From Fibrobacter sp. UWB5 (GTDB lineage Bacteria; Fibrobacterota; Fibrobacteria; Fibrobacterales; Fibrobacteraceae): a stretch of 64,000 nucleotides of DNA. The stretch spans positions 124,001 through 188,000 of the forward strand of contig NZ_MWQH01000005.1 in NCBI RefSeq assembly GCF_002210295.1. The letters run 5' to 3'. Numbering within the stretch: position 1 is the first letter of the stretch; each line of letters begins with the position of its first letter. A program made the translations under genes and the position numbers. Under the pieces are notes generated by a model. That model had not been told where the DNA came from. It saw nothing but the letters and a program-made list of their open reading frames with translations, and did not search any database. Shown here one piece after another: positions 1 through 64,000 of the stretch.

Positions 1-118
1 CCACCTCGGCGATAGGCGTATCCACGAAATCCAGCGTCACCGGTTTTTCGGCACGCACAGGGGCAAAACAGAGTAACGCCCACAGCAAAACGGGCGCAAA
101 CAACAATGTACGGGGCAA
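1..118 (-). CDS. N-terminus of an exported secretin/STN-like protein (cut by window edge)
   Basis: Only the first 39 codons are present; the gene runs off the left edge. A TTG start at 118 preceded by GAGGG gives a hydrophobic signal peptide ending near an A-E-K junction. Just after it comes VTLDFVDTPIAEV, which resembles the opening of STN/secretin N-domains (a strand, then an I-x-x-V helix). The PilQ homologue in this window has a comparable DFSFVDMNFEAVF. It could be a second secretin, a type II secretion component, or another STN-bearing exported protein. The start codon and the family are inferences from a short stretch. Confidence 0.5.
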   Translation of the reverse strand, partial: MPRTLLFAPVLLWALLCFAPVRAEKPVTLDFVDTPIAEV

Positions 119-244
119 AAATCCCTCGGGAACGGCAATAACCCTGCCCGGGATATAAAAAAGATTCCCAATTCGGCGAATCGGACTCAATTTACAAAAA
201 TAGAAGACCAAAGCCCAATTCGGTCCAAAAATTCCGTTTTGGAG

Positions 245-273
245 TTGTCAGTCTCTATGCATTTTTGTACATT
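245..273 (+). promoter_or_regulatory. Putative sigma-70-type promoter of metK
   Basis: TTGTCA at 245-250 and TACATT at 268-273 are separated by exactly 17 bp, which fits a housekeeping promoter with transcription starting near 280. The -10 box lies in the centre of the inverted repeat at 254-283. This is a prediction from spacing and consensus only. Confidence 0.5.
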
Positions 274-283
274 TATGCATAGA
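254..283. promoter_or_regulatory. Inverted repeat over the metK -10 box (candidate operator)
   Basis: TCTATGCAT at 254-262 is mirrored perfectly by ATGCATAGA at 275-283. The 12-bp spacer contains a centred TGTACA palindrome. The dyad axis falls between 268 and 269, inside the predicted -10 hexamer, where a bound repressor would block RNA polymerase. The regulator is unknown. A transcript hairpin is less likely because the dyad mostly precedes the predicted start site. Confidence 0.45.
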
Positions 284-299
284 AAAACTCAAACCCGTT

Positions 300-352
300 T
301 TTTCAGCGCTTGGGAATGCTCAAAAACGCGACATTCTTTTTGGTGCTGAAAA
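300..352 (+). promoter_or_regulatory. Candidate structured 5' leader of metK
   Basis: TTTTCAGC (300-307) pairs perfectly with GCTGAAAA (345-352). Inside it GAATG (314-318) pairs with CATTC (332-336). The outer stem ends five bases before the AAGGAG ribosome-binding site (357-362), so folding could affect translation of a SAM synthetase. It does not match a SAM riboswitch consensus that I recognise. Confidence 0.3.
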
Positions 353-367
353 CATCAAGGAGCCTAC

Positions 368-1558
368 ATGGCACATTATCTTTTTACTTCTGAATCCGTG
401 TCCAAGGGACACCCCGACAAAGTCTGCGACCAGATCTCTGACGCTATCCTCGACGCTTGCCTTGCTCAGGACCCGAACAGCCGCGTCGCTTGCGAAACGC
501 TCGTGAACACTGGCCTCGTCGTGATTTCCGGCGAAATCACCACCAAGGCCGTGATTGACTACCAGCAGATTGCCCGCAAGACCATCAAGGGAATCGGCTA
601 CGTGAATCCGGAACTCGCCTTCGACTACAAGGGCTGCTCCGTGCTCGTGGCTATGGACAAGCAGTCTCCGGACATCGCTCAGGGCGTGGACGCCAAGGCC
701 GCAGACGGTAAGGAAGATGACAAGCAGGGTGCCGGTGACCAGGGCATGATGTTCGGTTACGCCGTCAATGAAACTAAGGAATTGATGCCGCTCCCGATCA
801 GCCTCGCCCACAAGCTCATGGAAGAAATCCAGAACCTCCGCGAAAAGGGCAAGATCAAGTGGCTCCGCCCGGACGCCAAGTCCCAGGTGACAGTGGAATA
901 TGACGAAAACGACAAGCCCGTACGCGTGGACACGGTCGTGATTTCTACCCAGCACGACGAATTCGTGAACGGCAAGGAACTCAAGCACGCCACAATCGAA
1001 AAGGAAATCATCGAAAAGCTCATCAAGAAGGTGATTCCGGCCAAGTTGCTCGACAAGAAGACCCGTTACCTCGTGAACCCGACCGGCAAGTTCGTGGTCG
1101 GTGGCCCGCACGGTGACTGCGGCCTCACCGGTCGTAAGATTATCGTCGACACCTACGGCGGTATGGGCCGTCATGGTGGTGGCGCCTTCAGCGGTAAGGA
1201 CCCGTCCAAGGTCGACCGCAGTGCTGCTTACGCCGCTCGCTATGTGGCAAAGAACATTGTGGCTGCAGGCCTCGCCTACCGTTGCGAAGTCCAGCTCGCT
1301 TACGCTATCGGTTACTCCAAGCCGGTGTCTGTTCTCGTGAACACCTTCGGCACGGGCAAGATCAGCGACCGCGAAATCGAAGCCATTGTCGCCAAGACCT
1401 TCGACCTCTCTCCGGCCGGCATCGTGAAGATGCTCGACCTGAAGAAGCCGGGCTACCAGTCTACCGCCGCTCTCGGCCACTTCGGCCGCACGGGCGCACG
1501 CTTCACTTGGGAAAAGACTGACAAGGCCGCCACGCTCAAGAAACTCGCCAAGGTGTAA
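368..1558 (+). CDS. metK: S-adenosylmethionine synthetase
   Basis: MetK makes S-adenosylmethionine from methionine and ATP in the cytoplasm. The 396-aa product has the normal family length and all the signatures: [15 protein letters not shown] near the N-terminus (ATP and magnesium binding), [12 protein letters not shown] in the loop region, and the glycine-rich [13 protein letters not shown] and [20 protein letters not shown] motifs. The ATG has AAGGAG five bases upstream. The gene stands alone, with its own promoter and a downstream terminator. The dyad and leader stem upstream suggest its expression is controlled. Confidence 0.98.
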
Positions 1559-1611
1559 GCTGCGGAGGTTTAGCAACCGCTAAACAGCGCAGGCCTAGCG
1601 CAAGATATGAA

Positions 1612-1642
1612 AACGGCCCCGAGATTTCGGGGCTGTTTCTTT
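1612..1642 (+). terminator. Rho-independent terminator of metK
   Basis: A GC-rich hairpin (ACGGCCCCG / CGGGGCTGT, one wobble pair) is followed by TTTCTTTT, about 55 bases after the metK stop. Confidence 0.8.
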
Positions 1643-1664
1643 TACATACTGAAGCCGTTCGCGT

Positions 1665-3401
1665 CTATTTTACTGCGGTAAAATAGCTCCTGCTTACGCC
1701 CGGAGCGGTAACGCGTACCAGATACACGCCCGCGGGAAGGCCTGCGGTCAGTTCACGCATGTCGCGGAGCATCGCCTGCGTGACATTTTCCGTTTTACGA
1801 ACAAACTTTCCGTCGGTCGCATAGACACTCACGCTGTATGCCCCCTGCTGGAGCGACAAGCCCGAAAGCATCGGGATGGCCGTCTTGGTCGTATCGCCCG
1901 AGCTTGTATCTCGAACAGTCGTATCCTTCTTCGAGGTGTCCGGCGAAACCACCTGCGCCTTCACAAGCGTTACATCGAACTGGTCGATATTCGGGCCGTC
2001 ATTGCCGCCGACGGTCGCGAACTTAACCGCATTTTCGCCCGCGGCAAGACTCACGAGAACTTCCTGCGTATTCCAGGCGCTCCACGCCCCCGTCGCCTTG
2101 AACGACGCGGTCGCGGTGTCGAGTCCCGCACTTACGGCAAGACTGCGCGCCTCGCCCGAGCCGTTAGCGAAATCAATTTCGAGCTTGTACTGGCCCGCAG
2201 CATCCACTTTCACGGGCACGACCACGCTTCCGCCCTTGTCAAAGTTCACGTATCCGTCGCCGTGAAAACCCGAGTTGCTGCTTTCGGAAACACCGCCCGT
2301 AATGGAGCCCTTTTCGGCCTGGTACTGCTTATCGGGAGTCGGAGGCGGCGGCTCCACATAGTTCGCATCACATTCCGTAGGGCTCTTGAGTGTCGCCCCC
2401 GCGTTCGCCTTCACGGCGGCTTCCACCTCGCTTGCCGGCAGCATGAAGCCTGTGTAATCGTAGGGCGGCGTAAACGACGTTCCCGTGCCCTTCGTGTTGC
2501 CCGAGCAGTTCGTAAAGATGTTGTCGATGACCTCGTTCACGCCCGTACCGTTCGCGTTGCCAGTATAAATCGGGTTAGCCTCGTTGATGAACACATTCCG
2601 TTCGGTACGCACACGGCACATGTGGCCTGCCGAAACACCCAGCACGTCGGTACCGCCCGTGACGCTTGCATCGCCCGTCAAAAGGTTGTTTACCACGTGC
2701 ACGTTTCCGTAGCGGCAACGCGGTTTACGCTGGTTTGCAGCCTTCCACCAGTTGAACATGTAGGTCACATTCAGCTTGCCCTCGCTTACGGGCTCGTTGT
2801 CGGAACTGCCGATAAGGTTCGAGAGGTTGTGCGTACTCTTTTTCTTGTAGCCGAATATGCACCACGTAAACGTTACATTGTCAGCGCCCTTCACCACGTC
2901 GGCGTTGCCATCTTGCCCGTCCCAGAATTCGCAGTGGTCTATCCAGATGTTCTTGGAGCCGTCATTTTCGATGGTGAGGTTGTCCCACGCCTGGTCGGCG
3001 TTGCTGCCCGGGCCCTGGATAACGATGTTGCGGACAATGATATTCGAGGCCTTGCTGATGTGGATGGGAGCCTTCAAGAGCGTTCCCGGTTTAAGGCCGA
3101 TAATCGTCTTGTTGGAGCCGGTAATATTCAGGCGGTCGCCGGTCGTGCCGCTCCAGCCGCTACCGAGGGTACCATCGATGTAGATAACTCGCGGCGAGGA
3201 ATCCTTCGCGTATTTTTGCAAATCGGCGAATGTCGTTACCGTAATGGGGGTTGCGTTACCGCCTCCGGTCACTTCGAAGGGGGTCGACGTACGGCCCGAA
3301 CGGGTCGCCCAGCCGATGGGCTTACACTGGTCCACCGCGGCGGACGCGCAAACCGCGAACCCACACAGAATAGCCAAAATTCTGGAAGACATTTCAAACA
3401 T
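1665..3401 (-). CDS. Secreted pectate lyase (PL1-type) with carbohydrate-binding module and T9SS-like C-terminal domain
   Basis: Likely cleaves pectate by beta-elimination outside the cell. ATG at 3401 has AAGGAG eight bases upstream; an upstream in-frame GTG at 3425 has no such site. Order in the 578-aa product: signal peptide ending at SAA; a right-handed beta-helix lyase domain with IWIDHCEFWDG and the basic RKPRCRYGNVHVVNN segment typical of PL1 active sites; a CBM6/35-like module (YQAEKGSITGGVSESSNSGF, GDGYVNFDKGG); a Thr/Asp/Ser/Lys-rich linker; and a final ~65 residues ending LPAGVYLVRVTAPGVSRSYF, which resembles a T9SS sorting domain. A PorU-like sortase is encoded 1 kb away. Confidence 0.9.
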   Translation of the reverse strand: MFEMSSRILAILCGFAVCASAAVDQCKPIGWATRSGRTSTPFEVTGGGNATPITVTTFADLQKYAKDSSPRVIYIDGTLGSGWSGTTGDRLNITGSNKTIIGLKPGTLLKAPIHISKASNIIVRNIVIQGPGSNADQAWDNLTIENDGSKNIWIDHCEFWDGQDGNADVVKGADNVTFTWCIFGYKKKSTHNLSNLIGSSDNEPVSEGKLNVTYMFNWWKAANQRKPRCRYGNVHVVNNLLTGDASVTGGTDVLGVSAGHMCRVRTERNVFINEANPIYTGNANGTGVNEVIDNIFTNCSGNTKGTGTSFTPPYDYTGFMLPASEVEAAVKANAGATLKSPTECDANYVEPPPPTPDKQYQAEKGSITGGVSESSNSGFHGDGYVNFDKGGSVVVPVKVDAAGQYKLEIDFANGSGEARSLAVSAGLDTATASFKATGAWSAWNTQEVLVSLAAGENAVKFATVGGNDGPNIDQFDVTLVKAQVVSPDTSKKDTTVRDTSSGDTTKTAIPMLSGLSLQQGAYSVSVYATDGKFVRKTENVTQAMLRDMRELTAGLPAGVYLVRVTAPGVSRSYFTAVK

Positions 3402-3526
3402 CCGTGATACTCCTTGCGTCACCAACGCTTTTTTATAAATCTACCCTTTTTTCGCACAGAAAGGGCGTTTATGGCATAAAAAAGCATTTACAAGTTGTCC
3501 ACGGACAACGCATGTAGAGCGGAGGC

Positions 3527-4393
3527 TTACTTCTTCTTTTTAGCCGGAGACTTTTTCTTCTTGTCCTTCATTTCGACGCGGCGGCTTCCGGAGCGCAGGC
3601 GTTCCCACGGGCCAAAGCTCGAAATTGAGAAGAAGAATCCGAAGAACCATACGAGGAATGCCACGAACTGAAGTGCAGCACAAACCCAGTTGCGTTCCCC
3701 CATGTCAAAGGTCATGGCAGAAACCAGGAGCAAGGAACCGATCACCACCGGCGCAAGCAACTGCTTGGCGGCTTTCACCAGCGCACCCGCCTGCGGAGCA
3801 CCTTCGCCCAAGTGCTTCCCCGCGACTACGGCAAAGGCCATCGCGCAAGCGAAGGCGAATGCAGAATGTGCGCCCCACATGAGACTGGCCGCGGCATCGA
3901 ACTTCGAAGAGATAATTTCAAGGATCCCGCTCAAGAACAGCCAAGAAAGCACAAACGGGAACAGCGCGCAAGCGACCGAGAGTTTCACAAAAATGAACAT
4001 GACAACCGCTACCAGCGCCAAGATGCCGAACATCGGGAGCGGCATGCTTTCGGCACCGCCCAGCACATAGAGAGCCGCAAAAGAAAGTACCGCCGACACG
4101 AGCGAGGCGATTCCCGCGCGCACGCCGCCAAATACCACAAACATGACCACGCAGGCAATCGTCGCCACGCCAATATAGCGGGCAGATTCCCACAAGCCCT
4201 TCGCCGTCTCGGTTTCAGCCAGCCACATTCCAAGCGCTTCAGAAGAGCCCAGCGGCAAAGAAACTATTTCTTGCCAGCCGGTCGCCACAAATGAAACCGT
4301 CGCAATGACCATGACCACCAAGGCGATCAAACGAAAACGCAACATCAATTCCAAAAAAGTCTGAACTTTACCAGGCTTTTCACGCAAATCCAT
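3527..4393 (-). CDS. Multi-pass membrane protein with poly-lysine tail, function unknown
   Basis: 288 aa with about six to seven hydrophobic segments (for example LIALVVMVIATVSFVATGW and FGILALVAVVMFIFVKLSVA) and a strongly basic end (KDKKKKSPAKKKK). I do not recognise the family. It begins two bases after the stop of the PorU-like gene, so the two are very probably co-transcribed and this protein may be linked to T9SS or envelope function. That link rests on position only. Confidence 0.75.
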   Translation of the reverse strand: MDLREKPGKVQTFLELMLRFRLIALVVMVIATVSFVATGWQEIVSLPLGSSEALGMWLAETETAKGLWESARYIGVATIACVVMFVVFGGVRAGIASLVSAVLSFAALYVLGGAESMPLPMFGILALVAVVMFIFVKLSVACALFPFVLSWLFLSGILEIISSKFDAAASLMWGAHSAFAFACAMAFAVVAGKHLGEGAPQAGALVKAAKQLLAPVVIGSLLLVSAMTFDMGERNWVCAALQFVAFLVWFFGFFFSISSFGPWERLRSGSRRVEMKDKKKKSPAKKKK

Positions 4394-4395
4394 AA

Positions 4396-7300
4396 TTACC
4401 TCGAAATCAGCAGTTTTTGTTTTTTAGTCCAAGTCTTCTTGCCAAACTTGTCGTTAGCAGACACGGTGCTGCGGACCACATAGTGGTACAGACCGTTAGC
4501 AAGCAGGCGTCCGTGATTGTCGTGGCCGTTCCAGTGCGTCACGCCCGAAACCGCATTCTTGATCACGCGAACCAGTTTGCCATTCTGGTTGTAGATAAAG
4601 ATGTCGACCTTGCTGTCGCGATCTACAGCCAAATTCTTGAAGTAGAAGGTGGTGCCTTTCTTGCCCATCGGATTCGGCACGTTGAATACGTCGGCAAGGC
4701 CAGATTCCATGTCGTCCGTGATTTCAAGATTCAAGGACTTGACGGCGATGTTGTCCAAAACGTCCTTCGCAAACACCTTGAATTCGTACTTGCCGGCAGG
4801 ATACTGTTCTGCGCTAAAGTTCATGCGCACCTTGGCACGCTTCGAAGTCTGTTCCAAATAGGGCCACGGGTGGAACGGTTCCTGCACGCCCACGACTTCG
4901 AACGAAATACCTTCGTCAGCCTGTTCCCTAAAGTCAAGCGCCGTAGAATCTTCTACAATCACCTGCAGGCAAGCAGGGGCCTGCAATTTGACCGTTTCGC
5001 CATCGGCAAAGTCGGTCGCTACACCGCCGCCGTAGCAAGACTGAATCTGGATAGAAGGCGGGAGCGTGTCATTCAGGGAATCGGCGTAGTCCGAAATACC
5101 GCTAATTACCAAGTTCCTGAGCCAAGAACGGCCCACGGCGCTTTCGTTCGGGGAATAAGCCCAGGCGCTGAATTCAGCCGTCGTATCGCCAATCGAAATC
5201 TTGCGCGGTGTCACGAAGTCGGTCGCAAAGCGGCCTCCCTTCACCGGGACCTTTTCGGAATAAACCAATCCACCGTCGTAGAACACGTTAACGGAATCGT
5301 CGTTCACTTCGAGCGACATTCTCTTGTTCGTGCGACCTTCGCGCAGAATCAAGTCCACGTAACCGTTGTCTAGGCCTTCCACGGAACCCGAAAGTTTCAC
5401 ATGGTCAAGCGCCTTGACAGAATCCAACGGAGTGTCCAAAGAAATCTTGAATTCGCTACTCGGCATGCGAATCACCGGTTCACCCAGAAGCACATAGCGT
5501 TCGTTGTTGAAACGCTGGCGTTCATACTTCATGCTGACAGCACGCTTGGTTTGCAAGAAGGCACTACCAATAGTTTCGCCGGTTTCACGCAAGGAATTCA
5601 GCAAGAGGTTTGTTCCGAAGTTGGAATTGTATTCGGCAAAGGTTTCACGCGTCGCACCAATGGAGACGATAGAACCGGCATCTGCCTTCAGCAAGAATTC
5701 TTCGGAAAGGGAGCGGGCGTTGCCTTCGTCAAAACGGCCCACCGTGCAAGAGAACGAGCCCAGAATCGTATAGCGGCCCTTGTTCGTCAGCTTTACCAAG
5801 TAGCTCGGCTTGAGCAGGCCTTCGCTTGCCCAGTCGGTCTTGGAGCCGTGTCCAAAGTACGTGGTAAACAGGGCGCCCTGATTCAAGATATTCAGGAAGT
5901 CTTCGGCGGCATCTTTCTTTTGGCCAGCCGCATCTTCAGCATAATCGAGCAAGTAAATCTTCTTGAAGTTCCAACGTTCCTTCTTGTTCACGGCCATGCT
6001 ATCGATAGCGCGCACCAGGTTTTCCTGGTACAAGGTATGCTTGGTCACGTCATCCATACCGCTGTTACGGGCATCGTCTGCCGTATGCAGCAAAGTCGAG
6101 CGCCAGTCGGAATAGTCCATGACGCCTTTCTTTTCGTAGTCCTTGGCCTTTTCGATATAGCTTGCAAATTCTGCCACCGTCGCCACCGGGAGTCGACCGA
6201 CGGCGACATCCAAATCGTACGTGCCATAGGGAGCCACTTCGCCAGAGTCGAGAATGCCGAAGAAGTCTTCGATGACGCCATCTTCCTTTTCGAACGGAGG
6301 AAGCACCGGGACACCGTATTTCTTGTTGATGTCGCGGTAGTCGAAGTGGCCTGCGCCAGCAAGCAACACGTAGCGGAAATTCGGGCACACGGAATAAACG
6401 TAGGCGATGTAGTTGCGGATTGCAACCGGCGACATGCGGCCACCCGTATAGCGGTTGTAAATGTCTTCGGCCACCACCACCGAGGTCGCAAACGTTCCCA
6501 CAGAAGAGCCGTCGTTACGGAATTCGGCGAGCTTTTTCGCCTGGTCCACGAATTCGGCCGGCGTGATAATCAGGTATTCAAGCTTGGAATTGGGTCTCGA
6601 AAGATCCTTGAGCACACCATCGCCATAGTTGGCAAGGCCCTCGACCTTCAAGCCCGAGCGGAACACGTTTTCCTTAACGGCAATGTAGCGCACGTCTTCG
6701 CCAAGGGTAACGCTGTCCTTGGCGACGCCACCGGCAGCCGTCAAGAATCCGACCGGACGCATGTTCGAGAACTTAAGCACCTTGGTGTTAGACGGAACAG
6801 GCACGTTGATAACGCCCGAAACCGCACCGCCTGGCAAGAGCCATTCGGCAGAATCGACAGCCGGCGTCCACTGGTAAGCAACAGAATAGCCGTCAAAGCG
6901 GTCAAACTGTCTGGGCGACGGCAACATTTCAAGTACATACTGGTTACCGTCTTCAACAAGACCCGGATTATCAATACGGAAGTTACCGCCCGGCAAAAGT
7001 TCGGTGTCGGTATATTCCACACGAACACCGTTGATTTCCATCGCGAAGTAAATGGAATCCATGCGCTGCTTATAACCGGCAGACGAAAGGGTCAAGTTTG
7101 CACGCTGGTCGTGGTCCACCACTGCAGCAGTCGCCCACACCGAGCGATGCGGGAAATACGAAGCCGACACATACTGCTTACCACCAGGAACAAGCCCGGG
7201 CAACTGCTTGGTCGTCTTCATTTCAAGTTCAGAAGCCGGAACCGTCGTAGTCTCGAGACGGCTATGCCACAGCCAGTACCATTCCTTACCGGTTGCCTTT

Positions 7301-8499
7301 TCCCAGTCCAGTTCCTTACCAAAGTAGGTATCGCGCAAATCCATTTCTTTTTCGGCGCGCACGTAACGCAACCAAGCAATGTCCTTACCGTTACCTGCAG
7401 GGGCCGCCACCGTCTGGTTAAAGCGCATGCCCTTGCCGGTCTGCTTGTAGCCCAGCAAGAACTTCTGGTAGAACGAATACGGGGAGTAAGAATGGAAGTA
7501 ATCCATCTTGCCGTTCACAAAGAACTGATCTTCGCGGTCGCAACGTTTCCAGAATGCGCTACCGTAGCCAATGAACACAATAGAGTCGCCGCTATTGAAC
7601 AGGTTATCGGGAGCGCTGCTGGCTGAGCCGTATTCCGATGCGGGCGTATGGTCGCGAATTTCGATGGGAATTTCAAAAATCTGGTTCGGAATGCGACCGC
7701 TTGCGCCAGGAGCCATGTCGGCCAGCGTATCGGGCGATGCACCGTAAACGCGAATCCATTCTACCGGAATGCCGTCCAAATCCTTGGGGTTGGGTAGGGC
7801 ATTTCGAATCGCGGTATAGCTCACCGCATACAGGCCGTCTTCGCTATTGGTCGCCACATTCTGGTCGCCCACGCTAAAGCGGGCAAGGAACGTCGGCAAT
7901 TCACCGTCTGCCGCCTCGGAACGCAAGGCCTTGATAGCCTTCGCCTTCGAAACGCCAAAGCGTGAAGCCGCCGCCGGGTTCTGCACTCTGGAAAGGGCTC
8001 GCTTGCCCGGATTGACTCCGTTAGTAGAACCGTTAAACTGAACCTTCAAGCGGAAATTCTTGCGCAGCGAAACCGACGAGCCATTCTTAACGTAAAGCGG
8101 CACGCGAATGTTGGTCATCCAAAGACCGTCGCGAAGCACCGGTTCCGAAACATCAATCGAATATATCCAAGAAGCATCCGTACGAATATCGCGGTGTTCG
8201 GCACACAAGGGGGCTCCCAGCGGAACCGTCTTGGTGTCGCTTACAGAAACAGTCGGTTTCTTGTTCGTGGGCAAAGCCACCCAATAATGCCTAAAGGGCA
8301 TATCGTGCTTTTCCAGATAGGTCGCATTTTCGGGTTTGAATTTAACCCCAGGCAAACCGGTAGAATCACAAGGATGAATACTAGATTCAAAGACAGCATC
8401 ATCCAGAACGTAACGCGTCCTGGAATCTTCGACCACGCGGGCAAACGAGCAGATTGCCCCCAAGGCCACAAAAAGGGTAATAAGTACTTTGGGCTTCAC
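4396..8499 (-). CDS. porU: PorU-like type IX secretion sortase (peptidase family C25)
   Basis: In T9SS, PorU is the surface cysteine protease that removes C-terminal sorting domains and attaches cargo. The 1367-aa product has a signal peptide (VLITLFVALGAICSFA), a long beta-rich N-terminal region, and a C25 (gingipain-fold) domain. The catalytic His is in YFGHGSKTDW (H884) and the Cys in GSFSCTVGRFDEG (C918). VAVGRLPVATVAEF, before the His, is also typical of the family. The C-terminus has a FlgD-Ig-like domain (NVPNPMGKKGTTFYF ... NGHDNHGRLLANGLYHYVV). No porV lies next to it. Orthology to PorU rather than another C25 protease is inferred from length and architecture. Confidence 0.85.
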   Translation of the reverse strand: MKPKVLITLFVALGAICSFARVVEDSRTRYVLDDAVFESSIHPCDSTGLPGVKFKPENATYLEKHDMPFRHYWVALPTNKKPTVSVSDTKTVPLGAPLCAEHRDIRTDASWIYSIDVSEPVLRDGLWMTNIRVPLYVKNGSSVSLRKNFRLKVQFNGSTNGVNPGKRALSRVQNPAAASRFGVSKAKAIKALRSEAADGELPTFLARFSVGDQNVATNSEDGLYAVSYTAIRNALPNPKDLDGIPVEWIRVYGASPDTLADMAPGASGRIPNQIFEIPIEIRDHTPASEYGSASSAPDNLFNSGDSIVFIGYGSAFWKRCDREDQFFVNGKMDYFHSYSPYSFYQKFLLGYKQTGKGMRFNQTVAAPAGNGKDIAWLRYVRAEKEMDLRDTYFGKELDWEKATGKEWYWLWHSRLETTTVPASELEMKTTKQLPGLVPGGKQYVSASYFPHRSVWATAAVVDHDQRANLTLSSAGYKQRMDSIYFAMEINGVRVEYTDTELLPGGNFRIDNPGLVEDGNQYVLEMLPSPRQFDRFDGYSVAYQWTPAVDSAEWLLPGGAVSGVINVPVPSNTKVLKFSNMRPVGFLTAAGGVAKDSVTLGEDVRYIAVKENVFRSGLKVEGLANYGDGVLKDLSRPNSKLEYLIITPAEFVDQAKKLAEFRNDGSSVGTFATSVVVAEDIYNRYTGGRMSPVAIRNYIAYVYSVCPNFRYVLLAGAGHFDYRDINKKYGVPVLPPFEKEDGVIEDFFGILDSGEVAPYGTYDLDVAVGRLPVATVAEFASYIEKAKDYEKKGVMDYSDWRSTLLHTADDARNSGMDDVTKHTLYQENLVRAIDSMAVNKKERWNFKKIYLLDYAEDAAGQKKDAAEDFLNILNQGALFTTYFGHGSKTDWASEGLLKPSYLVKLTNKGRYTILGSFSCTVGRFDEGNARSLSEEFLLKADAGSIVSIGATRETFAEYNSNFGTNLLLNSLRETGETIGSAFLQTKRAVSMKYERQRFNNERYVLLGEPVIRMPSSEFKISLDTPLDSVKALDHVKLSGSVEGLDNGYVDLILREGRTNKRMSLEVNDDSVNVFYDGGLVYSEKVPVKGGRFATDFVTPRKISIGDTTAEFSAWAYSPNESAVGRSWLRNLVISGISDYADSLNDTLPPSIQIQSCYGGGVATDFADGETVKLQAPACLQVIVEDSTALDFREQADEGISFEVVGVQEPFHPWPYLEQTSKRAKVRMNFSAEQYPAGKYEFKVFAKDVLDNIAVKSLNLEITDDMESGLADVFNVPNPMGKKGTTFYFKNLAVDRDSKVDIFIYNQNGKLVRVIKNAVSGVTHWNGHDNHGRLLANGLYHYVVRSTVSANDKFGKKTWTKKQKLLISR

Positions 8500-8538
8500 A
8501 ATCCTAAAATAGCAAATAACGAAAGCCCCGATTATGGA

Positions 8539-9414
8539 TTACTTGCGAATTTCTAATTCCGAATAGCCATTTCCATTCGTTCGGAATTCAATCGATTCTC
8601 CGGCAGGCGTTGTCGCCTTGAAAAGCCTAAAGAACGAGGGCGCCACGCCGCGTACAAGGATAGCTTCAAGCTCGGCGCGCTTGATCATGAATTTGGCGTT
8701 CCAGGCCGGCATATACCAGTGCCACGGCTGCCAATTGAACACACCCCTGACCGACTGCACAAAGGCCCTGAGCATCAACGAATATTCGTACTTGAAGTAG
8801 TCTTCGTAATCGGTCAGAATCGAATTCTTTTCGGCAGGATCCTTGGTCGCATAATCGGCCACCATGAACAACGGATCTTCACCCTTCTTTTCGTAAGAAA
8901 AGAGCATGCCCGACGGCAAAAGTTTCACCTTCAGGTTATCCTTGTCGCGGTGCACATATTCCTTGTCCGAAACCTGCCTGTAGTCGCGGAAAACCACCTC
9001 GGGGTCAAGCACCGGATTAATAGAAAGCGGTACCGGCTTTGCATCGAGCGAAGGCAATTCATAGAACAGGATGGTTTCGCCTTTTCCCTTGGGGAGCAAC
9101 ACGGCAACCAGAGGCTTCGTGCGTTCGGTAATCACCCACACCATTTCGGGCTTGTTCGTTCCCTTGAGCATGGGGTCCAGAATTCCCATAAGCGCAGGGT
9201 CTTTCACGCCATTCACGTCCCATTCCATCCAGGTTCCCGTACCGCCTACGGAATCGAGCGTCGCAAAAAGGCGTTCGCCGCTAAAAGCGGTCTTCGATTC
9301 TACAGCGCCTATCACCTTGGCGGAACCCGCCGTGTAAGGCTTACCCTTGGGTGCGGCCCAAAGCACCGAACTCAAACAAACTAACGCAACAAGAGAAATC
9401 TTCGAAAACTTCAT
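8539..9414 (-). CDS. Exported protein of unknown function
   Basis: 291 aa counted from the ATG at 9414, which gives a clean signal peptide (KISLVALVCLSSVLWAAP). A longer reading to 9459 would add a non-signal extension overlapping the upstream gene. No strong Shine-Dalgarno is visible. The mature part is mixed alpha/beta with many Asp/Lys residues and no motif that I recognise. It follows a lipoprotein gene (24 bases from that stop to this start) and precedes porU by 39 bases, so all may be one envelope transcription unit. Confidence 0.75.
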   Translation of the reverse strand: MKFSKISLVALVCLSSVLWAAPKGKPYTAGSAKVIGAVESKTAFSGERLFATLDSVGGTGTWMEWDVNGVKDPALMGILDPMLKGTNKPEMVWVITERTKPLVAVLLPKGKGETILFYELPSLDAKPVPLSINPVLDPEVVFRDYRQVSDKEYVHRDKDNLKVKLLPSGMLFSYEKKGEDPLFMVADYATKDPAEKNSILTDYEDYFKYEYSLMLRAFVQSVRGVFNWQPWHWYMPAWNAKFMIKRAELEAILVRGVAPSFFRLFKATTPAGESIEFRTNGNGYSELEIRK

Positions 9415-9437
9415 TTTAGGCACAAGAATTTTATCCA

Positions 9438-10190
9438 CTAGAAGCCAATGGGTTCGCAAAGGGAATCATCAAGTCTCGAATACGTCATGTGGTATTCGCG
9501 GTCGAGCCAGTAGAGAGCCAATTTCTTGTTGCTCCAGCTCTTCTTGACGGCAGTGGCCTCAATGCCCTTCGTAATCAGGGGCACGGTTTCGACCAGGTCC
9601 AGTTTCCAGGACTTGTCATCCCATTCAAAGATCATGATCGGCACTTCGGGGCTCTGTTCCAAGCCAATACTTCCGCGGTCGTTCTTGATTTTCATGGGGC
9701 CCAGTTTCAGCTTGGTAAAGTTATGAATGATTCCCGCCTTGGACATGTAGAGCCAAAGCATGCGGTCTTCGGGCACCTGCCACAGGTGTTCGCGTTCGTA
9801 AAGGCGGTAAAGCAGAATCGAATAGATTTCGTAGAACTGGCAGGTATCGAGTTCGGCGGGGCCATAGGTCATGGCATGGCGTTCCAAAGTATCGAGCCAG
9901 TATTCCGAAGAATCCGTCAGCATGGCGTAAAGGTCGTCGGCCGGCGTATCTTCGCGAATGGCGACCAAGAAATTCTTGAACATGGATTCGAGCATGGCCT
10001 GCTTGTCGTATTCGCGGTGTCCCACCTTTTCGTTCTTGATTTCAGCCGATTCGCCAAGAGTGGCATCCACCAAGGATTCGTTGCGCGGGTCGTTAGGATC
10101 TTTGGCATTCGAAGAGCCCGCACAAGCCGAAAAGAATACGCTCGCCCCAATTGCAAGGGCCATAACAATTGTATTTTTAAGAGTATGCAT
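9438..10190 (-). CDS. Lipoprotein of unknown function
   Basis: 250 aa. A hydrophobic signal ends in the lipobox FFSACAGSS, so the mature protein should start at a lipidated Cys. The mature region is acidic and rich in aromatics (SEYWLDTLERHAMTYG, EDRMLWLYMSKAG, EWDDKSWKLDLVETV). I do not recognise the family. Its ATG (10188-10190) is half of the palindrome ATGCAT whose other half is a possible start for the divergent release-factor-like gene. Confidence 0.8.
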   Translation of the reverse strand: MHTLKNTIVMALAIGASVFFSACAGSSNAKDPNDPRNESLVDATLGESAEIKNEKVGHREYDKQAMLESMFKNFLVAIREDTPADDLYAMLTDSSEYWLDTLERHAMTYGPAELDTCQFYEIYSILLYRLYEREHLWQVPEDRMLWLYMSKAGIIHNFTKLKLGPMKIKNDRGSIGLEQSPEVPIMIFEWDDKSWKLDLVETVPLITKGIEATAVKKSWSNKKLALYWLDREYHMTYSRLDDSLCEPIGF

Positions 10191-10208
10191 CGCGATACCT
10201 ATTTAAAA

Positions 10209-10676
10209 ATGACGCTTGATGAACTGCTCCGCGCTTGTTCCCTCAAGGGGTTCCAAGGCTCTGGCCCTGGCGGACAGCACCGCAACAAGACCAATACCGG
10301 AGTTTTGCTCACCTTACGGGATTTTAATTTAGAAATCAAATCGTGCGAAGGCAGGAGCGCGCACGAAAACAAGGTGCATGCATTACACCGAATGCAAATG
10401 GCTCTCGCCCTGCAAGTCCGCGAAACGCCCGCAAACCCCGAAATGCCCTTCCCCGGCAGCAACGGGCACCTGCAACCTTCCAACCCCTTGTTCCCGCTAT
10501 TCGTGGCCCACGTCTTTGATATCATGGCCACCAAGAACGGTGACACAAAGGCCGCGGCAGCCGCATTCAACCTGACTCCGAGTGCGCTCGTGAAGATTTT
10601 GCGACAAGACAAGGCCTGCGCCACCAAGCTGCAAGGAAACCGCAAGCAAAACGGCCAGAAAGCGCTAAAGCTCTAG
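10209..10676 (+). CDS. Release-factor-like GGQ domain protein
   Basis: 155 aa. The segment GSGPGGQHRNKTNTGV carries the GGQ motif that class I release factors use to hydrolyse peptidyl-tRNA. There is no stop-codon-recognition domain, so this is probably a ribosome-rescue or stand-alone hydrolase related to ArfB or the short RF-1 families. The C-terminal part (DTKAAAAAFNLTPSALVKIL) looks like a helix-turn-helix, followed by a basic tail (KLQGNRKQNGQKALKL). ATG at 10209 best matches homologues as I know them; an in-frame ATG at 10185 would add eight residues. Confidence 0.8.
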   Translation: MTLDELLRACSLKGFQGSGPGGQHRNKTNTGVLLTLRDFNLEIKSCEGRSAHENKVHALHRMQMALALQVRETPANPEMPFPGSNGHLQPSNPLFPLFVAHVFDIMATKNGDTKAAAAAFNLTPSALVKILRQDKACATKLQGNRKQNGQKALKL

Positions 10677-10820
10677 GGTTTCCGGCACTTCGTTCCACCC
10701 CCGCAATCGCTGTTAACAAAATTTTACAGCAAAGTTTCCCAAAAAACAGGGGTTAAATCAGACACTTTTGCCCAAAATGGCGTGTTAGTAAATAGGACCA
10801 CTCAACCAAATGGAGGTATT

Positions 10821-12059
10821 ATGAGTCCTATCAAAACGAAACACGCAAACATCGCCACCGCATTCCTGTGCGCTCTCGCCCTCTGGAACTGCAGCAGCGA
10901 CACCCACGAGACCAGCGCCACCATCAGCAAGTCGGGCACGGCATCGGTCGCGCTCCGCCTGCAGTACAACACGCCGCCCCTCTTGGACAGCCTGGTGCTG
11001 GACTGTTACGGAGCCGACACGTTGCACTACGTGCATTCCGCCGACAGCGCGCTCTTTAACATGGACCTGTTCCCCAGCGACAACTGGACGTTCAAGGCCA
11101 AGATCTATGCGAACGGTGCGCTCATGCAAATGGGCGAACTCTCGACTAAGTTGGAAGCAGGCGCCATCGCAGACATTCCGATCCAGATGCACCCCATTGT
11201 GGGCTTCGTGGTGGTCGAGGTACCTATCGGCCTCAGGAACGAAAGCGGTATCGAAAGCGGAACCATGACGCTTGTTTCCGAAGACGAGCGCTACGAAATC
11301 CCCATGGAAGAATCCACGGGCAAGCTCCTCTTCAAGAGCGGCATGCTCAAGCTCGGCGTTGAATACGAAGTACAGATTTCCCTGTTCGATGCAGACGGCA
11401 ACGCCATCTACGACTTGAGCGACAGGTTCCTGCTCACCGAAGACAGCCCGGTGCCCGACCTCTCGCTGAATTCGCTCCGCAGTAAAATCGCAGTCTCCGT
11501 AAAGCCCGCCGACGAGCGCAACGTGTCCATCACGCTTGCCCTCCGCGCCGCTTTCCGCAAACCCAAGGTCGACGACTTGCTGATTACGGAATACTACGCA
11601 GCGCCCAACGCCAAGGATAGCACGCAGTATGAATTCGTTGAAATCTACAACGGGAGCATCGACACGCTTATCCTCGACGACTGCACGCTCGGACTCGGGA
11701 GCGCCACCAGCATCAAGCGCTACGCCCTCACCGCAAGCGAAATCTTGCCGGGCAAGGTGCTTGTATTAGGCGATGCCGCCTCCGAAAACACACCCGCCCT
11801 CCACATCAATACCGATGGTTGGAGCGCCATGTCCAACAGCAAGGGCGCCGTGGTGCTGCAATGCGACGGAGAAACCCTCGATTCCCTGTACTACGCAAGC
11901 GCTCCTGACTCGCTGCATAGCAACGTGGTACCCGCGGTCGGTTCGGGTAAATACAATCAAAGTGGCCAACTGAACGTTGACCACTGGAACATGCGTTCGG
12001 ATTCCTCGGCGTGGTGCCTTACGACTCCCACTCCGGGCGAACTGAATTTCTGTAATTAA
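10821..12059 (+). CDS. Lamin-tail-domain lipoprotein
   Basis: 412 aa. ATG at 10821 follows GGAGG. The signal ends in LALWNCSSD, a plausible lipobox. Residues ~30-240 form a beta-rich region. From about residue 255, DLLITEYYAAPNAKDS ... YEFVEIYNGSIDTLILDDC and ILPGKVLVLGD match a lamin-tail domain (LTD), an Ig-like fold found in bacterial surface proteins and exonucleases. The function is unknown; a surface or periplasmic binding role is an inference. Its stop overlaps the stop of the convergent receiver-like gene. Confidence 0.8.
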   Translation: MSPIKTKHANIATAFLCALALWNCSSDTHETSATISKSGTASVALRLQYNTPPLLDSLVLDCYGADTLHYVHSADSALFNMDLFPSDNWTFKAKIYANGALMQMGELSTKLEAGAIADIPIQMHPIVGFVVVEVPIGLRNESGIESGTMTLVSEDERYEIPMEESTGKLLFKSGMLKLGVEYEVQISLFDADGNAIYDLSDRFLLTEDSPVPDLSLNSLRSKIAVSVKPADERNVSITLALRAAFRKPKVDDLLITEYYAAPNAKDSTQYEFVEIYNGSIDTLILDDCTLGLGSATSIKRYALTASEILPGKVLVLGDAASENTPALHINTDGWSAMSNSKGAVVLQCDGETLDSLYYASAPDSLHSNVVPAVGSGKYNQSGQLNVDHWNMRSDSSAWCLTTPTPGELNFCN

Positions 12060-12511
12060 GCGTGAATCTGCGTATTAGCGCGTTCAACGTCAAACAGCCT
12101 GCGCAGTAATTCTGTGCGGGCTGGATCGCGTTCTTCAGCAAGAGTCAACGGACCCATGTTCAGGGCCACCAGAATGGAGCCCGGATAGTTGTTTGCGCTC
12201 TTGATGAAGTCGCTAGAAGAAACGCCTTCGGTGTAGAAGTCGACAACGAAAGTATCCCAGTCGTCATTTTCGAGCTGTTCCTGGGCTTCAGCCTCGGTCT
12301 TTACAGCCTTGATGGTTGCACCCACCAAAAGGTCGGTCAGCACGGTCAGGCAAGCTTCGCGATGGGAATCGTCTTCTTCCCAAATCAGGATACGGCGGTC
12401 GCTATAATCACGAACCACGGGAGTCTGGGCTAGGGAGTCCTCGGAATCGAACTTCTCGAGGGCGGCTTCGTCCATTTCTTCATCGTCAAAATTGTCGAGT
12501 TCTTTTGCCAT
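12056..12511 (-). CDS. Receiver-like (response-regulator fold) protein
   Basis: 151 aa from ATG at 12511. An acidic N-terminal extension (NFDDEEMDEAALEKFDSED) precedes a CheY-like region: RRILIWEEDDSHREACLTVL supplies the acidic pair, and DTFVVDFYTEGVSS places an Asp where the phosphoacceptor should be. The usual Lys after strand 5 is not evident (SILVALNMGPLTL), so phosphorylation may be impaired. There is no output domain and no histidine kinase nearby. It shares the four bases TTAA at its stop with the convergent lipoprotein gene. Confidence 0.6.
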   Translation of the reverse strand: MAKELDNFDDEEMDEAALEKFDSEDSLAQTPVVRDYSDRRILIWEEDDSHREACLTVLTDLLVGATIKAVKTEAEAQEQLENDDWDTFVVDFYTEGVSSSDFIKSANNYPGSILVALNMGPLTLAEERDPARTELLRRLFDVERANTQIHA

Positions 12512-12611
12512 AGTAGCCCAAATATAGTAAACTTGACCCCAAAACATTGCCATAATCGGCTAGAATTTCTAAATTTGCGCGCAAAAATAAACGTCAATCA
12601 AAAGAGCCATT

Positions 12612-14444
12612 ATGGATACATCTAAAATCAGAAACGTCGCCATTATCGCCCACGTTGACCACGGTAAAACTACCCTGGTGGACCAGCTCCTCAAGCAGTG
12701 CGGAACCTTCCACGAAAACGAAGAAGTGAACGAACGCGTGATGGACTCCGACAACCTGGAACGTGAACGCGGCATCACCATCCTCTCCAAGAACACGAGC
12801 GTCATGTACAAGGGCTATCGCGTAAACATCGTCGATACCCCGGGGCACGCCGACTTCGGCGGCCAGGTGGAACGCGTTCTGGGTACGGTGGACGGTGTGA
12901 TTCTGGTGGTGGACGCCTTCGAAGGCCCCATGGCTCAGACCCGTTTTGTGACCCAGAAGGCCCTTGAAATGGGACTTATTCCTATCGTCGTGGTGAACAA
13001 GATCGACCGTGACGGCTGTAACCCGCACGGCGCCCTCGACAAGGTGTTCGACCTGTTCTGTGAACTCGACGCCAACGAACAGCAGCTGGACTTCGACAAG
13101 GTGTTCGGTTCTGGCCGTAAGGGCATCTGCAAGGCCGAAATGGAAGACCCGGATGGCGACTTCCACATTTTGATGGACAAGATTATCGAACGCATCCCGG
13201 CCCCGAAGGGCGACCCGAATGCAGAACCGCTTCTGCAGATTGCCTCCCTCGAATACTCGGGCTTCCTTGGCCGCTTGGCCGTGGGCCGCGTGCAGCAGGG
13301 TACCTTCAAGCCGAACATGACCGTTGCCCAGGCTATGACCGACGGGAAGGTCAAGAACATCCGTATCCAGAAGATTCTGCGCTACGAAGGCCTGACTCCG
13401 CAGCCGATCGAAGAAGCCGGTCCGGGCGACATCATCTTGATCGCCGGTCTCGACAACTTCGACATCGGTGATACCCTTTCTTCGACGAACAATCCGGTGC
13501 ACCTCCCCCGCATCCACATTGACCCGCCGACCATTTCTATGCTCTTCACCGTGAACACCTCGCCCCTGGCCGGTAAGTACGGTGGAAAGTTCATGACGGG
13601 TAACCAGCTCCAGGAACGTCTGGAACGCGCCCACATGGCTGACCCCGCCCTCCTCGTCGAAAAGGTCGACGGCGCTTCTACCTTCAAGGTGTCCGGCCGT
13701 GGTATTTTGCACCTCACCATCCTCGTTGAAAACATGCGTCGTGAACTCTATGAATTCACCATCGGTTCTCCCCAGGTGATCTTCAAGAACGACGAAAACG
13801 GCAAGCTCCTGGAACCGATCGAAGAATTCAAGGTCGAAGTGCCGAGCGAATTCAGCGGTGCCTGCATTCAGGAAATCAACACCCGTAAGGGCGAAATGGT
13901 CAACATGACCACCGACGAAAACGACCGCGTGACTCTCGAATACCTCGTTCCGAGCCGTGGCCTTATCGGTATCCGTCCGAAGCTCCTTTCCCTCTCCAAG
14001 GGTTACGCCATCAGCCAGTCCATCTTCAAGGACTACGAACCGTACAAGGGCGAAATTCCGGCCCGCGTGAACGGCGTGCTCATCGCGAAGGAACCGGGCG
14101 AAGCCGCAAGCTATGCCCTTTCCAACCTGGAAGACCGCGGTTACCTCATCATCGGACCGGGTGCCGAAGTTTATCCGGGCATGATCGTGGGTGAACACAA
14201 CCGCGACGTCGACATCATCGTGAACGTCACGAAGGGTAAGCACCTCACCAACATGCGCTCCAAGTCCGCTGACGACATGATCCAGCTGACTCCGTACCGC
14301 CGCCTGACTTTGGAAGAATGCGTCACCTTCATCAACGAAGACGAATGCATTGAAGTCACGCCGGAAGTGCTGCGCCTCCGCAAGACTGAGCTCGACCCGA
14401 TCAAGCGCAAGCAGCTCTCCAAGCGCCCGGCTGAAGAGGATTAA
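12612..14444 (+). CDS. typA: Ribosome-associated GTPase TypA/BipA
   Basis: Translational GTPase of the EF-G superfamily that binds 70S ribosomes and aids 50S assembly and stress growth. The 610-aa product is full length. G-domain motifs are [10 protein letters not shown] (P-loop), RERGITI (switch I), [10 protein letters not shown] (G3) and NKIDRDGC (G4). Domain II, the EF-G-like domains ([31 protein letters not shown]) and the BipA-specific C-terminal domain ([20 protein letters not shown]) follow. It stands alone between convergent neighbours. Confidence 0.97.
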
Positions 14445-14449
14445 TGACT

Positions 14450-14530
14450 AGGGAGGAGGAAATCCTTTCCCCCTCCCTAAAACCCTCCCTGCATTAACAA
14501 ACATTCGTTTGTTAATGAGTGCCTTCGGCA
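14450..14530. repeat. Series of perfect inverted repeats after typA
   Basis: AGGGAGG/CCTCCCT (14450-14456 / 14472-14478), an 11-bp perfect hairpin CATTAACAAAC/GTTTGTTAATG with a 4-base loop (14492-14517), and GTGCC-TTC-GGCAC (14519-14531) follow each other with almost no spacing. They precede the typA terminator and code for nothing I can see. Confidence 0.6.
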
Positions 14531-14552
14531 CGGAGAAATTCATAAAAATTTT

Positions 14553-14579
14553 AAGGCACTCTATCGAGTGCCTTTTTTG
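14553..14579 (+). terminator. Rho-independent terminator of typA
   Basis: Perfect 9-bp stem AAGGCACTC/GAGTGCCTT with a 4-base loop, followed by a T run. The complementary strand has only a short T run, so it mainly serves the + strand. Confidence 0.8.
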
Positions 14580-14596
14580 TTTTGTAAAGGGGAAAT

Positions 14597-15340
14597 CTAA
14601 ACCAAGAACCCTAAGCGACCTTCACCGGTTTGCAGGTATTCGTTCATGTACTGCTTGGCGATTTCGCAGGCGGTAGGCACATCTTTACCGAGCGCCACGT
14701 TTGCAAGGATTGCGGAACTGAGCACGCAACCGGTGCCGTGCTTGCCTTTACCGGGGAGCCTCGGGCTGATAAACTTGAACTGTTCTTCGTTATACCACAA
14801 GGTATCGATCGATTCCTTGCCGCGGGCATGGCCTCCTTTCAAAAGTACGGCAAAGTCGCGGCCCATCTTAATCTGCCCGCGGGATTCCGCAAGTCCCAAA
14901 CCCAAGTAGGCAAATTCATCTTGGTTCGGCGTCACCAAGTCAATAGACTTCATAATCGGCAAGAATTTTTCGGCATCGCGCATAAAGTGGAACCCAGCGC
15001 TTGCGCTTGCAATCGGGTCCCACACAATGAATGCATCCGGCGACTTTTCACGGACAAATTCCACAATACGCTTTAAGGTGCGGGCCTTTTCCACAAGCCC
15101 GATTTTCACGTACTTGAACTTATGTTTTTTAAAGAGCGTTTCGAGTTGCGCCTCGATGCGGTCCCAAATGACCCAGCCGGGCGCCACGAATTCTTCTTCG
15201 TTCTGTTGCGTGAGCGCCGTGCAGACAGCCTGGCCGTACACGCCAAAATGCGCCATCGTCTTGATGTCCGAGATAAAGCCCGCCCCGGCAGAGCCGTCAA
15301 AGCCCGCTACCGTCAAAGCGTGAATCAATTTTTCACCCAT
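14597..15340 (-). CDS. thiD: Hydroxymethylpyrimidine / phosphomethylpyrimidine kinase
   Basis: 247 aa, ribokinase-like fold. ThiD phosphorylates HMP and HMP-P for thiamine synthesis. Visible signatures are AGFDGSAGAGFISDIKTMAHFG (N-terminal substrate loop; typical ThiD has GSDSSGGAGIQAD), VWDPIASASAG, DLVTPNQDEFAYLG, LLKGGHARG, and the anion-hole motif KHGTGCVLSSAI near the C-terminus. No other thiamine gene is nearby. A salvage pyridoxal/HMP kinase (PdxK-like) is a possible alternative because the N-terminal motif is slightly divergent. Confidence 0.85.
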   Translation of the reverse strand: MGEKLIHALTVAGFDGSAGAGFISDIKTMAHFGVYGQAVCTALTQQNEEEFVAPGWVIWDRIEAQLETLFKKHKFKYVKIGLVEKARTLKRIVEFVREKSPDAFIVWDPIASASAGFHFMRDAEKFLPIMKSIDLVTPNQDEFAYLGLGLAESRGQIKMGRDFAVLLKGGHARGKESIDTLWYNEEQFKFISPRLPGKGKHGTGCVLSSAILANVALGKDVPTACEIAKQYMNEYLQTGEGRLGFLV

Positions 15341-15353
15341 ACCCTATCCTTTT

Positions 15354-16661
15354 TTATAAGACCGCGTAATAGCCAATTAAACCTGCCGTCACCAAACAAA
15401 TCAAAATCACGGCAGGCAATATCGGACGACGCATCGCCTTTGCTCCCAAGAAAAACACCAAGCCACCCTTCGTGATTGTATTGGCGAGGCTTGCAAACAA
15501 CAACGCCAACACCAATTCACGCACCGGGAGCCCGGCCTTCAAGTTCATATCGATTACCGAGAATGCCACCGCATCCATCTCGGCGGCACCGCCCAAGAAG
15601 CTGCAAGCCAACAAGGCGCCTGCCCCCAGGTAAACGCGGGCCGCATTCGCGACAAACATCACGCAGGTAAAAATCACGCCAAACTTGATCGCGGGCAAAA
15701 GCTTGAACGGGTTCGAAAAATCAGACGATTTCTGCCGATGGTCGCGGAATTCACGAATCTTGAGGAACAGCGCATACCCGAGTGCCGGCACCACGGGCAG
15801 CAACAACGGCAGCGCAAGCGGTTTCGCAAGTGCGCCACTCAAGAAAATACAAATCAGGTACAGGCGCACATACATCACCGCCCAGCTCAGCACAATACCA
15901 AGCGTAAAGTCCGATGCGTAATCCTCGTTTTCGCGGCTGCGGCCGGCCAAATTCAAGGTCAAAGCCGTACTGCTGGCAAGCCCACCCAACAAACCCGTAA
16001 GCCAAATGCCTTTGCCCGGCCCCACAAGCTTAATGAGCACGTAGCCCACAAAACCGATACCACTAATGAATACAACGAACAGCCAAATCGTATGCGGGTT
16101 CAAAACTTCGAGCCCCGCGGGGCCGTAAGCCTGGTTCGGCAAGAACGGCAAAATCAAAGCCGAAATTACCGCGAACTTGACCGTCGCCAAAATATCTTCT
16201 TTCGAAAGCTTCTGCGCAAAAGTATGCAACTGCTCCTTGGCCGAAAGCACCCAGAGAATCACCACCACAATCACGCAAGATTCTAGCAATCGCCCGTACC
16301 AGCAAATGCCGCCGAGCAAGTACACAATCACAACCGCCACGCTGGTGGTAATACCGTCGCCTCCGGGCAGGTGCACTCCGGAAGGATCTTCATGCTTACG
16401 GTGACCAATCGCAAAAGACACATGCATGGCCATCAAGAGCATGCCCACGACAACAAATCCGGTAATAAAAGGCGCCACATCGCCCATCTGGTCCGAAAGC
16501 AGAGCCGCCATGGCACCTGCGAGCCCCACAAGGGTAAACGTACGAACACCGGCCGGATGCCTATCCGACTGGTCGTAGTAAGTGTGCTCGCGCTGCAGGC
16601 CAATAATCAGGCCAATGCCAATCGCAGCCGCCAAACGATAAAACACGTTAAAGTCAAGCAT
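15354..16661 (-). CDS. MgtC/SapB-DUF4010 family membrane protein
   Basis: 435 aa, about 11-12 hydrophobic helices. The N-terminal part (FYRLAAAIGIGLIIGLQREH, HPAGVRTFTLVGLAGAMAAL) is the MgtC/SapB signature. The C-terminal half (SLANTITKGGLVFFLGAKAM; SFLGGAAEMDAVAFSV) matches DUF4010. The role is unknown; relatives are linked to magnesium limitation or membrane potential. ATG at 16661 is chosen because it begins the MgtC motif directly; a GTG at 16685 would add eight residues that lie entirely inside the palindrome at 16661-16684. Confidence 0.85.
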   Translation of the reverse strand: MLDFNVFYRLAAAIGIGLIIGLQREHTYYDQSDRHPAGVRTFTLVGLAGAMAALLSDQMGDVAPFITGFVVVGMLLMAMHVSFAIGHRKHEDPSGVHLPGGDGITTSVAVVIVYLLGGICWYGRLLESCVIVVVILWVLSAKEQLHTFAQKLSKEDILATVKFAVISALILPFLPNQAYGPAGLEVLNPHTIWLFVVFISGIGFVGYVLIKLVGPGKGIWLTGLLGGLASSTALTLNLAGRSRENEDYASDFTLGIVLSWAVMYVRLYLICIFLSGALAKPLALPLLLPVVPALGYALFLKIREFRDHRQKSSDFSNPFKLLPAIKFGVIFTCVMFVANAARVYLGAGALLACSFLGGAAEMDAVAFSVIDMNLKAGLPVRELVLALLFASLANTITKGGLVFFLGAKAMRRPILPAVILICLVTAGLIGYYAVL

Positions 16662-16684
16662 GTCTTTAATATATATTAAAGACA
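16661..16684. promoter_or_regulatory. 24-bp perfect palindrome at the start of the mgtC-like gene
   Basis: TGTCTTTAATAT is followed directly by its exact reverse complement. The palindrome overlaps the start codon by one base and fills the site where a Shine-Dalgarno would be. On the minus strand TTGATT lies upstream with 17-18 bp to AT-rich hexamers inside the palindrome, so it could be an operator over the -10 of a leaderless transcript. Confidence 0.55.
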
Positions 16685-16731
16685 CGTCGCGGGAATCAAC
16701 CTATTTGCGAAAATATGCAAAAAAGTGAGTT

Positions 16732-18447
16732 TTAGAACCTGGCGAGTTTTGACTTCATCTTCGCCTTCATGGCGTACATGCGTTCGTCAGACAGGTGGTA
16801 AACCTTTTCGGCATCAATATGGGTTTCTTCGGCCATGCTAAAGCCGTTCTTCAAGAATTCATGCTTGTAAGCCACGCCGTAGGCCACTTCGAGTGAAATC
16901 GGCAAGCCTTCGCTGCGTTCTTTCTGCAAGTCGGTCATCTTCTTGACAGCATCGTTCACGTCGGCCACGTGTTCGCTGCGCACAATCGCCAAGAATTCGT
17001 CGCCGCCCACGCGAATGGCGGTACCCACCCCCGCAAAAGCCTCATTGAAAAGGCCGGCAAAGACTTTAATGAGTTTGTCGCCTTCGTTATGGCCATACTT
17101 GTCATTCACCGCCTTCAGGCCATTCATATCGATACTCACAAAGGCGTAGTCGCCAAAGCTCTTGTCCAGAATATCGAAAATTTGCTGGCACTTGGCACGG
17201 TTATAAAGCCCCGTCAAGGCGTCCAGATAAGCCATCGTCGCCAGCGCCCCCTTTTCGGCGCGGTCTTCCAGAATGTAGACCAAGTAAACGACATAGCTTT
17301 GGACCAGCGAAAACACGAAGCCCAGCGTACCCAGCGGGATCCAGGACGATTCCAGCAACGGGTTATCGACGGCAAGATAGCGGGCAAAATTAAAGCGAAG
17401 CAAGTCCGCCACCACCATCACCACAAAGAACAAGACGCCGCGAGAAAGAAGCTTTCCGGATTCGTCCATCTTTTTGTTGTAGAGAATGCCGGAATAAACA
17501 AAGTATACCAATCCGGCAAATACAACCGCATGGAAAAACACCAGCATTTGCGGGTAGAACAACAAGCCCGTAAAATGAAGGACCGAAGAGATCACCAGGT
17601 AAGCCACTTCGTAAACCAGCAGGAACTTCATGACCCAAGTCTTGGCTTGGCTGAGACGCGTCTTCTGCATGTTCCAAAGCAATAGCGTAAACGGGATCGG
17701 CGCAAAATAAAGGCAGATATATTCAAGCGTCGTATTGAACGTCAAATTGTAAGACACCACCTGGATCAGTTTCGTATAGCACATTGTCCAGGTGCCAAAC
17801 GTAAACGACAAAAGCCCGATCATCAACAGGCGGAAATAATTGACACCGTAAATGCGCATGACGGCGCCCACCATAACGGCAAGCAGCCCAAAAAGAATCA
17901 GGAATATCCCGATGACAAGCGCAAAAATATGGCGCGAGGAATAATCGCTCACGGCGTATTCTTCGGGCAAAAGTTCATATTTCGAGAAGGTGATTTTCCT
18001 GTTGTCTATTTTTTCGACCAGCACAACCTTCAAGCTTTGATGTTCGCCATGGTTCAAGTGGACATAATGGTAACCGCATCCCGGAAACATGCGATCTTTA
18101 CCATACTCATAAACGCTTTTGCCGTTTTCAAAAACCTCGACAGCGCTATGCACCGTCCGGAATCTGAAAATCGGGTGCGAAAGCGGGTTCGCAGAAATCC
18201 TGCCTTCCAGGATCAACGAATCACCACTCATGAGTTTTTCGGGGAACGTATAGTTCACCAAGGACTCTACCCCGGTCTTTTCGCCCTTGTATGTAACGGT
18301 CCAACCTTTATCCAGGCGGACACTTTGCGGAGCGACGCCGTTGTAACGAACGGCAATCAAAAAGACGACAAACAGCAAGATCAAAACGACAGTCGAAACT
18401 GACGTGACCCAAAGATATTGCTTATGAATTCTATCCGGTTCTACCAA
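16732..18447 (-). CDS. Membrane diguanylate cyclase (7TM sensor plus GGDEF)
   Basis: 571 aa. An N-terminal membrane helix, a ~140-residue periplasmic beta-rich domain and then about seven transmembrane helices resemble 7TMR-DISM sensors. The C-terminal GGDEF domain starts at YLDALTGLYNRAKC, has DMNGLKAVNDKYGHNEGDKL, and an intact active site RVGGDEF (about residue 480). The inhibitory RxxD I-site is absent, so product feedback is unlikely. It should make c-di-GMP from GTP. The TTG start follows the folA stop with no gap (TAATTG), so translation is probably coupled to folA. A PilZ protein is encoded 33 kb away. Confidence 0.9.
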   Translation of the reverse strand: MVEPDRIHKQYLWVTSVSTVVLILLFVVFLIAVRYNGVAPQSVRLDKGWTVTYKGEKTGVESLVNYTFPEKLMSGDSLILEGRISANPLSHPIFRFRTVHSAVEVFENGKSVYEYGKDRMFPGCGYHYVHLNHGEHQSLKVVLVEKIDNRKITFSKYELLPEEYAVSDYSSRHIFALVIGIFLILFGLLAVMVGAVMRIYGVNYFRLLMIGLLSFTFGTWTMCYTKLIQVVSYNLTFNTTLEYICLYFAPIPFTLLLWNMQKTRLSQAKTWVMKFLLVYEVAYLVISSVLHFTGLLFYPQMLVFFHAVVFAGLVYFVYSGILYNKKMDESGKLLSRGVLFFVVMVVADLLRFNFARYLAVDNPLLESSWIPLGTLGFVFSLVQSYVVYLVYILEDRAEKGALATMAYLDALTGLYNRAKCQQIFDILDKSFGDYAFVSIDMNGLKAVNDKYGHNEGDKLIKVFAGLFNEAFAGVGTAIRVGGDEFLAIVRSEHVADVNDAVKKMTDLQKERSEGLPISLEVAYGVAYKHEFLKNGFSMAEETHIDAEKVYHLSDERMYAMKAKMKSKLARF

Positions 18448-18933
18448 TTAACGCTCCCACACCTCGAACACTGTCGGGTAATCGTTCTTTTCGTCGGCTT
18501 CGAATTTTTCTTCGCTTACCTTGTGCCAGCCTTCGCCCCATTCAGGGAACAAGACGTCGCCATCGACGTCGGCAAGCACGCGCGTCACATACAGTTTTTG
18601 CACCAGGGGCATGGCTTCGCGGTAAACGGCCGCGCCGCCAATAATAAAACATTCTGTTTCGTGGGCGGCGCGAGCAGATTCTATAGCCTGAGAAAGATTG
18701 CCGCAGACAACGCAGCCCGGAGCTTCGAAAGCCGGGTTACGTGTGAGCACGTAATTCGTGCGGTTCGGGAGTGGACGTCCGATATCGTCGTAATTCTTGC
18801 GGCCAAGCACAATCGAATGCCCGGTCGTAATCGCCTTGAAACGCTTGAGGTCGGCGGACAAATGCCAAGGCAAGTGCCCGTCACGCCCGATCACGTTATT
18901 CTGAGAAATTGCGACAATTGCAGAAATCAACAT
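18448..18933 (-). CDS. folA: Dihydrofolate reductase
   Basis: 161 aa. It reduces dihydrofolate to tetrahydrofolate with NADPH and recycles the dihydrofolate produced by ThyA. ATG at 18933 has GGGGGAGA eight bases upstream and begins the canonical ISAIVAISQNNVIGRDGHLPW (substrate and cofactor site), followed by the acidic Asp region, GRKNYDDIG and FIIGGAAVYREAMP (NADPH binding). It lies 20 bases after thyA and abuts the diguanylate cyclase gene. Confidence 0.97.
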   Translation of the reverse strand: MLISAIVAISQNNVIGRDGHLPWHLSADLKRFKAITTGHSIVLGRKNYDDIGRPLPNRTNYVLTRNPAFEAPGCVVCGNLSQAIESARAAHETECFIIGGAAVYREAMPLVQKLYVTRVLADVDGDVLFPEWGEGWHKVSEEKFEADEKNDYPTVFEVWER

Positions 18934-18953
18934 ATCTTTGTCTCCCCCTTCGA

Positions 18954-19766
18954 TTACACCGCGATTGGCGCCTTGATTGTCGGCCACGGGTCGTAATCGA
19001 CCAGTTCAAAATCTTCGAACTTGAATTCGAAAAGATCCTTGATTGCCGGATTCAACTTCATGGTCGGCAACTTGCGCGGCGTACGCGAAAGCTGTTCCTT
19101 GACCTGGTCGAAATGGTTGGAATAAATATGCGTGTCACCCAGCGTATGCACGAATTCGCCCGGTTCGTAGTCGCAAACCTGGCAAAGCATCAGGGTAAGC
19201 AGCGCATAAGACGCAATATTGAACGGCACCCCGAGGAAGGTATCGGCACTGCGCTGGTACAGCTGGCAGCTGAGCTTACGCTTGCCAGAGGCGCCAACAC
19301 CGCCCACGTAGAACTGGAACAGGCAGTGGCAAGGCGGCAAAGCCATCTTGTCGACTTCGGCCACGTTCCAGGCACACACCAGGTGGCGGCGGGAATCGGG
19401 ATTGTTCTTGAGGCTATTCACCAAGTTCTTGATCTGGTCGATGTGTCCGCCATCGGGAGTCGGCCAGCTACGCCACTGGTGGCCATAAACCGGGCCCAGG
19501 TCACCGTTTTCGTCGGCCCATTCGTCCCAAATGGTCACCTTGTTGTCGTGAAGGTACTTGATGTTCGTATCACCCTTCAAGAACCACAGCAATTCGTGAA
19601 TAATAGAGCGCAAATGCAGTTTCTTGGTCGTGAGGCACGGGAACCCTTTAGAAAGGTCATAGCGGCACTGGCGGCCAAACACGGAGCGCGTTCCTGTACC
19701 CGTACGGTCAGAACGGTCCACCCCGTTTTCCATAATATCCTTGAGCAGGTCTAAATACTGTTGCAT
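18954..19766 (-). CDS. thyA: Thymidylate synthase
   Basis: Converts dUMP to dTMP using methylene-tetrahydrofolate. 270 aa, the normal ThyA length. It contains [12 protein letters not shown], the catalytic cysteine in [33 protein letters not shown] and DTHIYSNH (dUMP binding). It is the first gene of a thyA-folA-GGDEF set read on the minus strand. Confidence 0.98.
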
Positions 19767-19785
19767 ATTGGTAATTTAATAAAAG

Positions 19786-20025
19786 TTATTCCCCGAATAT
19801 TTCGACGCGCTTGTACTGTTTCACCTTTTTGTCTTCGGTAACCGCTTTTTCACGCAAAAGGGCATTGACCGCCTGCAAAATCAGGTCTTGGGTATGCTTG
19901 GGCACGGGCTTTTTGCCGAGGCGCGCCTTCTGCACCATCTTGTGGTTCAAATTGGCCGGGAGCATTTCCACGAGGTCGTGGTTGGAGGCTTCCAGGGACT
20001 GCAAAATTTCGTCGAGTTTAGTCAT
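19786..20025 (-). CDS. Small basic protein, possible Xre-like DNA-binding fold
   Basis: 79 aa from the ATG at 20025 (another start at 20031 adds two residues). The centre, HKMVQKARLGKKPVPKHTQD, followed by LILQAVNALL, resembles the recognition and following helices of Xre-type helix-turn-helix proteins, but the first helices are not convincing. The ends are charged. It lies 19 bases upstream of thyA on the same strand, so it may be co-transcribed. I do not recognise the family; DNA binding is an inference. Confidence 0.55.
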   Translation of the reverse strand: MTKLDEILQSLEASNHDLVEMLPANLNHKMVQKARLGKKPVPKHTQDLILQAVNALLREKAVTEDKKVKQYKRVEIFGE

Positions 20026-20055
20026 AATCAAATTTTCTTTTCATAAAATATAAAA

Positions 20056-20082
20056 AACCTCGACCCACAAAGGGCCGAGGTT
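20056..20082 (-). terminator. Terminator after the OmpA/TSP3 gene
   Basis: AACCTCGACCC/GGGCCGAGGTT (one mismatch) with a short loop. On the minus strand it is followed by a six-base T run. It is placed 24 bases after the stop of the 893-aa protein. Confidence 0.75.
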
Positions 20083-20106
20083 CTTGGTTAATGATTTACA
20101 GATCGA

Positions 20107-22788
20107 TTACTGCACCAGGTTGCTTTCGCACTGGGTACCGTCGTTATCCGGCGTTACGAAGTGCATTTCGATACGGCGGTTCATTTCGCGGCCTTCGGCA
20201 GTGCTGTTGTCATCCACCGGGCAGCTGGAACCCATACCGATAGCCTTGATGCGATCCTTCTTGACGCCCGCCTTGGTGAGCACCTTCATCACTTCCTTAG
20301 CGCGGTTTTCAGAAAGCTTCTGGTTGGTCTTTTCCTTACCCACGTTGTCGGTGTGACCCTGGATCACGATCTTCAGATCCTTGTAGCTGTCTTCGTTCAC
20401 GAGCTTCTTAGCCACGTTCTGGAGGATCTTCTTGGCGTTGGATTCCAAGGTAGCCTTACCGCTCTTGAAGGTCACGCCATCGAGCTTTTCGACAGCCTTC
20501 TTCGGGCAGCCATGGCCGTCATCACCCGGTTCATCCGGGCAGCGGTCGATACCGGTACAGACGCTTTCGAATTCCTTCTGGAGCTTCTTGGTAGCAACCC
20601 ATTCAGAGCAGACGCCGTCCTTATCCGGGTCCGGATCGTCTTCGATCGGACAGCCCTTGTTCCATTCAGGACCAGCTTCGAGTTCGCAACGGTCATAGCC
20701 ACGGCACATTTCTGCGAACTGGTCAAGCATCTTCTGCTTGGTCACCCACGGAGAGCAGAGGGAGTCGCCATCCGGGTCCGGGCTTTCCATCGGGCAGCCC
20801 TGAGCAAAGGCTTCACCGGCTTCAGTCGGGCACTTGTCGACGCCAGAGCAGATACCGTCATACTGGTCGAGCATATTCTTTTCGGTCACCCAAGGATCGC
20901 AGAGGCCGTCCTTGTCGGTATCCGGGTTGCCGAGCGGGCAGCCTTCGTTAGTAGCCGGGCCGAGTTCGGTCGGGCACTTGTCGATACCCTTACAAGACTT
21001 GTCAATGAACCATTCCTTAGCCATTGCTTCGTCTTCAGCAGCCTTTTCGAAGTAGAAGCCCATCTTCTTTTCGGTCACCCACGGGTCGCAGAGGCCGTCG
21101 TTATCGGCATCCGGATCATCCCATGCGCAACCCTTGTTGGCAGCAGAACCGGCTTCACCCGGGCACATATCGTAACCCTTACAGATGTCGGCGAATTCGT
21201 TCATGGCGCCTTCGTCAGTCACCCACGGAGAGCAGAGACCGTCACCATCCGGGTCCGGCTGCTTGGTCGGGCAACCGTTGAATGCCGGAGAACCAGCCTG
21301 AGCCGGGCAATCATCGATGCCTTCGCAGACATTGGCAAACTTCTTGAGCATCTTCTTCTGAGACACCCATGCGTCGCAAACGCCGTCGCCATCAGCATCC
21401 GGATTGTCGAGCGGGCAACCGTCGTCGCCTTCGCCAGCTTCGTTCGGGCACTGGTCAACGCCTTCGCAAACTTCAGCAAATTCAGATTCAAATCCCTTTT
21501 CAGCAACCCAGGCATCGCAAACGCCGTCTTCGTCAGCATCCGGATTACCCAGCGGGCAACCCTGATTCAAACGGTGACCGACATCGTCCGGGCACTTGTC
21601 TTCGTCATCCGTAACGCCATCGCCGTCGCGGTCCTGAGCCAGCAGGAAGCCGCTCCAGGTGATACCGCCGTAAACGGTGTATTCCGGGTTCACGCGAATG
21701 CGGTCAACCCTCACGCCACCCGGACGTTCGCTAGATTCAAGAGTCTGAGCGGTAATGTAGCTGTCGTCGCCCAGGTAGTAAGAAGCACCCATGTGCAGGT
21801 CGACACCGACTGGCAGGTGGAACACCAAGGCACCCGTCAACTGCTTCATATCGAGCTTGCCGCTACCATTCTTGATAGAAAGGTTGCAGTTTTCGTTAAT
21901 GAGTATACCGGCTTCATCAAAGATGGGCATGCAGCGTTCAAAGTCGTCCAGCTGGATATCCCAATAGTATTCCACGAAGATGGACATGAAGTCCATAAAG
22001 TAGATTTCAGCGGCAGCACTCATGAATGGGAGTGACATGTAGTCGCTATTCGTGTTATAGCGATAGCCACCGTTCAAGTGCAGCAAGAACGGGAATCCGT
22101 CACCACCGTCGAGCTTGCTTGCATCCATCGTGATAGCAAGACCACCCTTAACCATGGTGTTCTTGGTACCGAACGGGAGGGCGGCACCATTCTTCATATT
22201 AATATATTCAGGTTCGCGAATCCAGAGGCCCTGCTTTTCGGCATTGGCCGTACCGGCAGTCACACCGCCGAACACGGCGATATCGAACATCTGGTCTTCG
22301 GGCAGCGGGAAACGAGCCTTCAAGTCAACCTTGAGGTTGCCCACATAGCCTACCTTCGTGTTCGGAATAGTAGCCGGACGGGTCATATCCCTCGTACCCT
22401 GAGCCGGGTCTACATAATAGCCTTCGGCAGACAGCTGGTCGTAGTAAACGGGGATAGTCACGCCCAAGTCAAAATAATGCCAGATACCGATGGCAAAGCC
22501 GATGTTAGCGCTTCCGCCCACGAAATCCGCCACAGCCGCATTTTTCAACGCGCCAGTCGCTTCGACTTCGTTCAAGGCACCAAAGCCTGTAGCATCGTCA
22601 CCCGGGAACATGTCGTTACCGAAAGTAGCATCACCCAAAAGGGTAAACACAAGTTTGGAATGACCAAGGGATTGGGCAGACTGGGTCTTATTCACACCCA
22701 CAAAGCCTTCCTTGTTGATTGTCTGGGGATGTCCAGCAAAGGCGGAAGCCGCCAACGCAAGGGCAAGACCCATCGCTACCTTATTCAT
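20107..22788 (-). CDS. Large OmpA-family outer-membrane protein with thrombospondin type 3 repeats
   Basis: 893 aa. Signal peptide (GLALALAASAFAG), then a ~380-residue beta-barrel-like domain, then a linker starting DRDGDGVTDDEDKCPDD. Seven calcium-binding repeats of about 45 residues follow, each of the form PDxDxDGxCxxWV ... CxGxDxCPxExG ... GCP. The C-terminus is an OmpA peptidoglycan-binding domain (VTFKSGKATLESNAKKILQN, VIQGHTDNVGKEKTNQ, NRRIEMHF). It probably ties the outer membrane to the cell wall. AAGGAG precedes the ATG, and the 5' leader has a small hairpin at 22808-22827. Its own terminator makes it monocistronic. Confidence 0.92.
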   Translation of the reverse strand: MNKVAMGLALALAASAFAGHPQTINKEGFVGVNKTQSAQSLGHSKLVFTLLGDATFGNDMFPGDDATGFGALNEVEATGALKNAAVADFVGGSANIGFAIGIWHYFDLGVTIPVYYDQLSAEGYYVDPAQGTRDMTRPATIPNTKVGYVGNLKVDLKARFPLPEDQMFDIAVFGGVTAGTANAEKQGLWIREPEYINMKNGAALPFGTKNTMVKGGLAITMDASKLDGGDGFPFLLHLNGGYRYNTNSDYMSLPFMSAAAEIYFMDFMSIFVEYYWDIQLDDFERCMPIFDEAGILINENCNLSIKNGSGKLDMKQLTGALVFHLPVGVDLHMGASYYLGDDSYITAQTLESSERPGGVRVDRIRVNPEYTVYGGITWSGFLLAQDRDGDGVTDDEDKCPDDVGHRLNQGCPLGNPDADEDGVCDAWVAEKGFESEFAEVCEGVDQCPNEAGEGDDGCPLDNPDADGDGVCDAWVSQKKMLKKFANVCEGIDDCPAQAGSPAFNGCPTKQPDPDGDGLCSPWVTDEGAMNEFADICKGYDMCPGEAGSAANKGCAWDDPDADNDGLCDPWVTEKKMGFYFEKAAEDEAMAKEWFIDKSCKGIDKCPTELGPATNEGCPLGNPDTDKDGLCDPWVTEKNMLDQYDGICSGVDKCPTEAGEAFAQGCPMESPDPDGDSLCSPWVTKQKMLDQFAEMCRGYDRCELEAGPEWNKGCPIEDDPDPDKDGVCSEWVATKKLQKEFESVCTGIDRCPDEPGDDGHGCPKKAVEKLDGVTFKSGKATLESNAKKILQNVAKKLVNEDSYKDLKIVIQGHTDNVGKEKTNQKLSENRAKEVMKVLTKAGVKKDRIKAIGMGSSCPVDDNSTAEGREMNRRIEMHFVTPDNDGTQCESNLVQ

Positions 22789-22807
22789 AGCATCTCCTTA
22801 TAGTGGA

Positions 22808-22827
22808 AAGCCGACCAAACACGGCTT
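22808..22827 (-). promoter_or_regulatory. Stem-loop in the leader of the OmpA/TSP3 gene
   Basis: AAGCCG/CGGCTT perfect 6-bp stem with an 8-base loop, about 20 bases before the start codon. It could protect the 5' end of an abundant mRNA. Function is an inference. Confidence 0.35.
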
Positions 22828-22951
22828 ACCGATTTAACTAATGTAAATATAACTTATTAGTCCAAAAATCAACCCAAAAACGTGCATTTTTTTTGAAATT
22901 TAATGAATATCACACAACGGGCTGTTTGTAACATTTTTGTAAGAAGCTGTT

Positions 22952-23656
22952 TTACGCGGGGTAAAACGTCTTTTCGAACATCCCGGGGTCCATGCGGCAG
23001 ATGCTGTTAAGCCCCCCTTTGCCCACAATAATATGGTCCAAGACGGGTATTTGGAGCACTCGCCCCGCCGCACAGAGCACACGGGTTATCGCCATGTCTT
23101 CTTGGCTGGGTTCCAGCGAGCCCGAGGGGTGATTATGGGCAAAAACGACCGAAACGGCGCGGTCTTCGATGGCCTTGGCGAACGCTTCGCGGGGGTGGAC
23201 CGGGGTCTTGTTGACAAGGCCCGTGGTCAGTTCATGGACCCGAATCACGCAATTGACCGAATTGAGCGTCACAATCACCAAGTGCTCCTGCGATTCGTAT
23301 TTCAGGAACGAAAGCCTGCCCAAGAGGTCTTCGGGCGTCTGGATTGGGTTCGATTTATCGCTCAGAATGTAGCGGCTCGAAAGTTCCAGGCAGGCCAGCA
23401 CCTGCGAGGCCTTTACCTTGCCAAGCCCCCGAATTGCACGGATTTGGGCCAGCGAGGGCACCTGGGTCTGGTTCGAAAGAAAGTCCGAAAGGCGCCTCGA
23501 CAGTTCAAAAACATTGCAATCCTGGTTCCCGCTCCCTAGAATCAGGGCCAGCAATTCCTCGTTCGTGAGGGCTGCCGCCCCGAATTTTTCAATCTTTTCG
23601 CGGGGCAAGTACTTGGGGGGAGTTCTGTCGTTCAGCATCATCATGTTACGGTTCAT
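22952..23656 (-). CDS. radC: RadC-family JAMM protein
   Basis: 234 aa from ATG at 23656 with an AAGGA site upstream. It contains PREKIEKFGAAALTNEELLALIL, a helix-hairpin-helix-like stretch (IRAIRGLGKVKASQVLA), and the JAMM metalloprotease-like motif FAHNHPSGSLEPSQED (H-x-H ... D). The biological role of RadC (formerly DNA repair, later questioned) is unsettled. It is divergent from the S1-domain gene. Confidence 0.95.
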   Translation of the reverse strand: MNRNMMMLNDRTPPKYLPREKIEKFGAAALTNEELLALILGSGNQDCNVFELSRRLSDFLSNQTQVPSLAQIRAIRGLGKVKASQVLACLELSSRYILSDKSNPIQTPEDLLGRLSFLKYESQEHLVIVTLNSVNCVIRVHELTTGLVNKTPVHPREAFAKAIEDRAVSVVFAHNHPSGSLEPSQEDMAITRVLCAAGRVLQIPVLDHIIVGKGGLNSICRMDPGMFEKTFYPA

Positions 23657-23768
23657 GGAGTATCCTTTTTTGGGAGGGTTATACTCTCTATACGCCAAAT
23701 TCAGAAAAAATGTCTGATTTTGCCCCTTATTTTTTCTAATTTTGGTTCAAATTGAACGGAAGGTCCCC

Positions 23769-24602
23769 ATGGAATTAGGCAAATACAATCGCGCCCGAGT
23801 AGAAGAAATCATGCCCCAGGGCTATTACCTGGAACTTGAAACCGGCGGCCGCGTGCTTCTCCCCGGCAAAAAAGAAGAATTCTCGCTCCAGGAAGGCGAA
23901 GTGCTAGACGTATTTGTCTACATGGATTCCGAAGACCGCCCCATCGCCACCCTCGACAAGCCCTATGCTACCGTCGGCGAATTCGCCGTGCTCGAAGTCA
24001 AGGACGTGAACCGCGTTGGCGCCTTCTTGGATTGGGGCCTGAACAAGGACCTGTTCCTCCCCTACAAGCAACAACTCGGCGAACTCAGGCGCGGCGACCG
24101 TTGCGTCGTCTACATTCTCGAAGACGAAAAGAGCAACCGCATCGTGGCTACCGAAAAAATCAAGAGCTTTCTGGACCTCGACACCTCGGAACTGCACCTG
24201 GGTCAAAAAGTCCAGCTCGCCGCCTACGAAGTCACCCGCGACCATATCGATTTCCTGGTGGACTACCGCTACACGGGCCGCCTCATGGTCACCCCCAATA
24301 CGCCGCGCATTTACATCGGCGACACCATGGCGGGCTATATCCAGCGCTTTACCGAAGACGGCAAGATTACCTTGAACCTCACTCCCGTGGGCTACAAGGG
24401 AATCATGAAGAGCGAAAGCCCCGCCGCCATTATGCAAAAGCTCGAAGAAGCGGGCGGATTCCTGCCGTACGGCGACCACAGCGATCCTGAAGAGATCCGC
24501 CGCGAATTCGGCATGTCCAAGAAGACATTCAAGAAAATTCTGGGAACGCTTTTCCGCGAAGGAAAGATTATCCTTTCCGACGACGGTTTCCGTAAAAACT
24601 AG
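23769..24602 (+). CDS. cvfB: S1 RNA-binding domain protein, CvfB/YitL type
   Basis: 277 aa from ATG at 23769 (GGAAGG upstream). It has tandem S1-like OB folds, the clearest being VGEFAVLEVKDVNRVGAFLDW followed by GLNKDLFLPYKQQ. A winged-helix C-terminus (EEIRREFGMSKKTFKKILGT, LFREGKIILSDDGF) is characteristic of the CvfB/YitL family. These proteins bind RNA and in Firmicutes affect virulence-gene expression; the role here is unknown. Confidence 0.85.
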   Translation: MELGKYNRARVEEIMPQGYYLELETGGRVLLPGKKEEFSLQEGEVLDVFVYMDSEDRPIATLDKPYATVGEFAVLEVKDVNRVGAFLDWGLNKDLFLPYKQQLGELRRGDRCVVYILEDEKSNRIVATEKIKSFLDLDTSELHLGQKVQLAAYEVTRDHIDFLVDYRYTGRLMVTPNTPRIYIGDTMAGYIQRFTEDGKITLNLTPVGYKGIMKSESPAAIMQKLEEAGGFLPYGDHSDPEEIRREFGMSKKTFKKILGTLFREGKIILSDDGFRKN

Positions 24603-24647
24603 TTGGTAGAGCTTAGTTTTTTTTCTAAGCTCTAAGTTCTAAGCTCT
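24601..24647. repeat. Dispersed intergenic repeat, copy 1 (AAGCTCTAAG type)
   Basis: A TAGAGCTTAG/CTAAGCTCTA perfect 10-bp hairpin encloses a loop of eight T. Then come further CTAAG(T/C)TCT units. The 27 bases 24621-24647 are identical to 44141-44167, downstream of holA. It may also act as a terminator for the S1-domain gene. Confidence 0.7.
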
Positions 24648-24652
24648 AAATT

Positions 24653-25384
24653 CTATTTATATTCCACCGGGACTTCGTTGTCGTTCAGCACGCAGAGTTC
24701 GATGCGGCGGTTTTTCTTGCGGCCGGCCTCGGTCGCATTCGAAGCCTTAGGCTGGCTAGAACCGTAACCGCTTGCCGAAAGGTGCCCGCGGTCTACCCCA
24801 TGTTCGACCATGTAAAGGAACACCGTGTAAGCGCGCTGTTCCGAAAGCGTCTGGTTAAACTGTTCGCCCCCTTCGGAGCTGGTGTGGCCTTGGATTTCGA
24901 TACGGGCATCCGGGTTTTTCAAGATTCCGGCCACGGCCTTGTCCAGAATCGCCATGGATTCCGGTTCCAGTTCGGCACTGCCCGCCTTGAAGTTCACGCC
25001 GGTCAGTTCCACGCGCGTGTCGTCGAACACCACCGTAAGGCCGCCCGTGCTTGCCGTGGGCGAAACATAAGGAGTCGTACCGCATTCAAAAGGACCGGTC
25101 ACGCTTTCGCAGTAAATCGTGTAGGTATCTTCGCGCGGAATATGGAACGTCACTTCGCCTTCGGAATCGGTCGTGACCGTAAGCTTGTTCTTGGGGTTGT
25201 TCTGGCCCACGAAAGAAAGCTTTTTATGCACCTGCGGCACGTCCTGGTCGTTGGTGTAAGTCACTGTCAGTACAGCATGCGTCCTGTTGGGCAATAAATC
25301 GCGTGCAAATGCGGGCGCGACATAAAGATTTACACACAAAACAGCGCTAAAAACGGGCAAAATGCCGAAACGGAACCGTTTCAC
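24653..25384 (-). CDS. Small OmpA-family protein
   Basis: 243 aa from a GTG at 25384 with AAGGAG six to seven bases upstream; this start gives a proper signal peptide (FGILPVFSAVLCVNLYVAPAFA). An Ig-like beta domain (AVLTVTYTNDQDVPQVHKKL) is followed by a C-terminal OmpA domain (VNFKAGSAELEPESMAILDK, RIEIQGHTSSEGG, SASGYGSSQPKA, KKNRRIEL). It probably binds peptidoglycan in the periplasm. It is divergent from the porin-like gene with only 85 bp between starts. Confidence 0.88.
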   Translation of the reverse strand: MKRFRFGILPVFSAVLCVNLYVAPAFARDLLPNRTHAVLTVTYTNDQDVPQVHKKLSFVGQNNPKNKLTVTTDSEGEVTFHIPREDTYTIYCESVTGPFECGTTPYVSPTASTGGLTVVFDDTRVELTGVNFKAGSAELEPESMAILDKAVAGILKNPDARIEIQGHTSSEGGEQFNQTLSEQRAYTVFLYMVEHGVDRGHLSASGYGSSQPKASNATEAGRKKNRRIELCVLNDNEVPVEYK

Positions 25385-25469
25385 CGAAAACTCCTTGAAA
25401 ATCGGGCCGAAAAATAGAAAAATATTTCTAAATTTGGACACGAAAAACAAAACACTCCAAGGAGCAAAC

Positions 25470-26528
25470 ATGAAGTTCGGGAAAATCGCAGCGGCTGCAC
25501 TCGCCATGAGCATTTCCGCATTTGCAGCAGACGCCACTGACAACATGACCCTCAAGGGCAATGTTCAGACCCAGGTCACCAAGTCCATCGAAGACACGGA
25601 CAACAACTTCAGCAGCGGCTGGATCCGCGCAAACATCGGCGGCCAGTACAAGAGCGATAACCTGGACGGAACCATCATGCTCCGCATTTTTGCCCCGGAA
25701 TTCGGCAACAAGATCAAGGACGGCGACGGCAAGACCACGAGCTACGACAAGATTTTGGCTGACCTCTACTGGGTGAACTACAAGTGGGCTCTCAACGACG
25801 ACAACCAGCTGAACCTGAAAATCGGTCGCTGGAAGACCGACTGGTCTCAGTCTACACACTTCGGTACCTATGTCGACAAGGACTTGACCAAGCGCGGTCT
25901 CTGGATGCGCGATTACAGCCATAACGCTGTCGAACTCGGCTGGAAGCACGGTCTCAACCAACTGAACGCCATGGTCGCTGCCAAGAACGGCACCGCCAAC
26001 CAGGGTTATGTGCGTCTCGAAGACGACATGAAGTTTACCTTCCCCCTCGAAGTCAAGGTCGCCTACCGTGCCAACCTGGTCGACGTGGTGCAGAACTCCG
26101 CCTACATTACCCACCGTGTGGCCGCCTACGCCAGCTATGAATTCCTCCCGATTCTCCGTGCCTACGGCGAATACGCCTGCGTTTACACCCAGGACGACGA
26201 AATCGACCCGAGCGTAGACAACTACCTCGCTCCCGAATCCAAGTATTACCAGCCGGGTATCTATTACCAGCCGTTCTACCTGGGCCTGGATCTCGCCCCG
26301 AAGAACAAGTTGGCAAGCACCTTCATCAACCATTTCATGGTGGAATGGGAATACATCAACAAGCGTGACAACCTTTATGGCGCCCCGAAGGGCACCTACG
26401 ACGACTGGGCATGGACCGTTGCCTATGTCAAGAACGTCGGCAAGTCCAAGATTCAATTCAGCGTCTACAGCGAAAACGAACTGAGCGATGTGGGTCTCGC
26501 CTTCCGCCTGACCAGCACCATCAAGTAA
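25470..26528 (+). CDS. Outer-membrane porin-like beta-barrel protein
   Basis: 352 aa. ATG at 25470 with AAGGAG upstream begins a signal peptide (KIAAAALAMSISAFA). The mature protein is made of alternating amphipathic strands (GWIRANIGGQYKSDNLDGTI; MVEWEYINKRDNLYG) and ends in RLTSTIK rather than a classic aromatic residue. I cannot assign a substrate. Confidence 0.75.
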   Translation: MKFGKIAAAALAMSISAFAADATDNMTLKGNVQTQVTKSIEDTDNNFSSGWIRANIGGQYKSDNLDGTIMLRIFAPEFGNKIKDGDGKTTSYDKILADLYWVNYKWALNDDNQLNLKIGRWKTDWSQSTHFGTYVDKDLTKRGLWMRDYSHNAVELGWKHGLNQLNAMVAAKNGTANQGYVRLEDDMKFTFPLEVKVAYRANLVDVVQNSAYITHRVAAYASYEFLPILRAYGEYACVYTQDDEIDPSVDNYLAPESKYYQPGIYYQPFYLGLDLAPKNKLASTFINHFMVEWEYINKRDNLYGAPKGTYDDWAWTVAYVKNVGKSKIQFSVYSENELSDVGLAFRLTSTIK

Positions 26529-26540
26529 TTTTTGAGCGTA

Positions 26541-27527
26541 ATGCCAAATTGGTTTAAAAATTTTTCTTGGGAGAGAATGTTCGACTATATTGCCGAACGT
26601 TCCGTTACTCCCGTGAAGGTCGCGGTCATTGCCGGCAAGTCGTTCCTGTATTTCCACGGACTGACCCGCGCCGCCGCCCTCACCTACACGACTTTCTTGG
26701 CCGTGGTTCCGCTTTTGATTTTGCTGACCTCGATTACGCTTGCAGTCGGATTCGGCAACTTCTTCTCGGACTACCTGCCGCACCTGCTCAGTTTCTTGGA
26801 CCTTGACTGGCCCGTCGACCCGATTATCACCATCGTGCAGAACGCCGAACACGTGCCTATCGGCAAGCTCGGTTTCATCGGCGCCATGGGTCTTTTCATC
26901 ACGTTCATCCTGGCCTTCGGTAGCCTGGAGTCGAACTTTAACGTGGTGTGGGAAAACAAGGTGTCCCGCCCGCTCCATAAGCAGCTTCGAATCTATACCC
27001 CGCTTCTGCTTATCTTTGCAGGCATTATCGGCCTCTATGCCGGTTTCGTGAACCACATGCAAAGCGCCCTTTCGGTGATTGTCGTGGACGGCCTTCATTT
27101 TGACCCGTCAGTCCTCAAGACCCTCATCAACGCATTCTGGTACCTCACGTTCCACGGGGCGTTCCTCTTGGTCATTTTCTTGACCCTGTATGCGCTCCCC
27201 GCCAGACCGGACCCCAAGAACTACACCAAGAAGAAGTTGCTCGTCTCTTCGATCGGCATTACCGTTCTTGCATGGATTTTCATCATCATCTACGTGAAGA
27301 TCCTGATGCTCATCCAGACCATGCTCGTGACCCGTATGTCTATCTTCTACGGTTCGCTGGCCTTCATTCCCCTGATTCTTTTCCTTGTGTTCGGCATTTG
27401 GACTATCGTTCTCTGCGGCAATTCCGTGGTGTGGACGATTTGCACTTGGCCCGAATCCAAGGACCGTATATGGAACTGGGAAGGTAGCCCCACCGAAGGC
27501 CTGAACATGACCAAGGACCGGTTGTAA
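26541..27527 (+). CDS. YihY/BrkB-family membrane protein
   Basis: 328 aa from ATG at 26541 (a TTG at 26532 would add three residues). It has six transmembrane helices with the family pattern FHGLTRAAALTYTTFLAVVPLLILL near the N-terminus and YGSLAFIPLILFLVFGIWTIVL later. The family was once called ribonuclease BN in error; its transport or envelope role is unresolved. It starts 12 bases after the porin-like gene. Confidence 0.88.
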   Translation: MPNWFKNFSWERMFDYIAERSVTPVKVAVIAGKSFLYFHGLTRAAALTYTTFLAVVPLLILLTSITLAVGFGNFFSDYLPHLLSFLDLDWPVDPIITIVQNAEHVPIGKLGFIGAMGLFITFILAFGSLESNFNVVWENKVSRPLHKQLRIYTPLLLIFAGIIGLYAGFVNHMQSALSVIVVDGLHFDPSVLKTLINAFWYLTFHGAFLLVIFLTLYALPARPDPKNYTKKKLLVSSIGITVLAWIFIIIYVKILMLIQTMLVTRMSIFYGSLAFIPLILFLVFGIWTIVLCGNSVVWTICTWPESKDRIWNWEGSPTEGLNMTKDRL

Positions 27528-27544
27528 AAAACTTTCTATTACAG

Positions 27545-27577
27545 AAAATCCCTGGACTTGAATCCAGGGATTTTTTT
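27545..27577. terminator. Bidirectional terminator between brkB-like and the peptide cassette
   Basis: Perfect 12-bp stem AAAATCCCTGGA/TCCAGGGATTTT with a 6-base loop and seven T on the + strand. On the minus strand it is followed by TTTTCTGT and lies 22 bases beyond the stop of the 51-aa peptide gene, so it can close that transcript too. Confidence 0.85.
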
Positions 27578-27598
27578 CATGATTAACTTTTGGGTTAT

Positions 27599-27754
27599 CT
27601 AGTTGAGTTCAACCGGTTCACCATCTGTCGATGATGATTCTTCAGCGCAATCAACACCTTCGCAACTTCCGCTAAAAAGGACGTTTGCGCGGTAGCCATA
27701 ATCAAGCACCGTCATTTCCGGCTGCACATAGTTTTTCTTCTGTTCGTTTTTCAT
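27599..27754 (-). CDS. 51-aa peptide with EQKK-Y-PEM signature (second of a pair)
   Basis: ATG at 27754 has a strong GAGGAG four bases upstream, which argues for real translation. The peptide starts MKNEQKKNYVQPEMTVLDYG and then contains VLFSGSCEGVDC with two cysteines and an acidic Ser-rich end. There is no signal peptide and no membrane segment. It shares EQKK-x-Y-x-x-PEM-x-[VI] with the 40-aa peptide just upstream. Function unknown: a precursor or signalling peptide, or a small accessory of the neighbouring surface protein, are inferences. Confidence 0.65.
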   Translation of the reverse strand: MKNEQKKNYVQPEMTVLDYGYRANVLFSGSCEGVDCAEESSSTDGEPVELN

Positions 27755-27767
27755 AATCTCCTCGTTG

Positions 27768-27890
27768 CTATTCAATTACAACTTCATAAGAATCCTGAAG
27801 CGATGGCTGCAGCAAATTGCAAGGCTCCAAAGCAACAATTTTCATTTCCGGTGCACGGTATTCTTTTTTCTGTTCGAATTTTTCTGTCAT
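27768..27890 (-). CDS. 40-aa peptide with EQKK-Y-PEM signature (first of a pair)
   Basis: Its ATG overlaps the TAA stop of the 1226-aa surface protein gene as TAATG, a classic translational-coupling arrangement. The peptide starts MTEKFEQKKEYRAPEMKIV and continues with a single Cys (LEPCNLLQPSLQD) and an acidic end. It has no signal sequence. Alignment with the next peptide is gap-free over EQKK-[EN]-Y-x-x-PEM-x-[IV]. I do not recognise an established family name. Confidence 0.65.
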   Translation of the reverse strand: MTEKFEQKKEYRAPEMKIVALEPCNLLQPSLQDSYEVVIE

Positions 27891-30800
27891 TACTTAGCCC
27901 TCTTCAGATACACACCCTTTGCCTTGGGCTTGCCATTCACGCCACGGCCCTTGAGGTCGAACACACGGCCTTCGCGAACGTTCTTGAACTCACCCGTACG
28001 GGTATTGATGCGGCCAATCACCGTCGTATGTTCCGCATCGTCACTTTCGATCACGACATCCAATTCTTCGGGCATGTCAGCCGGAGCAATGCTAGACATT
28101 GCAGGGCGGCCGTTCCCCGGAACATTTTCCGGAGATGTTTCCGGAGCATAAATCATGTACGCACGCATCGGGCGGATCCACGCACCGGCCGCGGCCTTCA
28201 CGAATTTACCCACATCCGTAGTAGCAGTCTTTTCGGCAGAAAATCCGTAAACATTGCCAAGGTCTTCATGGTCAGCGTCCCATTCAATACGATGGCGAGT
28301 TCCGCGGAATTCCCAATCGCCCACGCGTACAATGGAATCCTTGGTCGCTTTCAGAGTCGCCGAGCCGTCAACCTCAAACTTTTCATCTTTCATTAAGACC
28401 ATGTAAGGAGTATTCGCTGCAAGCGTCACATCAGCCTTCGTCGTATCGGCCCAGACCACCTTCATTGTCACAGCCTTCTTGGTTACGCCATTCTTCGTGA
28501 TTTCCTTAAGGCCGTTAAAGCCCAGCACCATCTTCACGCCGTACGTTCTAGACATGTGGACTTCGAACGGAAACACAATCGTCGAGTAAGCTTTTTCTCC
28601 TGTCGTAAATTTGCGCTTATACACAACCGACGTAACTGTAGTATCTTTCGGAATGTCTACCGTATCCAATTCATCGTACATGCCATCGATGACGGCTCGA
28701 GTGCCAGTATTGTAGTTACGAATCTGCACCGCACCGTATTGCGTCACATCCGCCGGATAGATGAAGAGTTCATCTTCAATGTCTTTATATTCCGTTCCAC
28801 CGATGGCTATTTTTCCACGTTCCCCCCCATATCCTTTGCCAATAGAGTATTCACTCGAGCCCTTTGTCACAGCAATATGATCCACGTTATCGCTTATCAA
28901 AATATCCCCGACGACATCTCCATAATAACCACCGCCGATGCCTGCAGCATAGCGGCCACCTTCAGCTTCAACTGTTCCGCCCCAAATTACGATACCATCA
29001 ACGGTTGCATCCCAACTACAGCCGACACCTGCACCATACTTTGCTCCTCCAGTAGCAGTGACCCAACCGTTCCAAATCCTGATCTCCCCGACCTTTCCTT
29101 CTTCACCAGCGCCAATACCGGCTCCCTGGTTACCACCTAAAGCAATAAGCCTACCGTTTTCGATTATGACAGCCCCGGAAATTATGCCTTCATAACCAGA
29201 GCCGACACCTGCACCATCTTCACCACCTGTAGCTGTGACCGTACCACCACTGATTGTGATATTTTTGACAGAACTTCTCTCACCACTGCCGACACCTGCA
29301 CCACCATTACCTCCTGTAGCAGAGACCGTACCGCCACTGATTGTGAGTTCCTCGACAGCGCCATCGTAACCTCCGCCGACACCTGAACCACCTGCTCCCC
29401 CTGTAGCAGTGACCGTGCCGCCACTGATTGTAATGTTTTGAATGGGTCCCTTTTTACCACCGCCGACACCAGCGCCAAGATAATCACCTGTAGCATCAAC
29501 AGTTCCGCCACTGATTGTGACACCAAAAACTTTTCCTTCACAACCTGCACCCACACCTGCGGAATGCGAACCAGCAATAGCAGTGACCATGCCGCCACTA
29601 ATTGAAATATTAGTAGTTTCACCATAATAACCACTGCCAATACCGGCACCCATGTCACCACCTGTAGCAGTGACCGTACCGTCAGTGATGATGATGTCAT
29701 ACGCATACGACGATATGCCACTTTCGCTATAACCACTACCAATACCAGCGCCACGTTCACCACCTGTAGCAATGACCGTGCCGCCACTGATCGTGATCTT
29801 ATTACAACGTCCTTGATAGCCACTGCCGATACCGGCAGCAGCATAGTCAGCAGTAGCATTGACGGTGCCGCCACTAATCGTAACATTCCCGTAAACATAA
29901 CCTTCGCGACCACTACCGATGCCAGCACCCCATTCACCAGTTGCATTGACCGTGCCGCCACTGATCGTGATGTTTTGCACAATTGACTTCTGGGCACCAC
30001 CAATGCCAGCACCATAGTTACCACCAATAGCCGTGATGGTGCCGCCACTGATCGTAATATCTCCCACGTCTGTGTAACGACCGCTATTAGTACCTTGGCC
30101 TATTCCGGCTGAGGTCCTAGATGAAGCAGTAATCGTACCTCCACTGATTGTGATATTCCCGACATATGCATAATAACCGCCGCCAATACCGGCCCCAGAG
30201 CCACCCTTAGCATTAATTATTCCGTCAAGAATCGTAATGTTTCCGCAATCCATTTTTTCCGCATCGGGGCTAAAGCCACCACCGATACCGGCTCCAGAGC
30301 CATTGCTACTAACGTCAAGGAACCCGGAACCCGAAATAGTCAACGTCTTATTTTTCGGCACGTAAATTCCAGGATACCACTCATGAAATCCCTTCACCGT
30401 GTTCTTCGAATTATCGGCAAGAACTATTTCACAATCGCCCTCGCAGGTAATACCTGCCCACTTATATTTGGAATCGTTCACCCCGTTGATTGTCACGCCA
30501 GCAAGCGTCACCTTGGCTCCATCTTCAATCGATATCTTGTGATTGCCACCAAGTACACCTACCAACACGTCTCCATTCTTAGCGACATAGTCCTCAGTTA
30601 AATAAGAAAAGTTAATTGCATCGCCCTTGAACCAACGAGCATACAACGTTACCGAAGCACCCGCTTCAGTATAAGTCACATAGCCTTTGTCCGCATAAGA
30701 TTCACCGCTATCATCGACCTTGGTATTCCAACCCACAAAAGAATACCCTTCGCGAGTAAAGCGGTTGGCATCAAGAGCTTGTTCAAAATTGGTAAGAGCC

Positions 30801-31570
30801 ATCTGGGGCGCCATATCGCCTTCACCGCCATTGGCATCGAAAATCACGGTATATGGTGCAACAGGGTAATTAAACGGACTCGCTGCGATACCAGGAGTTT
30901 CAAAAAATTGTGTAGTTTGTTCAATCGTATAGTCAATTTGAACGGAGCCGTTCATAGAACCTTTATCGCCACTGCCAATACTGTATGGTGCGTCTTGGCC
31001 CTTGATTGCAGTCACCTTGGTATTGGTTCCACTAATCTTGATATATCCAACATTCCCCTTATAGCCACCACCAATACCTGCAGCTCCATAACCTCCCGTA
31101 GCAGTGATAGTTCCTCCATTAATCACGATATTTCCGCAACTTTTTTCGTAAGAATAATCGGCACCACCAATACCAGCACCATAGCCATTACTACTAGCAT
31201 CAAGAGAACCTGTTCCCGAAATGGTCAGTGTATGGCCCTCCGGCACATAAACACCAGGATAATCGCGATAGAAGCCCCTGACCTTATTTACGGAATTGTC
31301 TGCAAGAACAATATTGCAGTTTCCTGCGCAAGTGATACCCGCCCACATGTACATGGTATAACTTTCACCATTAATAGTCGCATCTTTGAGCGTTACCGTA
31401 GCGTTATCGGCAATTGAAATCTTGATTTTTTTGACAAGTTCGCCGGTCAGCACATCTTTATCTTGCGCAACATAGTTGTCGGTAAGCGAAGACAAATCAA
31501 CAGTGTTTCCTGCAAATGCCGAAGCGGCAAACAGCAGGGAGAATATCGAAAGGAATATTTTGTGTTTCAT
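27890..31570 (-). CDS. Giant repeat surface protein (GAGIG beta-solenoid, InlB-type repeat, sorting domain)
   Basis: 1226 aa. Signal peptide (KIFLSIFSLLFAASAFAG). An N-terminal module (SLTDNYVAQDKDVLTGEL ... WAGITCAGNCNIVLADNS ... TLTISGTGSLDASSNG) occurs twice, separated by an InlB/Flg_new-type repeat (YTVIFDANGGEGDMAPQ ... EGYSFVGWNT ... VTLYARW). About 18 units of ~25-35 residues, ITISGGTVTATGG-x-x-GAGIGSG, then build a probable beta-helix. A beta-rich C-terminal region ends in a T9SS-like sorting segment (RVFDLKGRGVNGKPKAKGVY). A role in adhesion or glycan binding is an inference. It is coupled to two tiny peptides at its 3' end. Confidence 0.85.
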   Translation of the reverse strand: MKHKIFLSIFSLLFAASAFAGNTVDLSSLTDNYVAQDKDVLTGELVKKIKISIADNATVTLKDATINGESYTMYMWAGITCAGNCNIVLADNSVNKVRGFYRDYPGVYVPEGHTLTISGTGSLDASSNGYGAGIGGADYSYEKSCGNIVINGGTITATGGYGAAGIGGGYKGNVGYIKISGTNTKVTAIKGQDAPYSIGSGDKGSMNGSVQIDYTIEQTTQFFETPGIAASPFNYPVAPYTVIFDANGGEGDMAPQMALTNFEQALDANRFTREGYSFVGWNTKVDDSGESYADKGYVTYTEAGASVTLYARWFKGDAINFSYLTEDYVAKNGDVLVGVLGGNHKISIEDGAKVTLAGVTINGVNDSKYKWAGITCEGDCEIVLADNSKNTVKGFHEWYPGIYVPKNKTLTISGSGFLDVSSNGSGAGIGGGFSPDAEKMDCGNITILDGIINAKGGSGAGIGGGYYAYVGNITISGGTITASSRTSAGIGQGTNSGRYTDVGDITISGGTITAIGGNYGAGIGGAQKSIVQNITISGGTVNATGEWGAGIGSGREGYVYGNVTISGGTVNATADYAAAGIGSGYQGRCNKITISGGTVIATGGERGAGIGSGYSESGISSYAYDIIITDGTVTATGGDMGAGIGSGYYGETTNISISGGMVTAIAGSHSAGVGAGCEGKVFGVTISGGTVDATGDYLGAGVGGGKKGPIQNITISGGTVTATGGAGGSGVGGGYDGAVEELTISGGTVSATGGNGGAGVGSGERSSVKNITISGGTVTATGGEDGAGVGSGYEGIISGAVIIENGRLIALGGNQGAGIGAGEEGKVGEIRIWNGWVTATGGAKYGAGVGCSWDATVDGIVIWGGTVEAEGGRYAAGIGGGYYGDVVGDILISDNVDHIAVTKGSSEYSIGKGYGGERGKIAIGGTEYKDIEDELFIYPADVTQYGAVQIRNYNTGTRAVIDGMYDELDTVDIPKDTTVTSVVYKRKFTTGEKAYSTIVFPFEVHMSRTYGVKMVLGFNGLKEITKNGVTKKAVTMKVVWADTTKADVTLAANTPYMVLMKDEKFEVDGSATLKATKDSIVRVGDWEFRGTRHRIEWDADHEDLGNVYGFSAEKTATTDVGKFVKAAAGAWIRPMRAYMIYAPETSPENVPGNGRPAMSSIAPADMPEELDVVIESDDAEHTTVIGRINTRTGEFKNVREGRVFDLKGRGVNGKPKAKGVYLKRAK

Positions 31571-31822
31571 TGTAATAAGGCGTATGTGTTATTTAGTTTT
31601 AATTTTTTTTGACAAGTTCAAAATTTTCGCGACAAATTTACAAAACGCTTACAACTTTGTCAATAAATTCTTAAAACCGGCCATAAAAGTCCAACAAGCC
31701 CATTTTGTGCTTCACCTCACATAAAACCCTCAAAACACCCCTTTTCAAAAGCTAATGAGCGCCATTTCCAAGAGAAAATCACGTTTTTTTTAGTAAATTA
31801 TAGACAAACAGAGGATTTGCTT

Positions 31823-32404
31823 ATGAAAAAGATTCTATTGCTCATCGTGGCCCTGGTGGCCTTCGCAAACGCAGAACTGCAGAGCGTAAAGTATTCGCCC
31901 GAAGAAAAGTCGAGCGACGGCTTGAAAGCGTTCATCGGCGTGAGCGGCGGTAACGTGCTCGTGGCCGATGACGGCGCGATTTTCGCAAACCTCCGCATCG
32001 GTCTGGATATCAACCCCCTGCTTTCCACAGGTGTCTGGGTGTCCAGGCTTCTGAGCGACGTGCGCAACTACAATGTGCCCGAAAAGCAGATGATCAAGTA
32101 CATGTCCGTGGGCGGATTCGTGGAACTGTTCCCGGTGCGCATCAACGACTTTTCCATTTCGGTGCCGATTGCAATCGGTGGCGGCGCCCTGTACGTGATG
32201 GAACCGGACGACGAAGCCTTTGAATCCGAAGACTACTTCTTTACCGCCGACATGGCCGTGCATTTTAACTACCGAGTCACGAAGATGCTCGAGATTTCAA
32301 TTGGTGGCGGTTACCGCATGTTCACGGGTATCGAGACCAACAATCTCGAGAACCTGGATTTCTGCACCCCGTTTGGCGAGCTGCGCTTTACGATTAGGGA
32401 GTAA
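31823..32404 (+). CDS. Small outer-membrane beta-barrel-like protein
   Basis: 193 aa from ATG at 31823 with GAGGA upstream. Signal peptide (ILLLIVALVAFANA) followed by glycine-rich amphipathic strands (FIGVSGGNVLVADDGAIFAN; EISIGGGYRMFTGIE) ending in FGELRFTIRE. It resembles eight-stranded OmpW/OmpX-like barrels in general form, without a specific family match. It sits 29 bases upstream of the giant adhesin gene and is probably co-transcribed. Confidence 0.75.
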   Translation: MKKILLLIVALVAFANAELQSVKYSPEEKSSDGLKAFIGVSGGNVLVADDGAIFANLRIGLDINPLLSTGVWVSRLLSDVRNYNVPEKQMIKYMSVGGFVELFPVRINDFSISVPIAIGGGALYVMEPDDEAFESEDYFFTADMAVHFNYRVTKMLEISIGGGYRMFTGIETNNLENLDFCTPFGELRFTIRE

Positions 32405-32433
32405 TGCCCGGTTAGGTTTAAAAGGAGAAAATC

Positions 32434-35400
32434 ATGAGTTCTTTAAAGATTTACAGCTCAATCTGTCTTCTGGCAGCATCCTCTAGCCTTGCCGCATGGA
32501 CCGGCAAGGCCGAAAAGCCCTCGTGCAATGAAGAGGCGATAACCGCGTACGGCATTTACGCATGCGAGATTTCTACCCCGGAACAACTCGCGGGGCTTGC
32601 AGAACAGCTCGACACCCTTGCCGAAGTTCCGACAATCACGTTGACACTTGCAAGCGACCTCGTTTTTGGAGAAGACTCCATAAGCGTTTCCGAAACCGCA
32701 TGGAAACCCATCGCAAACTTCAACGGCGTATTTTACGGAAACGGCCATACGATTTCCGGCTTGAACATCACATCCGAGAGCGGCGTGCTAGGGTTGTTCA
32801 AGTCCTTTAACGGCACTGCCAGGGACTTGACCATCGCCCATTCTACGCTGAACTACAAGAGCGAATTCTCCAATCAGCACGACTATTTTTATGCAGGCTT
32901 TTTTGCAGGCTCGGCAAAAGCAGACCTCATCAACATACACAGTGTCGAAAACGCGCTTCACTTCGAAGATTCGTCAGCCACCATTTTCAGAAGGGCTCAC
33001 CTTGGAGGGCTCGTCGGAGACTTGACCGGTTCTACTGACAGCTGTTCTAATTCCAGTGAAATCGTCGCAAAGATTTACGACATCGATGCCTACATTGGCG
33101 GCATTGTCGGCGAAAGCAAAAAAAATAGCAACAGCATTAATTCCGGAAACATCTCCGTTTCCGGTAACACCGAGATGCAAGATGTCTATGTCGGAGGCAT
33201 TGCCGGAGAAGACAGCCTTGCCGCAAACAGCAAGAACAGCGGAACGATTACAGCAAAGGCAAAGCGAGTCGGCGGAATCGTCGGTTACGGCAGTGCTTCT
33301 GATTTCTGCGAAAACACGGGTTCCATCACAAACACGCACAAAATTCAAGAGTGGGATACCTCTTTTGTCGGAGGCATTACCGGTTCGGGTAAAGTCCAAT
33401 ACAGCATCAACAAAGGCTCAGTCAAGGGCGGAATTGCAGGTGGCCTTGCCGGAAAAGGCGGCGGCACGCAAAACATTAACGAAAGTTCCGTAACAGGATC
33501 TCTTTATGCCGGGGGTATCGGCGGTGATTGCGGCAGCGTCGTAGCGTCTATCAACAGGGGCTCCATCGACGGCGGCAACGTCGGAGGTCTCTGCGGACGA
33601 AACTTCACGATTGTCGGTTCATCCATCTCTTATACCGAAAACGCCAACGGCAGCGAGTCTACAGGCGGTATCATCGCCATCAACTACGGCCAAGTGATCG
33701 GCGGCTTCTATGATACAACCAAGGTGCCCGGCTTTCAGCCTATCGCCAAAGACAGCGCCGACATGATCAACTGGGAAATGCGCGGCATGTCGACCAAGGA
33801 CATGCAAACCGTTGAATTCGCAAGCAAGCTCAATGATATCGTTAAAAATGGAACGCCGTTTGTAGGCCACAGTTTTGACGGTTTCTATTTCACACCATAC
33901 CTATGGACAACAAACGGTTCTTATCCGTTCTTTGCCGATTCCGACAATTTACCTATTCAAAAAATATTGCTTGACGACAGCCTTTACGTGAAAACGGCCT
34001 ATACCGATTCTAAGGGACATCTGCAAGATATTCCGCTGGCGGTATCTAAAGAAGGCCGCTATTTCCAAGGCTGGGTAGACTCTATCGGCACACCCGTGAC
34101 CAAGACAACCGTATTTACGGATAGCCAGACTATTTTCGCCAAGTACTCCAACACCATTACCGATTCAAGCCTTGTCGTATTTAACGACAACCCCACAGAA
34201 AAAACGCCTGTTATCGGATGGAACGGGGAATTCGAGGAACCCGTATTGAAGATGCACAAGGATTCTTCGCTTTACCAGGTGATTTCTACCCCCGGTGAAT
34301 ATGCATGGTATATTATGAACACGCGCTACAGAACAAGCGGCGAGAACCCTTATATTGATCGCGCCGTTCTTGCAAATGACATTTACCTGGCTAAAGACAC
34401 TGCAAAGTATTTACCCGAAAACTACATGACAGGATATCTCCACAAAAACAATGTTTTCGATGGCGCTGGACACAGCATTTATGGATTAAACGGCAGGATG
34501 TTCCGTGATGTTGGAAAAGGGGCGGTTATCCGCAATGTCAACTTAGTAAGCCTCTTCATGAATCCATCAAGTGGATATAATACCGACAAAGCCAGCGCAT
34601 TCGCTTACGACAACGAAGGCACTATTCAAAACAGCTCTATCCGTAATGCTATTGTTGATTCCACAGCAAAAGAGATATATGGTTTTGTTGTAAACAATAA
34701 AAAAGAGGGCGTCATCGAAAATTGTGAAAACTACAGTGATTTTACAAAAGGAACCCAATACGCCGAGTCAGTCATAGGCTTTGCAGGTTACAATGCAGGA
34801 TTGATCAAGAATGTCACAAATTACGGAAATATCAGTCATCCCTATGACAGAAACACAGAATTTTTAGTATACACACATTCGGTATATCTTGCAGGAATTG
34901 TCCAATCAAACTCCGGTGTGATAGAAAATACCATCAACAAGGGGAACATTTTCAGCGAAAGCATCAGTGAAAGTACAGCCGAAGTACAGGATATGCAAAT
35001 TGCAGGCATCGCAAATAGTGGCGGAACTATCAAGAATTCCAGAAACGAAGGCAACATTACATTCAACTATACCAAAAGTGAATTGGTCGTTAGGATTGGA
35101 GGTATCTCCAGTGGAAAAGCAACTATTGATTCAAGCGTAAATCTGGGCTCCATCAAGGTAGACATCGCCGATAGCATCGCTAAAAAGAATTCACTCGTGA
35201 TTGGAGGAATCGCTCTTGAGGGCTCCGTCAAGAATTCTACAAACGAGGGCAACATTTCGGCTATAGACACAACTTCTGCCAGATGGGTCCATGTAAGATT
35301 TGCAGGAATTCTTTCTGGCGGAATTTATGGACTAGAAGGCATCGATGTTGATTCTTGTACAAACAAGGGCGATATCGAAGGATTCATTGTTGTCGCAGGT

Positions 35401-36570
35401 ATTTTGGGACAAGGAGCAGGAAACATTCAAAACGTCCGCAATTTCGGGAAAATTAAAGCCCACCGTGGTCCTACATACAGTTCAAAGGAGACTTATGTTG
35501 GAGGAATTGCCGGATTGTCTAGCCAAGACAACGGCATCAACCACGCCTTTAACGAAGGCGAAGTTACAGCGGTTGCAACCGAAAAAGACTCCACCACAAG
35601 TTATGTAGGCGGAATATGCGGATTTGCAGATCACACCGATCTGAATGTCCTTTCGAATACAGCTTCGGTTTCGGCCAGCGGAAAGAACGCCTATGCCGGC
35701 GGCATTGTCGGCTATGCGAAATACAATAATTTCATCAATGTCTATAACTGGGGCGAAATACAGTCCGATTCCGCAGCAGGCGGCATTGTCGGTCGAAAAT
35801 ACAGTTACAACAACTATTACGAAAACGTCTATAATGCGGCTCCTGTAAAGGGGGCTTATGTCGGCCCCATCGAGCCCGTAGAATATTATGAATATCGCAA
35901 GTTTAAAGATACCACCACCAGTATTTTCTACGATTCCTCCTTCGTTCGAGATACCGCAGACAAAGTCAGTATGTATTCAGCACGCGTCGCTATAACTCCC
36001 ATGAACACGGAATCCATGCAGAGCGATGAGTTCGTCAATATTCTGAACACGTCGAACAGCCAAAAGGAAAACAGCGGCGTTTGGACCCGCAACGACGGCT
36101 ACCCCATATTCAACGAAAAGCCGACCCCAGTTGTCGCAAGTTCCAGCTCGCAAGAAGAATCCAGTTCCAGCGTTCCGGCAAGTTCTAGCTCCGGCGATCA
36201 GGGTAAGTCTTCTAGCAGCAAGAAAGTCGATTCCTCCAGTTCGCAGGCAAAGTCCAGTTCTAGCGCAATTTCTAGCTCTAGTTCGAAATCAAAGGACAAG
36301 TCGTCTAGTAGCGCAAAATCTTCTAGCAGCAAGGGTAAAGACTTTGTCTTACAGCACAACACGGATTTCAATTTCTCGCTCGAAGTTTCTGGTAGAACGA
36401 TTTTGCTCTCGAACGTTCAGGAGTACGCAAGCTATGCCCTGTTCGACATGCAAGGCAAAACGGTTTCTGCAGGGGCTCTACAAAAAGGCTATATGCAGAT
36501 TGCCGTACCGAGAGCAGGAACATACCTGATTCGTGTCGGAAAGAAACTGCAAAAGGTGATTGTTGAATAA
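32434..36570 (+). CDS. Giant GLUG-type adhesin with Ser-rich linker and sorting domain
   Basis: 1378 aa; AAAAGGAG precedes the ATG. A signal peptide is followed by two long blocks of GLUG-like repeats (GGIVGESKKNSNSINSGNIS; GGIAGLSSQDNGINHAFNEG) built on GGI-x-G ... N-x-G-x-I. Between them is an InlB-type module (LYVKTAYTDSKGHLQDIPLA, EGRYFQGWVDS). Near the C-terminus a ~70-residue Ser-rich linker of SSSS blocks precedes a sorting-like domain (NVQEYASYALFDMQGKTVSA ... GTYLIRVGKKLQKVIVE). Such Ser linkers are typical of Fibrobacter exported proteins. Repeat DNA from about 34.3 to 35.5 kb is visibly AT-richer than housekeeping genes here. Its last 11 bases overlap the uvrA-like ORF. Confidence 0.85.
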   Translation: MSSLKIYSSICLLAASSSLAAWTGKAEKPSCNEEAITAYGIYACEISTPEQLAGLAEQLDTLAEVPTITLTLASDLVFGEDSISVSETAWKPIANFNGVFYGNGHTISGLNITSESGVLGLFKSFNGTARDLTIAHSTLNYKSEFSNQHDYFYAGFFAGSAKADLINIHSVENALHFEDSSATIFRRAHLGGLVGDLTGSTDSCSNSSEIVAKIYDIDAYIGGIVGESKKNSNSINSGNISVSGNTEMQDVYVGGIAGEDSLAANSKNSGTITAKAKRVGGIVGYGSASDFCENTGSITNTHKIQEWDTSFVGGITGSGKVQYSINKGSVKGGIAGGLAGKGGGTQNINESSVTGSLYAGGIGGDCGSVVASINRGSIDGGNVGGLCGRNFTIVGSSISYTENANGSESTGGIIAINYGQVIGGFYDTTKVPGFQPIAKDSADMINWEMRGMSTKDMQTVEFASKLNDIVKNGTPFVGHSFDGFYFTPYLWTTNGSYPFFADSDNLPIQKILLDDSLYVKTAYTDSKGHLQDIPLAVSKEGRYFQGWVDSIGTPVTKTTVFTDSQTIFAKYSNTITDSSLVVFNDNPTEKTPVIGWNGEFEEPVLKMHKDSSLYQVISTPGEYAWYIMNTRYRTSGENPYIDRAVLANDIYLAKDTAKYLPENYMTGYLHKNNVFDGAGHSIYGLNGRMFRDVGKGAVIRNVNLVSLFMNPSSGYNTDKASAFAYDNEGTIQNSSIRNAIVDSTAKEIYGFVVNNKKEGVIENCENYSDFTKGTQYAESVIGFAGYNAGLIKNVTNYGNISHPYDRNTEFLVYTHSVYLAGIVQSNSGVIENTINKGNIFSESISESTAEVQDMQIAGIANSGGTIKNSRNEGNITFNYTKSELVVRIGGISSGKATIDSSVNLGSIKVDIADSIAKKNSLVIGGIALEGSVKNSTNEGNISAIDTTSARWVHVRFAGILSGGIYGLEGIDVDSCTNKGDIEGFIVVAGILGQGAGNIQNVRNFGKIKAHRGPTYSSKETYVGGIAGLSSQDNGINHAFNEGEVTAVATEKDSTTSYVGGICGFADHTDLNVLSNTASVSASGKNAYAGGIVGYAKYNNFINVYNWGEIQSDSAAGGIVGRKYSYNNYYENVYNAAPVKGAYVGPIEPVEYYEYRKFKDTTTSIFYDSSFVRDTADKVSMYSARVAITPMNTESMQSDEFVNILNTSNSQKENSGVWTRNDGYPIFNEKPTPVVASSSSQEESSSSVPASSSSGDQGKSSSSKKVDSSSSQAKSSSSAISSSSSKSKDKSSSSAKSSSSKGKDFVLQHNTDFNFSLEVSGRTILLSNVQEYASYALFDMQGKTVSAGALQKGYMQIAVPRAGTYLIRVGKKLQKVIVE

Positions 36571-38983
36571 CTTTATTTCCATTCGCGGCTGCAGGCTGCA
36601 CAACCTGAAGAATATCGACGCCCAGTTCCCGCTGGGCAAGATAACGGTGGTATGCGGGCCTTCGGGCTGCGGAAAGTCAACGCTTGTGCTTGATACCCTG
36701 CACGGGGAATCCAAGCGCCGCTACTTGGAAACGCTTTCGCCGTTTGCGGCCGAATTGCTGGGCGGCAGGCGCATTATTCCGCTGGATAGCGCCGAAGGCT
36801 TACCCGCAAGCCTTGCCGTTGGGCCAAGCCACGGAGAAACTCCCGCGAAAGCTTATGCCTTAAGCATTTCCGAATGCGACTCAACTTTGCGCGCCCTGTT
36901 TGCGGCATACGCAAAGCCCGCCTGCCCCGTTTGCGGGAAGCCCATGGAAAGCATGAGCCGCGAAGACATGATTCGCGAGATTGCGAGTTTGCCGCAAGGG
37001 AGTAAGCTGCAGTTTTTTGCGCGGATTGATGTTGAGAAACGAACAAGTCTCGACAAGCTGGCAGCGGTGTTCCTGGCGCAAGGCTTTACGCGCGCCATGG
37101 CAGATGATGTCAGCTATTCGCTTGCCGACTTGACTGAAAACGAAAAGAAGATTGTCCCGAAGGAATTCTTTATTGTCGTGGACCGCGTGATTGTCCGCGA
37201 GAACACGCGCACCCGCATTGCCGAAGCAGTCGATGGAGTCTTGAAGCTCACGCACGGCGAATTGATTCTAGACATCAACGGGAGCCGCAAACTTTTCAGC
37301 ACGGTGCCGCGCTGCCCGGAACATGGAGCGCAGCTTTCGAGACCGCTCGCACCAGAAGACTTGTCGCCGTATTCCCGCACGAGCGTTTGTGAAAAATGTG
37401 GCGGCACCGGAATCATCGAAGACGGCGACAACAGCGAAGAATGCCCTGATTGCAAAGGACTTAGACTCAAGCAGAATTTTTTGAACGCGGCGATTGAAAG
37501 CATTTCAAGCGAAGGAGAAAGCAGCGATTGTCACAAAAATGAACCGCGCAAAATCCGTACCACTTGGCAAGACATTTTAAGCACGCCTTTCGCGGAACTC
37601 GAAAGCCGGCTGCACGCCCTGTTCGACAATCGACTGACGGCAAAGCAGCAGCCCGCCTTCCGCACGTTAATTGACCGCATTCAGGCGATTGTCGACCTCG
37701 ATATCGGCTACCTCACGGCAGGGCGTGCAGGCGCCACCCTGTCGGGTGGCGAAGTCCAAAGACTTCGGCTTTCGAGCCTCAGCACCGGGCACCTGAACAA
37801 CCTCCTGATTGTCCTCGACGAACCCGCCAGCGGTTTGCACCAGAGCGACGTCGAAGCCCTCTGGAAAGTCCTCAAGAAGGTACAATCCCGCGGAAACACG
37901 CTCGTCCTTATTGACCATAACCCAGCCCTCATCAAGAAAGCCGACTGGATTATTGAAATGGGTCCTGGCGCCGGCGAAAAAGGCGGCGAAATATTGTTGC
38001 AAGGAACCGCGAAAGAAGTTCTTGGCAATCCGGTATCGCCCACAGGGAATTGGATCCGCTTGCTCGACGAGAAAAGAAGATTCCCGGTCAAGCCGGGAAT
38101 GACAAAGGGCAAGTCGGGAAAGACATCCGCAAAGAAAGCAGCGACTATCGATGTCGAAGACTTCGCAATGTTCGACATGAAGCCGGTCACCGCACATTTC
38201 CCGGTACAAAAGTTCAGCGTTATCACAGGCCAAAGCGGCAGCGGCAAGTCCACGATTTTCTTCAGGAACCTCGCCCCGCGTGCTACCAAAGGCGAATTCG
38301 AAAGCCTCGGCATTCAGGCGCTATCGATTCTTTCGACAGGTGACTTCCACGGGAACCGACGCAGTACCGTCGCCTCGGCTATCAACCTGAACACGATTCT
38401 CCGCGACCTATTCGCAAAACTTCCCGAAAGTAAGGTCCGCGGCTACACCGCCAGCAAGTTCGCGACGCACGCCCCCGGAGGCCGCTGCGAAAACTGCAAG
38501 GGCGAAGGCGTTATCCTCGACCCCGCGGGCTACGAAGAATCCGAATGTCCCGTATGCCTTGGCAGGCGATTCAAGGACGAAATTCTCGAAGTCCGCTTCA
38601 AGTCGCTTTCCATCGCCGACATCTATGACCTAGAAGTCGGCGACGCCTACAAATTGTTCATTAACATGAAGCCTTTCGCCGACAAGCTCAAACCGCTTGT
38701 AGATACGGGACTCGACTACCTGAAACTCGGGCAGACTACGACACACCTCTCCGGCGGTGAACGCGCCCGCTTGCGCCTTTCCATCGCCCTCGCTCGCGCG
38801 AAGGCTCCGAACACGCTTTTCCTTTTCGACGAGCCCGCCCGTGGTCTCCATCAAAAGGACATCCAGCACCTGCTCGACCTGATTCGTGGTCTCACCGAAG
38901 CGGGCCACACAGTCATTGCCATCGAACATGCGCAAGACTTCGTGAACGCCGCCGATTACGCCGTAGAACTTTCGCGCAAGTAG
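36560..38983 (+). CDS. UvrA-like ATPase (non-canonical, shorter than UvrA)
   Basis: 807 aa, against about 940 for canonical UvrA. It has two ABC modules (VCGPSGCGKSTLVLDTLHGE; ITGQSGSGKSTIFFRNLAPR), signature and Walker B segments (GATLSGGEVQRLRLS, VLDEPASGLH; LSGGERARLRLSIAL, LFDEPARGLH) and zinc-binding CxxC pairs (CEKCGGTG ... CPDCKG; CENCKGEG ... CPVCLGRR). It may repair DNA damage or act like UvrA2 or drug-tolerance relatives. The start is a TTG (36560 or 36563) inside the end of the adhesin gene, with AAAAGG upstream. A REP-like palindrome is inserted in frame at 38080-38100. Confidence 0.88.
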   Translation: MLNNFISIRGCRLHNLKNIDAQFPLGKITVVCGPSGCGKSTLVLDTLHGESKRRYLETLSPFAAELLGGRRIIPLDSAEGLPASLAVGPSHGETPAKAYALSISECDSTLRALFAAYAKPACPVCGKPMESMSREDMIREIASLPQGSKLQFFARIDVEKRTSLDKLAAVFLAQGFTRAMADDVSYSLADLTENEKKIVPKEFFIVVDRVIVRENTRTRIAEAVDGVLKLTHGELILDINGSRKLFSTVPRCPEHGAQLSRPLAPEDLSPYSRTSVCEKCGGTGIIEDGDNSEECPDCKGLRLKQNFLNAAIESISSEGESSDCHKNEPRKIRTTWQDILSTPFAELESRLHALFDNRLTAKQQPAFRTLIDRIQAIVDLDIGYLTAGRAGATLSGGEVQRLRLSSLSTGHLNNLLIVLDEPASGLHQSDVEALWKVLKKVQSRGNTLVLIDHNPALIKKADWIIEMGPGAGEKGGEILLQGTAKEVLGNPVSPTGNWIRLLDEKRRFPVKPGMTKGKSGKTSAKKAATIDVEDFAMFDMKPVTAHFPVQKFSVITGQSGSGKSTIFFRNLAPRATKGEFESLGIQALSILSTGDFHGNRRSTVASAINLNTILRDLFAKLPESKVRGYTASKFATHAPGGRCENCKGEGVILDPAGYEESECPVCLGRRFKDEILEVRFKSLSIADIYDLEVGDAYKLFINMKPFADKLKPLVDTGLDYLKLGQTTTHLSGGERARLRLSIALARAKAPNTLFLFDEPARGLHQKDIQHLLDLIRGLTEAGHTVIAIEHAQDFVNAADYAVELSRK
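38080..38100. repeat. REP-like palindrome inside the uvrA-like gene
   Basis: ATTCCCGG-TCAAG-CCGGGAAT, a perfect 8-bp stem with a 5-base loop, flanked by GAC on the right. It is read in frame as RFPVKPGMTK, which lies in the linker between the two ABC halves. Palindromes of this form are commonly intergenic in bacterial genomes. Confidence 0.7.
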
Positions 38984-39003
38984 CGCGCGATTTATTTTCA
39001 ATA

Positions 39004-40020
39004 TTACTGCAGAGATTTCTTCGCGGTTTCCAACGTCGCAATCACCTTATCGCACCAAGCGTCGAATTCGGGATCTTCTTTTTGGAATTCCGGATGCGCT
39101 AGCACATAGTCGATAGTGCGGCGAATTCCTTGGTCAAAACGGACCTCGGTACGGAAAGTCGGCACAGCACGCTTGAGTTTGGAATTATCAAACACCACGG
39201 AATTCGCTTTGTCGCCAATTAAGCTCCCCAGCAAGTCGTAATCGCTTACGTCTGCAAGGAACTGTGAAGATACATAGTAAGGCTTAAGTTCGACGCCGAG
39301 CGCATCGGCAACTGCCTTGTAAATCTGATTCCAGGTGAGCGTTTCATCGCTTGTAATCTGGAACGATTCACCGATGGCGTGAACGTTGCCCATCAGGCCA
39401 ACAAAGCCGCGGGCAAAATCAGTGTTGAAAGTCATGGTCCAAAGGCTCGTACCATCGCCGTGAATGATGACAGGCTTGCCTTCGAGCATGCGCTTTGCAA
39501 CTTGCCAGCTACCGTTTTTGCCGTGAACACCCAGTGGAATGTGGCGTTCATCGTAGGTATGGCTCGGGCGCACAATCGTAATCGGGAAACCTTCCTCGCG
39601 GTACTTGCGCATTAGGAATTCCTCCCCCGCAATCTTGTTGCGGGAATATTCCCAGTACGGATTCGCGAGAGGCGTGCCCTCGGTAATGCGGTAATCCGAA
39701 AGCGGTTTCTGGTAGGCGCTCGCAGAACTGATGTACATGAACTGCTTGGTTTTACCCTTGAACAGGCGGTAATCACGTTCGAGCGCACTCGGGTGAAATA
39801 CGATGAAGTCGCAGACGACATCGAACTGCATGCCCTTGATTTTTTCAGCAACGGATGCTTCGTCGTTGATATCTGCCTGAATGATTTCGACTCCCGCAGG
39901 AATGTCTTCTGCGGGGCGGTTTCCGCGATTAAGCAGGTACAGTTTCCAACCCTGAGCCACCGCAAGGCGCGTAATCGCCATGCTGATGGTTCCTGTACCG
40001 CCGATGAATAAAGCTTTCAT
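39004..40020 (-). CDS. NAD(P)-dependent epimerase/reductase (atypical SDR)
   Basis: 338 aa. The Rossmann motif is MKALFIGGTGTISMAITRLA (GGTGxxS), of the atypical or CSP41-like SDR type. Other signs are YISSASAYQ with a downstream YSRNKIAGEE (Ser ... Tyr-x-x-x-Lys catalytic pattern) and IVRPSHTYDER. The substrate is unknown, perhaps a nucleotide sugar or a small carbonyl compound. It lies 21 bases downstream of the iron alcohol dehydrogenase gene on the same strand, so the two probably form an operon. Confidence 0.85.
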   Translation of the reverse strand: MKALFIGGTGTISMAITRLAVAQGWKLYLLNRGNRPAEDIPAGVEIIQADINDEASVAEKIKGMQFDVVCDFIVFHPSALERDYRLFKGKTKQFMYISSASAYQKPLSDYRITEGTPLANPYWEYSRNKIAGEEFLMRKYREEGFPITIVRPSHTYDERHIPLGVHGKNGSWQVAKRMLEGKPVIIHGDGTSLWTMTFNTDFARGFVGLMGNVHAIGESFQITSDETLTWNQIYKAVADALGVELKPYYVSSQFLADVSDYDLLGSLIGDKANSVVFDNSKLKRAVPTFRTEVRFDQGIRRTIDYVLAHPEFQKEDPEFDAWCDKVIATLETAKKSLQ

Positions 40021-40040
40021 ACGCTAGACCAAACTGCAAG

Positions 40041-41219
40041 CTATTCGAGAGAGGCGTGCGCGGCGATGGTGTAAATCTCGGTCACATCCTTCGCCTTGAG
40101 CGGCACGAATCCCCAGCCATCGCCCGGATTCAGCTTTTCAACCATCTTCGAAATGTCTTCTTCCTTCGCGCCGAGTTCTGCAAAATTAATCGGCATACCG
40201 ATGGAATGCAAGAAACGGCGGAAAGCCTTGATGCCCTCGAGGGCGGTCGCCTTCGGGTTCTCGAAATTCATCTGGCAGCCAAACACGCGGGTCGCCATCT
40301 GGGCAAAGCGCATCACGTTGTGGTCTACCACATATTCCATCCAGGCGGGCATAATGACAGCGAGACCCGCGCCATGGGCGCAGTCGTAAAGCGCCGAAAG
40401 TTCATGCTCGATAGCGTGGCTGTTCCAGTCCTGACTGCGCCCGCAGCCCACAACGCCGTTGTGGGCTACCGTCCCCGCCCACATGATGTTCGCACGGACC
40501 TGATAGTTGGCGGGGTCGGCAATGGCGCGCGGCCCCTCCTTCACCATCGTTAAAAGCACCGCTTCGCACAGGCGGTCGGTAATTTCCACTTCGAGCGTAT
40601 TCGTGAAGTAGCGTTCAAACACATGCGCCATGATGTCGGTAATGCCGCAGGCCGTCTGATAGGCAGGCAACGTGCAAAGGAGCGCCGGATTCTGCACCGC
40701 GAACTTCGGGCGGATATGTTCGCTACTTGCACCGCGCTTGAGCATGCCGTCTTCCTTGGTAATCACGGAGTCGCCGCTACCTTCGGAACCGGCAGCCGCA
40801 ATCGTCTGCACCACGCCAATCGGGAGCGCACATGCAGCTGAAGCCTTTCCTTCGTAAAAGTCCCAGAAATCGCCCTTGTAAGGAACACCCATGGCAATGG
40901 CCTTGGAGCTGTCAATCGTAGAGCCGCCGCCCACCGCCAAAATAAAATCGATCCCATTTTCACGGACAATCTCGATGCCCTTGTACACGAGCGAATCGTG
41001 CGGGTTCGGCTTCACGCCGCCGAGTTCCACATGCGGGATACCAGCCGCATCGAGGCTAGCCTTGACGCGGTCAATCAAGCCCGAACGCACCGCAGAGCCC
41101 CCACCGTAATGAATCAGCACCTTGGTGCCGCCATACTTTTTAACGAGTTCACCGCATTCATTTTCGCGGTTCATGCCAAATACGAATTCCGTGGGGCTGT
41201 AAAAGTTGAAATTATCCAT
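40041..41219 (-). CDS. Iron-containing alcohol dehydrogenase
   Basis: 392 aa from ATG at 41219 (AGAGGAT upstream). The Fe-ADH family fold is clear: YGGGSAVRSG, GGGSTIDSSKAIAMG (NAD site), and the metal ligands Asp/His in TDIMAHVFE and His/His in HAIEHELSALYDCAHGAGLA. It resembles butanol dehydrogenase types that reduce aldehydes during fermentation. Substrate and cofactor preference cannot be read from the sequence. Confidence 0.92.
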   Translation of the reverse strand: MDNFNFYSPTEFVFGMNRENECGELVKKYGGTKVLIHYGGGSAVRSGLIDRVKASLDAAGIPHVELGGVKPNPHDSLVYKGIEIVRENGIDFILAVGGGSTIDSSKAIAMGVPYKGDFWDFYEGKASAACALPIGVVQTIAAAGSEGSGDSVITKEDGMLKRGASSEHIRPKFAVQNPALLCTLPAYQTACGITDIMAHVFERYFTNTLEVEITDRLCEAVLLTMVKEGPRAIADPANYQVRANIMWAGTVAHNGVVGCGRSQDWNSHAIEHELSALYDCAHGAGLAVIMPAWMEYVVDHNVMRFAQMATRVFGCQMNFENPKATALEGIKAFRRFLHSIGMPINFAELGAKEEDISKMVEKLNPGDGWGFVPLKAKDVTEIYTIAAHASLE

Positions 41220-41251
41220 GTTTATCCTCTTGTTTCTCCTAAAAATACAAG

Positions 41252-41280
41252 AAAATCCCGCCAAAAGGCAGGATTTTCAC
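41252..41280 (-). terminator. Terminator after argJ
   Basis: AAAATCCCGCC/GGCAGGATTTT (one mismatch) with an AAAA loop and a T-rich minus-strand tail. It lies between the argJ stop and the alcohol dehydrogenase start, both on the minus strand. Confidence 0.7.
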
Positions 41281-41321
41281 AAGAATTCCGTTCACAAGCG
41301 GAACCAACAAGCCGAGCGGTC

Positions 41322-42539
41322 TTAGGTTGTGTATTCAGCGTTGATCTTAACGTAGTCGTAGCTCAAGTCGCAAGTAAATGCGCTAGCGCTAGCGTGCCCG
41401 ATGTTAAGAACGAGCGTTACTTTGTATTCACGCTGGCGGACTACCGCACGCAGAGCCTTGGTCTGTTCTTCGTCGAGCTGTACCGGGCGGCCATTAGAAA
41501 GCACCTGCACGTCGCCAAAGAAAAGGTCCGTCTGTTCGGCGATCATATTGCAACCGCTGGAACCGGCACTGCTGAGGATACGGCCCCAGTTCGGGTCTTC
41601 GCCGAACATAGCGCACTTGGCCAAGTTAGACGTACCAATGAAGCGGGCCATGCGCAAAGCCTCTTCGTGGCTTTCGGCCTTTTCAATGCAAAGTTCAATC
41701 AGTTTGGTTGCACCTTCGCCGTCGCGAACGATATCCTTGGCAAGTTCCTTCATCACGAGCATCAATGCGGCGCGGAATTCCCCCTGTTCGGTGAGCGTCA
41801 AGTCTTCGTACTTAAGGCCGCTCATGCCGTTAGCCAAGAGAATGCAAGTGTCGTTCGTGCTGGTGTCGCCATCGACCGTAATCGCATTGAAGGAATCGGC
41901 GATATCGGCGCGGAATTCAGCAAAGAAATCGATCGGCAAAGCAAGGTCAGTAGTAATAAAGGCAAGCATCGTAGCCATGTTCGGGTGAATCATGCCTGAG
42001 CCCTTGCAGGCGCCACCAATCGTCACCACACCCTTTTCGGTCTGGATTTCAACGGCATGGCTCTTGAGCGCAAGGTCAGTCGTCAGAATGGCGCGGCCAA
42101 ATTCTTCAGAAGCGTCGGCGTGGAGCTTTTCAACCAGCTTCGGAATACCGGCTTCAATCTTGTCCATCGGCATCAGGTGGCCGATCACACCGGTGCTGCA
42201 AACGAGCACGCTCTTCGGAGTAAGCTTCAAGGCTTCTTCGGTAAGGACAGCCATGCGTTCTGCATCGCGCAGGCCCTGTTCGCCGGTACAGGCGTTTGCG
42301 TTACCGCTGTTCACCACGACAGCAGAAGCAAAGTGGGCATGTTCAAGAGCGGCTTTGTCATAAAGCACCGGAGCAGCCTTCACCTTGTTCGTTGTAAACA
42401 CGGCAAAGCAACGTGCAGCCTTTTCACTCTTCAAAAGAGCCATGTCAGCGTTACCGCTGGCCTTAATGCCTGCACAAATACCAGATGCGGTAAAGCCCTT
42501 CGGGGAGCAAACGCCGCCTTTTTCCAATACAGTGTACAT
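41322..42539 (-). CDS. argJ: Glutamate N-acetyltransferase / amino-acid acetyltransferase
   Basis: ArgJ recycles acetyl groups from acetylornithine to glutamate in arginine synthesis. The 405-aa precursor self-cleaves; the MATML motif places the nucleophile at Thr190, with Ala189-Thr190 as the scissile bond. Other signatures are VVNSGNANACTG, CSTGVIG and DGDTSTNDTCILLANG. It ends ...EYTT, as is common in the family. No other arg gene is next to it. Whether it is mono- or bifunctional cannot be told by eye. Confidence 0.96.
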   Translation of the reverse strand: MYTVLEKGGVCSPKGFTASGICAGIKASGNADMALLKSEKAARCFAVFTTNKVKAAPVLYDKAALEHAHFASAVVVNSGNANACTGEQGLRDAERMAVLTEEALKLTPKSVLVCSTGVIGHLMPMDKIEAGIPKLVEKLHADASEEFGRAILTTDLALKSHAVEIQTEKGVVTIGGACKGSGMIHPNMATMLAFITTDLALPIDFFAEFRADIADSFNAITVDGDTSTNDTCILLANGMSGLKYEDLTLTEQGEFRAALMLVMKELAKDIVRDGEGATKLIELCIEKAESHEEALRMARFIGTSNLAKCAMFGEDPNWGRILSSAGSSGCNMIAEQTDLFFGDVQVLSNGRPVQLDEEQTKALRAVVRQREYKVTLVLNIGHASASAFTCDLSYDYVKINAEYTT

Positions 42540-42639
42540 AGTATCTCCTATTGTTTTTTACGCCCTAAATTATAGCAAAAAAGCGACTATGTTGAACACC
42601 TCGCGATTCCGCTCTACAAAAAAATTCTAATTTAAAGGC

Positions 42640-43104
42640 ATGGCTAAAACACCCTGTACTAAAGAAACTTACGACAAATTGGTTGAACGTTACACCTTCC
42701 TCAAAAAGGTCGAACGTCCCCGCGTTGTAGATGAAATGGAAGAAGCCCGCAAGCAAGGCGACCTGAGCGAAAACGCAGAATACCACGCCGCCAAGGAAAT
42801 GCTGGCTCATATCGACCTGGAAATTCCCAAGCTGGAAGACCAGATTTCCAATGCAATTATCGTTGAATTCGACGCAAACTCCGACAAGGTCCGCTTTGGC
42901 GCCACTGTTACCGCAAAGAATCTGGCTACCAAGAAGGAAGTCGTCTATCAGTTGGTAAGCCCCGAAGGCGTTGATCCGATGAACGGCAAAATCAGCTTCA
43001 AGAGCCCCATGGGTTCCGCATTCATGGGCAAAAAGAAGGGTGAAATTGTCGAAGTCGTGACCCCCAGGGGCAAGAACCGCTTCGAAATCGTCGACTTCAA
43101 GTAA
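42640..43104 (+). CDS. greA: Transcription elongation factor GreA
   Basis: 154 aa. It rescues backtracked RNA polymerase by stimulating transcript cleavage. The N-terminal coiled coil has the family motif EARKQGDLSENAEYHAAKE, with the acidic tip that enters the secondary channel. The C-terminal FKBP-like domain includes SPMGSAFMGKKKGEIVEV. It starts an operon with holA (three-base gap). Confidence 0.96.
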   Translation: MAKTPCTKETYDKLVERYTFLKKVERPRVVDEMEEARKQGDLSENAEYHAAKEMLAHIDLEIPKLEDQISNAIIVEFDANSDKVRFGATVTAKNLATKKEVVYQLVSPEGVDPMNGKISFKSPMGSAFMGKKKGEIVEVVTPRGKNRFEIVDFK

Positions 43105-43107
43105 GCT

Positions 43108-44085
43108 ATGATTCTCGCCCTCATCGGCAAAGACCAGTTTTCCAAGGACAAGCAGGTCGACAAGTTCCTGACTGACGCCCTTGGAGACCGCAAGAACGAC
43201 CCGCTTTCCAAGCAGGTCGTGTATGCCACCGACACGAACATTCCGTCGGTCGCCGGGCTCATTATGGAAAGCTGCGGCGCCGTTTCGATGTTTGCGCCGG
43301 AACAGGCGGTGGTCGTCCGCAATGCCGACGCCATGAAGGCCGATGAATCCAAGGCACTCGCCCGCTGGCTTAAAGACGCCCCCGATTGCAAGCTGTTGCT
43401 CGATTTTGACGAACTCCGCGCAACTTCGGAACTCTACAAGATTCTGCAAAAAGTCGGCAAAATCGAAAAGTACGAAGAACCTAAGCAGTACAAGATGCAG
43501 GAATGGATTGCATCGAACGTACCCGCCCACTTCGGAAAGCCGATCGAGCCCGCCGCCAGCCAGTACCTGGCCGATGCCCTGGGCACCGACACCAAGCTCG
43601 TTTGCGAAGAATTGGAAAAGGTCCTTACCTACGACCCCGACTGCGCCAAATTCACCTACGATCTCGTGAAGACGATGATTATGCCCCGCCGCGAAATCCC
43701 GCCTTACGAAATCCTGAATTTCTTCGGCATGCGAGACGCCGTGGGCTTTACCCGCAAGCTTCACGAATTCCTTTACAACAACAGCAGCAAGAATGCCGAC
43801 GCCATCAGCCTCGTGAATGCGCTTTACAGCCATTCCATCGACCTGCTGAACTTCATGTCGCTCACCGCCAAAAAGATGAGCGCCGAAGACGCCGCCAAGG
43901 CATTAGGCAAGAACTATTTCTTGTTCTGCAAGCAGGGCAATGCCGCCGAATGCTGCCGCCGCTGGGGCAAGCCGCTCCTGTGTCGCGTGATTCGCCGCCT
44001 CGCCGATCTCAATTACGAATTCAAGAGTTCCAGCTGGACCGTGACAAGCCAGGAACTTGCCCTCGCCGCCCTCGTGGTGAGATAG
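43108..44085 (+). CDS. holA: DNA polymerase III delta subunit (HolA)
   Basis: 325 aa, the usual length for HolA. It has the delta-subunit layout: an N-terminal AAA+-like domain (ALIGKDQFSKDKQVDKFL; SMFAPEQAVVVRNAD), a middle lid (YLADALGTDTKLVCEELEKV) and the C-terminal helical collar (AVGFTRKLHEFL). It would open the sliding clamp as part of the clamp loader. Identity relies on overall pattern, since delta subunits are poorly conserved. Confidence 0.88.
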   Translation: MILALIGKDQFSKDKQVDKFLTDALGDRKNDPLSKQVVYATDTNIPSVAGLIMESCGAVSMFAPEQAVVVRNADAMKADESKALARWLKDAPDCKLLLDFDELRATSELYKILQKVGKIEKYEEPKQYKMQEWIASNVPAHFGKPIEPAASQYLADALGTDTKLVCEELEKVLTYDPDCAKFTYDLVKTMIMPRREIPPYEILNFFGMRDAVGFTRKLHEFLYNNSSKNADAISLVNALYSHSIDLLNFMSLTAKKMSAEDAAKALGKNYFLFCKQGNAAECCRRWGKPLLCRVIRRLADLNYEFKSSSWTVTSQELALAALVVR

Positions 44086-44090
44086 CTCGC

Positions 44091-44167
44091 TAGAACTTAG
44101 TTGGTAGAACTTAGAAAGCCTCGAACAAAGTTCGAGGCTTTTTTCTAAGCTCTAAGTTCTAAGCTCT
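44091..44167. repeat. Dispersed intergenic repeat, copy 2, wrapped around the holA terminator
   Basis: TAGAACTTAG occurs twice on the left (44091-44100 and 44105-44114). A perfect 11-bp terminator stem AAAGCCTCGAA/TTCGAGGCTTT (44115-44141, 5-base loop, T run) sits in the middle. CTAAGCTCTAAGTTCTAAG follows on the right. 44141-44167 is identical to 24621-24647. Confidence 0.75.
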
Positions 44168-44177
44168 GTGAACCAGA

Positions 44178-45698
44178 TTAGTTCCAACCGCCGTCATCTT
44201 CTTCGATGGCCGGAGCTGCCGGAGCCTGTTCTTCGGATTCAGCCTTCGGGGCTTCCTGAGCCGGCTGCGGTTTCGGTTCCACGATCGGAGTTTCGCTATC
44301 AGTCGGTTCGGTCGTCGTCTCGGTCTTCTTGGCAGCCGGAACGCCCTTGCCATCGGCAGAAGCTTCAGAGAGTTCCACAGAACCCACATAGTTGCGAATG
44401 ATACGCGGAGTCACGAAGATAATCAGGTCACGCTTGGTGACAGCCTTACGGCTGTACTTGAAGAGGTTACCGAGCAGCGGAATGTCCTTGAGGAACGGAA
44501 TACCAGATTCACTTTCGGTATTTTCGTTACGGGTAAGGCCACCGATCACAACCGTTTCGCCATCAGCCACCACGACCTTGGTCTTGGCTTCCTGAGTACT
44601 GATTACCACCTGGCCCTTTTCATCGTAGCCGTAAGAGTTGTTTTCGGGGTGGAGGTCAAGCAAAATGCGGTTGTCGCCAGAAACGTGCGGAGTCACCGTG
44701 AGCTTAATACCGGTTTCCACGAGCTGCGTCGAAGATTCACCGCTATCGTCAATCACGCGGATAGAAACCTTGTCGCCCATGAAGACCTGGGCTTCGGTGT
44801 TGTCGAGAGTCGAAACCTGCGGGCTGGCAAGCACTTCAGTAGATGCATCACCCATGATATTGGAAATGGCAATCTGCAGGTTGTTGTCCAGCAAACTTGC
44901 GGTAATAGCAGTCGTAGCATTGCCCACTGCCGGCGAAGCACCACCATTCGGCAAAGAATGAATGGCTGCGCTGGTACGGCTGTCGCCTGCACCGCTACCC
45001 TGCGGGGTCGTAACCGTTCCCGGAGTCAAGGCAGTGGTACCCATTCTTGCGGTCCAGTCCACACCGAGTTCGCGAGCACGTTCGCTGTTCACGACCACGA
45101 GCTTGGCGGTAATCATGATCTGGAGCGTTTCCACGTCAAGTTCGGTCAAAGCCTTTTCCATCTGCTCAATCTTTCCGTCGGTATCGTACACGATAATCGA
45201 GTTCGTGCGTTCCACCGTCGTAATACGGCCACGGTTAGACTTCATGCTTTCGAGCACCTTCACCAGTTCTTCGGCCTTAGCGTGGTGCACCTGGAAGTTC
45301 TTACGGACCAGCGGGGCATTCTGTTCGGCCTGAGCTTCTTCATCGGCAATCTTCTTCTGCTTTGCCTGGTAAGTGCTGGAGCGCTGGATCAAGATGTACT
45401 TGTCTTCGATGATCCAAGTCAAGTCGTTCATGCTACAAACGATGTCGAGCGTTTCTTGCCAAGTCTTCTTGGTCACCTTGAGGCTTGTCTTACCCTTGAC
45501 TTCGGGAGCAAGGATAATGTCCACGCCGGCAATCACGGAGACAGAGCTAAACACGGCTTCGAAGTTCATGTCGACGAAACTGAAGTCATACAATTTCTTG
45601 TTGGGGGTTTGCACCGTACCTTCGGCAGGAGCACTCCATGCAGTAGTGAGACCCACCACCAAGAGAAGAACAGTAAGGATTTTTGTCATCTTTTTCAC
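44178..45698 (-). CDS. pilQ: Type IV pilus secretin PilQ
   Basis: Forms the outer-membrane pore for the pilus. 506 aa: signal peptide (ILTVLLLVVGLTTAWSA), STN/N0-like domain (YDFSFVDMNFEAVFSSV), secretin N1 domain (VHHAKAEELVKVLES, TNSIIVYDTDGKIEQME), then the secretin core (VEVLASPQVSTLDNTEAQVF-like segment, ETVVIGGLTRNENTESESGI, PLLGNLFKYS, RDLIIFVTPRII). It ends in a Pro/Glu/Ala-rich tail. It overlaps the PilP gene by four bases and is the last gene of pilMNOPQ. It is shorter than many PilQ proteins because AMIN domains are absent here; an AMIN-like domain lies in the PilP fusion instead. Confidence 0.93.
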   Translation of the reverse strand: MKKMTKILTVLLLVVGLTTAWSAPAEGTVQTPNKKLYDFSFVDMNFEAVFSSVSVIAGVDIILAPEVKGKTSLKVTKKTWQETLDIVCSMNDLTWIIEDKYILIQRSSTYQAKQKKIADEEAQAEQNAPLVRKNFQVHHAKAEELVKVLESMKSNRGRITTVERTNSIIVYDTDGKIEQMEKALTELDVETLQIMITAKLVVVNSERARELGVDWTARMGTTALTPGTVTTPQGSGAGDSRTSAAIHSLPNGGASPAVGNATTAITASLLDNNLQIAISNIMGDASTEVLASPQVSTLDNTEAQVFMGDKVSIRVIDDSGESSTQLVETGIKLTVTPHVSGDNRILLDLHPENNSYGYDEKGQVVISTQEAKTKVVVADGETVVIGGLTRNENTESESGIPFLKDIPLLGNLFKYSRKAVTKRDLIIFVTPRIIRNYVGSVELSEASADGKGVPAAKKTETTTEPTDSETPIVEPKPQPAQEAPKAESEEQAPAAPAIEEDDGGWN

Positions 45699-47743
45699 TT
45701 TTGACCCCCAAGTTTATCGGGAAGACCCATGGAGTAGCGACGGCTCACCCCGAATTCCTGGATCAGGAAGAGAACGTCAGTTTGTGTGATTTTAAGTACT
45801 TTACCGTTGAGAATCTTGTCGCCTTCTTTGACGGTGTACGAGATAGACGGATTCTTGGATTCAACAAGAATTGCAACCGGCACATCCGATTCCCAAATGA
45901 TACCCACCAGTTCGACCTGGTCAATATTGATACCTTCTTCGACTAAGCCGTCGACTTCGACAAACGGATCGCGACGGCCAAAGGAACTGTAAGTCACGCG
46001 GTCTTCGTAGAGGCCATCGAGCTGGCTACCGATCTGCGGAGCATTCGCCGTGAGGTTTGTACCACGTTCCTTGTCTACCTGTTTCAGGCGTTCTTCCTGC
46101 ACAGAGGAAAGTTCATCAAAGAATCCGACAGCGCGACGGTCGACGTAGCCGACCTTGTTGCCGGACTGCACCTTGCGATACAGGCCCTTCATGTCGAGGC
46201 TCACGAGACGGTCGCCAAACACAAGGCGCTGCATCACCTGAGAGTTTTCATTCGGGGCGGCGTAGAATTCCGTTTCGTCGGCGACCACGATCAGTTCGCG
46301 GACGACAGGACGCAGGTGGAACGTCTGCGAGCCCGAAATAATTTTCTTGCTGCCCTTGTCAAGATTCTTGACGAAGGTATCGAAATTCGGCTTTTCTTCT
46401 GCAGACTTCATCCAGTCGCGAATGAAGATGCCCTTGGGCTGTGCAGACCAGAACATAAAGCCATCCTTGTTGATTCCCTTTTCGGCAATCTGCAGGACAA
46501 GCACGCCGTCTTGCACAAGAACTGCAGGCTGTACAGAATTCTTCAACTGCACCTTGAGACCGTTAGCGCCCCAGGTCACAGACTTGACAATAGAACCGGC
46601 ACCGATTCTGAATACAGGCGATTTCTGCGGACCGGCAAGACCAATCGTAATGGTATTGTTCTTGTCGACGCTAGAAACATTCTGCATGACGATGTTGTCA
46701 TCGGCGACAATGCGGAACTGTTCCAGGCCGGAACCGATCAGGACCGTCATTTCCTTAAGCTTCGGGAGCAGGGCCGAAATGGCACCGCCTTCAGCAATTG
46801 CCTTGTCGATCTGCTTCTGCTGTTCGGCCATCAGCTTTTCAGCTTCGCGAGCGGCCTTTTCAGCAGCCTTCTTTTCTTCGGCGAGACGCTTCTTTTCTTC
46901 GAGAGCAGCCTTCTCCGCGGCCTTCTTTTCTTCAAGAGCACGGCGTTCCGCTTCCTTCTTTTCAGCGGCCAAGCGCTTCTTCTCTTCGAGAGCGGCCTTC
47001 TCGGCAGCTTTCTTTTCTTCGAGAGCCTGCTTGGCGGCAAGCTTCTTTTCTTCAGCTAAACGCTTTTTCTCTTCTGCAATGCGCTTCTTTTCTTCGGCAG
47101 CAGCCTTTGCCGCAGCCTTCTTGTCTTCGAGGGCCTGCTTCTCGGCGGCCTTCTTTTCTTCAAGCGCACGCTTTTCGGCAGCCTTCTTTTCTTCGGCCAA
47201 GCGTTTCTTCTCTTCGAGAGCGGCCTTCTTTGCAGCCTTCTTTTCTTCGAGGGCAGCCTTTTCTGCGGCCTTCTTGTCAAGAGCGGCCTGCTTTTCGGCG
47301 GCCTTCTTGCGGTCAGCAAAAAGCTTCGAAAGCGTCCAGGACTTACCGCCCTTGCTCTTGAGCTTGATCAAGAAGTTGGACTTGTCCAAAGCGATTTCGT
47401 TCTTGTCAGAAGTAATGGCAGCGCCCACATCCATTTCAATCTTCAAGAAGGCCATGCCCTTGTAGGCATCCTTAAAGACCTTCATGGACTTCACGAACTT
47501 GGAATTGGCATCGACATCGTAGCCGCCTTCACCAAGAGCAAATGTCGTTTCAGAGAAACCGACCGTCAACTTCTTCGAAGAAGCATCGTACTTCTGGAAG
47601 AACGTCGGCAAGTTCTTTTCGGACGTAAAGGCAAATACCACCTGGCAGCCCTTCGCGTCGCAATTAAAGCGAACATCCTTGATCTGGGCGGCACCTGCAA
47701 AAGCCGTAAAGGCGAGCAACAAAAGAAGAATCTTCATTTTCAT
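45695..47743 (-). CDS. pilP: PilP-like pilus protein fused to AMIN-like, coiled-coil and SH3-like domains
   Basis: 682 aa, against about 180 for usual PilP. Order: signal peptide (KILLLLLAFTAFAGAA); AMIN-like beta domain (IKDVRFNCDAKGCQVVFAF, to ~130); a long Lys/Ala/Glu repeat (~145-305, units EEKKAAEKAAL) predicted as a single helix or coiled coil; a second beta domain; an SH3b-like module (FYAAPNENSQVMQRLVFGDR, ~500-560); and a C-terminal PilP domain (SSFGRRDPFVEVDG ... VELVGIIWESDVPVAIL ... ILNGKVLKI). It lies between pilO and pilQ, where pilP belongs. The helix could span the periplasm. Confidence 0.85.
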   Translation of the reverse strand: MKMKILLLLLAFTAFAGAAQIKDVRFNCDAKGCQVVFAFTSEKNLPTFFQKYDASSKKLTVGFSETTFALGEGGYDVDANSKFVKSMKVFKDAYKGMAFLKIEMDVGAAITSDKNEIALDKSNFLIKLKSKGGKSWTLSKLFADRKKAAEKQAALDKKAAEKAALEEKKAAKKAALEEKKRLAEEKKAAEKRALEEKKAAEKQALEDKKAAAKAAAEEKKRIAEEKKRLAEEKKLAAKQALEEKKAAEKAALEEKKRLAAEKKEAERRALEEKKAAEKAALEEKKRLAEEKKAAEKAAREAEKLMAEQQKQIDKAIAEGGAISALLPKLKEMTVLIGSGLEQFRIVADDNIVMQNVSSVDKNNTITIGLAGPQKSPVFRIGAGSIVKSVTWGANGLKVQLKNSVQPAVLVQDGVLVLQIAEKGINKDGFMFWSAQPKGIFIRDWMKSAEEKPNFDTFVKNLDKGSKKIISGSQTFHLRPVVRELIVVADETEFYAAPNENSQVMQRLVFGDRLVSLDMKGLYRKVQSGNKVGYVDRRAVGFFDELSSVQEERLKQVDKERGTNLTANAPQIGSQLDGLYEDRVTYSSFGRRDPFVEVDGLVEEGINIDQVELVGIIWESDVPVAILVESKNPSISYTVKEGDKILNGKVLKITQTDVLFLIQEFGVSRRYSMGLPDKLGGQK

Positions 47744-48342
47744 TATTTGCCCACCTTCTTAGATGTGTACGTTGTCAGGTTGAACGTGACCGACATGGTG
47801 ATCGGTGTCCAGCCGTGAGTTTCAGACTTTTCGACTTCGGCCTTGATACCCGAATAACGGTTCAAGCGAAGGTTCGTAATGGCAGTCGGGTAATTGAAGT
47901 TTGCAATTTCTGCAAACAGGTAACCCAGCATGTGGTAGCCCGAATTGACTGCAATCGAGTAACGGTTTTCGATGTAGTGTTCCTTTTCGGCGCGTCCTTC
48001 AGGATTGAACTTCTGAATCTGCACCATGGAGCTACGAATCACCGCGTAAAGGTCCTGCAAGCGCAGCGGCACCTTTTCTTCTTCGGGGAACATTTCCTTC
48101 AGCTTTTCGAAATCCTTTTCGGCCTGGGCCAATTGCATTTCGAGTTCAGCCACACGATGTTTCTTGGCGTTGATCTTATCCAATTCTGCCTGAGCCGACT
48201 GGAGATCGCGTTCCAAGGATTCGCGCTGATAGGTAAACGGATCCCACATATAGTTATACACTAGATGTGCGGCCGCCATAATCAATAAGCACACGATTAT
48301 GGCGTATACGTTTCGTTTGTCTTTAAGATCTATCTTACCCAT
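47743..48342 (-). CDS. pilO: Type IV pilus inner-membrane protein PilO
   Basis: 199 aa from ATG at 48342 with GGAGGG upstream. A short cytoplasmic N-terminus is followed by one membrane helix (NVYAIIVCLLIMAAAHLVYNY), a periplasmic coiled coil (RDLQSAQAELDKINAKKHR) and a ferredoxin-like domain. PilO pairs with PilN and contacts PilP. It overlaps pilN by eight bases and pilP by one base. Confidence 0.9.
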   Translation of the reverse strand: MGKIDLKDKRNVYAIIVCLLIMAAAHLVYNYMWDPFTYQRESLERDLQSAQAELDKINAKKHRVAELEMQLAQAEKDFEKLKEMFPEEEKVPLRLQDLYAVIRSSMVQIQKFNPEGRAEKEHYIENRYSIAVNSGYHMLGYLFAEIANFNYPTAITNLRLNRYSGIKAEVEKSETHGWTPITMSVTFNLTTYTSKKVGK

Positions 48343-48958
48343 TATCACCCTCCCCAAGGCCAAGGTCCCGCTTGAGGATTACCTTGATGGTGAAATTATA
48401 GGCTTCTTTCCCTTCCTGTTTCGAGGTCGAGATGGTCACCAGCGAAACCGACTCGATGCTCACCTGCTTCTCGAGTTTCACCATGTATTCGGCAACTTCC
48501 GAGAAGTCGTAAGTGACACCGCGCATTTCAAGATCGAATTCTCCCATCTGGTTGATGCTTGTGATCCACATGTTCGGCGGAAGCACAGACGAGATGTTTT
48601 CGAACAAAATAACCCAGCGTTTCTTGCTCACCTGAATAGACTTGAGTGCGTTGATCTTCGTGTTGATCACGCCCTGCTTCTGTTCGAGGTCGCTAATCTT
48701 GGAAAGCAGCGGACGTTCGCGTTCCACTTCTTCTTGAACGCGCGACAACTCTTGGCTGAGCCCGCTAATGGTTTCGTTAATATAGGTCTGCAACATGAGC
48801 ACGGCGACAATTGCGACAATCAAGCCAACTGTCGGCCAAATAATGCGACGGTCCGTTATCCATGTAAAGTCTTTCTGCTTCTTGCGGTATTCCGGAGGAA
48901 GCAGGTTGATGGAAATGGCCAAGGCATTTCTTGTGGTTTCTTTTTTCGTAGACGCCAT
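48335..48958 (-). CDS. pilN: Type IV pilus assembly protein PilN
   Basis: 207 aa. The N-terminal cytoplasmic motif AISINLLPPEYRKKQKD binds PilM in known systems (INLLP is conserved). Then come one membrane helix (IIWPTVGLIVAIVAVLMLQ), a coiled coil, and a periplasmic domain (WVILFENISSVLPPNMWITS) typical of Fimbrial/PilN proteins. It overlaps pilM by one base and pilO by eight. Confidence 0.93.
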   Translation of the reverse strand: MASTKKETTRNALAISINLLPPEYRKKQKDFTWITDRRIIWPTVGLIVAIVAVLMLQTYINETISGLSQELSRVQEEVERERPLLSKISDLEQKQGVINTKINALKSIQVSKKRWVILFENISSVLPPNMWITSINQMGEFDLEMRGVTYDFSEVAEYMVKLEKQVSIESVSLVTISTSKQEGKEAYNFTIKVILKRDLGLGEGDNG

Positions 48959-50103
48959 TAGAATTTCCTCATCGCCAAGCCCAACGCAGGGGCATAAATA
49001 TTAGACAAGGCAATAGAAAGTCCGCCTTCGCCGAAAACCTTGGAATCACAAGGCACGAGCCTGAACGGGTTCACCGTGTCGGTTTCAATGCTTGCGTGTT
49101 CCGCGACAAATTCCCTTAGACCAGGGGCGGCGGCTCCGCCTCCGCCCAACAAGATTTTGTCGAGCGGTTTAGAATCTTCCGAAGACGAGAAGTAGCGGAT
49201 ACCGATATCGATCTGCGCCATCAGGTCCTCGTATGCCAGTCGGAGCGCTGCTTCGACTTCTGCTTCAGAGAAACCGTCCACCACGGACAGGTCACCCTTG
49301 CTTAAAATTTCATGACATTTTTCAGAATCAATGCCCAAGTTCATGCAGGTCTTGCTGATGACCATATCCAACGAACCACCGGCCATGGCACGCATCGAAT
49401 GGAACTGGCCATCCTGAACAAAGGCAACACTCATCTTCTTTTCGCCGATATTGAAGATTGCGACGGTCTTGTCTTTTTCGGAGTCTTCTACCGTTGCAAC
49501 GTAAGCATTTAGCAAGCCAAAAATATCGACATCCAGCGCTGACAGTTTGAGCCCGCGGCGATTAAAGAACTGCGCCCAGGAGTCCAAAAGAGCACTCTTT
49601 GCAGCCACCACGTTCACCTTGACGTCATCGCCTTCGCGAGAATAGATTTCGTAGTCGATCACGTTGTCCTGGTCATCGAAGGGAGGACGGGACTGGGCGG
49701 TCTGAAGAATAATAGCGGCTTCGTTTCCGTTTTTCGGGACCTTGACCGACACGCGATCCACCAGCACACCACCGGCGCCGGCTCCACAGTTCACCGAAGC
49801 GACAATTTCGCAGGAATCGTCAATCGGATGGCGGATCAAGAGCTTTGCCATTGCTTCGGCAAGCAGTTCTGCACCATCCTTTTCGCGTTTACCGTCCTGA
49901 TCGGTCGGGGCATCCCCTTCGCGCACCTGGATTTCACCGTTTACGATGCATCCATCCGGCACGCGTTCCAGGTCGGCATCCAAAACAATCTTGTTTCCGC
50001 TCGCGCCATGCAAGACCTTTACGTACTTGATGCTGTAATGGCCAACATCAATACCGACGGTCTCGCGCATGCCACGGATTTTAGAAATCAATCCTAAAGC
50101 CAA
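48958..50103 (-). CDS. pilM: Type IV pilus assembly protein PilM
   Basis: 381 aa, actin/FtsA-like cytoplasmic ATPase. The phosphate-1 loop is VGIDVGHYSIKYVKV. Further actin-fold motifs are TVAIFNIGEKKMSVAFVQDG and DKILLGGGGAAAPGLREF. It starts the pilMNOPQ operon. In known pili, nucleotide-bound PilM binds the PilN tail and links the platform to the motor. Confidence 0.94.
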   Translation of the reverse strand: MALGLISKIRGMRETVGIDVGHYSIKYVKVLHGASGNKIVLDADLERVPDGCIVNGEIQVREGDAPTDQDGKREKDGAELLAEAMAKLLIRHPIDDSCEIVASVNCGAGAGGVLVDRVSVKVPKNGNEAAIILQTAQSRPPFDDQDNVIDYEIYSREGDDVKVNVVAAKSALLDSWAQFFNRRGLKLSALDVDIFGLLNAYVATVEDSEKDKTVAIFNIGEKKMSVAFVQDGQFHSMRAMAGGSLDMVISKTCMNLGIDSEKCHEILSKGDLSVVDGFSEAEVEAALRLAYEDLMAQIDIGIRYFSSSEDSKPLDKILLGGGGAAAPGLREFVAEHASIETDTVNPFRLVPCDSKVFGEGGLSIALSNIYAPALGLAMRKF

Positions 50104-50201
50104 AGTTAACTCCGATTGTAAAACATTTCCTTACTAATTCTACCTTTATAAAAGGAGAATGTCAAGCGAAAAATTCATCTAAGTCATTGAAAATGAACTA
50201 C

Positions 50202-51275
50202 TTAGACCTCTTTTACCCACTTTTTCGTCTCTTTTTTGGACTTGCTTAGCTCAAACAGATACTGAAGCACCCTTTCCTGGGTCCAACCGAACTTACCACG
50301 GAAAGAGGCTGTAAGGCAATAGTAATTGGGAAAATCTTGGTTTCTTTGGCCTAAATTGCGCAAAATCTCAATTTCCACGTCTTCGTCGCCGAAGCTCGGG
50401 AGCTCAAACTGGATGCGCATGTGCTGGCCCGGATAGCATTCTTTGGGCAGTCCAATCATGATACCGCCAGCGGAAAGGTCGAGCAAAGTCCCGTACAGGG
50501 TTTCACCGTTTTCGAACACGGCCGTTACAGGGAACGCGACCTGTTCACGAACCCATCGACGCAGCTGACGCTTATCCAGGGATGCAGAATGAGGTAAAAC
50601 AAAATTTGCAGAGTCGTCGAGACGGCGTATTGGAACCATGGTCGAATAAATGGCATCGTCCGGACGAGTCCAGCGAATGCGGATATTTCGGCCAACCATT
50701 GAACTTGCAGGACCATCGCTACCGTCGTAAGAGATTGCCCATTCCTTTTCGGTTCGCCAGATAATTTCGGACCTCTTGATCAAGGTCCCGTTTTCAGGGA
50801 TTATGTCAATTCGGTCGCCCACATTAAACTGTCTTGTCGAATAGATTTCAGACAAAGGATTAGATGCCGTGAAGTTCATCTTGTTGCGCAAGCGCTCTAC
50901 GGCTTCCACGGTTTCGTCACGGACACTGAAGACGTTGCGAACATCGTAGAACGTAGAAACAGCCTGTTCAAAAAGACCTGACGAATTCAGAATGGCATCC
51001 TTATTTTCAAAGGACGACGTTCTGATTATTTTGTCCAAAGTCCTGATCTCTTTGTCAGAAAAACCGCGTTCCGATACCTGAGCATCAAACGTCTGGGTTC
51101 CAAACATTTCTTCGTGTTCACGACGACGGTTAATGCAATGGATTTCCCACAGGGCAAACAACGCAAAGAACAAAAAAACGATTATCGCCACCCACACCAG
51201 ATAACGCGGGTCGGGCGGTAACTTGGGCGGCCATTCAGGCAGCCAAGCAGATAACCATTGTATTATTCCTTGCAT
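50202..51275 (-). CDS. Membrane-anchored PilZ-domain protein
   Basis: 357 aa. One N-terminal membrane helix (YLVWVAIIVFLFFALFALW), a helical middle, a beta domain, and a C-terminal PilZ domain with the c-di-GMP-binding pattern RRWVREQVAFPV (R-x-x-x-R) and DLSAGGIMIGL (D-x-SxxG). It is about 100 bases upstream-to-downstream distance from pilM on the same strand but after it in the transcript order of the pyr genes, so it may have its own promoter. It probably reports c-di-GMP to pili or envelope functions; that target is an inference. Confidence 0.85.
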   Translation of the reverse strand: MQGIIQWLSAWLPEWPPKLPPDPRYLVWVAIIVFLFFALFALWEIHCINRRREHEEMFGTQTFDAQVSERGFSDKEIRTLDKIIRTSSFENKDAILNSSGLFEQAVSTFYDVRNVFSVRDETVEAVERLRNKMNFTASNPLSEIYSTRQFNVGDRIDIIPENGTLIKRSEIIWRTEKEWAISYDGSDGPASSMVGRNIRIRWTRPDDAIYSTMVPIRRLDDSANFVLPHSASLDKRQLRRWVREQVAFPVTAVFENGETLYGTLLDLSAGGIMIGLPKECYPGQHMRIQFELPSFGDEDVEIEILRNLGQRNQDFPNYYCLTASFRGKFGWTQERVLQYLFELSKSKKETKKWVKEV

Positions 51276-51284
51276 CTAGAACCC

Positions 51285-52568
51285 TTAGAGTTTGGTCCAC
51301 ACACCGCTGACGAAGGTCGCCAGAATCGAGGACGGAAGAATCTTGCCCAGCAACGGAGAGTTGCTCACGTGGCCAGCAAAATCCTTCTTGGAAACTTCGT
51401 GCGGTTTGTTCGGATCGAGAATCACGATATTCGACATCTTCTGATTGCCATCAAAAGCGGGCTTCGCTCCGACCAACTTTGCAGGAGCAAGCGACAGAAG
51501 TTCAATCGCGCGAGCCTCGCCCACTCGAGCGCTCAGTTCCTTCCAAATGGCAGGGAGAGCGATTTCGAGAGAGAGTGCACCCGGCACGGAATCTTCAAAG
51601 TTCACTTCGGTATCTTGTCCAAGCACCGGCGTATGGTTCATGCTGATGGCATTCACCGTACCGTCTTCGATGCCTTTCCACAAAGCCTCGCGGTCAGCAG
51701 CAGAACGAATCGGAGGCAGAATGTGGTATGCGGAATCCAGAGTTTCCAAGCAAGAATCATCCAGAAGCAAGTGGTACAGACCAACATCGCACGTGACATC
51801 GATACCCTTCTTGCGGGCTTCGCGAACCAAGTCGAGCGTTTCGCCGCAAGTCACCTGCTTAAAGTGCACCGGCACCTGCAAGAAGCGGGCCATTTCAAGC
51901 ACCGTATGGGCAGCAATGGTTTCTGCAATACGCGGAATGCCCTTCATGCCGAGCATGTCGGAGTAGGCGCCTTCATGAACGCAGCCATGCTTGCGCAGCG
52001 ACTTGTCCATGGGCTGGAAGAAGAAACGTTTGCCCGTCATCTTGCCGTATTCCATGGCAAGACGGATAAAACGTGTCGAAGGAATCGCTTCACCGCCATC
52101 GCCAAAGCCGGCGACGGAATCGTCTTCGGCAAGTTCCATCATTTCGGCGAGGCTATCGGAACCGAAGCCCTTGCTGTAGGCGCCCAGGAACTTGATGTCG
52201 AAACGGTTGGCAAAGTTGTATTCCAAATCGGGAGAGTTCACGCGGAACTTCATTGCCGAAAGCTTGTCCGCATCGTCAATCGGATTGGCGGCACTTTCGT
52301 ACAAGGCGCCGCAAAAACCGCCACGGTGCAAGGCATCGAGGCCGTCTGCAAACGTATAGACGTCGTCGCGGAGCGGTTCCATAAAGTCAACGCCCAAGCC
52401 AAACAAGGCCGGCATTACCAAGGCGCCGTTGCAATCAAATTCCTCTGTCGCTAAGCCCTTTCCCTGTTCAAAAGCGACTTCGTTACGATCTTCAAAAGAC
52501 TTGCCGTTCCAAACTTTAGCATTCTTGAGGACGAGATTCTTGATATTCAATTCCTTATGCATTTTCAT
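51285..52568 (-). CDS. pyrC': Dihydroorotase homologue lacking catalytic residues (PyrC')
   Basis: 427 aa from ATG at 52568 (GGAGG upstream). The amidohydrolase fold is clear, but the metal-binding D-x-H-x-H-L-R is D61-F-M-E-P-L-R, so both histidines are Met63 and Pro65. The usual I-x-x-D-H-A-P-H is ISMNHTPV, so the catalytic Asp is Asn. HISH-type and PHH positions are also changed (VHFKQVTC, GLYHLLL). It overlaps pyrB by 14 bases. Inactive PyrC' proteins in other bacteria serve as structural partners of aspartate transcarbamoylase; the same role here is an inference. Confidence 0.88.
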   Translation of the reverse strand: MKMHKELNIKNLVLKNAKVWNGKSFEDRNEVAFEQGKGLATEEFDCNGALVMPALFGLGVDFMEPLRDDVYTFADGLDALHRGGFCGALYESAANPIDDADKLSAMKFRVNSPDLEYNFANRFDIKFLGAYSKGFGSDSLAEMMELAEDDSVAGFGDGGEAIPSTRFIRLAMEYGKMTGKRFFFQPMDKSLRKHGCVHEGAYSDMLGMKGIPRIAETIAAHTVLEMARFLQVPVHFKQVTCGETLDLVREARKKGIDVTCDVGLYHLLLDDSCLETLDSAYHILPPIRSAADREALWKGIEDGTVNAISMNHTPVLGQDTEVNFEDSVPGALSLEIALPAIWKELSARVGEARAIELLSLAPAKLVGAKPAFDGNQKMSNIVILDPNKPHEVSKKDFAGHVSNSPLLGKILPSSILATFVSGVWTKL

Positions 52569-53514
52569 TTGCACGACCTCCAGCCAAAAGGTAAAGCACC
52601 GCCATACGCACGGCAACGCCATTTGTCACCTGATCCAAAATCACGGAATGTTCACCGTCAGCGATATCGCTATCCAGTTCAACGCCTCGGTTGATCGGAC
52701 CCGGGTGCATCAAGATGACCTTGTCCTTGGCTTCAGAAAGAACCTTCTCGGTAATGCCGAAGAAGTTGCGATATTCGCGCATGCTCGGGAGGAGGGCGTC
52801 ATCCATGCGTTCCTTTTGCAAGCGGAGCGCAATCACGGCATCGGCGTCTTCGACAGCCTTGTAGACATCGGTTTCCCAAGAGACGCTACCGGCGAGTTCC
52901 TTGTACTGCAGAAGTTCGGTATTGCGCGGCACCAGCGTGCTCGGACCACAAAGCGTCACGTGAGCACCCATGGTGGTCATGCCCCAGATGTTGCTGCGGG
53001 CCACGCGGCTGTGGCGGATATCACCAACGATTGCCACCTTCTTGCCTTCAAGCGTTCCCAGCTTTTCTTCGACCGTGAGCATGTCCAAGAGGGACTGCGT
53101 CGGATGTTCGTGGGCACCATCACCGGCATTCACGATAATGGCGTTGCTGTGTTCGGCGAGGAACTTGGGCACCCCAGTCCCCTTGTGGCGGACCACCACG
53201 ATATCGATTTTCATCGATTCGATATTGCGGAGCGTATCGACCAGCGTTTCGCCCTTCTTCACACTGGAGTTCGAGCTCGCAAAATTCACCGTGTCGGCAG
53301 AGAGGCGCTTTTCGGCCAGTTCAAAACTCGTGCGGGTGCGGGTACTGTTCTCGAAGAACAGGTTCACCACCGTCATGCCGCGAAGGCTCGGGACCTTCTT
53401 GACCGGGCGTTCCAAAATTTCACGGAACTGCTTGGCGTTATCCAAGATAGTACGAATATCGGACTTGGATACTCCCTGAAGTCCGAACAAATGCTTGATC
53501 TGAAGTGCGCTCAC
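52555..53514 (-). CDS. pyrB: Aspartate carbamoyltransferase
   Basis: Joins carbamoyl phosphate and aspartate, the committed step of pyrimidine synthesis. 319 aa, with FFENSTRTRTSFELAEKRL (carbamoyl-phosphate site), GDGAHEHPTQSLLDMLT and GDIRHSRVARSN (aspartate domain), and MHPGPINRGVELDS near the C-terminus. No pyrI regulatory chain is present. It starts one base after pyrR's stop and overlaps pyrC'. Confidence 0.97.
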   Translation of the reverse strand: MSALQIKHLFGLQGVSKSDIRTILDNAKQFREILERPVKKVPSLRGMTVVNLFFENSTRTRTSFELAEKRLSADTVNFASSNSSVKKGETLVDTLRNIESMKIDIVVVRHKGTGVPKFLAEHSNAIIVNAGDGAHEHPTQSLLDMLTVEEKLGTLEGKKVAIVGDIRHSRVARSNIWGMTTMGAHVTLCGPSTLVPRNTELLQYKELAGSVSWETDVYKAVEDADAVIALRLQKERMDDALLPSMREYRNFFGITEKVLSEAKDKVILMHPGPINRGVELDSDIADGEHSVILDQVTNGVAVRMAVLYLLAGGRANENA

Positions 53515-53515
53515 G

Positions 53516-54076
53516 TTATCCCTCCACCGCTACGAGGTATACAGAATTTTCTTTGTCAATCGGTTCAATTTGCACGCGGACTTCCTGGTCCTGTGCGGTC
53601 TCGACCGTAAGTCCTACGCAATCGGGCGCGATCGGAAGTTCACGATGGCCGCGGTCCACGAGCACGCAAAGGCGGATAGCCGCCGGACGTCCGAGGTCGA
53701 GGATTGCCTGCATGGCTGCACGCACCGAGCGACCCGTGTAGAGTACGTCATCCACGAGGATTACCGTCTTGCCTTCGACTGTGGCAGGCATTTCGGTAAT
53801 GCGCATTTCGCTAGAACCCATGTGGGTGCGGTAATGGAAATCGTCGCGGTAGAAGGTCGCGTCGAGGCTTCCCATCGGGACAGTCTTGTTAAACTTTTGA
53901 CTTAAGCGCTCGCAAATCTTTTTAGCGAGAGGGATTCCGCGGCTTGCCATGCCGAGCACCACCATGTCATCGGCAGTCGGATGCATCTTGGCAAGCTTTG
54001 CCGCCATTTCGTCGAGGGCGAATTCCATCGCCTGCGCAGACAGCAATTCTCTGATCTTTTTGCAGTTGTCTTTCAT
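53516..54076 (-). CDS. pyrR: Pyrimidine regulatory protein / uracil phosphoribosyltransferase PyrR
   Basis: 186 aa from ATG at 54076. The type I phosphoribosyltransferase motif is TVILVDDVLYTGRSVRAAM. Further PyrR segments are LGMASRGIPLAKKI and VLVDRGHRELPIAPD. In Bacillus it binds pyr mRNA to cause attenuation and has weak UPRT activity. I see no obvious PyrR-type terminator/antiterminator leader in the ~100 bases upstream, so the control mode here is uncertain. Confidence 0.93.
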   Translation of the reverse strand: MKDNCKKIRELLSAQAMEFALDEMAAKLAKMHPTADDMVVLGMASRGIPLAKKICERLSQKFNKTVPMGSLDATFYRDDFHYRTHMGSSEMRITEMPATVEGKTVILVDDVLYTGRSVRAAMQAILDLGRPAAIRLCVLVDRGHRELPIAPDCVGLTVETAQDQEVRVQIEPIDKENSVYLVAVEG

Positions 54077-54255
54077 ATAAGTATCAAGTTTCAGGTAAAA
54101 GGTTTTCAGCCTTGCCTTAGTTTTCACACTTGAATGTAGCATTTTTTATGGTTTTTCGCCTTTAATTACGGAAATTGACCCCGATTTTTTGTATATATAA
54201 GAAAAGAATCATTAAACCCCGGCAGCGCCCTGTCGGGACATTAATAGGAGATTTT

Positions 54256-54801
54256 ATGTTTAATCAGCTTGGCAAACCCGAAGCAGGCGAAACCATCGCC
54301 ATCATGAAGACCAACCACGGCACCATGAAGCTGCGCATTTTCGAAGATATCGTTGGCGAATGCGCCACGAACTTCGTTGAACTCGCCAAGCAGGGCAAGT
54401 ACGACGGCGCTCCGTTCCACCGCATTATCAAGGACTTCATGATCCAGGGTGGCGACTTTACCCGTAGAAACGGCACGGGTGGCCATTCCGCCAAGGGCCC
54501 CGGCACCACGATCGGCGACAAGTACGATCCTCGCCTCACCCACATGCGCGGCGCCCTGAGCTGGGCCAAGACCGCCATGCCGAACTCCATCGGCAGCCAG
54601 TTCTTCATTGTCCACGGCGACAACGTGCACTTCTTGGACCACGACCAGGTTGGCCCCGGCCCCGCTGACGGTTACTCCGTATTCGGCCAGCTCTACGAAG
54701 GCTTCGAAGTCCTCGACGAAATCGCAGGCGTCAAGACTGACCGCCGCGACGCCCCGTACGAAGACGTGATTATCGAATCCGTGACCATCGAAAAGGCCTA
54801 A
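54256..54801 (+). CDS. Cyclophilin-type peptidyl-prolyl isomerase
   Basis: 181 aa; ATG at 54256 follows TAGGAG. It has the cyclophilin core: FVELAKQGKYDGAPFHRIIKD, FMIQGGDF, SIGSQFFIVHG and FGQLYEGFEVLDEI. No signal peptide, so it is probably cytoplasmic. It catalyses cis-trans proline isomerisation during folding. Confidence 0.95.
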   Translation: MFNQLGKPEAGETIAIMKTNHGTMKLRIFEDIVGECATNFVELAKQGKYDGAPFHRIIKDFMIQGGDFTRRNGTGGHSAKGPGTTIGDKYDPRLTHMRGALSWAKTAMPNSIGSQFFIVHGDNVHFLDHDQVGPGPADGYSVFGQLYEGFEVLDEIAGVKTDRRDAPYEDVIIESVTIEKA

Positions 54802-54847
54802 AAACAACGGGTCGTGAAAAAATTTCACTTTTTTTCATGACCCACCC

Positions 54848-54876
54848 TTGACAAGTCAGATTAGTTCTTCTATATT
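54848..54876 (+). promoter_or_regulatory. Promoter of tRNA-Ala
   Basis: Perfect TTGACA (54848-54853), 17-bp spacer, TATATT (54871-54876). Transcription would start about seven bases before the tRNA. This is the best consensus promoter in the window. Confidence 0.8.
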
Positions 54877-54889
54877 TGGCTCGTCCTTC

Positions 54890-54962
54890 GGGGTTATAGC
54901 TCAGTTGGTAGAGCGCCTGCATGGCATGCAGGAGGTCAGGAGTTCGACTCTCCTTAGCTCCA
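54890..54962 (+). tRNA. tRNA-Ala (anticodon GGC)
   Basis: 73 nt with all arms: acceptor GGGGTTA/TAGCTCC (two wobble pairs), D arm AGCTC...GAGC, anticodon stem CCTGC/GCAGG with loop ATGGCAT (anticodon GGC), T arm AGGAG-TTCGACT-CTCCT, discriminator A. The CCA end is not encoded. It is single, with its own promoter and terminator. Confidence 0.96.
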
Positions 54963-54968
54963 CTAGAC

Positions 54969-55004
54969 AAGAACCGTTTGCTCAAGCAAACGGTTCTTTT
55001 TTTG
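54969..55004 (+). terminator. Terminator of tRNA-Ala
   Basis: Perfect 14-bp stem AAGAACCGTTTGCT/AGCAAACGGTTCTT with a two-base centre and a T run, seven bases after the tRNA. Confidence 0.92.
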
Positions 55005-55072
55005 TATCACATAAAACCTGCAAAACAAACAACCTCGCCCGCTAGTTTGTAATAATTTTGTATTTTTGTGGT

Positions 55073-57112
55073 ATGGATACTACAATCTTGAACAAACTCG
55101 CTAAAATCACCCGCAAGGGTATGTTCTTGGGCACAATGGCCGGCATTGCCTTAGTGCCTACCACCTTCGCCGCCGAATGCAACGAAAAGACCATGGATGC
55201 CTTCGCTTACGAAGACTGCATCAAGGCAAAATCCGGCGAAAAAGTATCTAACGACAACTTCGGCGCAAGCGCCGATGCGAACAAAGTCAATAACGCCGAC
55301 GGCATGGCGGAAAAGAGAGTTCTCAAAGCAGACGAACCAACTTACCGCCCGTTCAACCGCGACGCTTACCTGACCTCGAGCTTTGGCGAGAACCGCGGCA
55401 CGCGTTACCACGCAGGCTTTGACTACTCCACTCAAATGGAAGAAGGCTGGCCCATTTACGCGCCCGAAGACGGCAAAGTTGTAGAACTGCGAGTTTCCCC
55501 GTTCCACTACGGAAAGCTGATGCTCTTCAAGGGCAACAGCGGCAAGACCTGGGCATTCGCTCACCAGAGCAGCTTCGGCAAGCTTGACGACCAGATTATC
55601 AAGAAACAGTATGCATCCAAGAAGAACGACGTCACGATCAAGACAAATGCAAGCTACAAGAAGGGCGACACGCTGACCTTCTCGGGCAGCACCGGTATCG
55701 GAAACCCGCACTTGCATTTGGAAGTCCGCCTGGACAACGACCGTATCGTGAACCCCGTGCAGGCAGGCGTCGTGATTACCGATACCTTGGCCCCGCAGAT
55801 TTTTGGCGTTGCCGTTTGGCAGGGCAACCACATGGCCGTCACCAACCCCGAAGCATTGAGCAAGGGTTGCGTCGAAACTCCGGTAAAGAACGAATTCAAC
55901 TTGAGCATGGCCGTAAAGATTGCAGACTACAGCCGCGAGCCCAAGGACAATCCGATGTCTATACGCCGTCTTACAGTATGGCGCTACGACGAAAAGATCT
56001 TTGAAGAAATTCTCGACACGCTGCGTTACAGCAAGATGGCTCTGATTCGCGACCAGCTCCTGTGGGCCGAAGAAGCCGACACCGCAGGCGACTGGCACTA
56101 TGTGAACGCCAAGCTCGCCCCACTTTCGACTTACACCATTGAAGCCGAAGATTATAGCGGCAACAAGGTGAGCAAGAAGTTCACGTTCCACCCGCGCTGC
56201 AAGAGCGACAAGCCCATGCAGCTGTACAAGGACCAGGCTTCCCCGCTGTTCACGTTCCTCAGCCGCCCGATGCTTGACTTGTTCCGTTGCAAGAACGGCA
56301 TGAAGTTCACCGCCATGGCCGGCGACCAGATTATCGAAGAAGACATGTGTAAGGCATTCAAGCCCGCACCGATTACGATTGGCCGCCTCCTTGAAATCTA
56401 CCCCGAAATGACCAGCATCCACTATACCGCTGACGCTCGTTCTACGGGCGATGGCGTCGCTGCAGATGCAAGCATTGAACTTTACGCCTTCAACCAGTAC
56501 CAGAGAAGCGTCAATTGGTCTACCAAGCTTGGCAACGTGGGCATTACGCAGAAGCTCACCGGCATTCCGACGGGCCGCGACACCACCAAGAAGATTTTGG
56601 CCGTGACCCGCACGCATACTGATAGCCTGGATTACTTTGAATTCCACCCGAAGGGCATGCAGCTCGGCAACTGGACCGTTTGCATCGACAATCCGGAAAA
56701 CAACCAACCGCTTTACTGGCTCGGCGAAACGACCCGCAACTGGTTCTACTTTAGCAAGCAGACCAAGGGCAAGAACCGCTGCGCTACCATGAACGAAATC
56801 CGCGACATTGCCAACATCGAAAGCACCGAAGCGCCGACACTCGGATTCCCCTACTGGTCAGACATGATGATCAGCGGCGTGCGTCAGCCAGCCCTGAAGG
56901 TTCCGGTGCAGTTCAAGTATGCAGGCATTCCTGACGGCAACGCCATTACGGTGCAGGTCGGCAAGAAATGGGTTGCAGCTGAATACGATTCCGAGCCTCG
57001 CGAAATCGTGATTGAAGGAGCCCAGCTCCCCGAAGAAGGAACCTTCACCATCAAGCTCGTTGACGAAGCCGGACACAAGGCAAGCTATAACGTAGACATC
57101 CCCGAGATGTAA
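55073..57112 (+). CDS. Exported M23 (LytM) family metallopeptidase
   Basis: 679 aa from ATG at 55073. A basic N-terminus and signal-like segment (FLGTMAGIALVPTTFAAE) are followed by an M23 domain at ~100-230: YHAGFDYST gives H-x-x-x-D, and GNPHLHLEVRL gives H-x-H, the zinc ligands. It should cut peptidoglycan cross-links or regulate amidases. About 440 further residues form several beta-rich domains (IADYSREPKDNPMSIRRLTV; LDYFEFHPKGMQL) with no family match. It is one base upstream of mqnE, so the two are co-transcribed despite unrelated roles. Confidence 0.88.
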   Translation: MDTTILNKLAKITRKGMFLGTMAGIALVPTTFAAECNEKTMDAFAYEDCIKAKSGEKVSNDNFGASADANKVNNADGMAEKRVLKADEPTYRPFNRDAYLTSSFGENRGTRYHAGFDYSTQMEEGWPIYAPEDGKVVELRVSPFHYGKLMLFKGNSGKTWAFAHQSSFGKLDDQIIKKQYASKKNDVTIKTNASYKKGDTLTFSGSTGIGNPHLHLEVRLDNDRIVNPVQAGVVITDTLAPQIFGVAVWQGNHMAVTNPEALSKGCVETPVKNEFNLSMAVKIADYSREPKDNPMSIRRLTVWRYDEKIFEEILDTLRYSKMALIRDQLLWAEEADTAGDWHYVNAKLAPLSTYTIEAEDYSGNKVSKKFTFHPRCKSDKPMQLYKDQASPLFTFLSRPMLDLFRCKNGMKFTAMAGDQIIEEDMCKAFKPAPITIGRLLEIYPEMTSIHYTADARSTGDGVAADASIELYAFNQYQRSVNWSTKLGNVGITQKLTGIPTGRDTTKKILAVTRTHTDSLDYFEFHPKGMQLGNWTVCIDNPENNQPLYWLGETTRNWFYFSKQTKGKNRCATMNEIRDIANIESTEAPTLGFPYWSDMMISGVRQPALKVPVQFKYAGIPDGNAITVQVGKKWVAAEYDSEPREIVIEGAQLPEEGTFTIKLVDEAGHKASYNVDIPEM

Positions 57113-57113
57113 C

Positions 57114-58154
57114 ATGGCACGCCTGACCGAAGCTGAAGCTTTAGACTTATTTTTAAACGCCCCCCTCGACGAACTCTGTGCCCGCGCCAACGCCGAAAAG
57201 GAACGCAGGCACGGGAAGTCCGTGTATTGGGTGAACAACCGCCAGATCAACTACACCAACGTGTGCGTGTTGCACTGCAAGTTCTGCGCATTTTCGAAAA
57301 TCAAGAAGGATAGCCCCACCGCCTACGACTGGGATTACGACACCATTCGTAACAAGGCCGCCGAAGCGATTGCTGGCGGCGCCCGCGAATTGCACATTGT
57401 AGGCGGCTTGCATCCGGACCATCCGTTCGATTACTACATCGAGATGTTGCGCAAGTTGCGTGTGGAATTTCCGAAGGTGAACTTGAAGGCGTTTACCGCC
57501 GTGGAAATTTGCCACTTCGCCAAAATTTCGGGACAGACTCCGCTGCAGATTATGAGCACGCTGAAAGAAGCGGGCCTTGACGCTCTGCCCGGTGGTGGCG
57601 CCGAAATCCTGGTGCAAGATGTTCGCGACCAAATTTGTCCGGGCAAGGAAACCGGCGAAGAATGGCTCGACGTTCACCGCGCGGCCCACAAGATTGGAAT
57701 CCCGACGAATGCGACCATGCTGTTCGGCCACATCGAAAAGATTGAAGACCGCATCGCCCACATGAAGATGCTGCGCGACTTGCAGGACGAAGCTCCGGGC
57801 TTTTTCGCCTTCATTCCGCTGGTGTACCATCCGGAACACAATGCGTTGCATAAAATCGTTCCGAATATCACCAGCGAAGAAGACATTTTGCGCACGGTCG
57901 CTGTCGCAAGACTTTTCCTCGACAACTTCCCGCACATTAAGGCGTACTGGATTCAGATGGGAATCGAGACCGCGATGAAGGCGCTCCACGCCGGCGCATC
58001 GGATTTGGATGGTACGATTATCGAAGAAAAGATTACGCACGCCGCCGGCGCCACGGTTCCCGTGGGCATGAGCCCCGAGCGCATGAAGAGCCTTATCTTG
58101 AACGAAGGCTTGGAACCGGTCGAAAGAGATGCGTTGTACGAACGATTCTCTTAA
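57114..58154 (+). CDS. mqnE: Aminofutalosine synthase MqnE
   Basis: 346 aa radical SAM enzyme of the futalosine menaquinone pathway, joining 3-enolpyruvyl-benzoate to adenosyl from SAM. The iron-sulfur motif is CVLHCKFC (C-x3-C-x2-C). Further signatures are ELHIVGGLHPDHPFDYY, LPGGGAEILVQDVRDQICPG and TNATMLFGHIEKIEDR. MqnC is similar, but MqnE is favoured by this last segment and by GGLHPDHP. Other mqn genes are not in the window. Confidence 0.93.
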   Translation: MARLTEAEALDLFLNAPLDELCARANAEKERRHGKSVYWVNNRQINYTNVCVLHCKFCAFSKIKKDSPTAYDWDYDTIRNKAAEAIAGGARELHIVGGLHPDHPFDYYIEMLRKLRVEFPKVNLKAFTAVEICHFAKISGQTPLQIMSTLKEAGLDALPGGGAEILVQDVRDQICPGKETGEEWLDVHRAAHKIGIPTNATMLFGHIEKIEDRIAHMKMLRDLQDEAPGFFAFIPLVYHPEHNALHKIVPNITSEEDILRTVAVARLFLDNFPHIKAYWIQMGIETAMKALHAGASDLDGTIIEEKITHAAGATVPVGMSPERMKSLILNEGLEPVERDALYERFS

Positions 58155-58165
58155 CGAAAATTAAA

Positions 58166-58192
58166 AATGGCGGCTCGATGGCCGCCTTTTTC
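58166..58192. terminator. Bidirectional terminator between mqnE and ettA
   Basis: GGCGGC/GCCGCC stem with a 6-base loop, AAAAAT on the left and TTTTTC on the right, between two convergent genes. Confidence 0.75.
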
Positions 58193-58194
58193 AA

Positions 58195-59889
58195 TTACTG
58201 TCTCGTGAGAGTCTTGTACTTGATGGGTTTCGGATTGTCGGCATCTTCGCCGAGGCGCTTGCGACGATCGGCTTCGTATTCGCTCCAGTTGCCTTCGAAC
58301 CACACCACCTTGGAATCGCCTTCGTAAGCGAGGATGTGGGTGGCGATGCGGTCCAGGAACCAGCGGTCATGGGAGATAATCACGGCGCAGCCTGCGAACT
58401 TGAGAATCGCCTGTTCCAGGGCCTGCAGCGTTTCGATGTCGAGGTCGTTGGTCGGTTCGTCGAGGAAGAGCACATTGCCCGGCTTCTGCAGGTTCTTGGC
58501 CATGAGCACACGGTTGCGTTCACCACCCGAAAGGGCCGTGAGCTTTTTCTGCTGGGCAGCACCGGTGAAGTTGAAGAGTCCGCAGTAGGCGCGGCCGTTC
58601 ATCTTGCGGTCGCCCACCATAATCTCGTCGTTACCGCCGGTGATTTCTTCCCACACGGTCTTGCTGTCATCGAGGCTGTCGCGGCCCTGTTCCATACTGA
58701 TGATTTCTACGGTCTCGCCAATCTTGAGAGTACCGCCATCGGGCTTTTCCTGGCCCATAATCATCTTGAACAACGTTGTCTTACCCGCACCGTTCGGGCC
58801 GATAATGCCCACGATGCCAGAACGCGGCAAACTGAAATTCAAGTCGTCGAAGAGCACCTTGTCGCCAAAGGCCTTCTGCAAGTGTTCCGCCTGAATCACG
58901 ATATCGCCCAAACGCTTGCCGTTTGCAATGTGAATCTGGGCGACCTTGATCTGTTCGCGAGAATCTTCAGCAAGCAAGTCTTCGTAAGCTTTGAGACGAG
59001 CCTTGCTCTTGGCCTGGCGAGCCTTCGGAGAAGCCTTCACCCATTCCTGTTCGCGAGCGAGGCGCTTCTGACGGTCAGATTCACCCTTTTCTTCGTTCTT
59101 CATGCGTTCAAGCTTCTGGTCAAGCCACTGGGCGTAATTGCCTTCCCAAGGAATGCCGCGACCGCGGTCAATTTCCAAAATCCAGTTCGTCACGTTGTCA
59201 AGGAAGTAACGGTCATGGGTCACGAGAATCACGGAGCCCTTGTATTCGCGGAGGTGGCGTTCGAGCCAAGCAACCGTTTCGGCATCCAAGTGGTTCGTCG
59301 GTTCGTCAAGGAGCAACAAATCCGGTTCTTCGAGGAGCAAGCGGCAAAGAGCCACGCGGCGCTTTTCACCGCCGGAGAGGTTCGTCACCGGCCAGTCGCC
59401 CGGCGGGCAACGAAGTGCGTCCATCGCAATTTCGATATTGCGGTCGAGGCTCCACAAATCCTGCGCATCGATGATATCCTGGAGTTTTGCCTGTTCGTCC
59501 AGGAGCTTGTTCATCTCGTCGTCTTCCATGGGTTCGGCAAACTTCATGGAGATTTCGTTGAAGCGGTCGAGAATGGCCTGCTTCTTGGCCACAGCCTGCA
59601 TCACGTTTTCCTTGACGGTCAGGTTCGGGTCCAACTGCGGTTCCTGCGGCAGGTAGCCTGCGGTGCGGCCCGGTTCAATCCAAGCTTCACCCTGGAATTC
59701 CTTGTCGATACCCGCCATAATACGCAGGAGTGTCGACTTACCGGCACCGTTCTGGCCGATGATACCAATCTTTGCGCCATAGTAGAAGCTCAAAGAAATG
59801 TCCTTCAGCACCTCCTTGTTAGGCGGATAGGACTTGGTCATCTTGTACATGTAGAAAACGAATTTTTCTGCTTTATTCTGTTCGGCCAT
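58195..59889 (-). CDS. ettA: Energy-dependent translational throttle protein EttA (ABC-F)
   Basis: 564 aa, two ABC domains and no membrane part. ABC1: IIGQNGAGKSTLLRIMAG, NLSGGEKRRVALCRLL, LLLDEPTNHLDAETV. ABC2: IIGPNGAGKTTLFKMIMG, ALSGGERNRVLMAKNL, LFLDEPTNDLDIETL. The opening YKMTKSYPPNKEVLKDISLS and the arm/linker (EWVKASPKARQAKSKARLKA) match EttA. It binds the ribosomal E site and gates the first peptide bond by ATP/ADP ratio. Confidence 0.95.
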   Translation of the reverse strand: MAEQNKAEKFVFYMYKMTKSYPPNKEVLKDISLSFYYGAKIGIIGQNGAGKSTLLRIMAGIDKEFQGEAWIEPGRTAGYLPQEPQLDPNLTVKENVMQAVAKKQAILDRFNEISMKFAEPMEDDEMNKLLDEQAKLQDIIDAQDLWSLDRNIEIAMDALRCPPGDWPVTNLSGGEKRRVALCRLLLEEPDLLLLDEPTNHLDAETVAWLERHLREYKGSVILVTHDRYFLDNVTNWILEIDRGRGIPWEGNYAQWLDQKLERMKNEEKGESDRQKRLAREQEWVKASPKARQAKSKARLKAYEDLLAEDSREQIKVAQIHIANGKRLGDIVIQAEHLQKAFGDKVLFDDLNFSLPRSGIVGIIGPNGAGKTTLFKMIMGQEKPDGGTLKIGETVEIISMEQGRDSLDDSKTVWEEITGGNDEIMVGDRKMNGRAYCGLFNFTGAAQQKKLTALSGGERNRVLMAKNLQKPGNVLFLDEPTNDLDIETLQALEQAILKFAGCAVIISHDRWFLDRIATHILAYEGDSKVVWFEGNWSEYEADRRKRLGEDADNPKPIKYKTLTRQ

Positions 59890-59907
59890 ATTAGCTCGCT
59901 TCGCTTC

Positions 59908-59940
59908 GAAATGTGTGGTGTGAAGTGTGAAATGTGAAGT
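59908..59940. repeat. Low-complexity TGTGAA(A/G) repeat upstream of ettA
   Basis: GAAATGTGTGGTGTGAAGTGTGAAATGTGAAGT consists of degenerate 7-base units (TGTGAAG/TGTGAAA), between ettA and the Omp85 gene. It may be a dispersed or slippage-prone sequence. Confidence 0.5.
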
Positions 59941-59981
59941 TTAATCAAATATAACAAATAAACCTTTACTATACTTGTGCC

Positions 59982-61025
59982 ATGAAGTTCGTTTACGCCA
60001 TAATCGCAAGCCTGGTCTTTGCCATCTGCGCTCATGCACAAGACGAATTCCAGCGATTCTCAGTGCTACCCTTTGGCGCCTACACCGAAGAAACCAAAAT
60101 CCAGTACGGCGCGGTTTTCGTCCTGTTCTTCAGGCCGTTCCAAGAAGGCGAAAACATTTCTTCGATGGACTTTATTGCACGCGGAACCACGCGCAGGCAG
60201 TTCCAATTCCAGTACGCCCCGAACTTGTGGCTTTTCCAAGACCATTTGCACATTCCGGCAAAACTCAACTTGAACAAGTGGCAATACTCGCTATTCGAGC
60301 GCGGCGCCCGCGGAGATTTTGACCGCATAGACGAATACAAGAGTTCCTTTGTCTACGGCAAAATTCCCTTCGAAATGAACTTCGGCATTTCGAACAACAT
60401 TCCTCTGCGCTACGGCGTTGTATTAGAAGGTGAAGCCCGCGACAACGAACTCGGAAGCGACATCCCCAAAAATTACCAAGACGGATTTTATTTGGGCGGC
60501 GGCTACCTTTTGGTTCTCGATAAAAAAGACAACGACAACTGGCCCACCAAAGGCTACTACGCAAGCTTCGAAGAAATCTTTTTCGGTGGCGACTTTAGTT
60601 TCCACACCGAAACGCTTGACGCGAGATTTTACGCGCCCCTATTCTGGGAGACCTCAATCGCTCTCGGGCTTTACGCAAAACAGAGCCGCGGCGACAATGT
60701 TCCGCTCGGCTGCCTCGCCGGCCCCGACGGCACCAAGCGATTCCGCGGCGTAGAATCGGGCATCTGGAGCGACACGCAAGCCTTAATCTGGCAAATGGAA
60801 TTCCGCCGCCCGCTCTTCTGGCGATTCGCCGGCGTTATCTTTGGTGAAGCCTTGCAATCGGCGCCCTACTTCAGCGAACTCTTTAGGCGCCAAGTGCATT
60901 ACGCCGTAGGCTTCGGCGGGCGCCTCGCCTTGAACAAGACCGAAAAGCTACACGCCCGCGGCGACCTCTCACTTGTCGACGGCAAGCACATCGGCATTAC
61001 GATTGATTTAAGAGAATCGTTCTAA
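59982..61025 (+). CDS. Omp85/BamA-type outer-membrane barrel without POTRA domains
   Basis: 347 aa. Signal peptide (AIIASLVFAICAHA) leads directly into a barrel of D15/surface-antigen type. The conserved loop motif TKRFRGVESG is the RGF/Y-like L6 motif of Omp85 proteins. Other strands include GYYASFEEIFFGGDFSF and QMEFRRPLFWRFAG. No POTRA repeats fit before the barrel. It could be a patatin-free or noNterm-slam-type Omp85; the cargo is unknown. Confidence 0.85.
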   Translation: MKFVYAIIASLVFAICAHAQDEFQRFSVLPFGAYTEETKIQYGAVFVLFFRPFQEGENISSMDFIARGTTRRQFQFQYAPNLWLFQDHLHIPAKLNLNKWQYSLFERGARGDFDRIDEYKSSFVYGKIPFEMNFGISNNIPLRYGVVLEGEARDNELGSDIPKNYQDGFYLGGGYLLVLDKKDNDNWPTKGYYASFEEIFFGGDFSFHTETLDARFYAPLFWETSIALGLYAKQSRGDNVPLGCLAGPDGTKRFRGVESGIWSDTQALIWQMEFRRPLFWRFAGVIFGEALQSAPYFSELFRRQVHYAVGFGGRLALNKTEKLHARGDLSLVDGKHIGITIDLRESF

Positions 61026-61045
61026 CAATAAGTTTGAATACAAAA

Positions 61046-61074
61046 AGGCCGCGAGTGAATCGCGGTCTTTTTTG
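61046..61074 (+). terminator. Terminator of the Omp85 gene
   Basis: CCGCGA/TCGCGG stem extended by AAAGG/TCTTT pairs with a T run, about 20 bases after the stop. Confidence 0.7.
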
Positions 61075-61076
61075 AT

Positions 61077-61104
61077 GGATTGCTTCGCTAACGCTCGCAA
61101 TGAC
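61077..61104. repeat. REP-like element next to the htpG stop
   Basis: GGATTGCTTCGCTAACGCTC followed by GCAATGAC: ATTGC/GCAAT arms around a GC-rich centre. This form is common as an intergenic repeat in bacterial genomes. It abuts the end of htpG. Confidence 0.55.
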
Positions 61105-61109
61105 GTTCA

Positions 61110-62996
61110 CTACTTCACGCTGGCGGTCAGCAACTTGGTAATTGCCGCGACATATTCAGCCGGGTTCGGAAGCGGAGAGCCTTCGGCAAGCAGGGCCTGG
61201 CCGTAGAGGGCCTTCGGCCAGTCGCCCAGGTCTTCCTTGGCTTCGGCTTTCTTCTTGAGCATTTCGCAAATCGGGTGCGTCGGGTTGATTTCCAGAATGC
61301 GCTTGCTCTTCGGCAAGTTCTTCTGGCCCATCGCCTTCATCATGCGTTCCATCTGGGCGCTCATGGCGTCTTCGCTGGTCACAAGGCAGCAGGGGCTGTC
61401 TTTGAGGCGGCTGGACACGCGGACTTCCTTGATGTCTTCATCCAAGACTTTCTGCAGGTTTTCGCAGAGGCCCTTGAAGATACCCTTGTTGGCTTCTTCG
61501 GCCTTCTTTTCGTCTTCGGTCTTTTCGAAGTCCACATCGCCGCGGGCAATGTCGTGGAACTTCTTGTCGCCGAATTCCTGGAGGCTAGACATCATGAATT
61601 CATCGATGCCGTCGCTCATGAGCAACACTTCGTAGCCCTTGGCCTTGAAGGCTTCGAGCATCGGGTTAGACTTCACAGCATTCTTGTCGCCGATGAGGTA
61701 GTAAATTTCCTTCTGGCCTTCCGGCATGCGCTTCACGTATTCGTCGAGGCCCACGAGAGCGTCGCCTTCGGTCTTGGTGCTTTCGAAACGGAGCAACTTC
61801 TTGAGTTCGTCAAGATGTTCCCAGTTCATGTAGAAGCCTTCCTTCAGGACCATGCCGAGTTCGCGCCACCAGGCGTTGTACTTCGCGGCATCCTTGTCGG
61901 CCATATTCTGCAGGGAGTCGAGCACCTTCTTGATCACATGCTTACGGATGTTGGTGATAATCTTGTTGTTCTGCAAGATTTCACGGGACACATTCAGCGG
62001 CAAGTCTTCGCTATCCACCACGCCGCGCACAAAGCGGAGCCAAGGCGGCAGCAGGTCCTTGCAGTCGTCCATGATAAAGACCTTCTTCACGTAGAGCTTG
62101 AGGCCATGCAAAGCATCGTTGTGCCAAATGTTGAACGGGGCCTTCGACGGAATATACACGAGGCTCCAGAATTCCTGGGAACCTTCGGCGTGGCTGTGGC
62201 TCCAGGCGGCCGGTTCGTCGGCTTCGTGGCTGATGACGTTGTAGAAATCCTTGTACTGTTCTTCGGTGACTTCCTTTTCGCTCTGGCGCCACAAGGCCTG
62301 CTTTTCGTTCAGGCGTTCTTCGGGCTTTTCTTCGATTTCGCCCTTGTCGTTCTTGGAGGCTTCCGGGTGGAAGTAGATGCCGTAGCTCACGAAGCCGCTG
62401 TACTTCTGGACGATGTCCTTGATTTTCCATTCGCTGGCGAATTCTTCGGCGTCTTCGTCATCCTTCAGGTACAAAGTAATCTTGGTGCCGACCTTGTCGA
62501 GCGGTGCTTCAGAAATCTCGAAGTCGCCGGTGCCTTCGGAGGACCACATGTAGCCCTGAGTTTCGCCTGCCTTAAGAGTCAAGACTTCGACCTTCTTGGC
62601 GACCATGAACACAGAGTAGAAACCCACACCGAACTGGCCGATGAGATCGACGCTGCCCTTGTCGCCTTCCTTGAGGTTCTTGATGAAATTCTTGGTGCCG
62701 CTACGGGCGATGGTACCGAGGCAGTTGATCAAGTCTTCCTTGTTCATGCCGATACCGTTGTCTTCCACGACGATTCTCTTGCCTTCCTTGTTCACCGAGA
62801 TGTCGATGCGGAGCTGCGTGCCCTGCGGAAGCAAGTCGGCGTTCGAGAGCGAGAGGAAACGACGCTTGTCGAGTGCATCCGCCGCGTTGGAAACAAGCTC
62901 GCGGAGGAAGATTTCCTTGTTGCTATAAAGGGAGTTGATCATCAAGTTCAGCATGTCGCGAACTTCGGTCTGGAATTCCATCTTCTCTGTTGCCAT
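61110..62996 (-). CDS. htpG: Chaperone HtpG (Hsp90)
   Basis: 628 aa. N-terminal GHKL ATPase motifs: ELVSNAADALDKRRFLSL, VEDNGIGMNKEDLINCLGTI and GQFGVGFYSVFMVAKKVEVL. The middle domain has LYVKKVFIMDD and RGVVDSEDLPLNVSREILQ. The C-terminal dimerisation domain is present. ATG at 62996 is preceded by GGAG. It assists folding under stress. Confidence 0.97.
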   Translation of the reverse strand: MATEKMEFQTEVRDMLNLMINSLYSNKEIFLRELVSNAADALDKRRFLSLSNADLLPQGTQLRIDISVNKEGKRIVVEDNGIGMNKEDLINCLGTIARSGTKNFIKNLKEGDKGSVDLIGQFGVGFYSVFMVAKKVEVLTLKAGETQGYMWSSEGTGDFEISEAPLDKVGTKITLYLKDDEDAEEFASEWKIKDIVQKYSGFVSYGIYFHPEASKNDKGEIEEKPEERLNEKQALWRQSEKEVTEEQYKDFYNVISHEADEPAAWSHSHAEGSQEFWSLVYIPSKAPFNIWHNDALHGLKLYVKKVFIMDDCKDLLPPWLRFVRGVVDSEDLPLNVSREILQNNKIITNIRKHVIKKVLDSLQNMADKDAAKYNAWWRELGMVLKEGFYMNWEHLDELKKLLRFESTKTEGDALVGLDEYVKRMPEGQKEIYYLIGDKNAVKSNPMLEAFKAKGYEVLLMSDGIDEFMMSSLQEFGDKKFHDIARGDVDFEKTEDEKKAEEANKGIFKGLCENLQKVLDEDIKEVRVSSRLKDSPCCLVTSEDAMSAQMERMMKAMGQKNLPKSKRILEINPTHPICEMLKKKAEAKEDLGDWPKALYGQALLAEGSPLPNPAEYVAAITKLLTASVK

Positions 62997-63065
62997 TATT
63001 TATCTCCATTTATCGTTAAAATTTGAAGCGAATTAGCAAAACCATGTTTCATTTTGAAACAAAAT

Positions 63066-63215
63066 CTACTTTCCGCTTTGTTTTCGCACTAGTATTTGCA
63101 AGAACCATGCCAACACAGGACCGTTCGTGCTCATTGCCACTAAGCAATACGAACGCACTCACTCTCGCAACCGCCCCTGTTTAATAACAGGGGCTTCGTT
63201 GCTCACACAAGACCG
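63066..63215 (-). other. Structured region upstream of htpG with a 22-codon ORF
   Basis: Two strong stem-loops: GTTCGT/ACGAAC enclosing ATTGC/GCAAT (63123-63154), and GCAAC-x-GCCCCTGTT/AACAGGGGC-xxx-GTTGC (63167-63202). Between them and htpG, a minus-strand ORF 63066-63134 encodes MSTNGPVLAWFLQILVRKQ and three more residues. No strong ribosome-binding site is seen. It may be a long 5' leader, a small RNA on either strand, or a dispersed element. Just beyond lies GTTTCA-TTT-TGAAAC (63045-63059). Confidence 0.4.
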
Positions 63216-63220
63216 CAAAC

Positions 63221-63247
63221 AAAAAAGGCGACCTTTGCGGCCGCCTT
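63221..63247 (-). terminator. Terminator of uppP
   Basis: On the minus strand AAGGCG-GCC ... GGT-CGCCTT is followed by TTTTG, placed 17 bases after the uppP stop. Confidence 0.75.
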
Positions 63248-63264
63248 AATTTAATTTCAAGGAC

Positions 63265-64000
63265 TTAGATAAAGATCAGTCCGAGGATACCCACAGCCCA
63301 GACGTACCAGGCGAAGTGCTGGAACTTGCCCTTCTGCAAGAAGGTCATAAGCCACTTGAGGGCGATGATGCCGAAGATAAACGACACGACCATGCCCACC
63401 AAAAGTTCGGGGGTAAAGCCACCGGCGTCGGCACACTTCATGGCCTTTTCCGGGTCGAGGAGAGCCTTTTCGGGAGTCATGCTCTGGCACTTGATCCACT
63501 TGATGCAATCGAGGAGAGCAGCACCGCCCACGGCAGGAATGCTCATGAGGAAGCTGAATTCACCGGCGTACTTGCGGTTCACGCCCATGAACATCATGGC
63601 GCTGATGGTAGAGCCGCTGCGGCTGATGCCCGGGATGCAGGCAATGCCCTGTACCGTACCGGTCACGAGAGCACGCCACCAGTTCATCTTGACGCCTTCG
63701 TTATCCGGATGCTTGGCACCAGTTGCGCCCCACTGCGAAGTAAACAGGAGCAAGCCCGTAAAGAGTTCGGCGACACACACGGCACGCGGGTTTTCGAACA
63801 GGCCTTCGAGAGCATCCTTGAAACCGAGGCCAATCAAAGCCGTCGGAATGCTAGCCAAGATAATGTAGCCCGCTTCGCGGAGCTGGTCCGGATTCTTGCG
63901 GAGGCAACCCACGATGATGTCAGTAATCTTCTTGTGGAACACCACGAAGATGGACAGCAAGGTGCCGGCATGGAGCATGATATCGAAGAACATGCCCGCT
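63265..64000 (-). CDS. uppP: Undecaprenyl-diphosphatase UppP/BacA (N-terminus beyond window)
   Basis: The last ~245 residues are present; the beginning lies beyond the right edge, and the reading frame continues upstream of the first internal Met. The active-site segment IPGISRSGSTISAMMFMG is intact, and about six transmembrane helices follow the family layout. The enzyme recycles undecaprenyl pyrophosphate for cell-wall synthesis. The N-terminal E-x-x-x-E motif cannot be checked here. Confidence 0.93.
   Translation of the reverse strand, partial: AGMFFDIMLHAGTLLSIFVVFHKKITDIIVGCLRKNPDQLREAGYIILASIPTALIGLGFKDALEGLFENPRAVCVAELFTGLLLFTSQWGATGAKHPDNEGVKMNWWRALVTGTVQGIACIPGISRSGSTISAMMFMGVNRKYAGEFSFLMSIPAVGGAALLDCIKWIKCQSMTPEKALLDPEKAMKCADAGGFTPELLVGMVVSFIFGIIALKWLMTFLQKGKFQHFAWYVWAVGILGLIFI

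Follow-up and report, generated by a model that had tools for sequence, protein, structure and literature searches.

A family of small peptides, each with a constant head and a variable tail, is encoded for the most part directly behind genes for surface proteins that end in a short type IX secretion system (T9SS) C-terminal signal (short CTD); the pairing occurs in two phyla, Fibrobacterota and Bacteroidota, and the peptides co-occur with a cassette of putative maturation genes. We consider it probable that an RRE-guided, RiPP-like system, acting in trans and reserved for one particular class of T9SS surface proteins, uses these peptides as its precursors, the best-supported reading being a non-lasso system with dispersed substrates, most of which are assigned to one short-CTD cargo. 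The finding joins two fields that have been studied separately, type IX secretion and the RRE-guided maturation of peptides. If true, a great many unnamed small genes in Bacteroidota and Fibrobacterota of the rumen and gut would encode peptide precursors, and a two-gene module of wide occurrence would lie behind the short CTDs recently reported from a single oral species, which show only one half of it.

A surface protein gene followed by two peptide genes

The locus lies in a 64,000-nucleotide stretch of DNA from Fibrobacter sp. UWB5 (the window) and comprises three open reading frames, all on the minus strand, whose coordinates, lengths and junctions had been given correctly in a first-pass annotation. 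The largest (27890..31570) encodes a 1226-aa secreted beta-helix protein with GAGIG repeats, which starts with a signal peptide (N-terminus MKHKIFLSIFSLLFAASAFAG) and contains 17 Beta_helix_3 stretches and one Listeria-Bacteroides repeat (Flg_new). Its last 48 aa (27893..28036) form a short T9SS-type CTD (CTD profile E=3.3e-21) with a motif B, VFDLKGR, a motif D, KGVY, and a basic end, as judged by comparison with published motifs (PMC11969387), so that a signal peptide, a YxLxGR-like motif B, a GxY motif D and a basic C-terminus, the features of short-CTD T9SS cargo, are all present in the one protein. At the position of the PT/GI cleavage consensus before the CTD the window protein reads TTVIGRINTRTGE, and many Bacteroidota members show TGI. 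AlphaFold predicts a beta hairpin plus a low-confidence tail for the C-terminus of the protein; a fold search of the PDB with its C-terminal 260 aa returned nothing meaningful, and no Pfam or NCBIfam model matched the peptide-linked short CTD.

The first peptide (27768..27890, 40 aa, head EQKKEYRAPEM, family profile E=2.6e-13) begins within the cargo stop at the claimed TAATG junction, where the TAA of the cargo gene and the ATG of the peptide gene have one base in common. The second (27599..27754, 51 aa, head EQKKNYVQPEM, family profile E=3.8e-14) has its ATG at 27754, 13 bases past the stop of the first, with the GAGGAG ribosome site just upstream, as had been described, and the reported ungapped alignment of both heads over EQKKxYxxPEMx[VI] is likewise correct. 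The motif KKxYxxPEM occurs exactly twice in the window, compared to 0.14 occurrences expected by chance with two mismatches allowed, and neither peptide has a match in Pfam or NCBIfam. The terminator proposed to close the unit does correspond to a strong hairpin (27541..27575, assigned to neither strand, -20.1 kcal/mol, z = -4.1) that is probably common to the convergent genes, but its longest T-run lies on the plus-strand side; because this run follows on the plus strand, the hairpin may chiefly terminate the convergent plus-strand gene while serving both directions.

The peptide family: spread, anatomy and selection

When the window genome and 40 relatives were searched with an exact DNA pattern, matches were found only in genomes of the same genus, and a reversed control pattern gave zero matches. 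A family profile built from 28 peptides detects 1–13 copies per genome in 56 of the 61 genomes of the genus, which, along with the same anatomy in two phyla, establishes conservation well past this strain. Within the genus the head reads KKxYxxP-E-M-x-V, of which KKxYxxP is the motif at the core of the whole family. With Tyr taken as 0, KK occupies positions -3 and -2, P position 3 and M position 5, with hydrophobic residues at 7, 8 and 10; a fixed [LMI][LIM]xxS follows downstream of the head at about 15–20 past Tyr, and the tails beyond it are hypervariable and mostly acidic. The 82 peptides extracted from Bacteroidota have the same frame, with T, I or M most often at position 5. The first-pass annotation had also named an absence of coding constraint as grounds for giving up the peptides; 42 related, non-independent pairs gave a dN/dS of about 0.14 for the head and 0.24 for the tail, which indicates purifying selection. 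Small size alone would favor dismissing these as chance or non-coding reading frames, and given conservation across two phyla, purifying selection and frequencies far above chance expectation, the probability of this is practically nil; at the level of sequence the idea is refuted.

Two details of the window locus generalize only in part. Cys-containing tails are found in just over half of the tails sampled from the genus but in few Bacteroidota tails, and the stop-start overlap, genuine at this locus, is unusual in the family, with only three of 56 copies abutting or overlapping the upstream stop; most peptide reading frames among the 56 behind CTD genes begin 3–38 nt past it. A tblastn search of plasmids and phages with the consensus peptide gave no match, nor did sequence searches of the PDB with the peptide profiles. 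At one locus, L090, a short-CTD gene and its two peptides are tandemly duplicated (39-3124 and 5778-9667); the duplicates have an identical first peptide, and their second peptides differ mostly in the tail.

Pairing with short CTDs in two phyla

It had been suggested that the peptide genes be checked for a position 3′ of T9SS-cargo genes, and the outcome is strikingly positive: of 68 copies within the genus, 56 come immediately 3′ of a reading frame with a DLxGRxxNxKPxxKGxY-like end. The cargo genes upstream encode diverse large proteins with only the CTD region in common. The other 12 copies have no CTD gene upstream; such orphans, exemplified by L019, L025 and L026 and by L056 and L070, form two groups of alike peptides and suggest that a peptide can act without a neighboring cargo.

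Profile searches of the window genome gave seven strong CTD matches (E below 1e-19), all seven with peptides directly behind them, and the next match has E=0.01. Because the CTDs that went into the profile were those with a peptide behind them, the profile is biased towards peptide-linked CTDs, but despite this bias it should have revealed close CTD relatives lacking peptides. The standard T9SS tail, TIGR04183, has 84 matches at E up to 0.01 in the same genome, none of them at known peptide loci, and a gene for the SprA translocon is present (SprA_N E=2.8e-22, 2290-aa frame). A natural contrast is found within the window itself, where the tail of a 1378-aa neighbor (32434-36570, plus strand) is of the long, standard T9SS type A (TIGR04183 E=0.00033, narrowly below the cut-off) and no peptide lies behind it. 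Two more long T9SS-tail matches, at 1692-1853 and 4468-4677 on the minus strand, are also without peptides.

The same two-gene module was sought across GTDB species genomes with a joint DNA pattern, a KK[IMV]xxK-stop end plus MKKxYxxP within about 60 nt, which matched at least 119 stretches; chance alone, roughly estimated, would give less than one. The 80 loci among the matches listed are all from Bacteroidota, mainly rumen and gut Prevotella and their relatives. In most of the 82 extracted pairs a long frame carries a CTD of the type YxLxGRxVxxPxKGxYIxNGKK, and the family peptide has a short reading frame, although shortness was not demanded by the pattern. In four Bacteroidota genomes, 28 of 36 peptide matches lie 0–320 nt 3′ of a CTD match, where about 0.002 would be expected per peptide, whereas only 28 of the 150 CTD matches listed for the same genomes have a detected peptide; the Bacteroidota pairing is thus strong in one direction only.

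Short CTDs have been described in Prevotella intermedia, which has 48 short-CTD genes and where they are cleaved, glycosylated T9SS signals (PMC11969387). That cargo has motifs B, D and E and the short C-terminal signal spacing in common with the proteins considered here, but in a word search of the paper operons, downstream genes and small proteins are unmentioned, whereas here a peptide gene accompanies the short CTD and the module also occurs outside Bacteroidota. In the literature searched, mostly without subscription papers, the pairing of peptide and short CTD is undescribed, and a prior description is possible.

The close association invites a simpler explanation, which we regard as the chief rival and as unlikely: that the peptide is a dedicated accessory or chaperone that, unprocessed, binds the short CTD of its own cargo and keeps the cargo fit for secretion (for example by supplying the strands that a three-stranded short CTD is missing relative to a seven-stranded long one), while the cassette described below merely regulates or recycles it. 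The peptides do accompany short CTDs only, short CTDs are predicted to be three-stranded (PMC11969387), and the CTD model here is a hairpin with an unsure tail. The CTDs, however, are alike while the peptide tails are the part that varies most, orphan peptides occur, and a constant YxxP head alongside a lasso-type RRE favors leader recognition.

A candidate enzyme cassette in trans

The precursor-peptide reading had been doubted by the first-pass annotation on the grounds that no modification enzyme is adjacent. None is, but the doubt fails because a conserved cassette with candidate enzymes, a peptidase and a transporter lies elsewhere in the same genome (G000:C3:246-251 kb). Its five genes come after a short-CTD gene with two peptides and encode NTP_transf_5 (E=2.4e-44), an HPrK-like P-loop protein, an S26/S24-like peptidase, PqqD (E=1.2e-12) and an ABC exporter. 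Many genomes of the genus contain this set. Most genomes have a single PqqD gene and between one and five NTP_transf_5 genes, the latter often adjoining peptide genes. Among 29 good genomes the only two that are peptide-free (G001 and G013) are the same two that have neither NTP_transf_5 nor the small PqqD, a coincidence of 1 in 406 were the genomes independent; they are not, and kinship within the genus weakens such co-occurrence statistics. The co-occurrence is broken in some partial genomes, in both directions, with a PqqD and no peptide match in G047 and G055 and peptides and no PqqD match in G017 and G057. PqqD is also present in 31 of 32 Bacteroidota genomes with pairs, mostly beside the kinase and peptidase, and in most Prevotella neither NTP_transf_5 nor an ABC exporter adjoins this kinase-peptidase-PqqD trio.

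Kinase and peptidase score below Pfam cut-offs, and sequence searches of the PDB with both gave nothing convincing. The peptidase motifs GxSMxPF, HR and GDGN are unchanged in every one of 46 sequences. This is what an S26-type protein should show and makes the peptidase a candidate Ser/His enzyme of that type; by eye, it has no N-terminal membrane anchor. Directly before the Prevotella trio there is a conserved small secreted protein of about 150–170 aa with a YMFG motif (L282:9569-10018, minus strand, and similarly in L271, L276, L281, L288 and L290), for which Pfam gave no convincing match.

The exporter of the Fibrobacter-type cassette, together with the variable tails and the many paralogues per genome, could also indicate secreted competition or signal peptides of a bacteriocin-like kind, with the neighboring surface protein as receptor, carrier or immunity factor. 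This seems distinctly improbable, given that the neighbors are diverse large proteins alike only in the CTD region, that a small immunity-like gene was not seen, and that most Prevotella trios have no adjoining exporter.

Putative leader recognition and the lasso question

The best PDB sequence match of the cassette PqqD is TfuB1, and the best fold matches of its predicted structure are TbiB1 and TfuB1, both of which were solved with lasso leaders bound. YxxP and a conserved Leu are the residues gripped by lasso RREs (PMC6784204), and the YxxPEM of the peptide head has this register. A YxxP leader and a PqqD-type RRE, the two traits looked for in a lasso system, are thus both found, and the resemblance extends to lasso peptides with tailoring: in paeninodin and pseudomycoidin the C-terminus is tailored by kinase and nucleotidyltransferase genes (PMC9266682), and these systems have in common with the present one the YxxPx[L/M] register, the PqqD-type RRE, an HPrK-like kinase, a nucleotidyltransferase and an ABC exporter. 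It might be supposed from this that the peptides are genuine lasso peptides and that a hidden lasso synthetase matures them. The lasso B2 leader peptidase, PF13471, however, was found in none of the 61 genomes, which makes lasso peptides very unlikely, and on this ground that reading was rejected; in addition, none of the five cassette genes is an Asn-synthetase-like cyclase, and the tails, judged by eye, have no common Gly-x7-Asp/Glu core. Relative to paeninodin and pseudomycoidin, then, the present system lacks the B2 peptidase and a cassette cyclase, has an S26-like peptidase instead, and has precursors that are scattered and tied to surface-protein genes.

Two other categories come close. 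The SynChlorMet and HprK-related kinase cassettes (TIGR04249, TIGR04352, TIGR04248) also have an HPrK-related kinase beside a PqqD-like protein, but kinase and PqqD here score 14–17 bits where the curated cut-offs are 100–200, which leaves them outside those families. The RRE-containing clusters of antiSMASH (e.g., PMC13289728) are a generic label; the generic RRE rule would probably pick up the cassette PqqD, and PMC13289728 mentions neither Fibrobacter nor PqqD.

Proposed route

The RiPP-like precursor reading combines a peptide family with a constant leader and variable tail, as RiPP precursors have, with a predicted RRE fold and predicted peptidase catalytic motifs in place of the recognition protein and peptidase of a RiPP system. 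The first-pass interpretation of the two window peptides is partly supported as a whole, and its precursor-peptide reading is supported: the head is constant while the tail has diverged, the family is conserved throughout the genus and under purifying selection, and there is a leader-recognition protein to match.

From the gene set, the following route may be envisioned. One transcript would yield the surface protein and its peptides; the head, KKxYxxP-E-M, would be bound by the lasso-type PqqD recognition protein, usually encoded by one gene per genome; and the peptide would be modified by the HPrK-like kinase and the NTP_transf_5 enzyme of the cassette. The soluble S26-like Ser/His peptidase would then cleave near the fixed LLxxS, and the ABC exporter, where present, would release the variable acidic tail. 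Speculatively, the product may work at the surface with its own short-CTD cargo as a partner, tag or capping group. In its full form we offer the proposal tentatively, as a possibility rather than an expectation: a new RRE-dependent peptide class would serve type IX secretion, with a shared kinase, transferase and peptidase maturing the co-encoded precursor of each cargo and the modified peptide joining or assembling with that cargo at the surface.

Elsewhere in the window, at 46823-47308, there is a tandem array of 21–120 bp repeats that probably codes for a charged, Ala-rich stretch.
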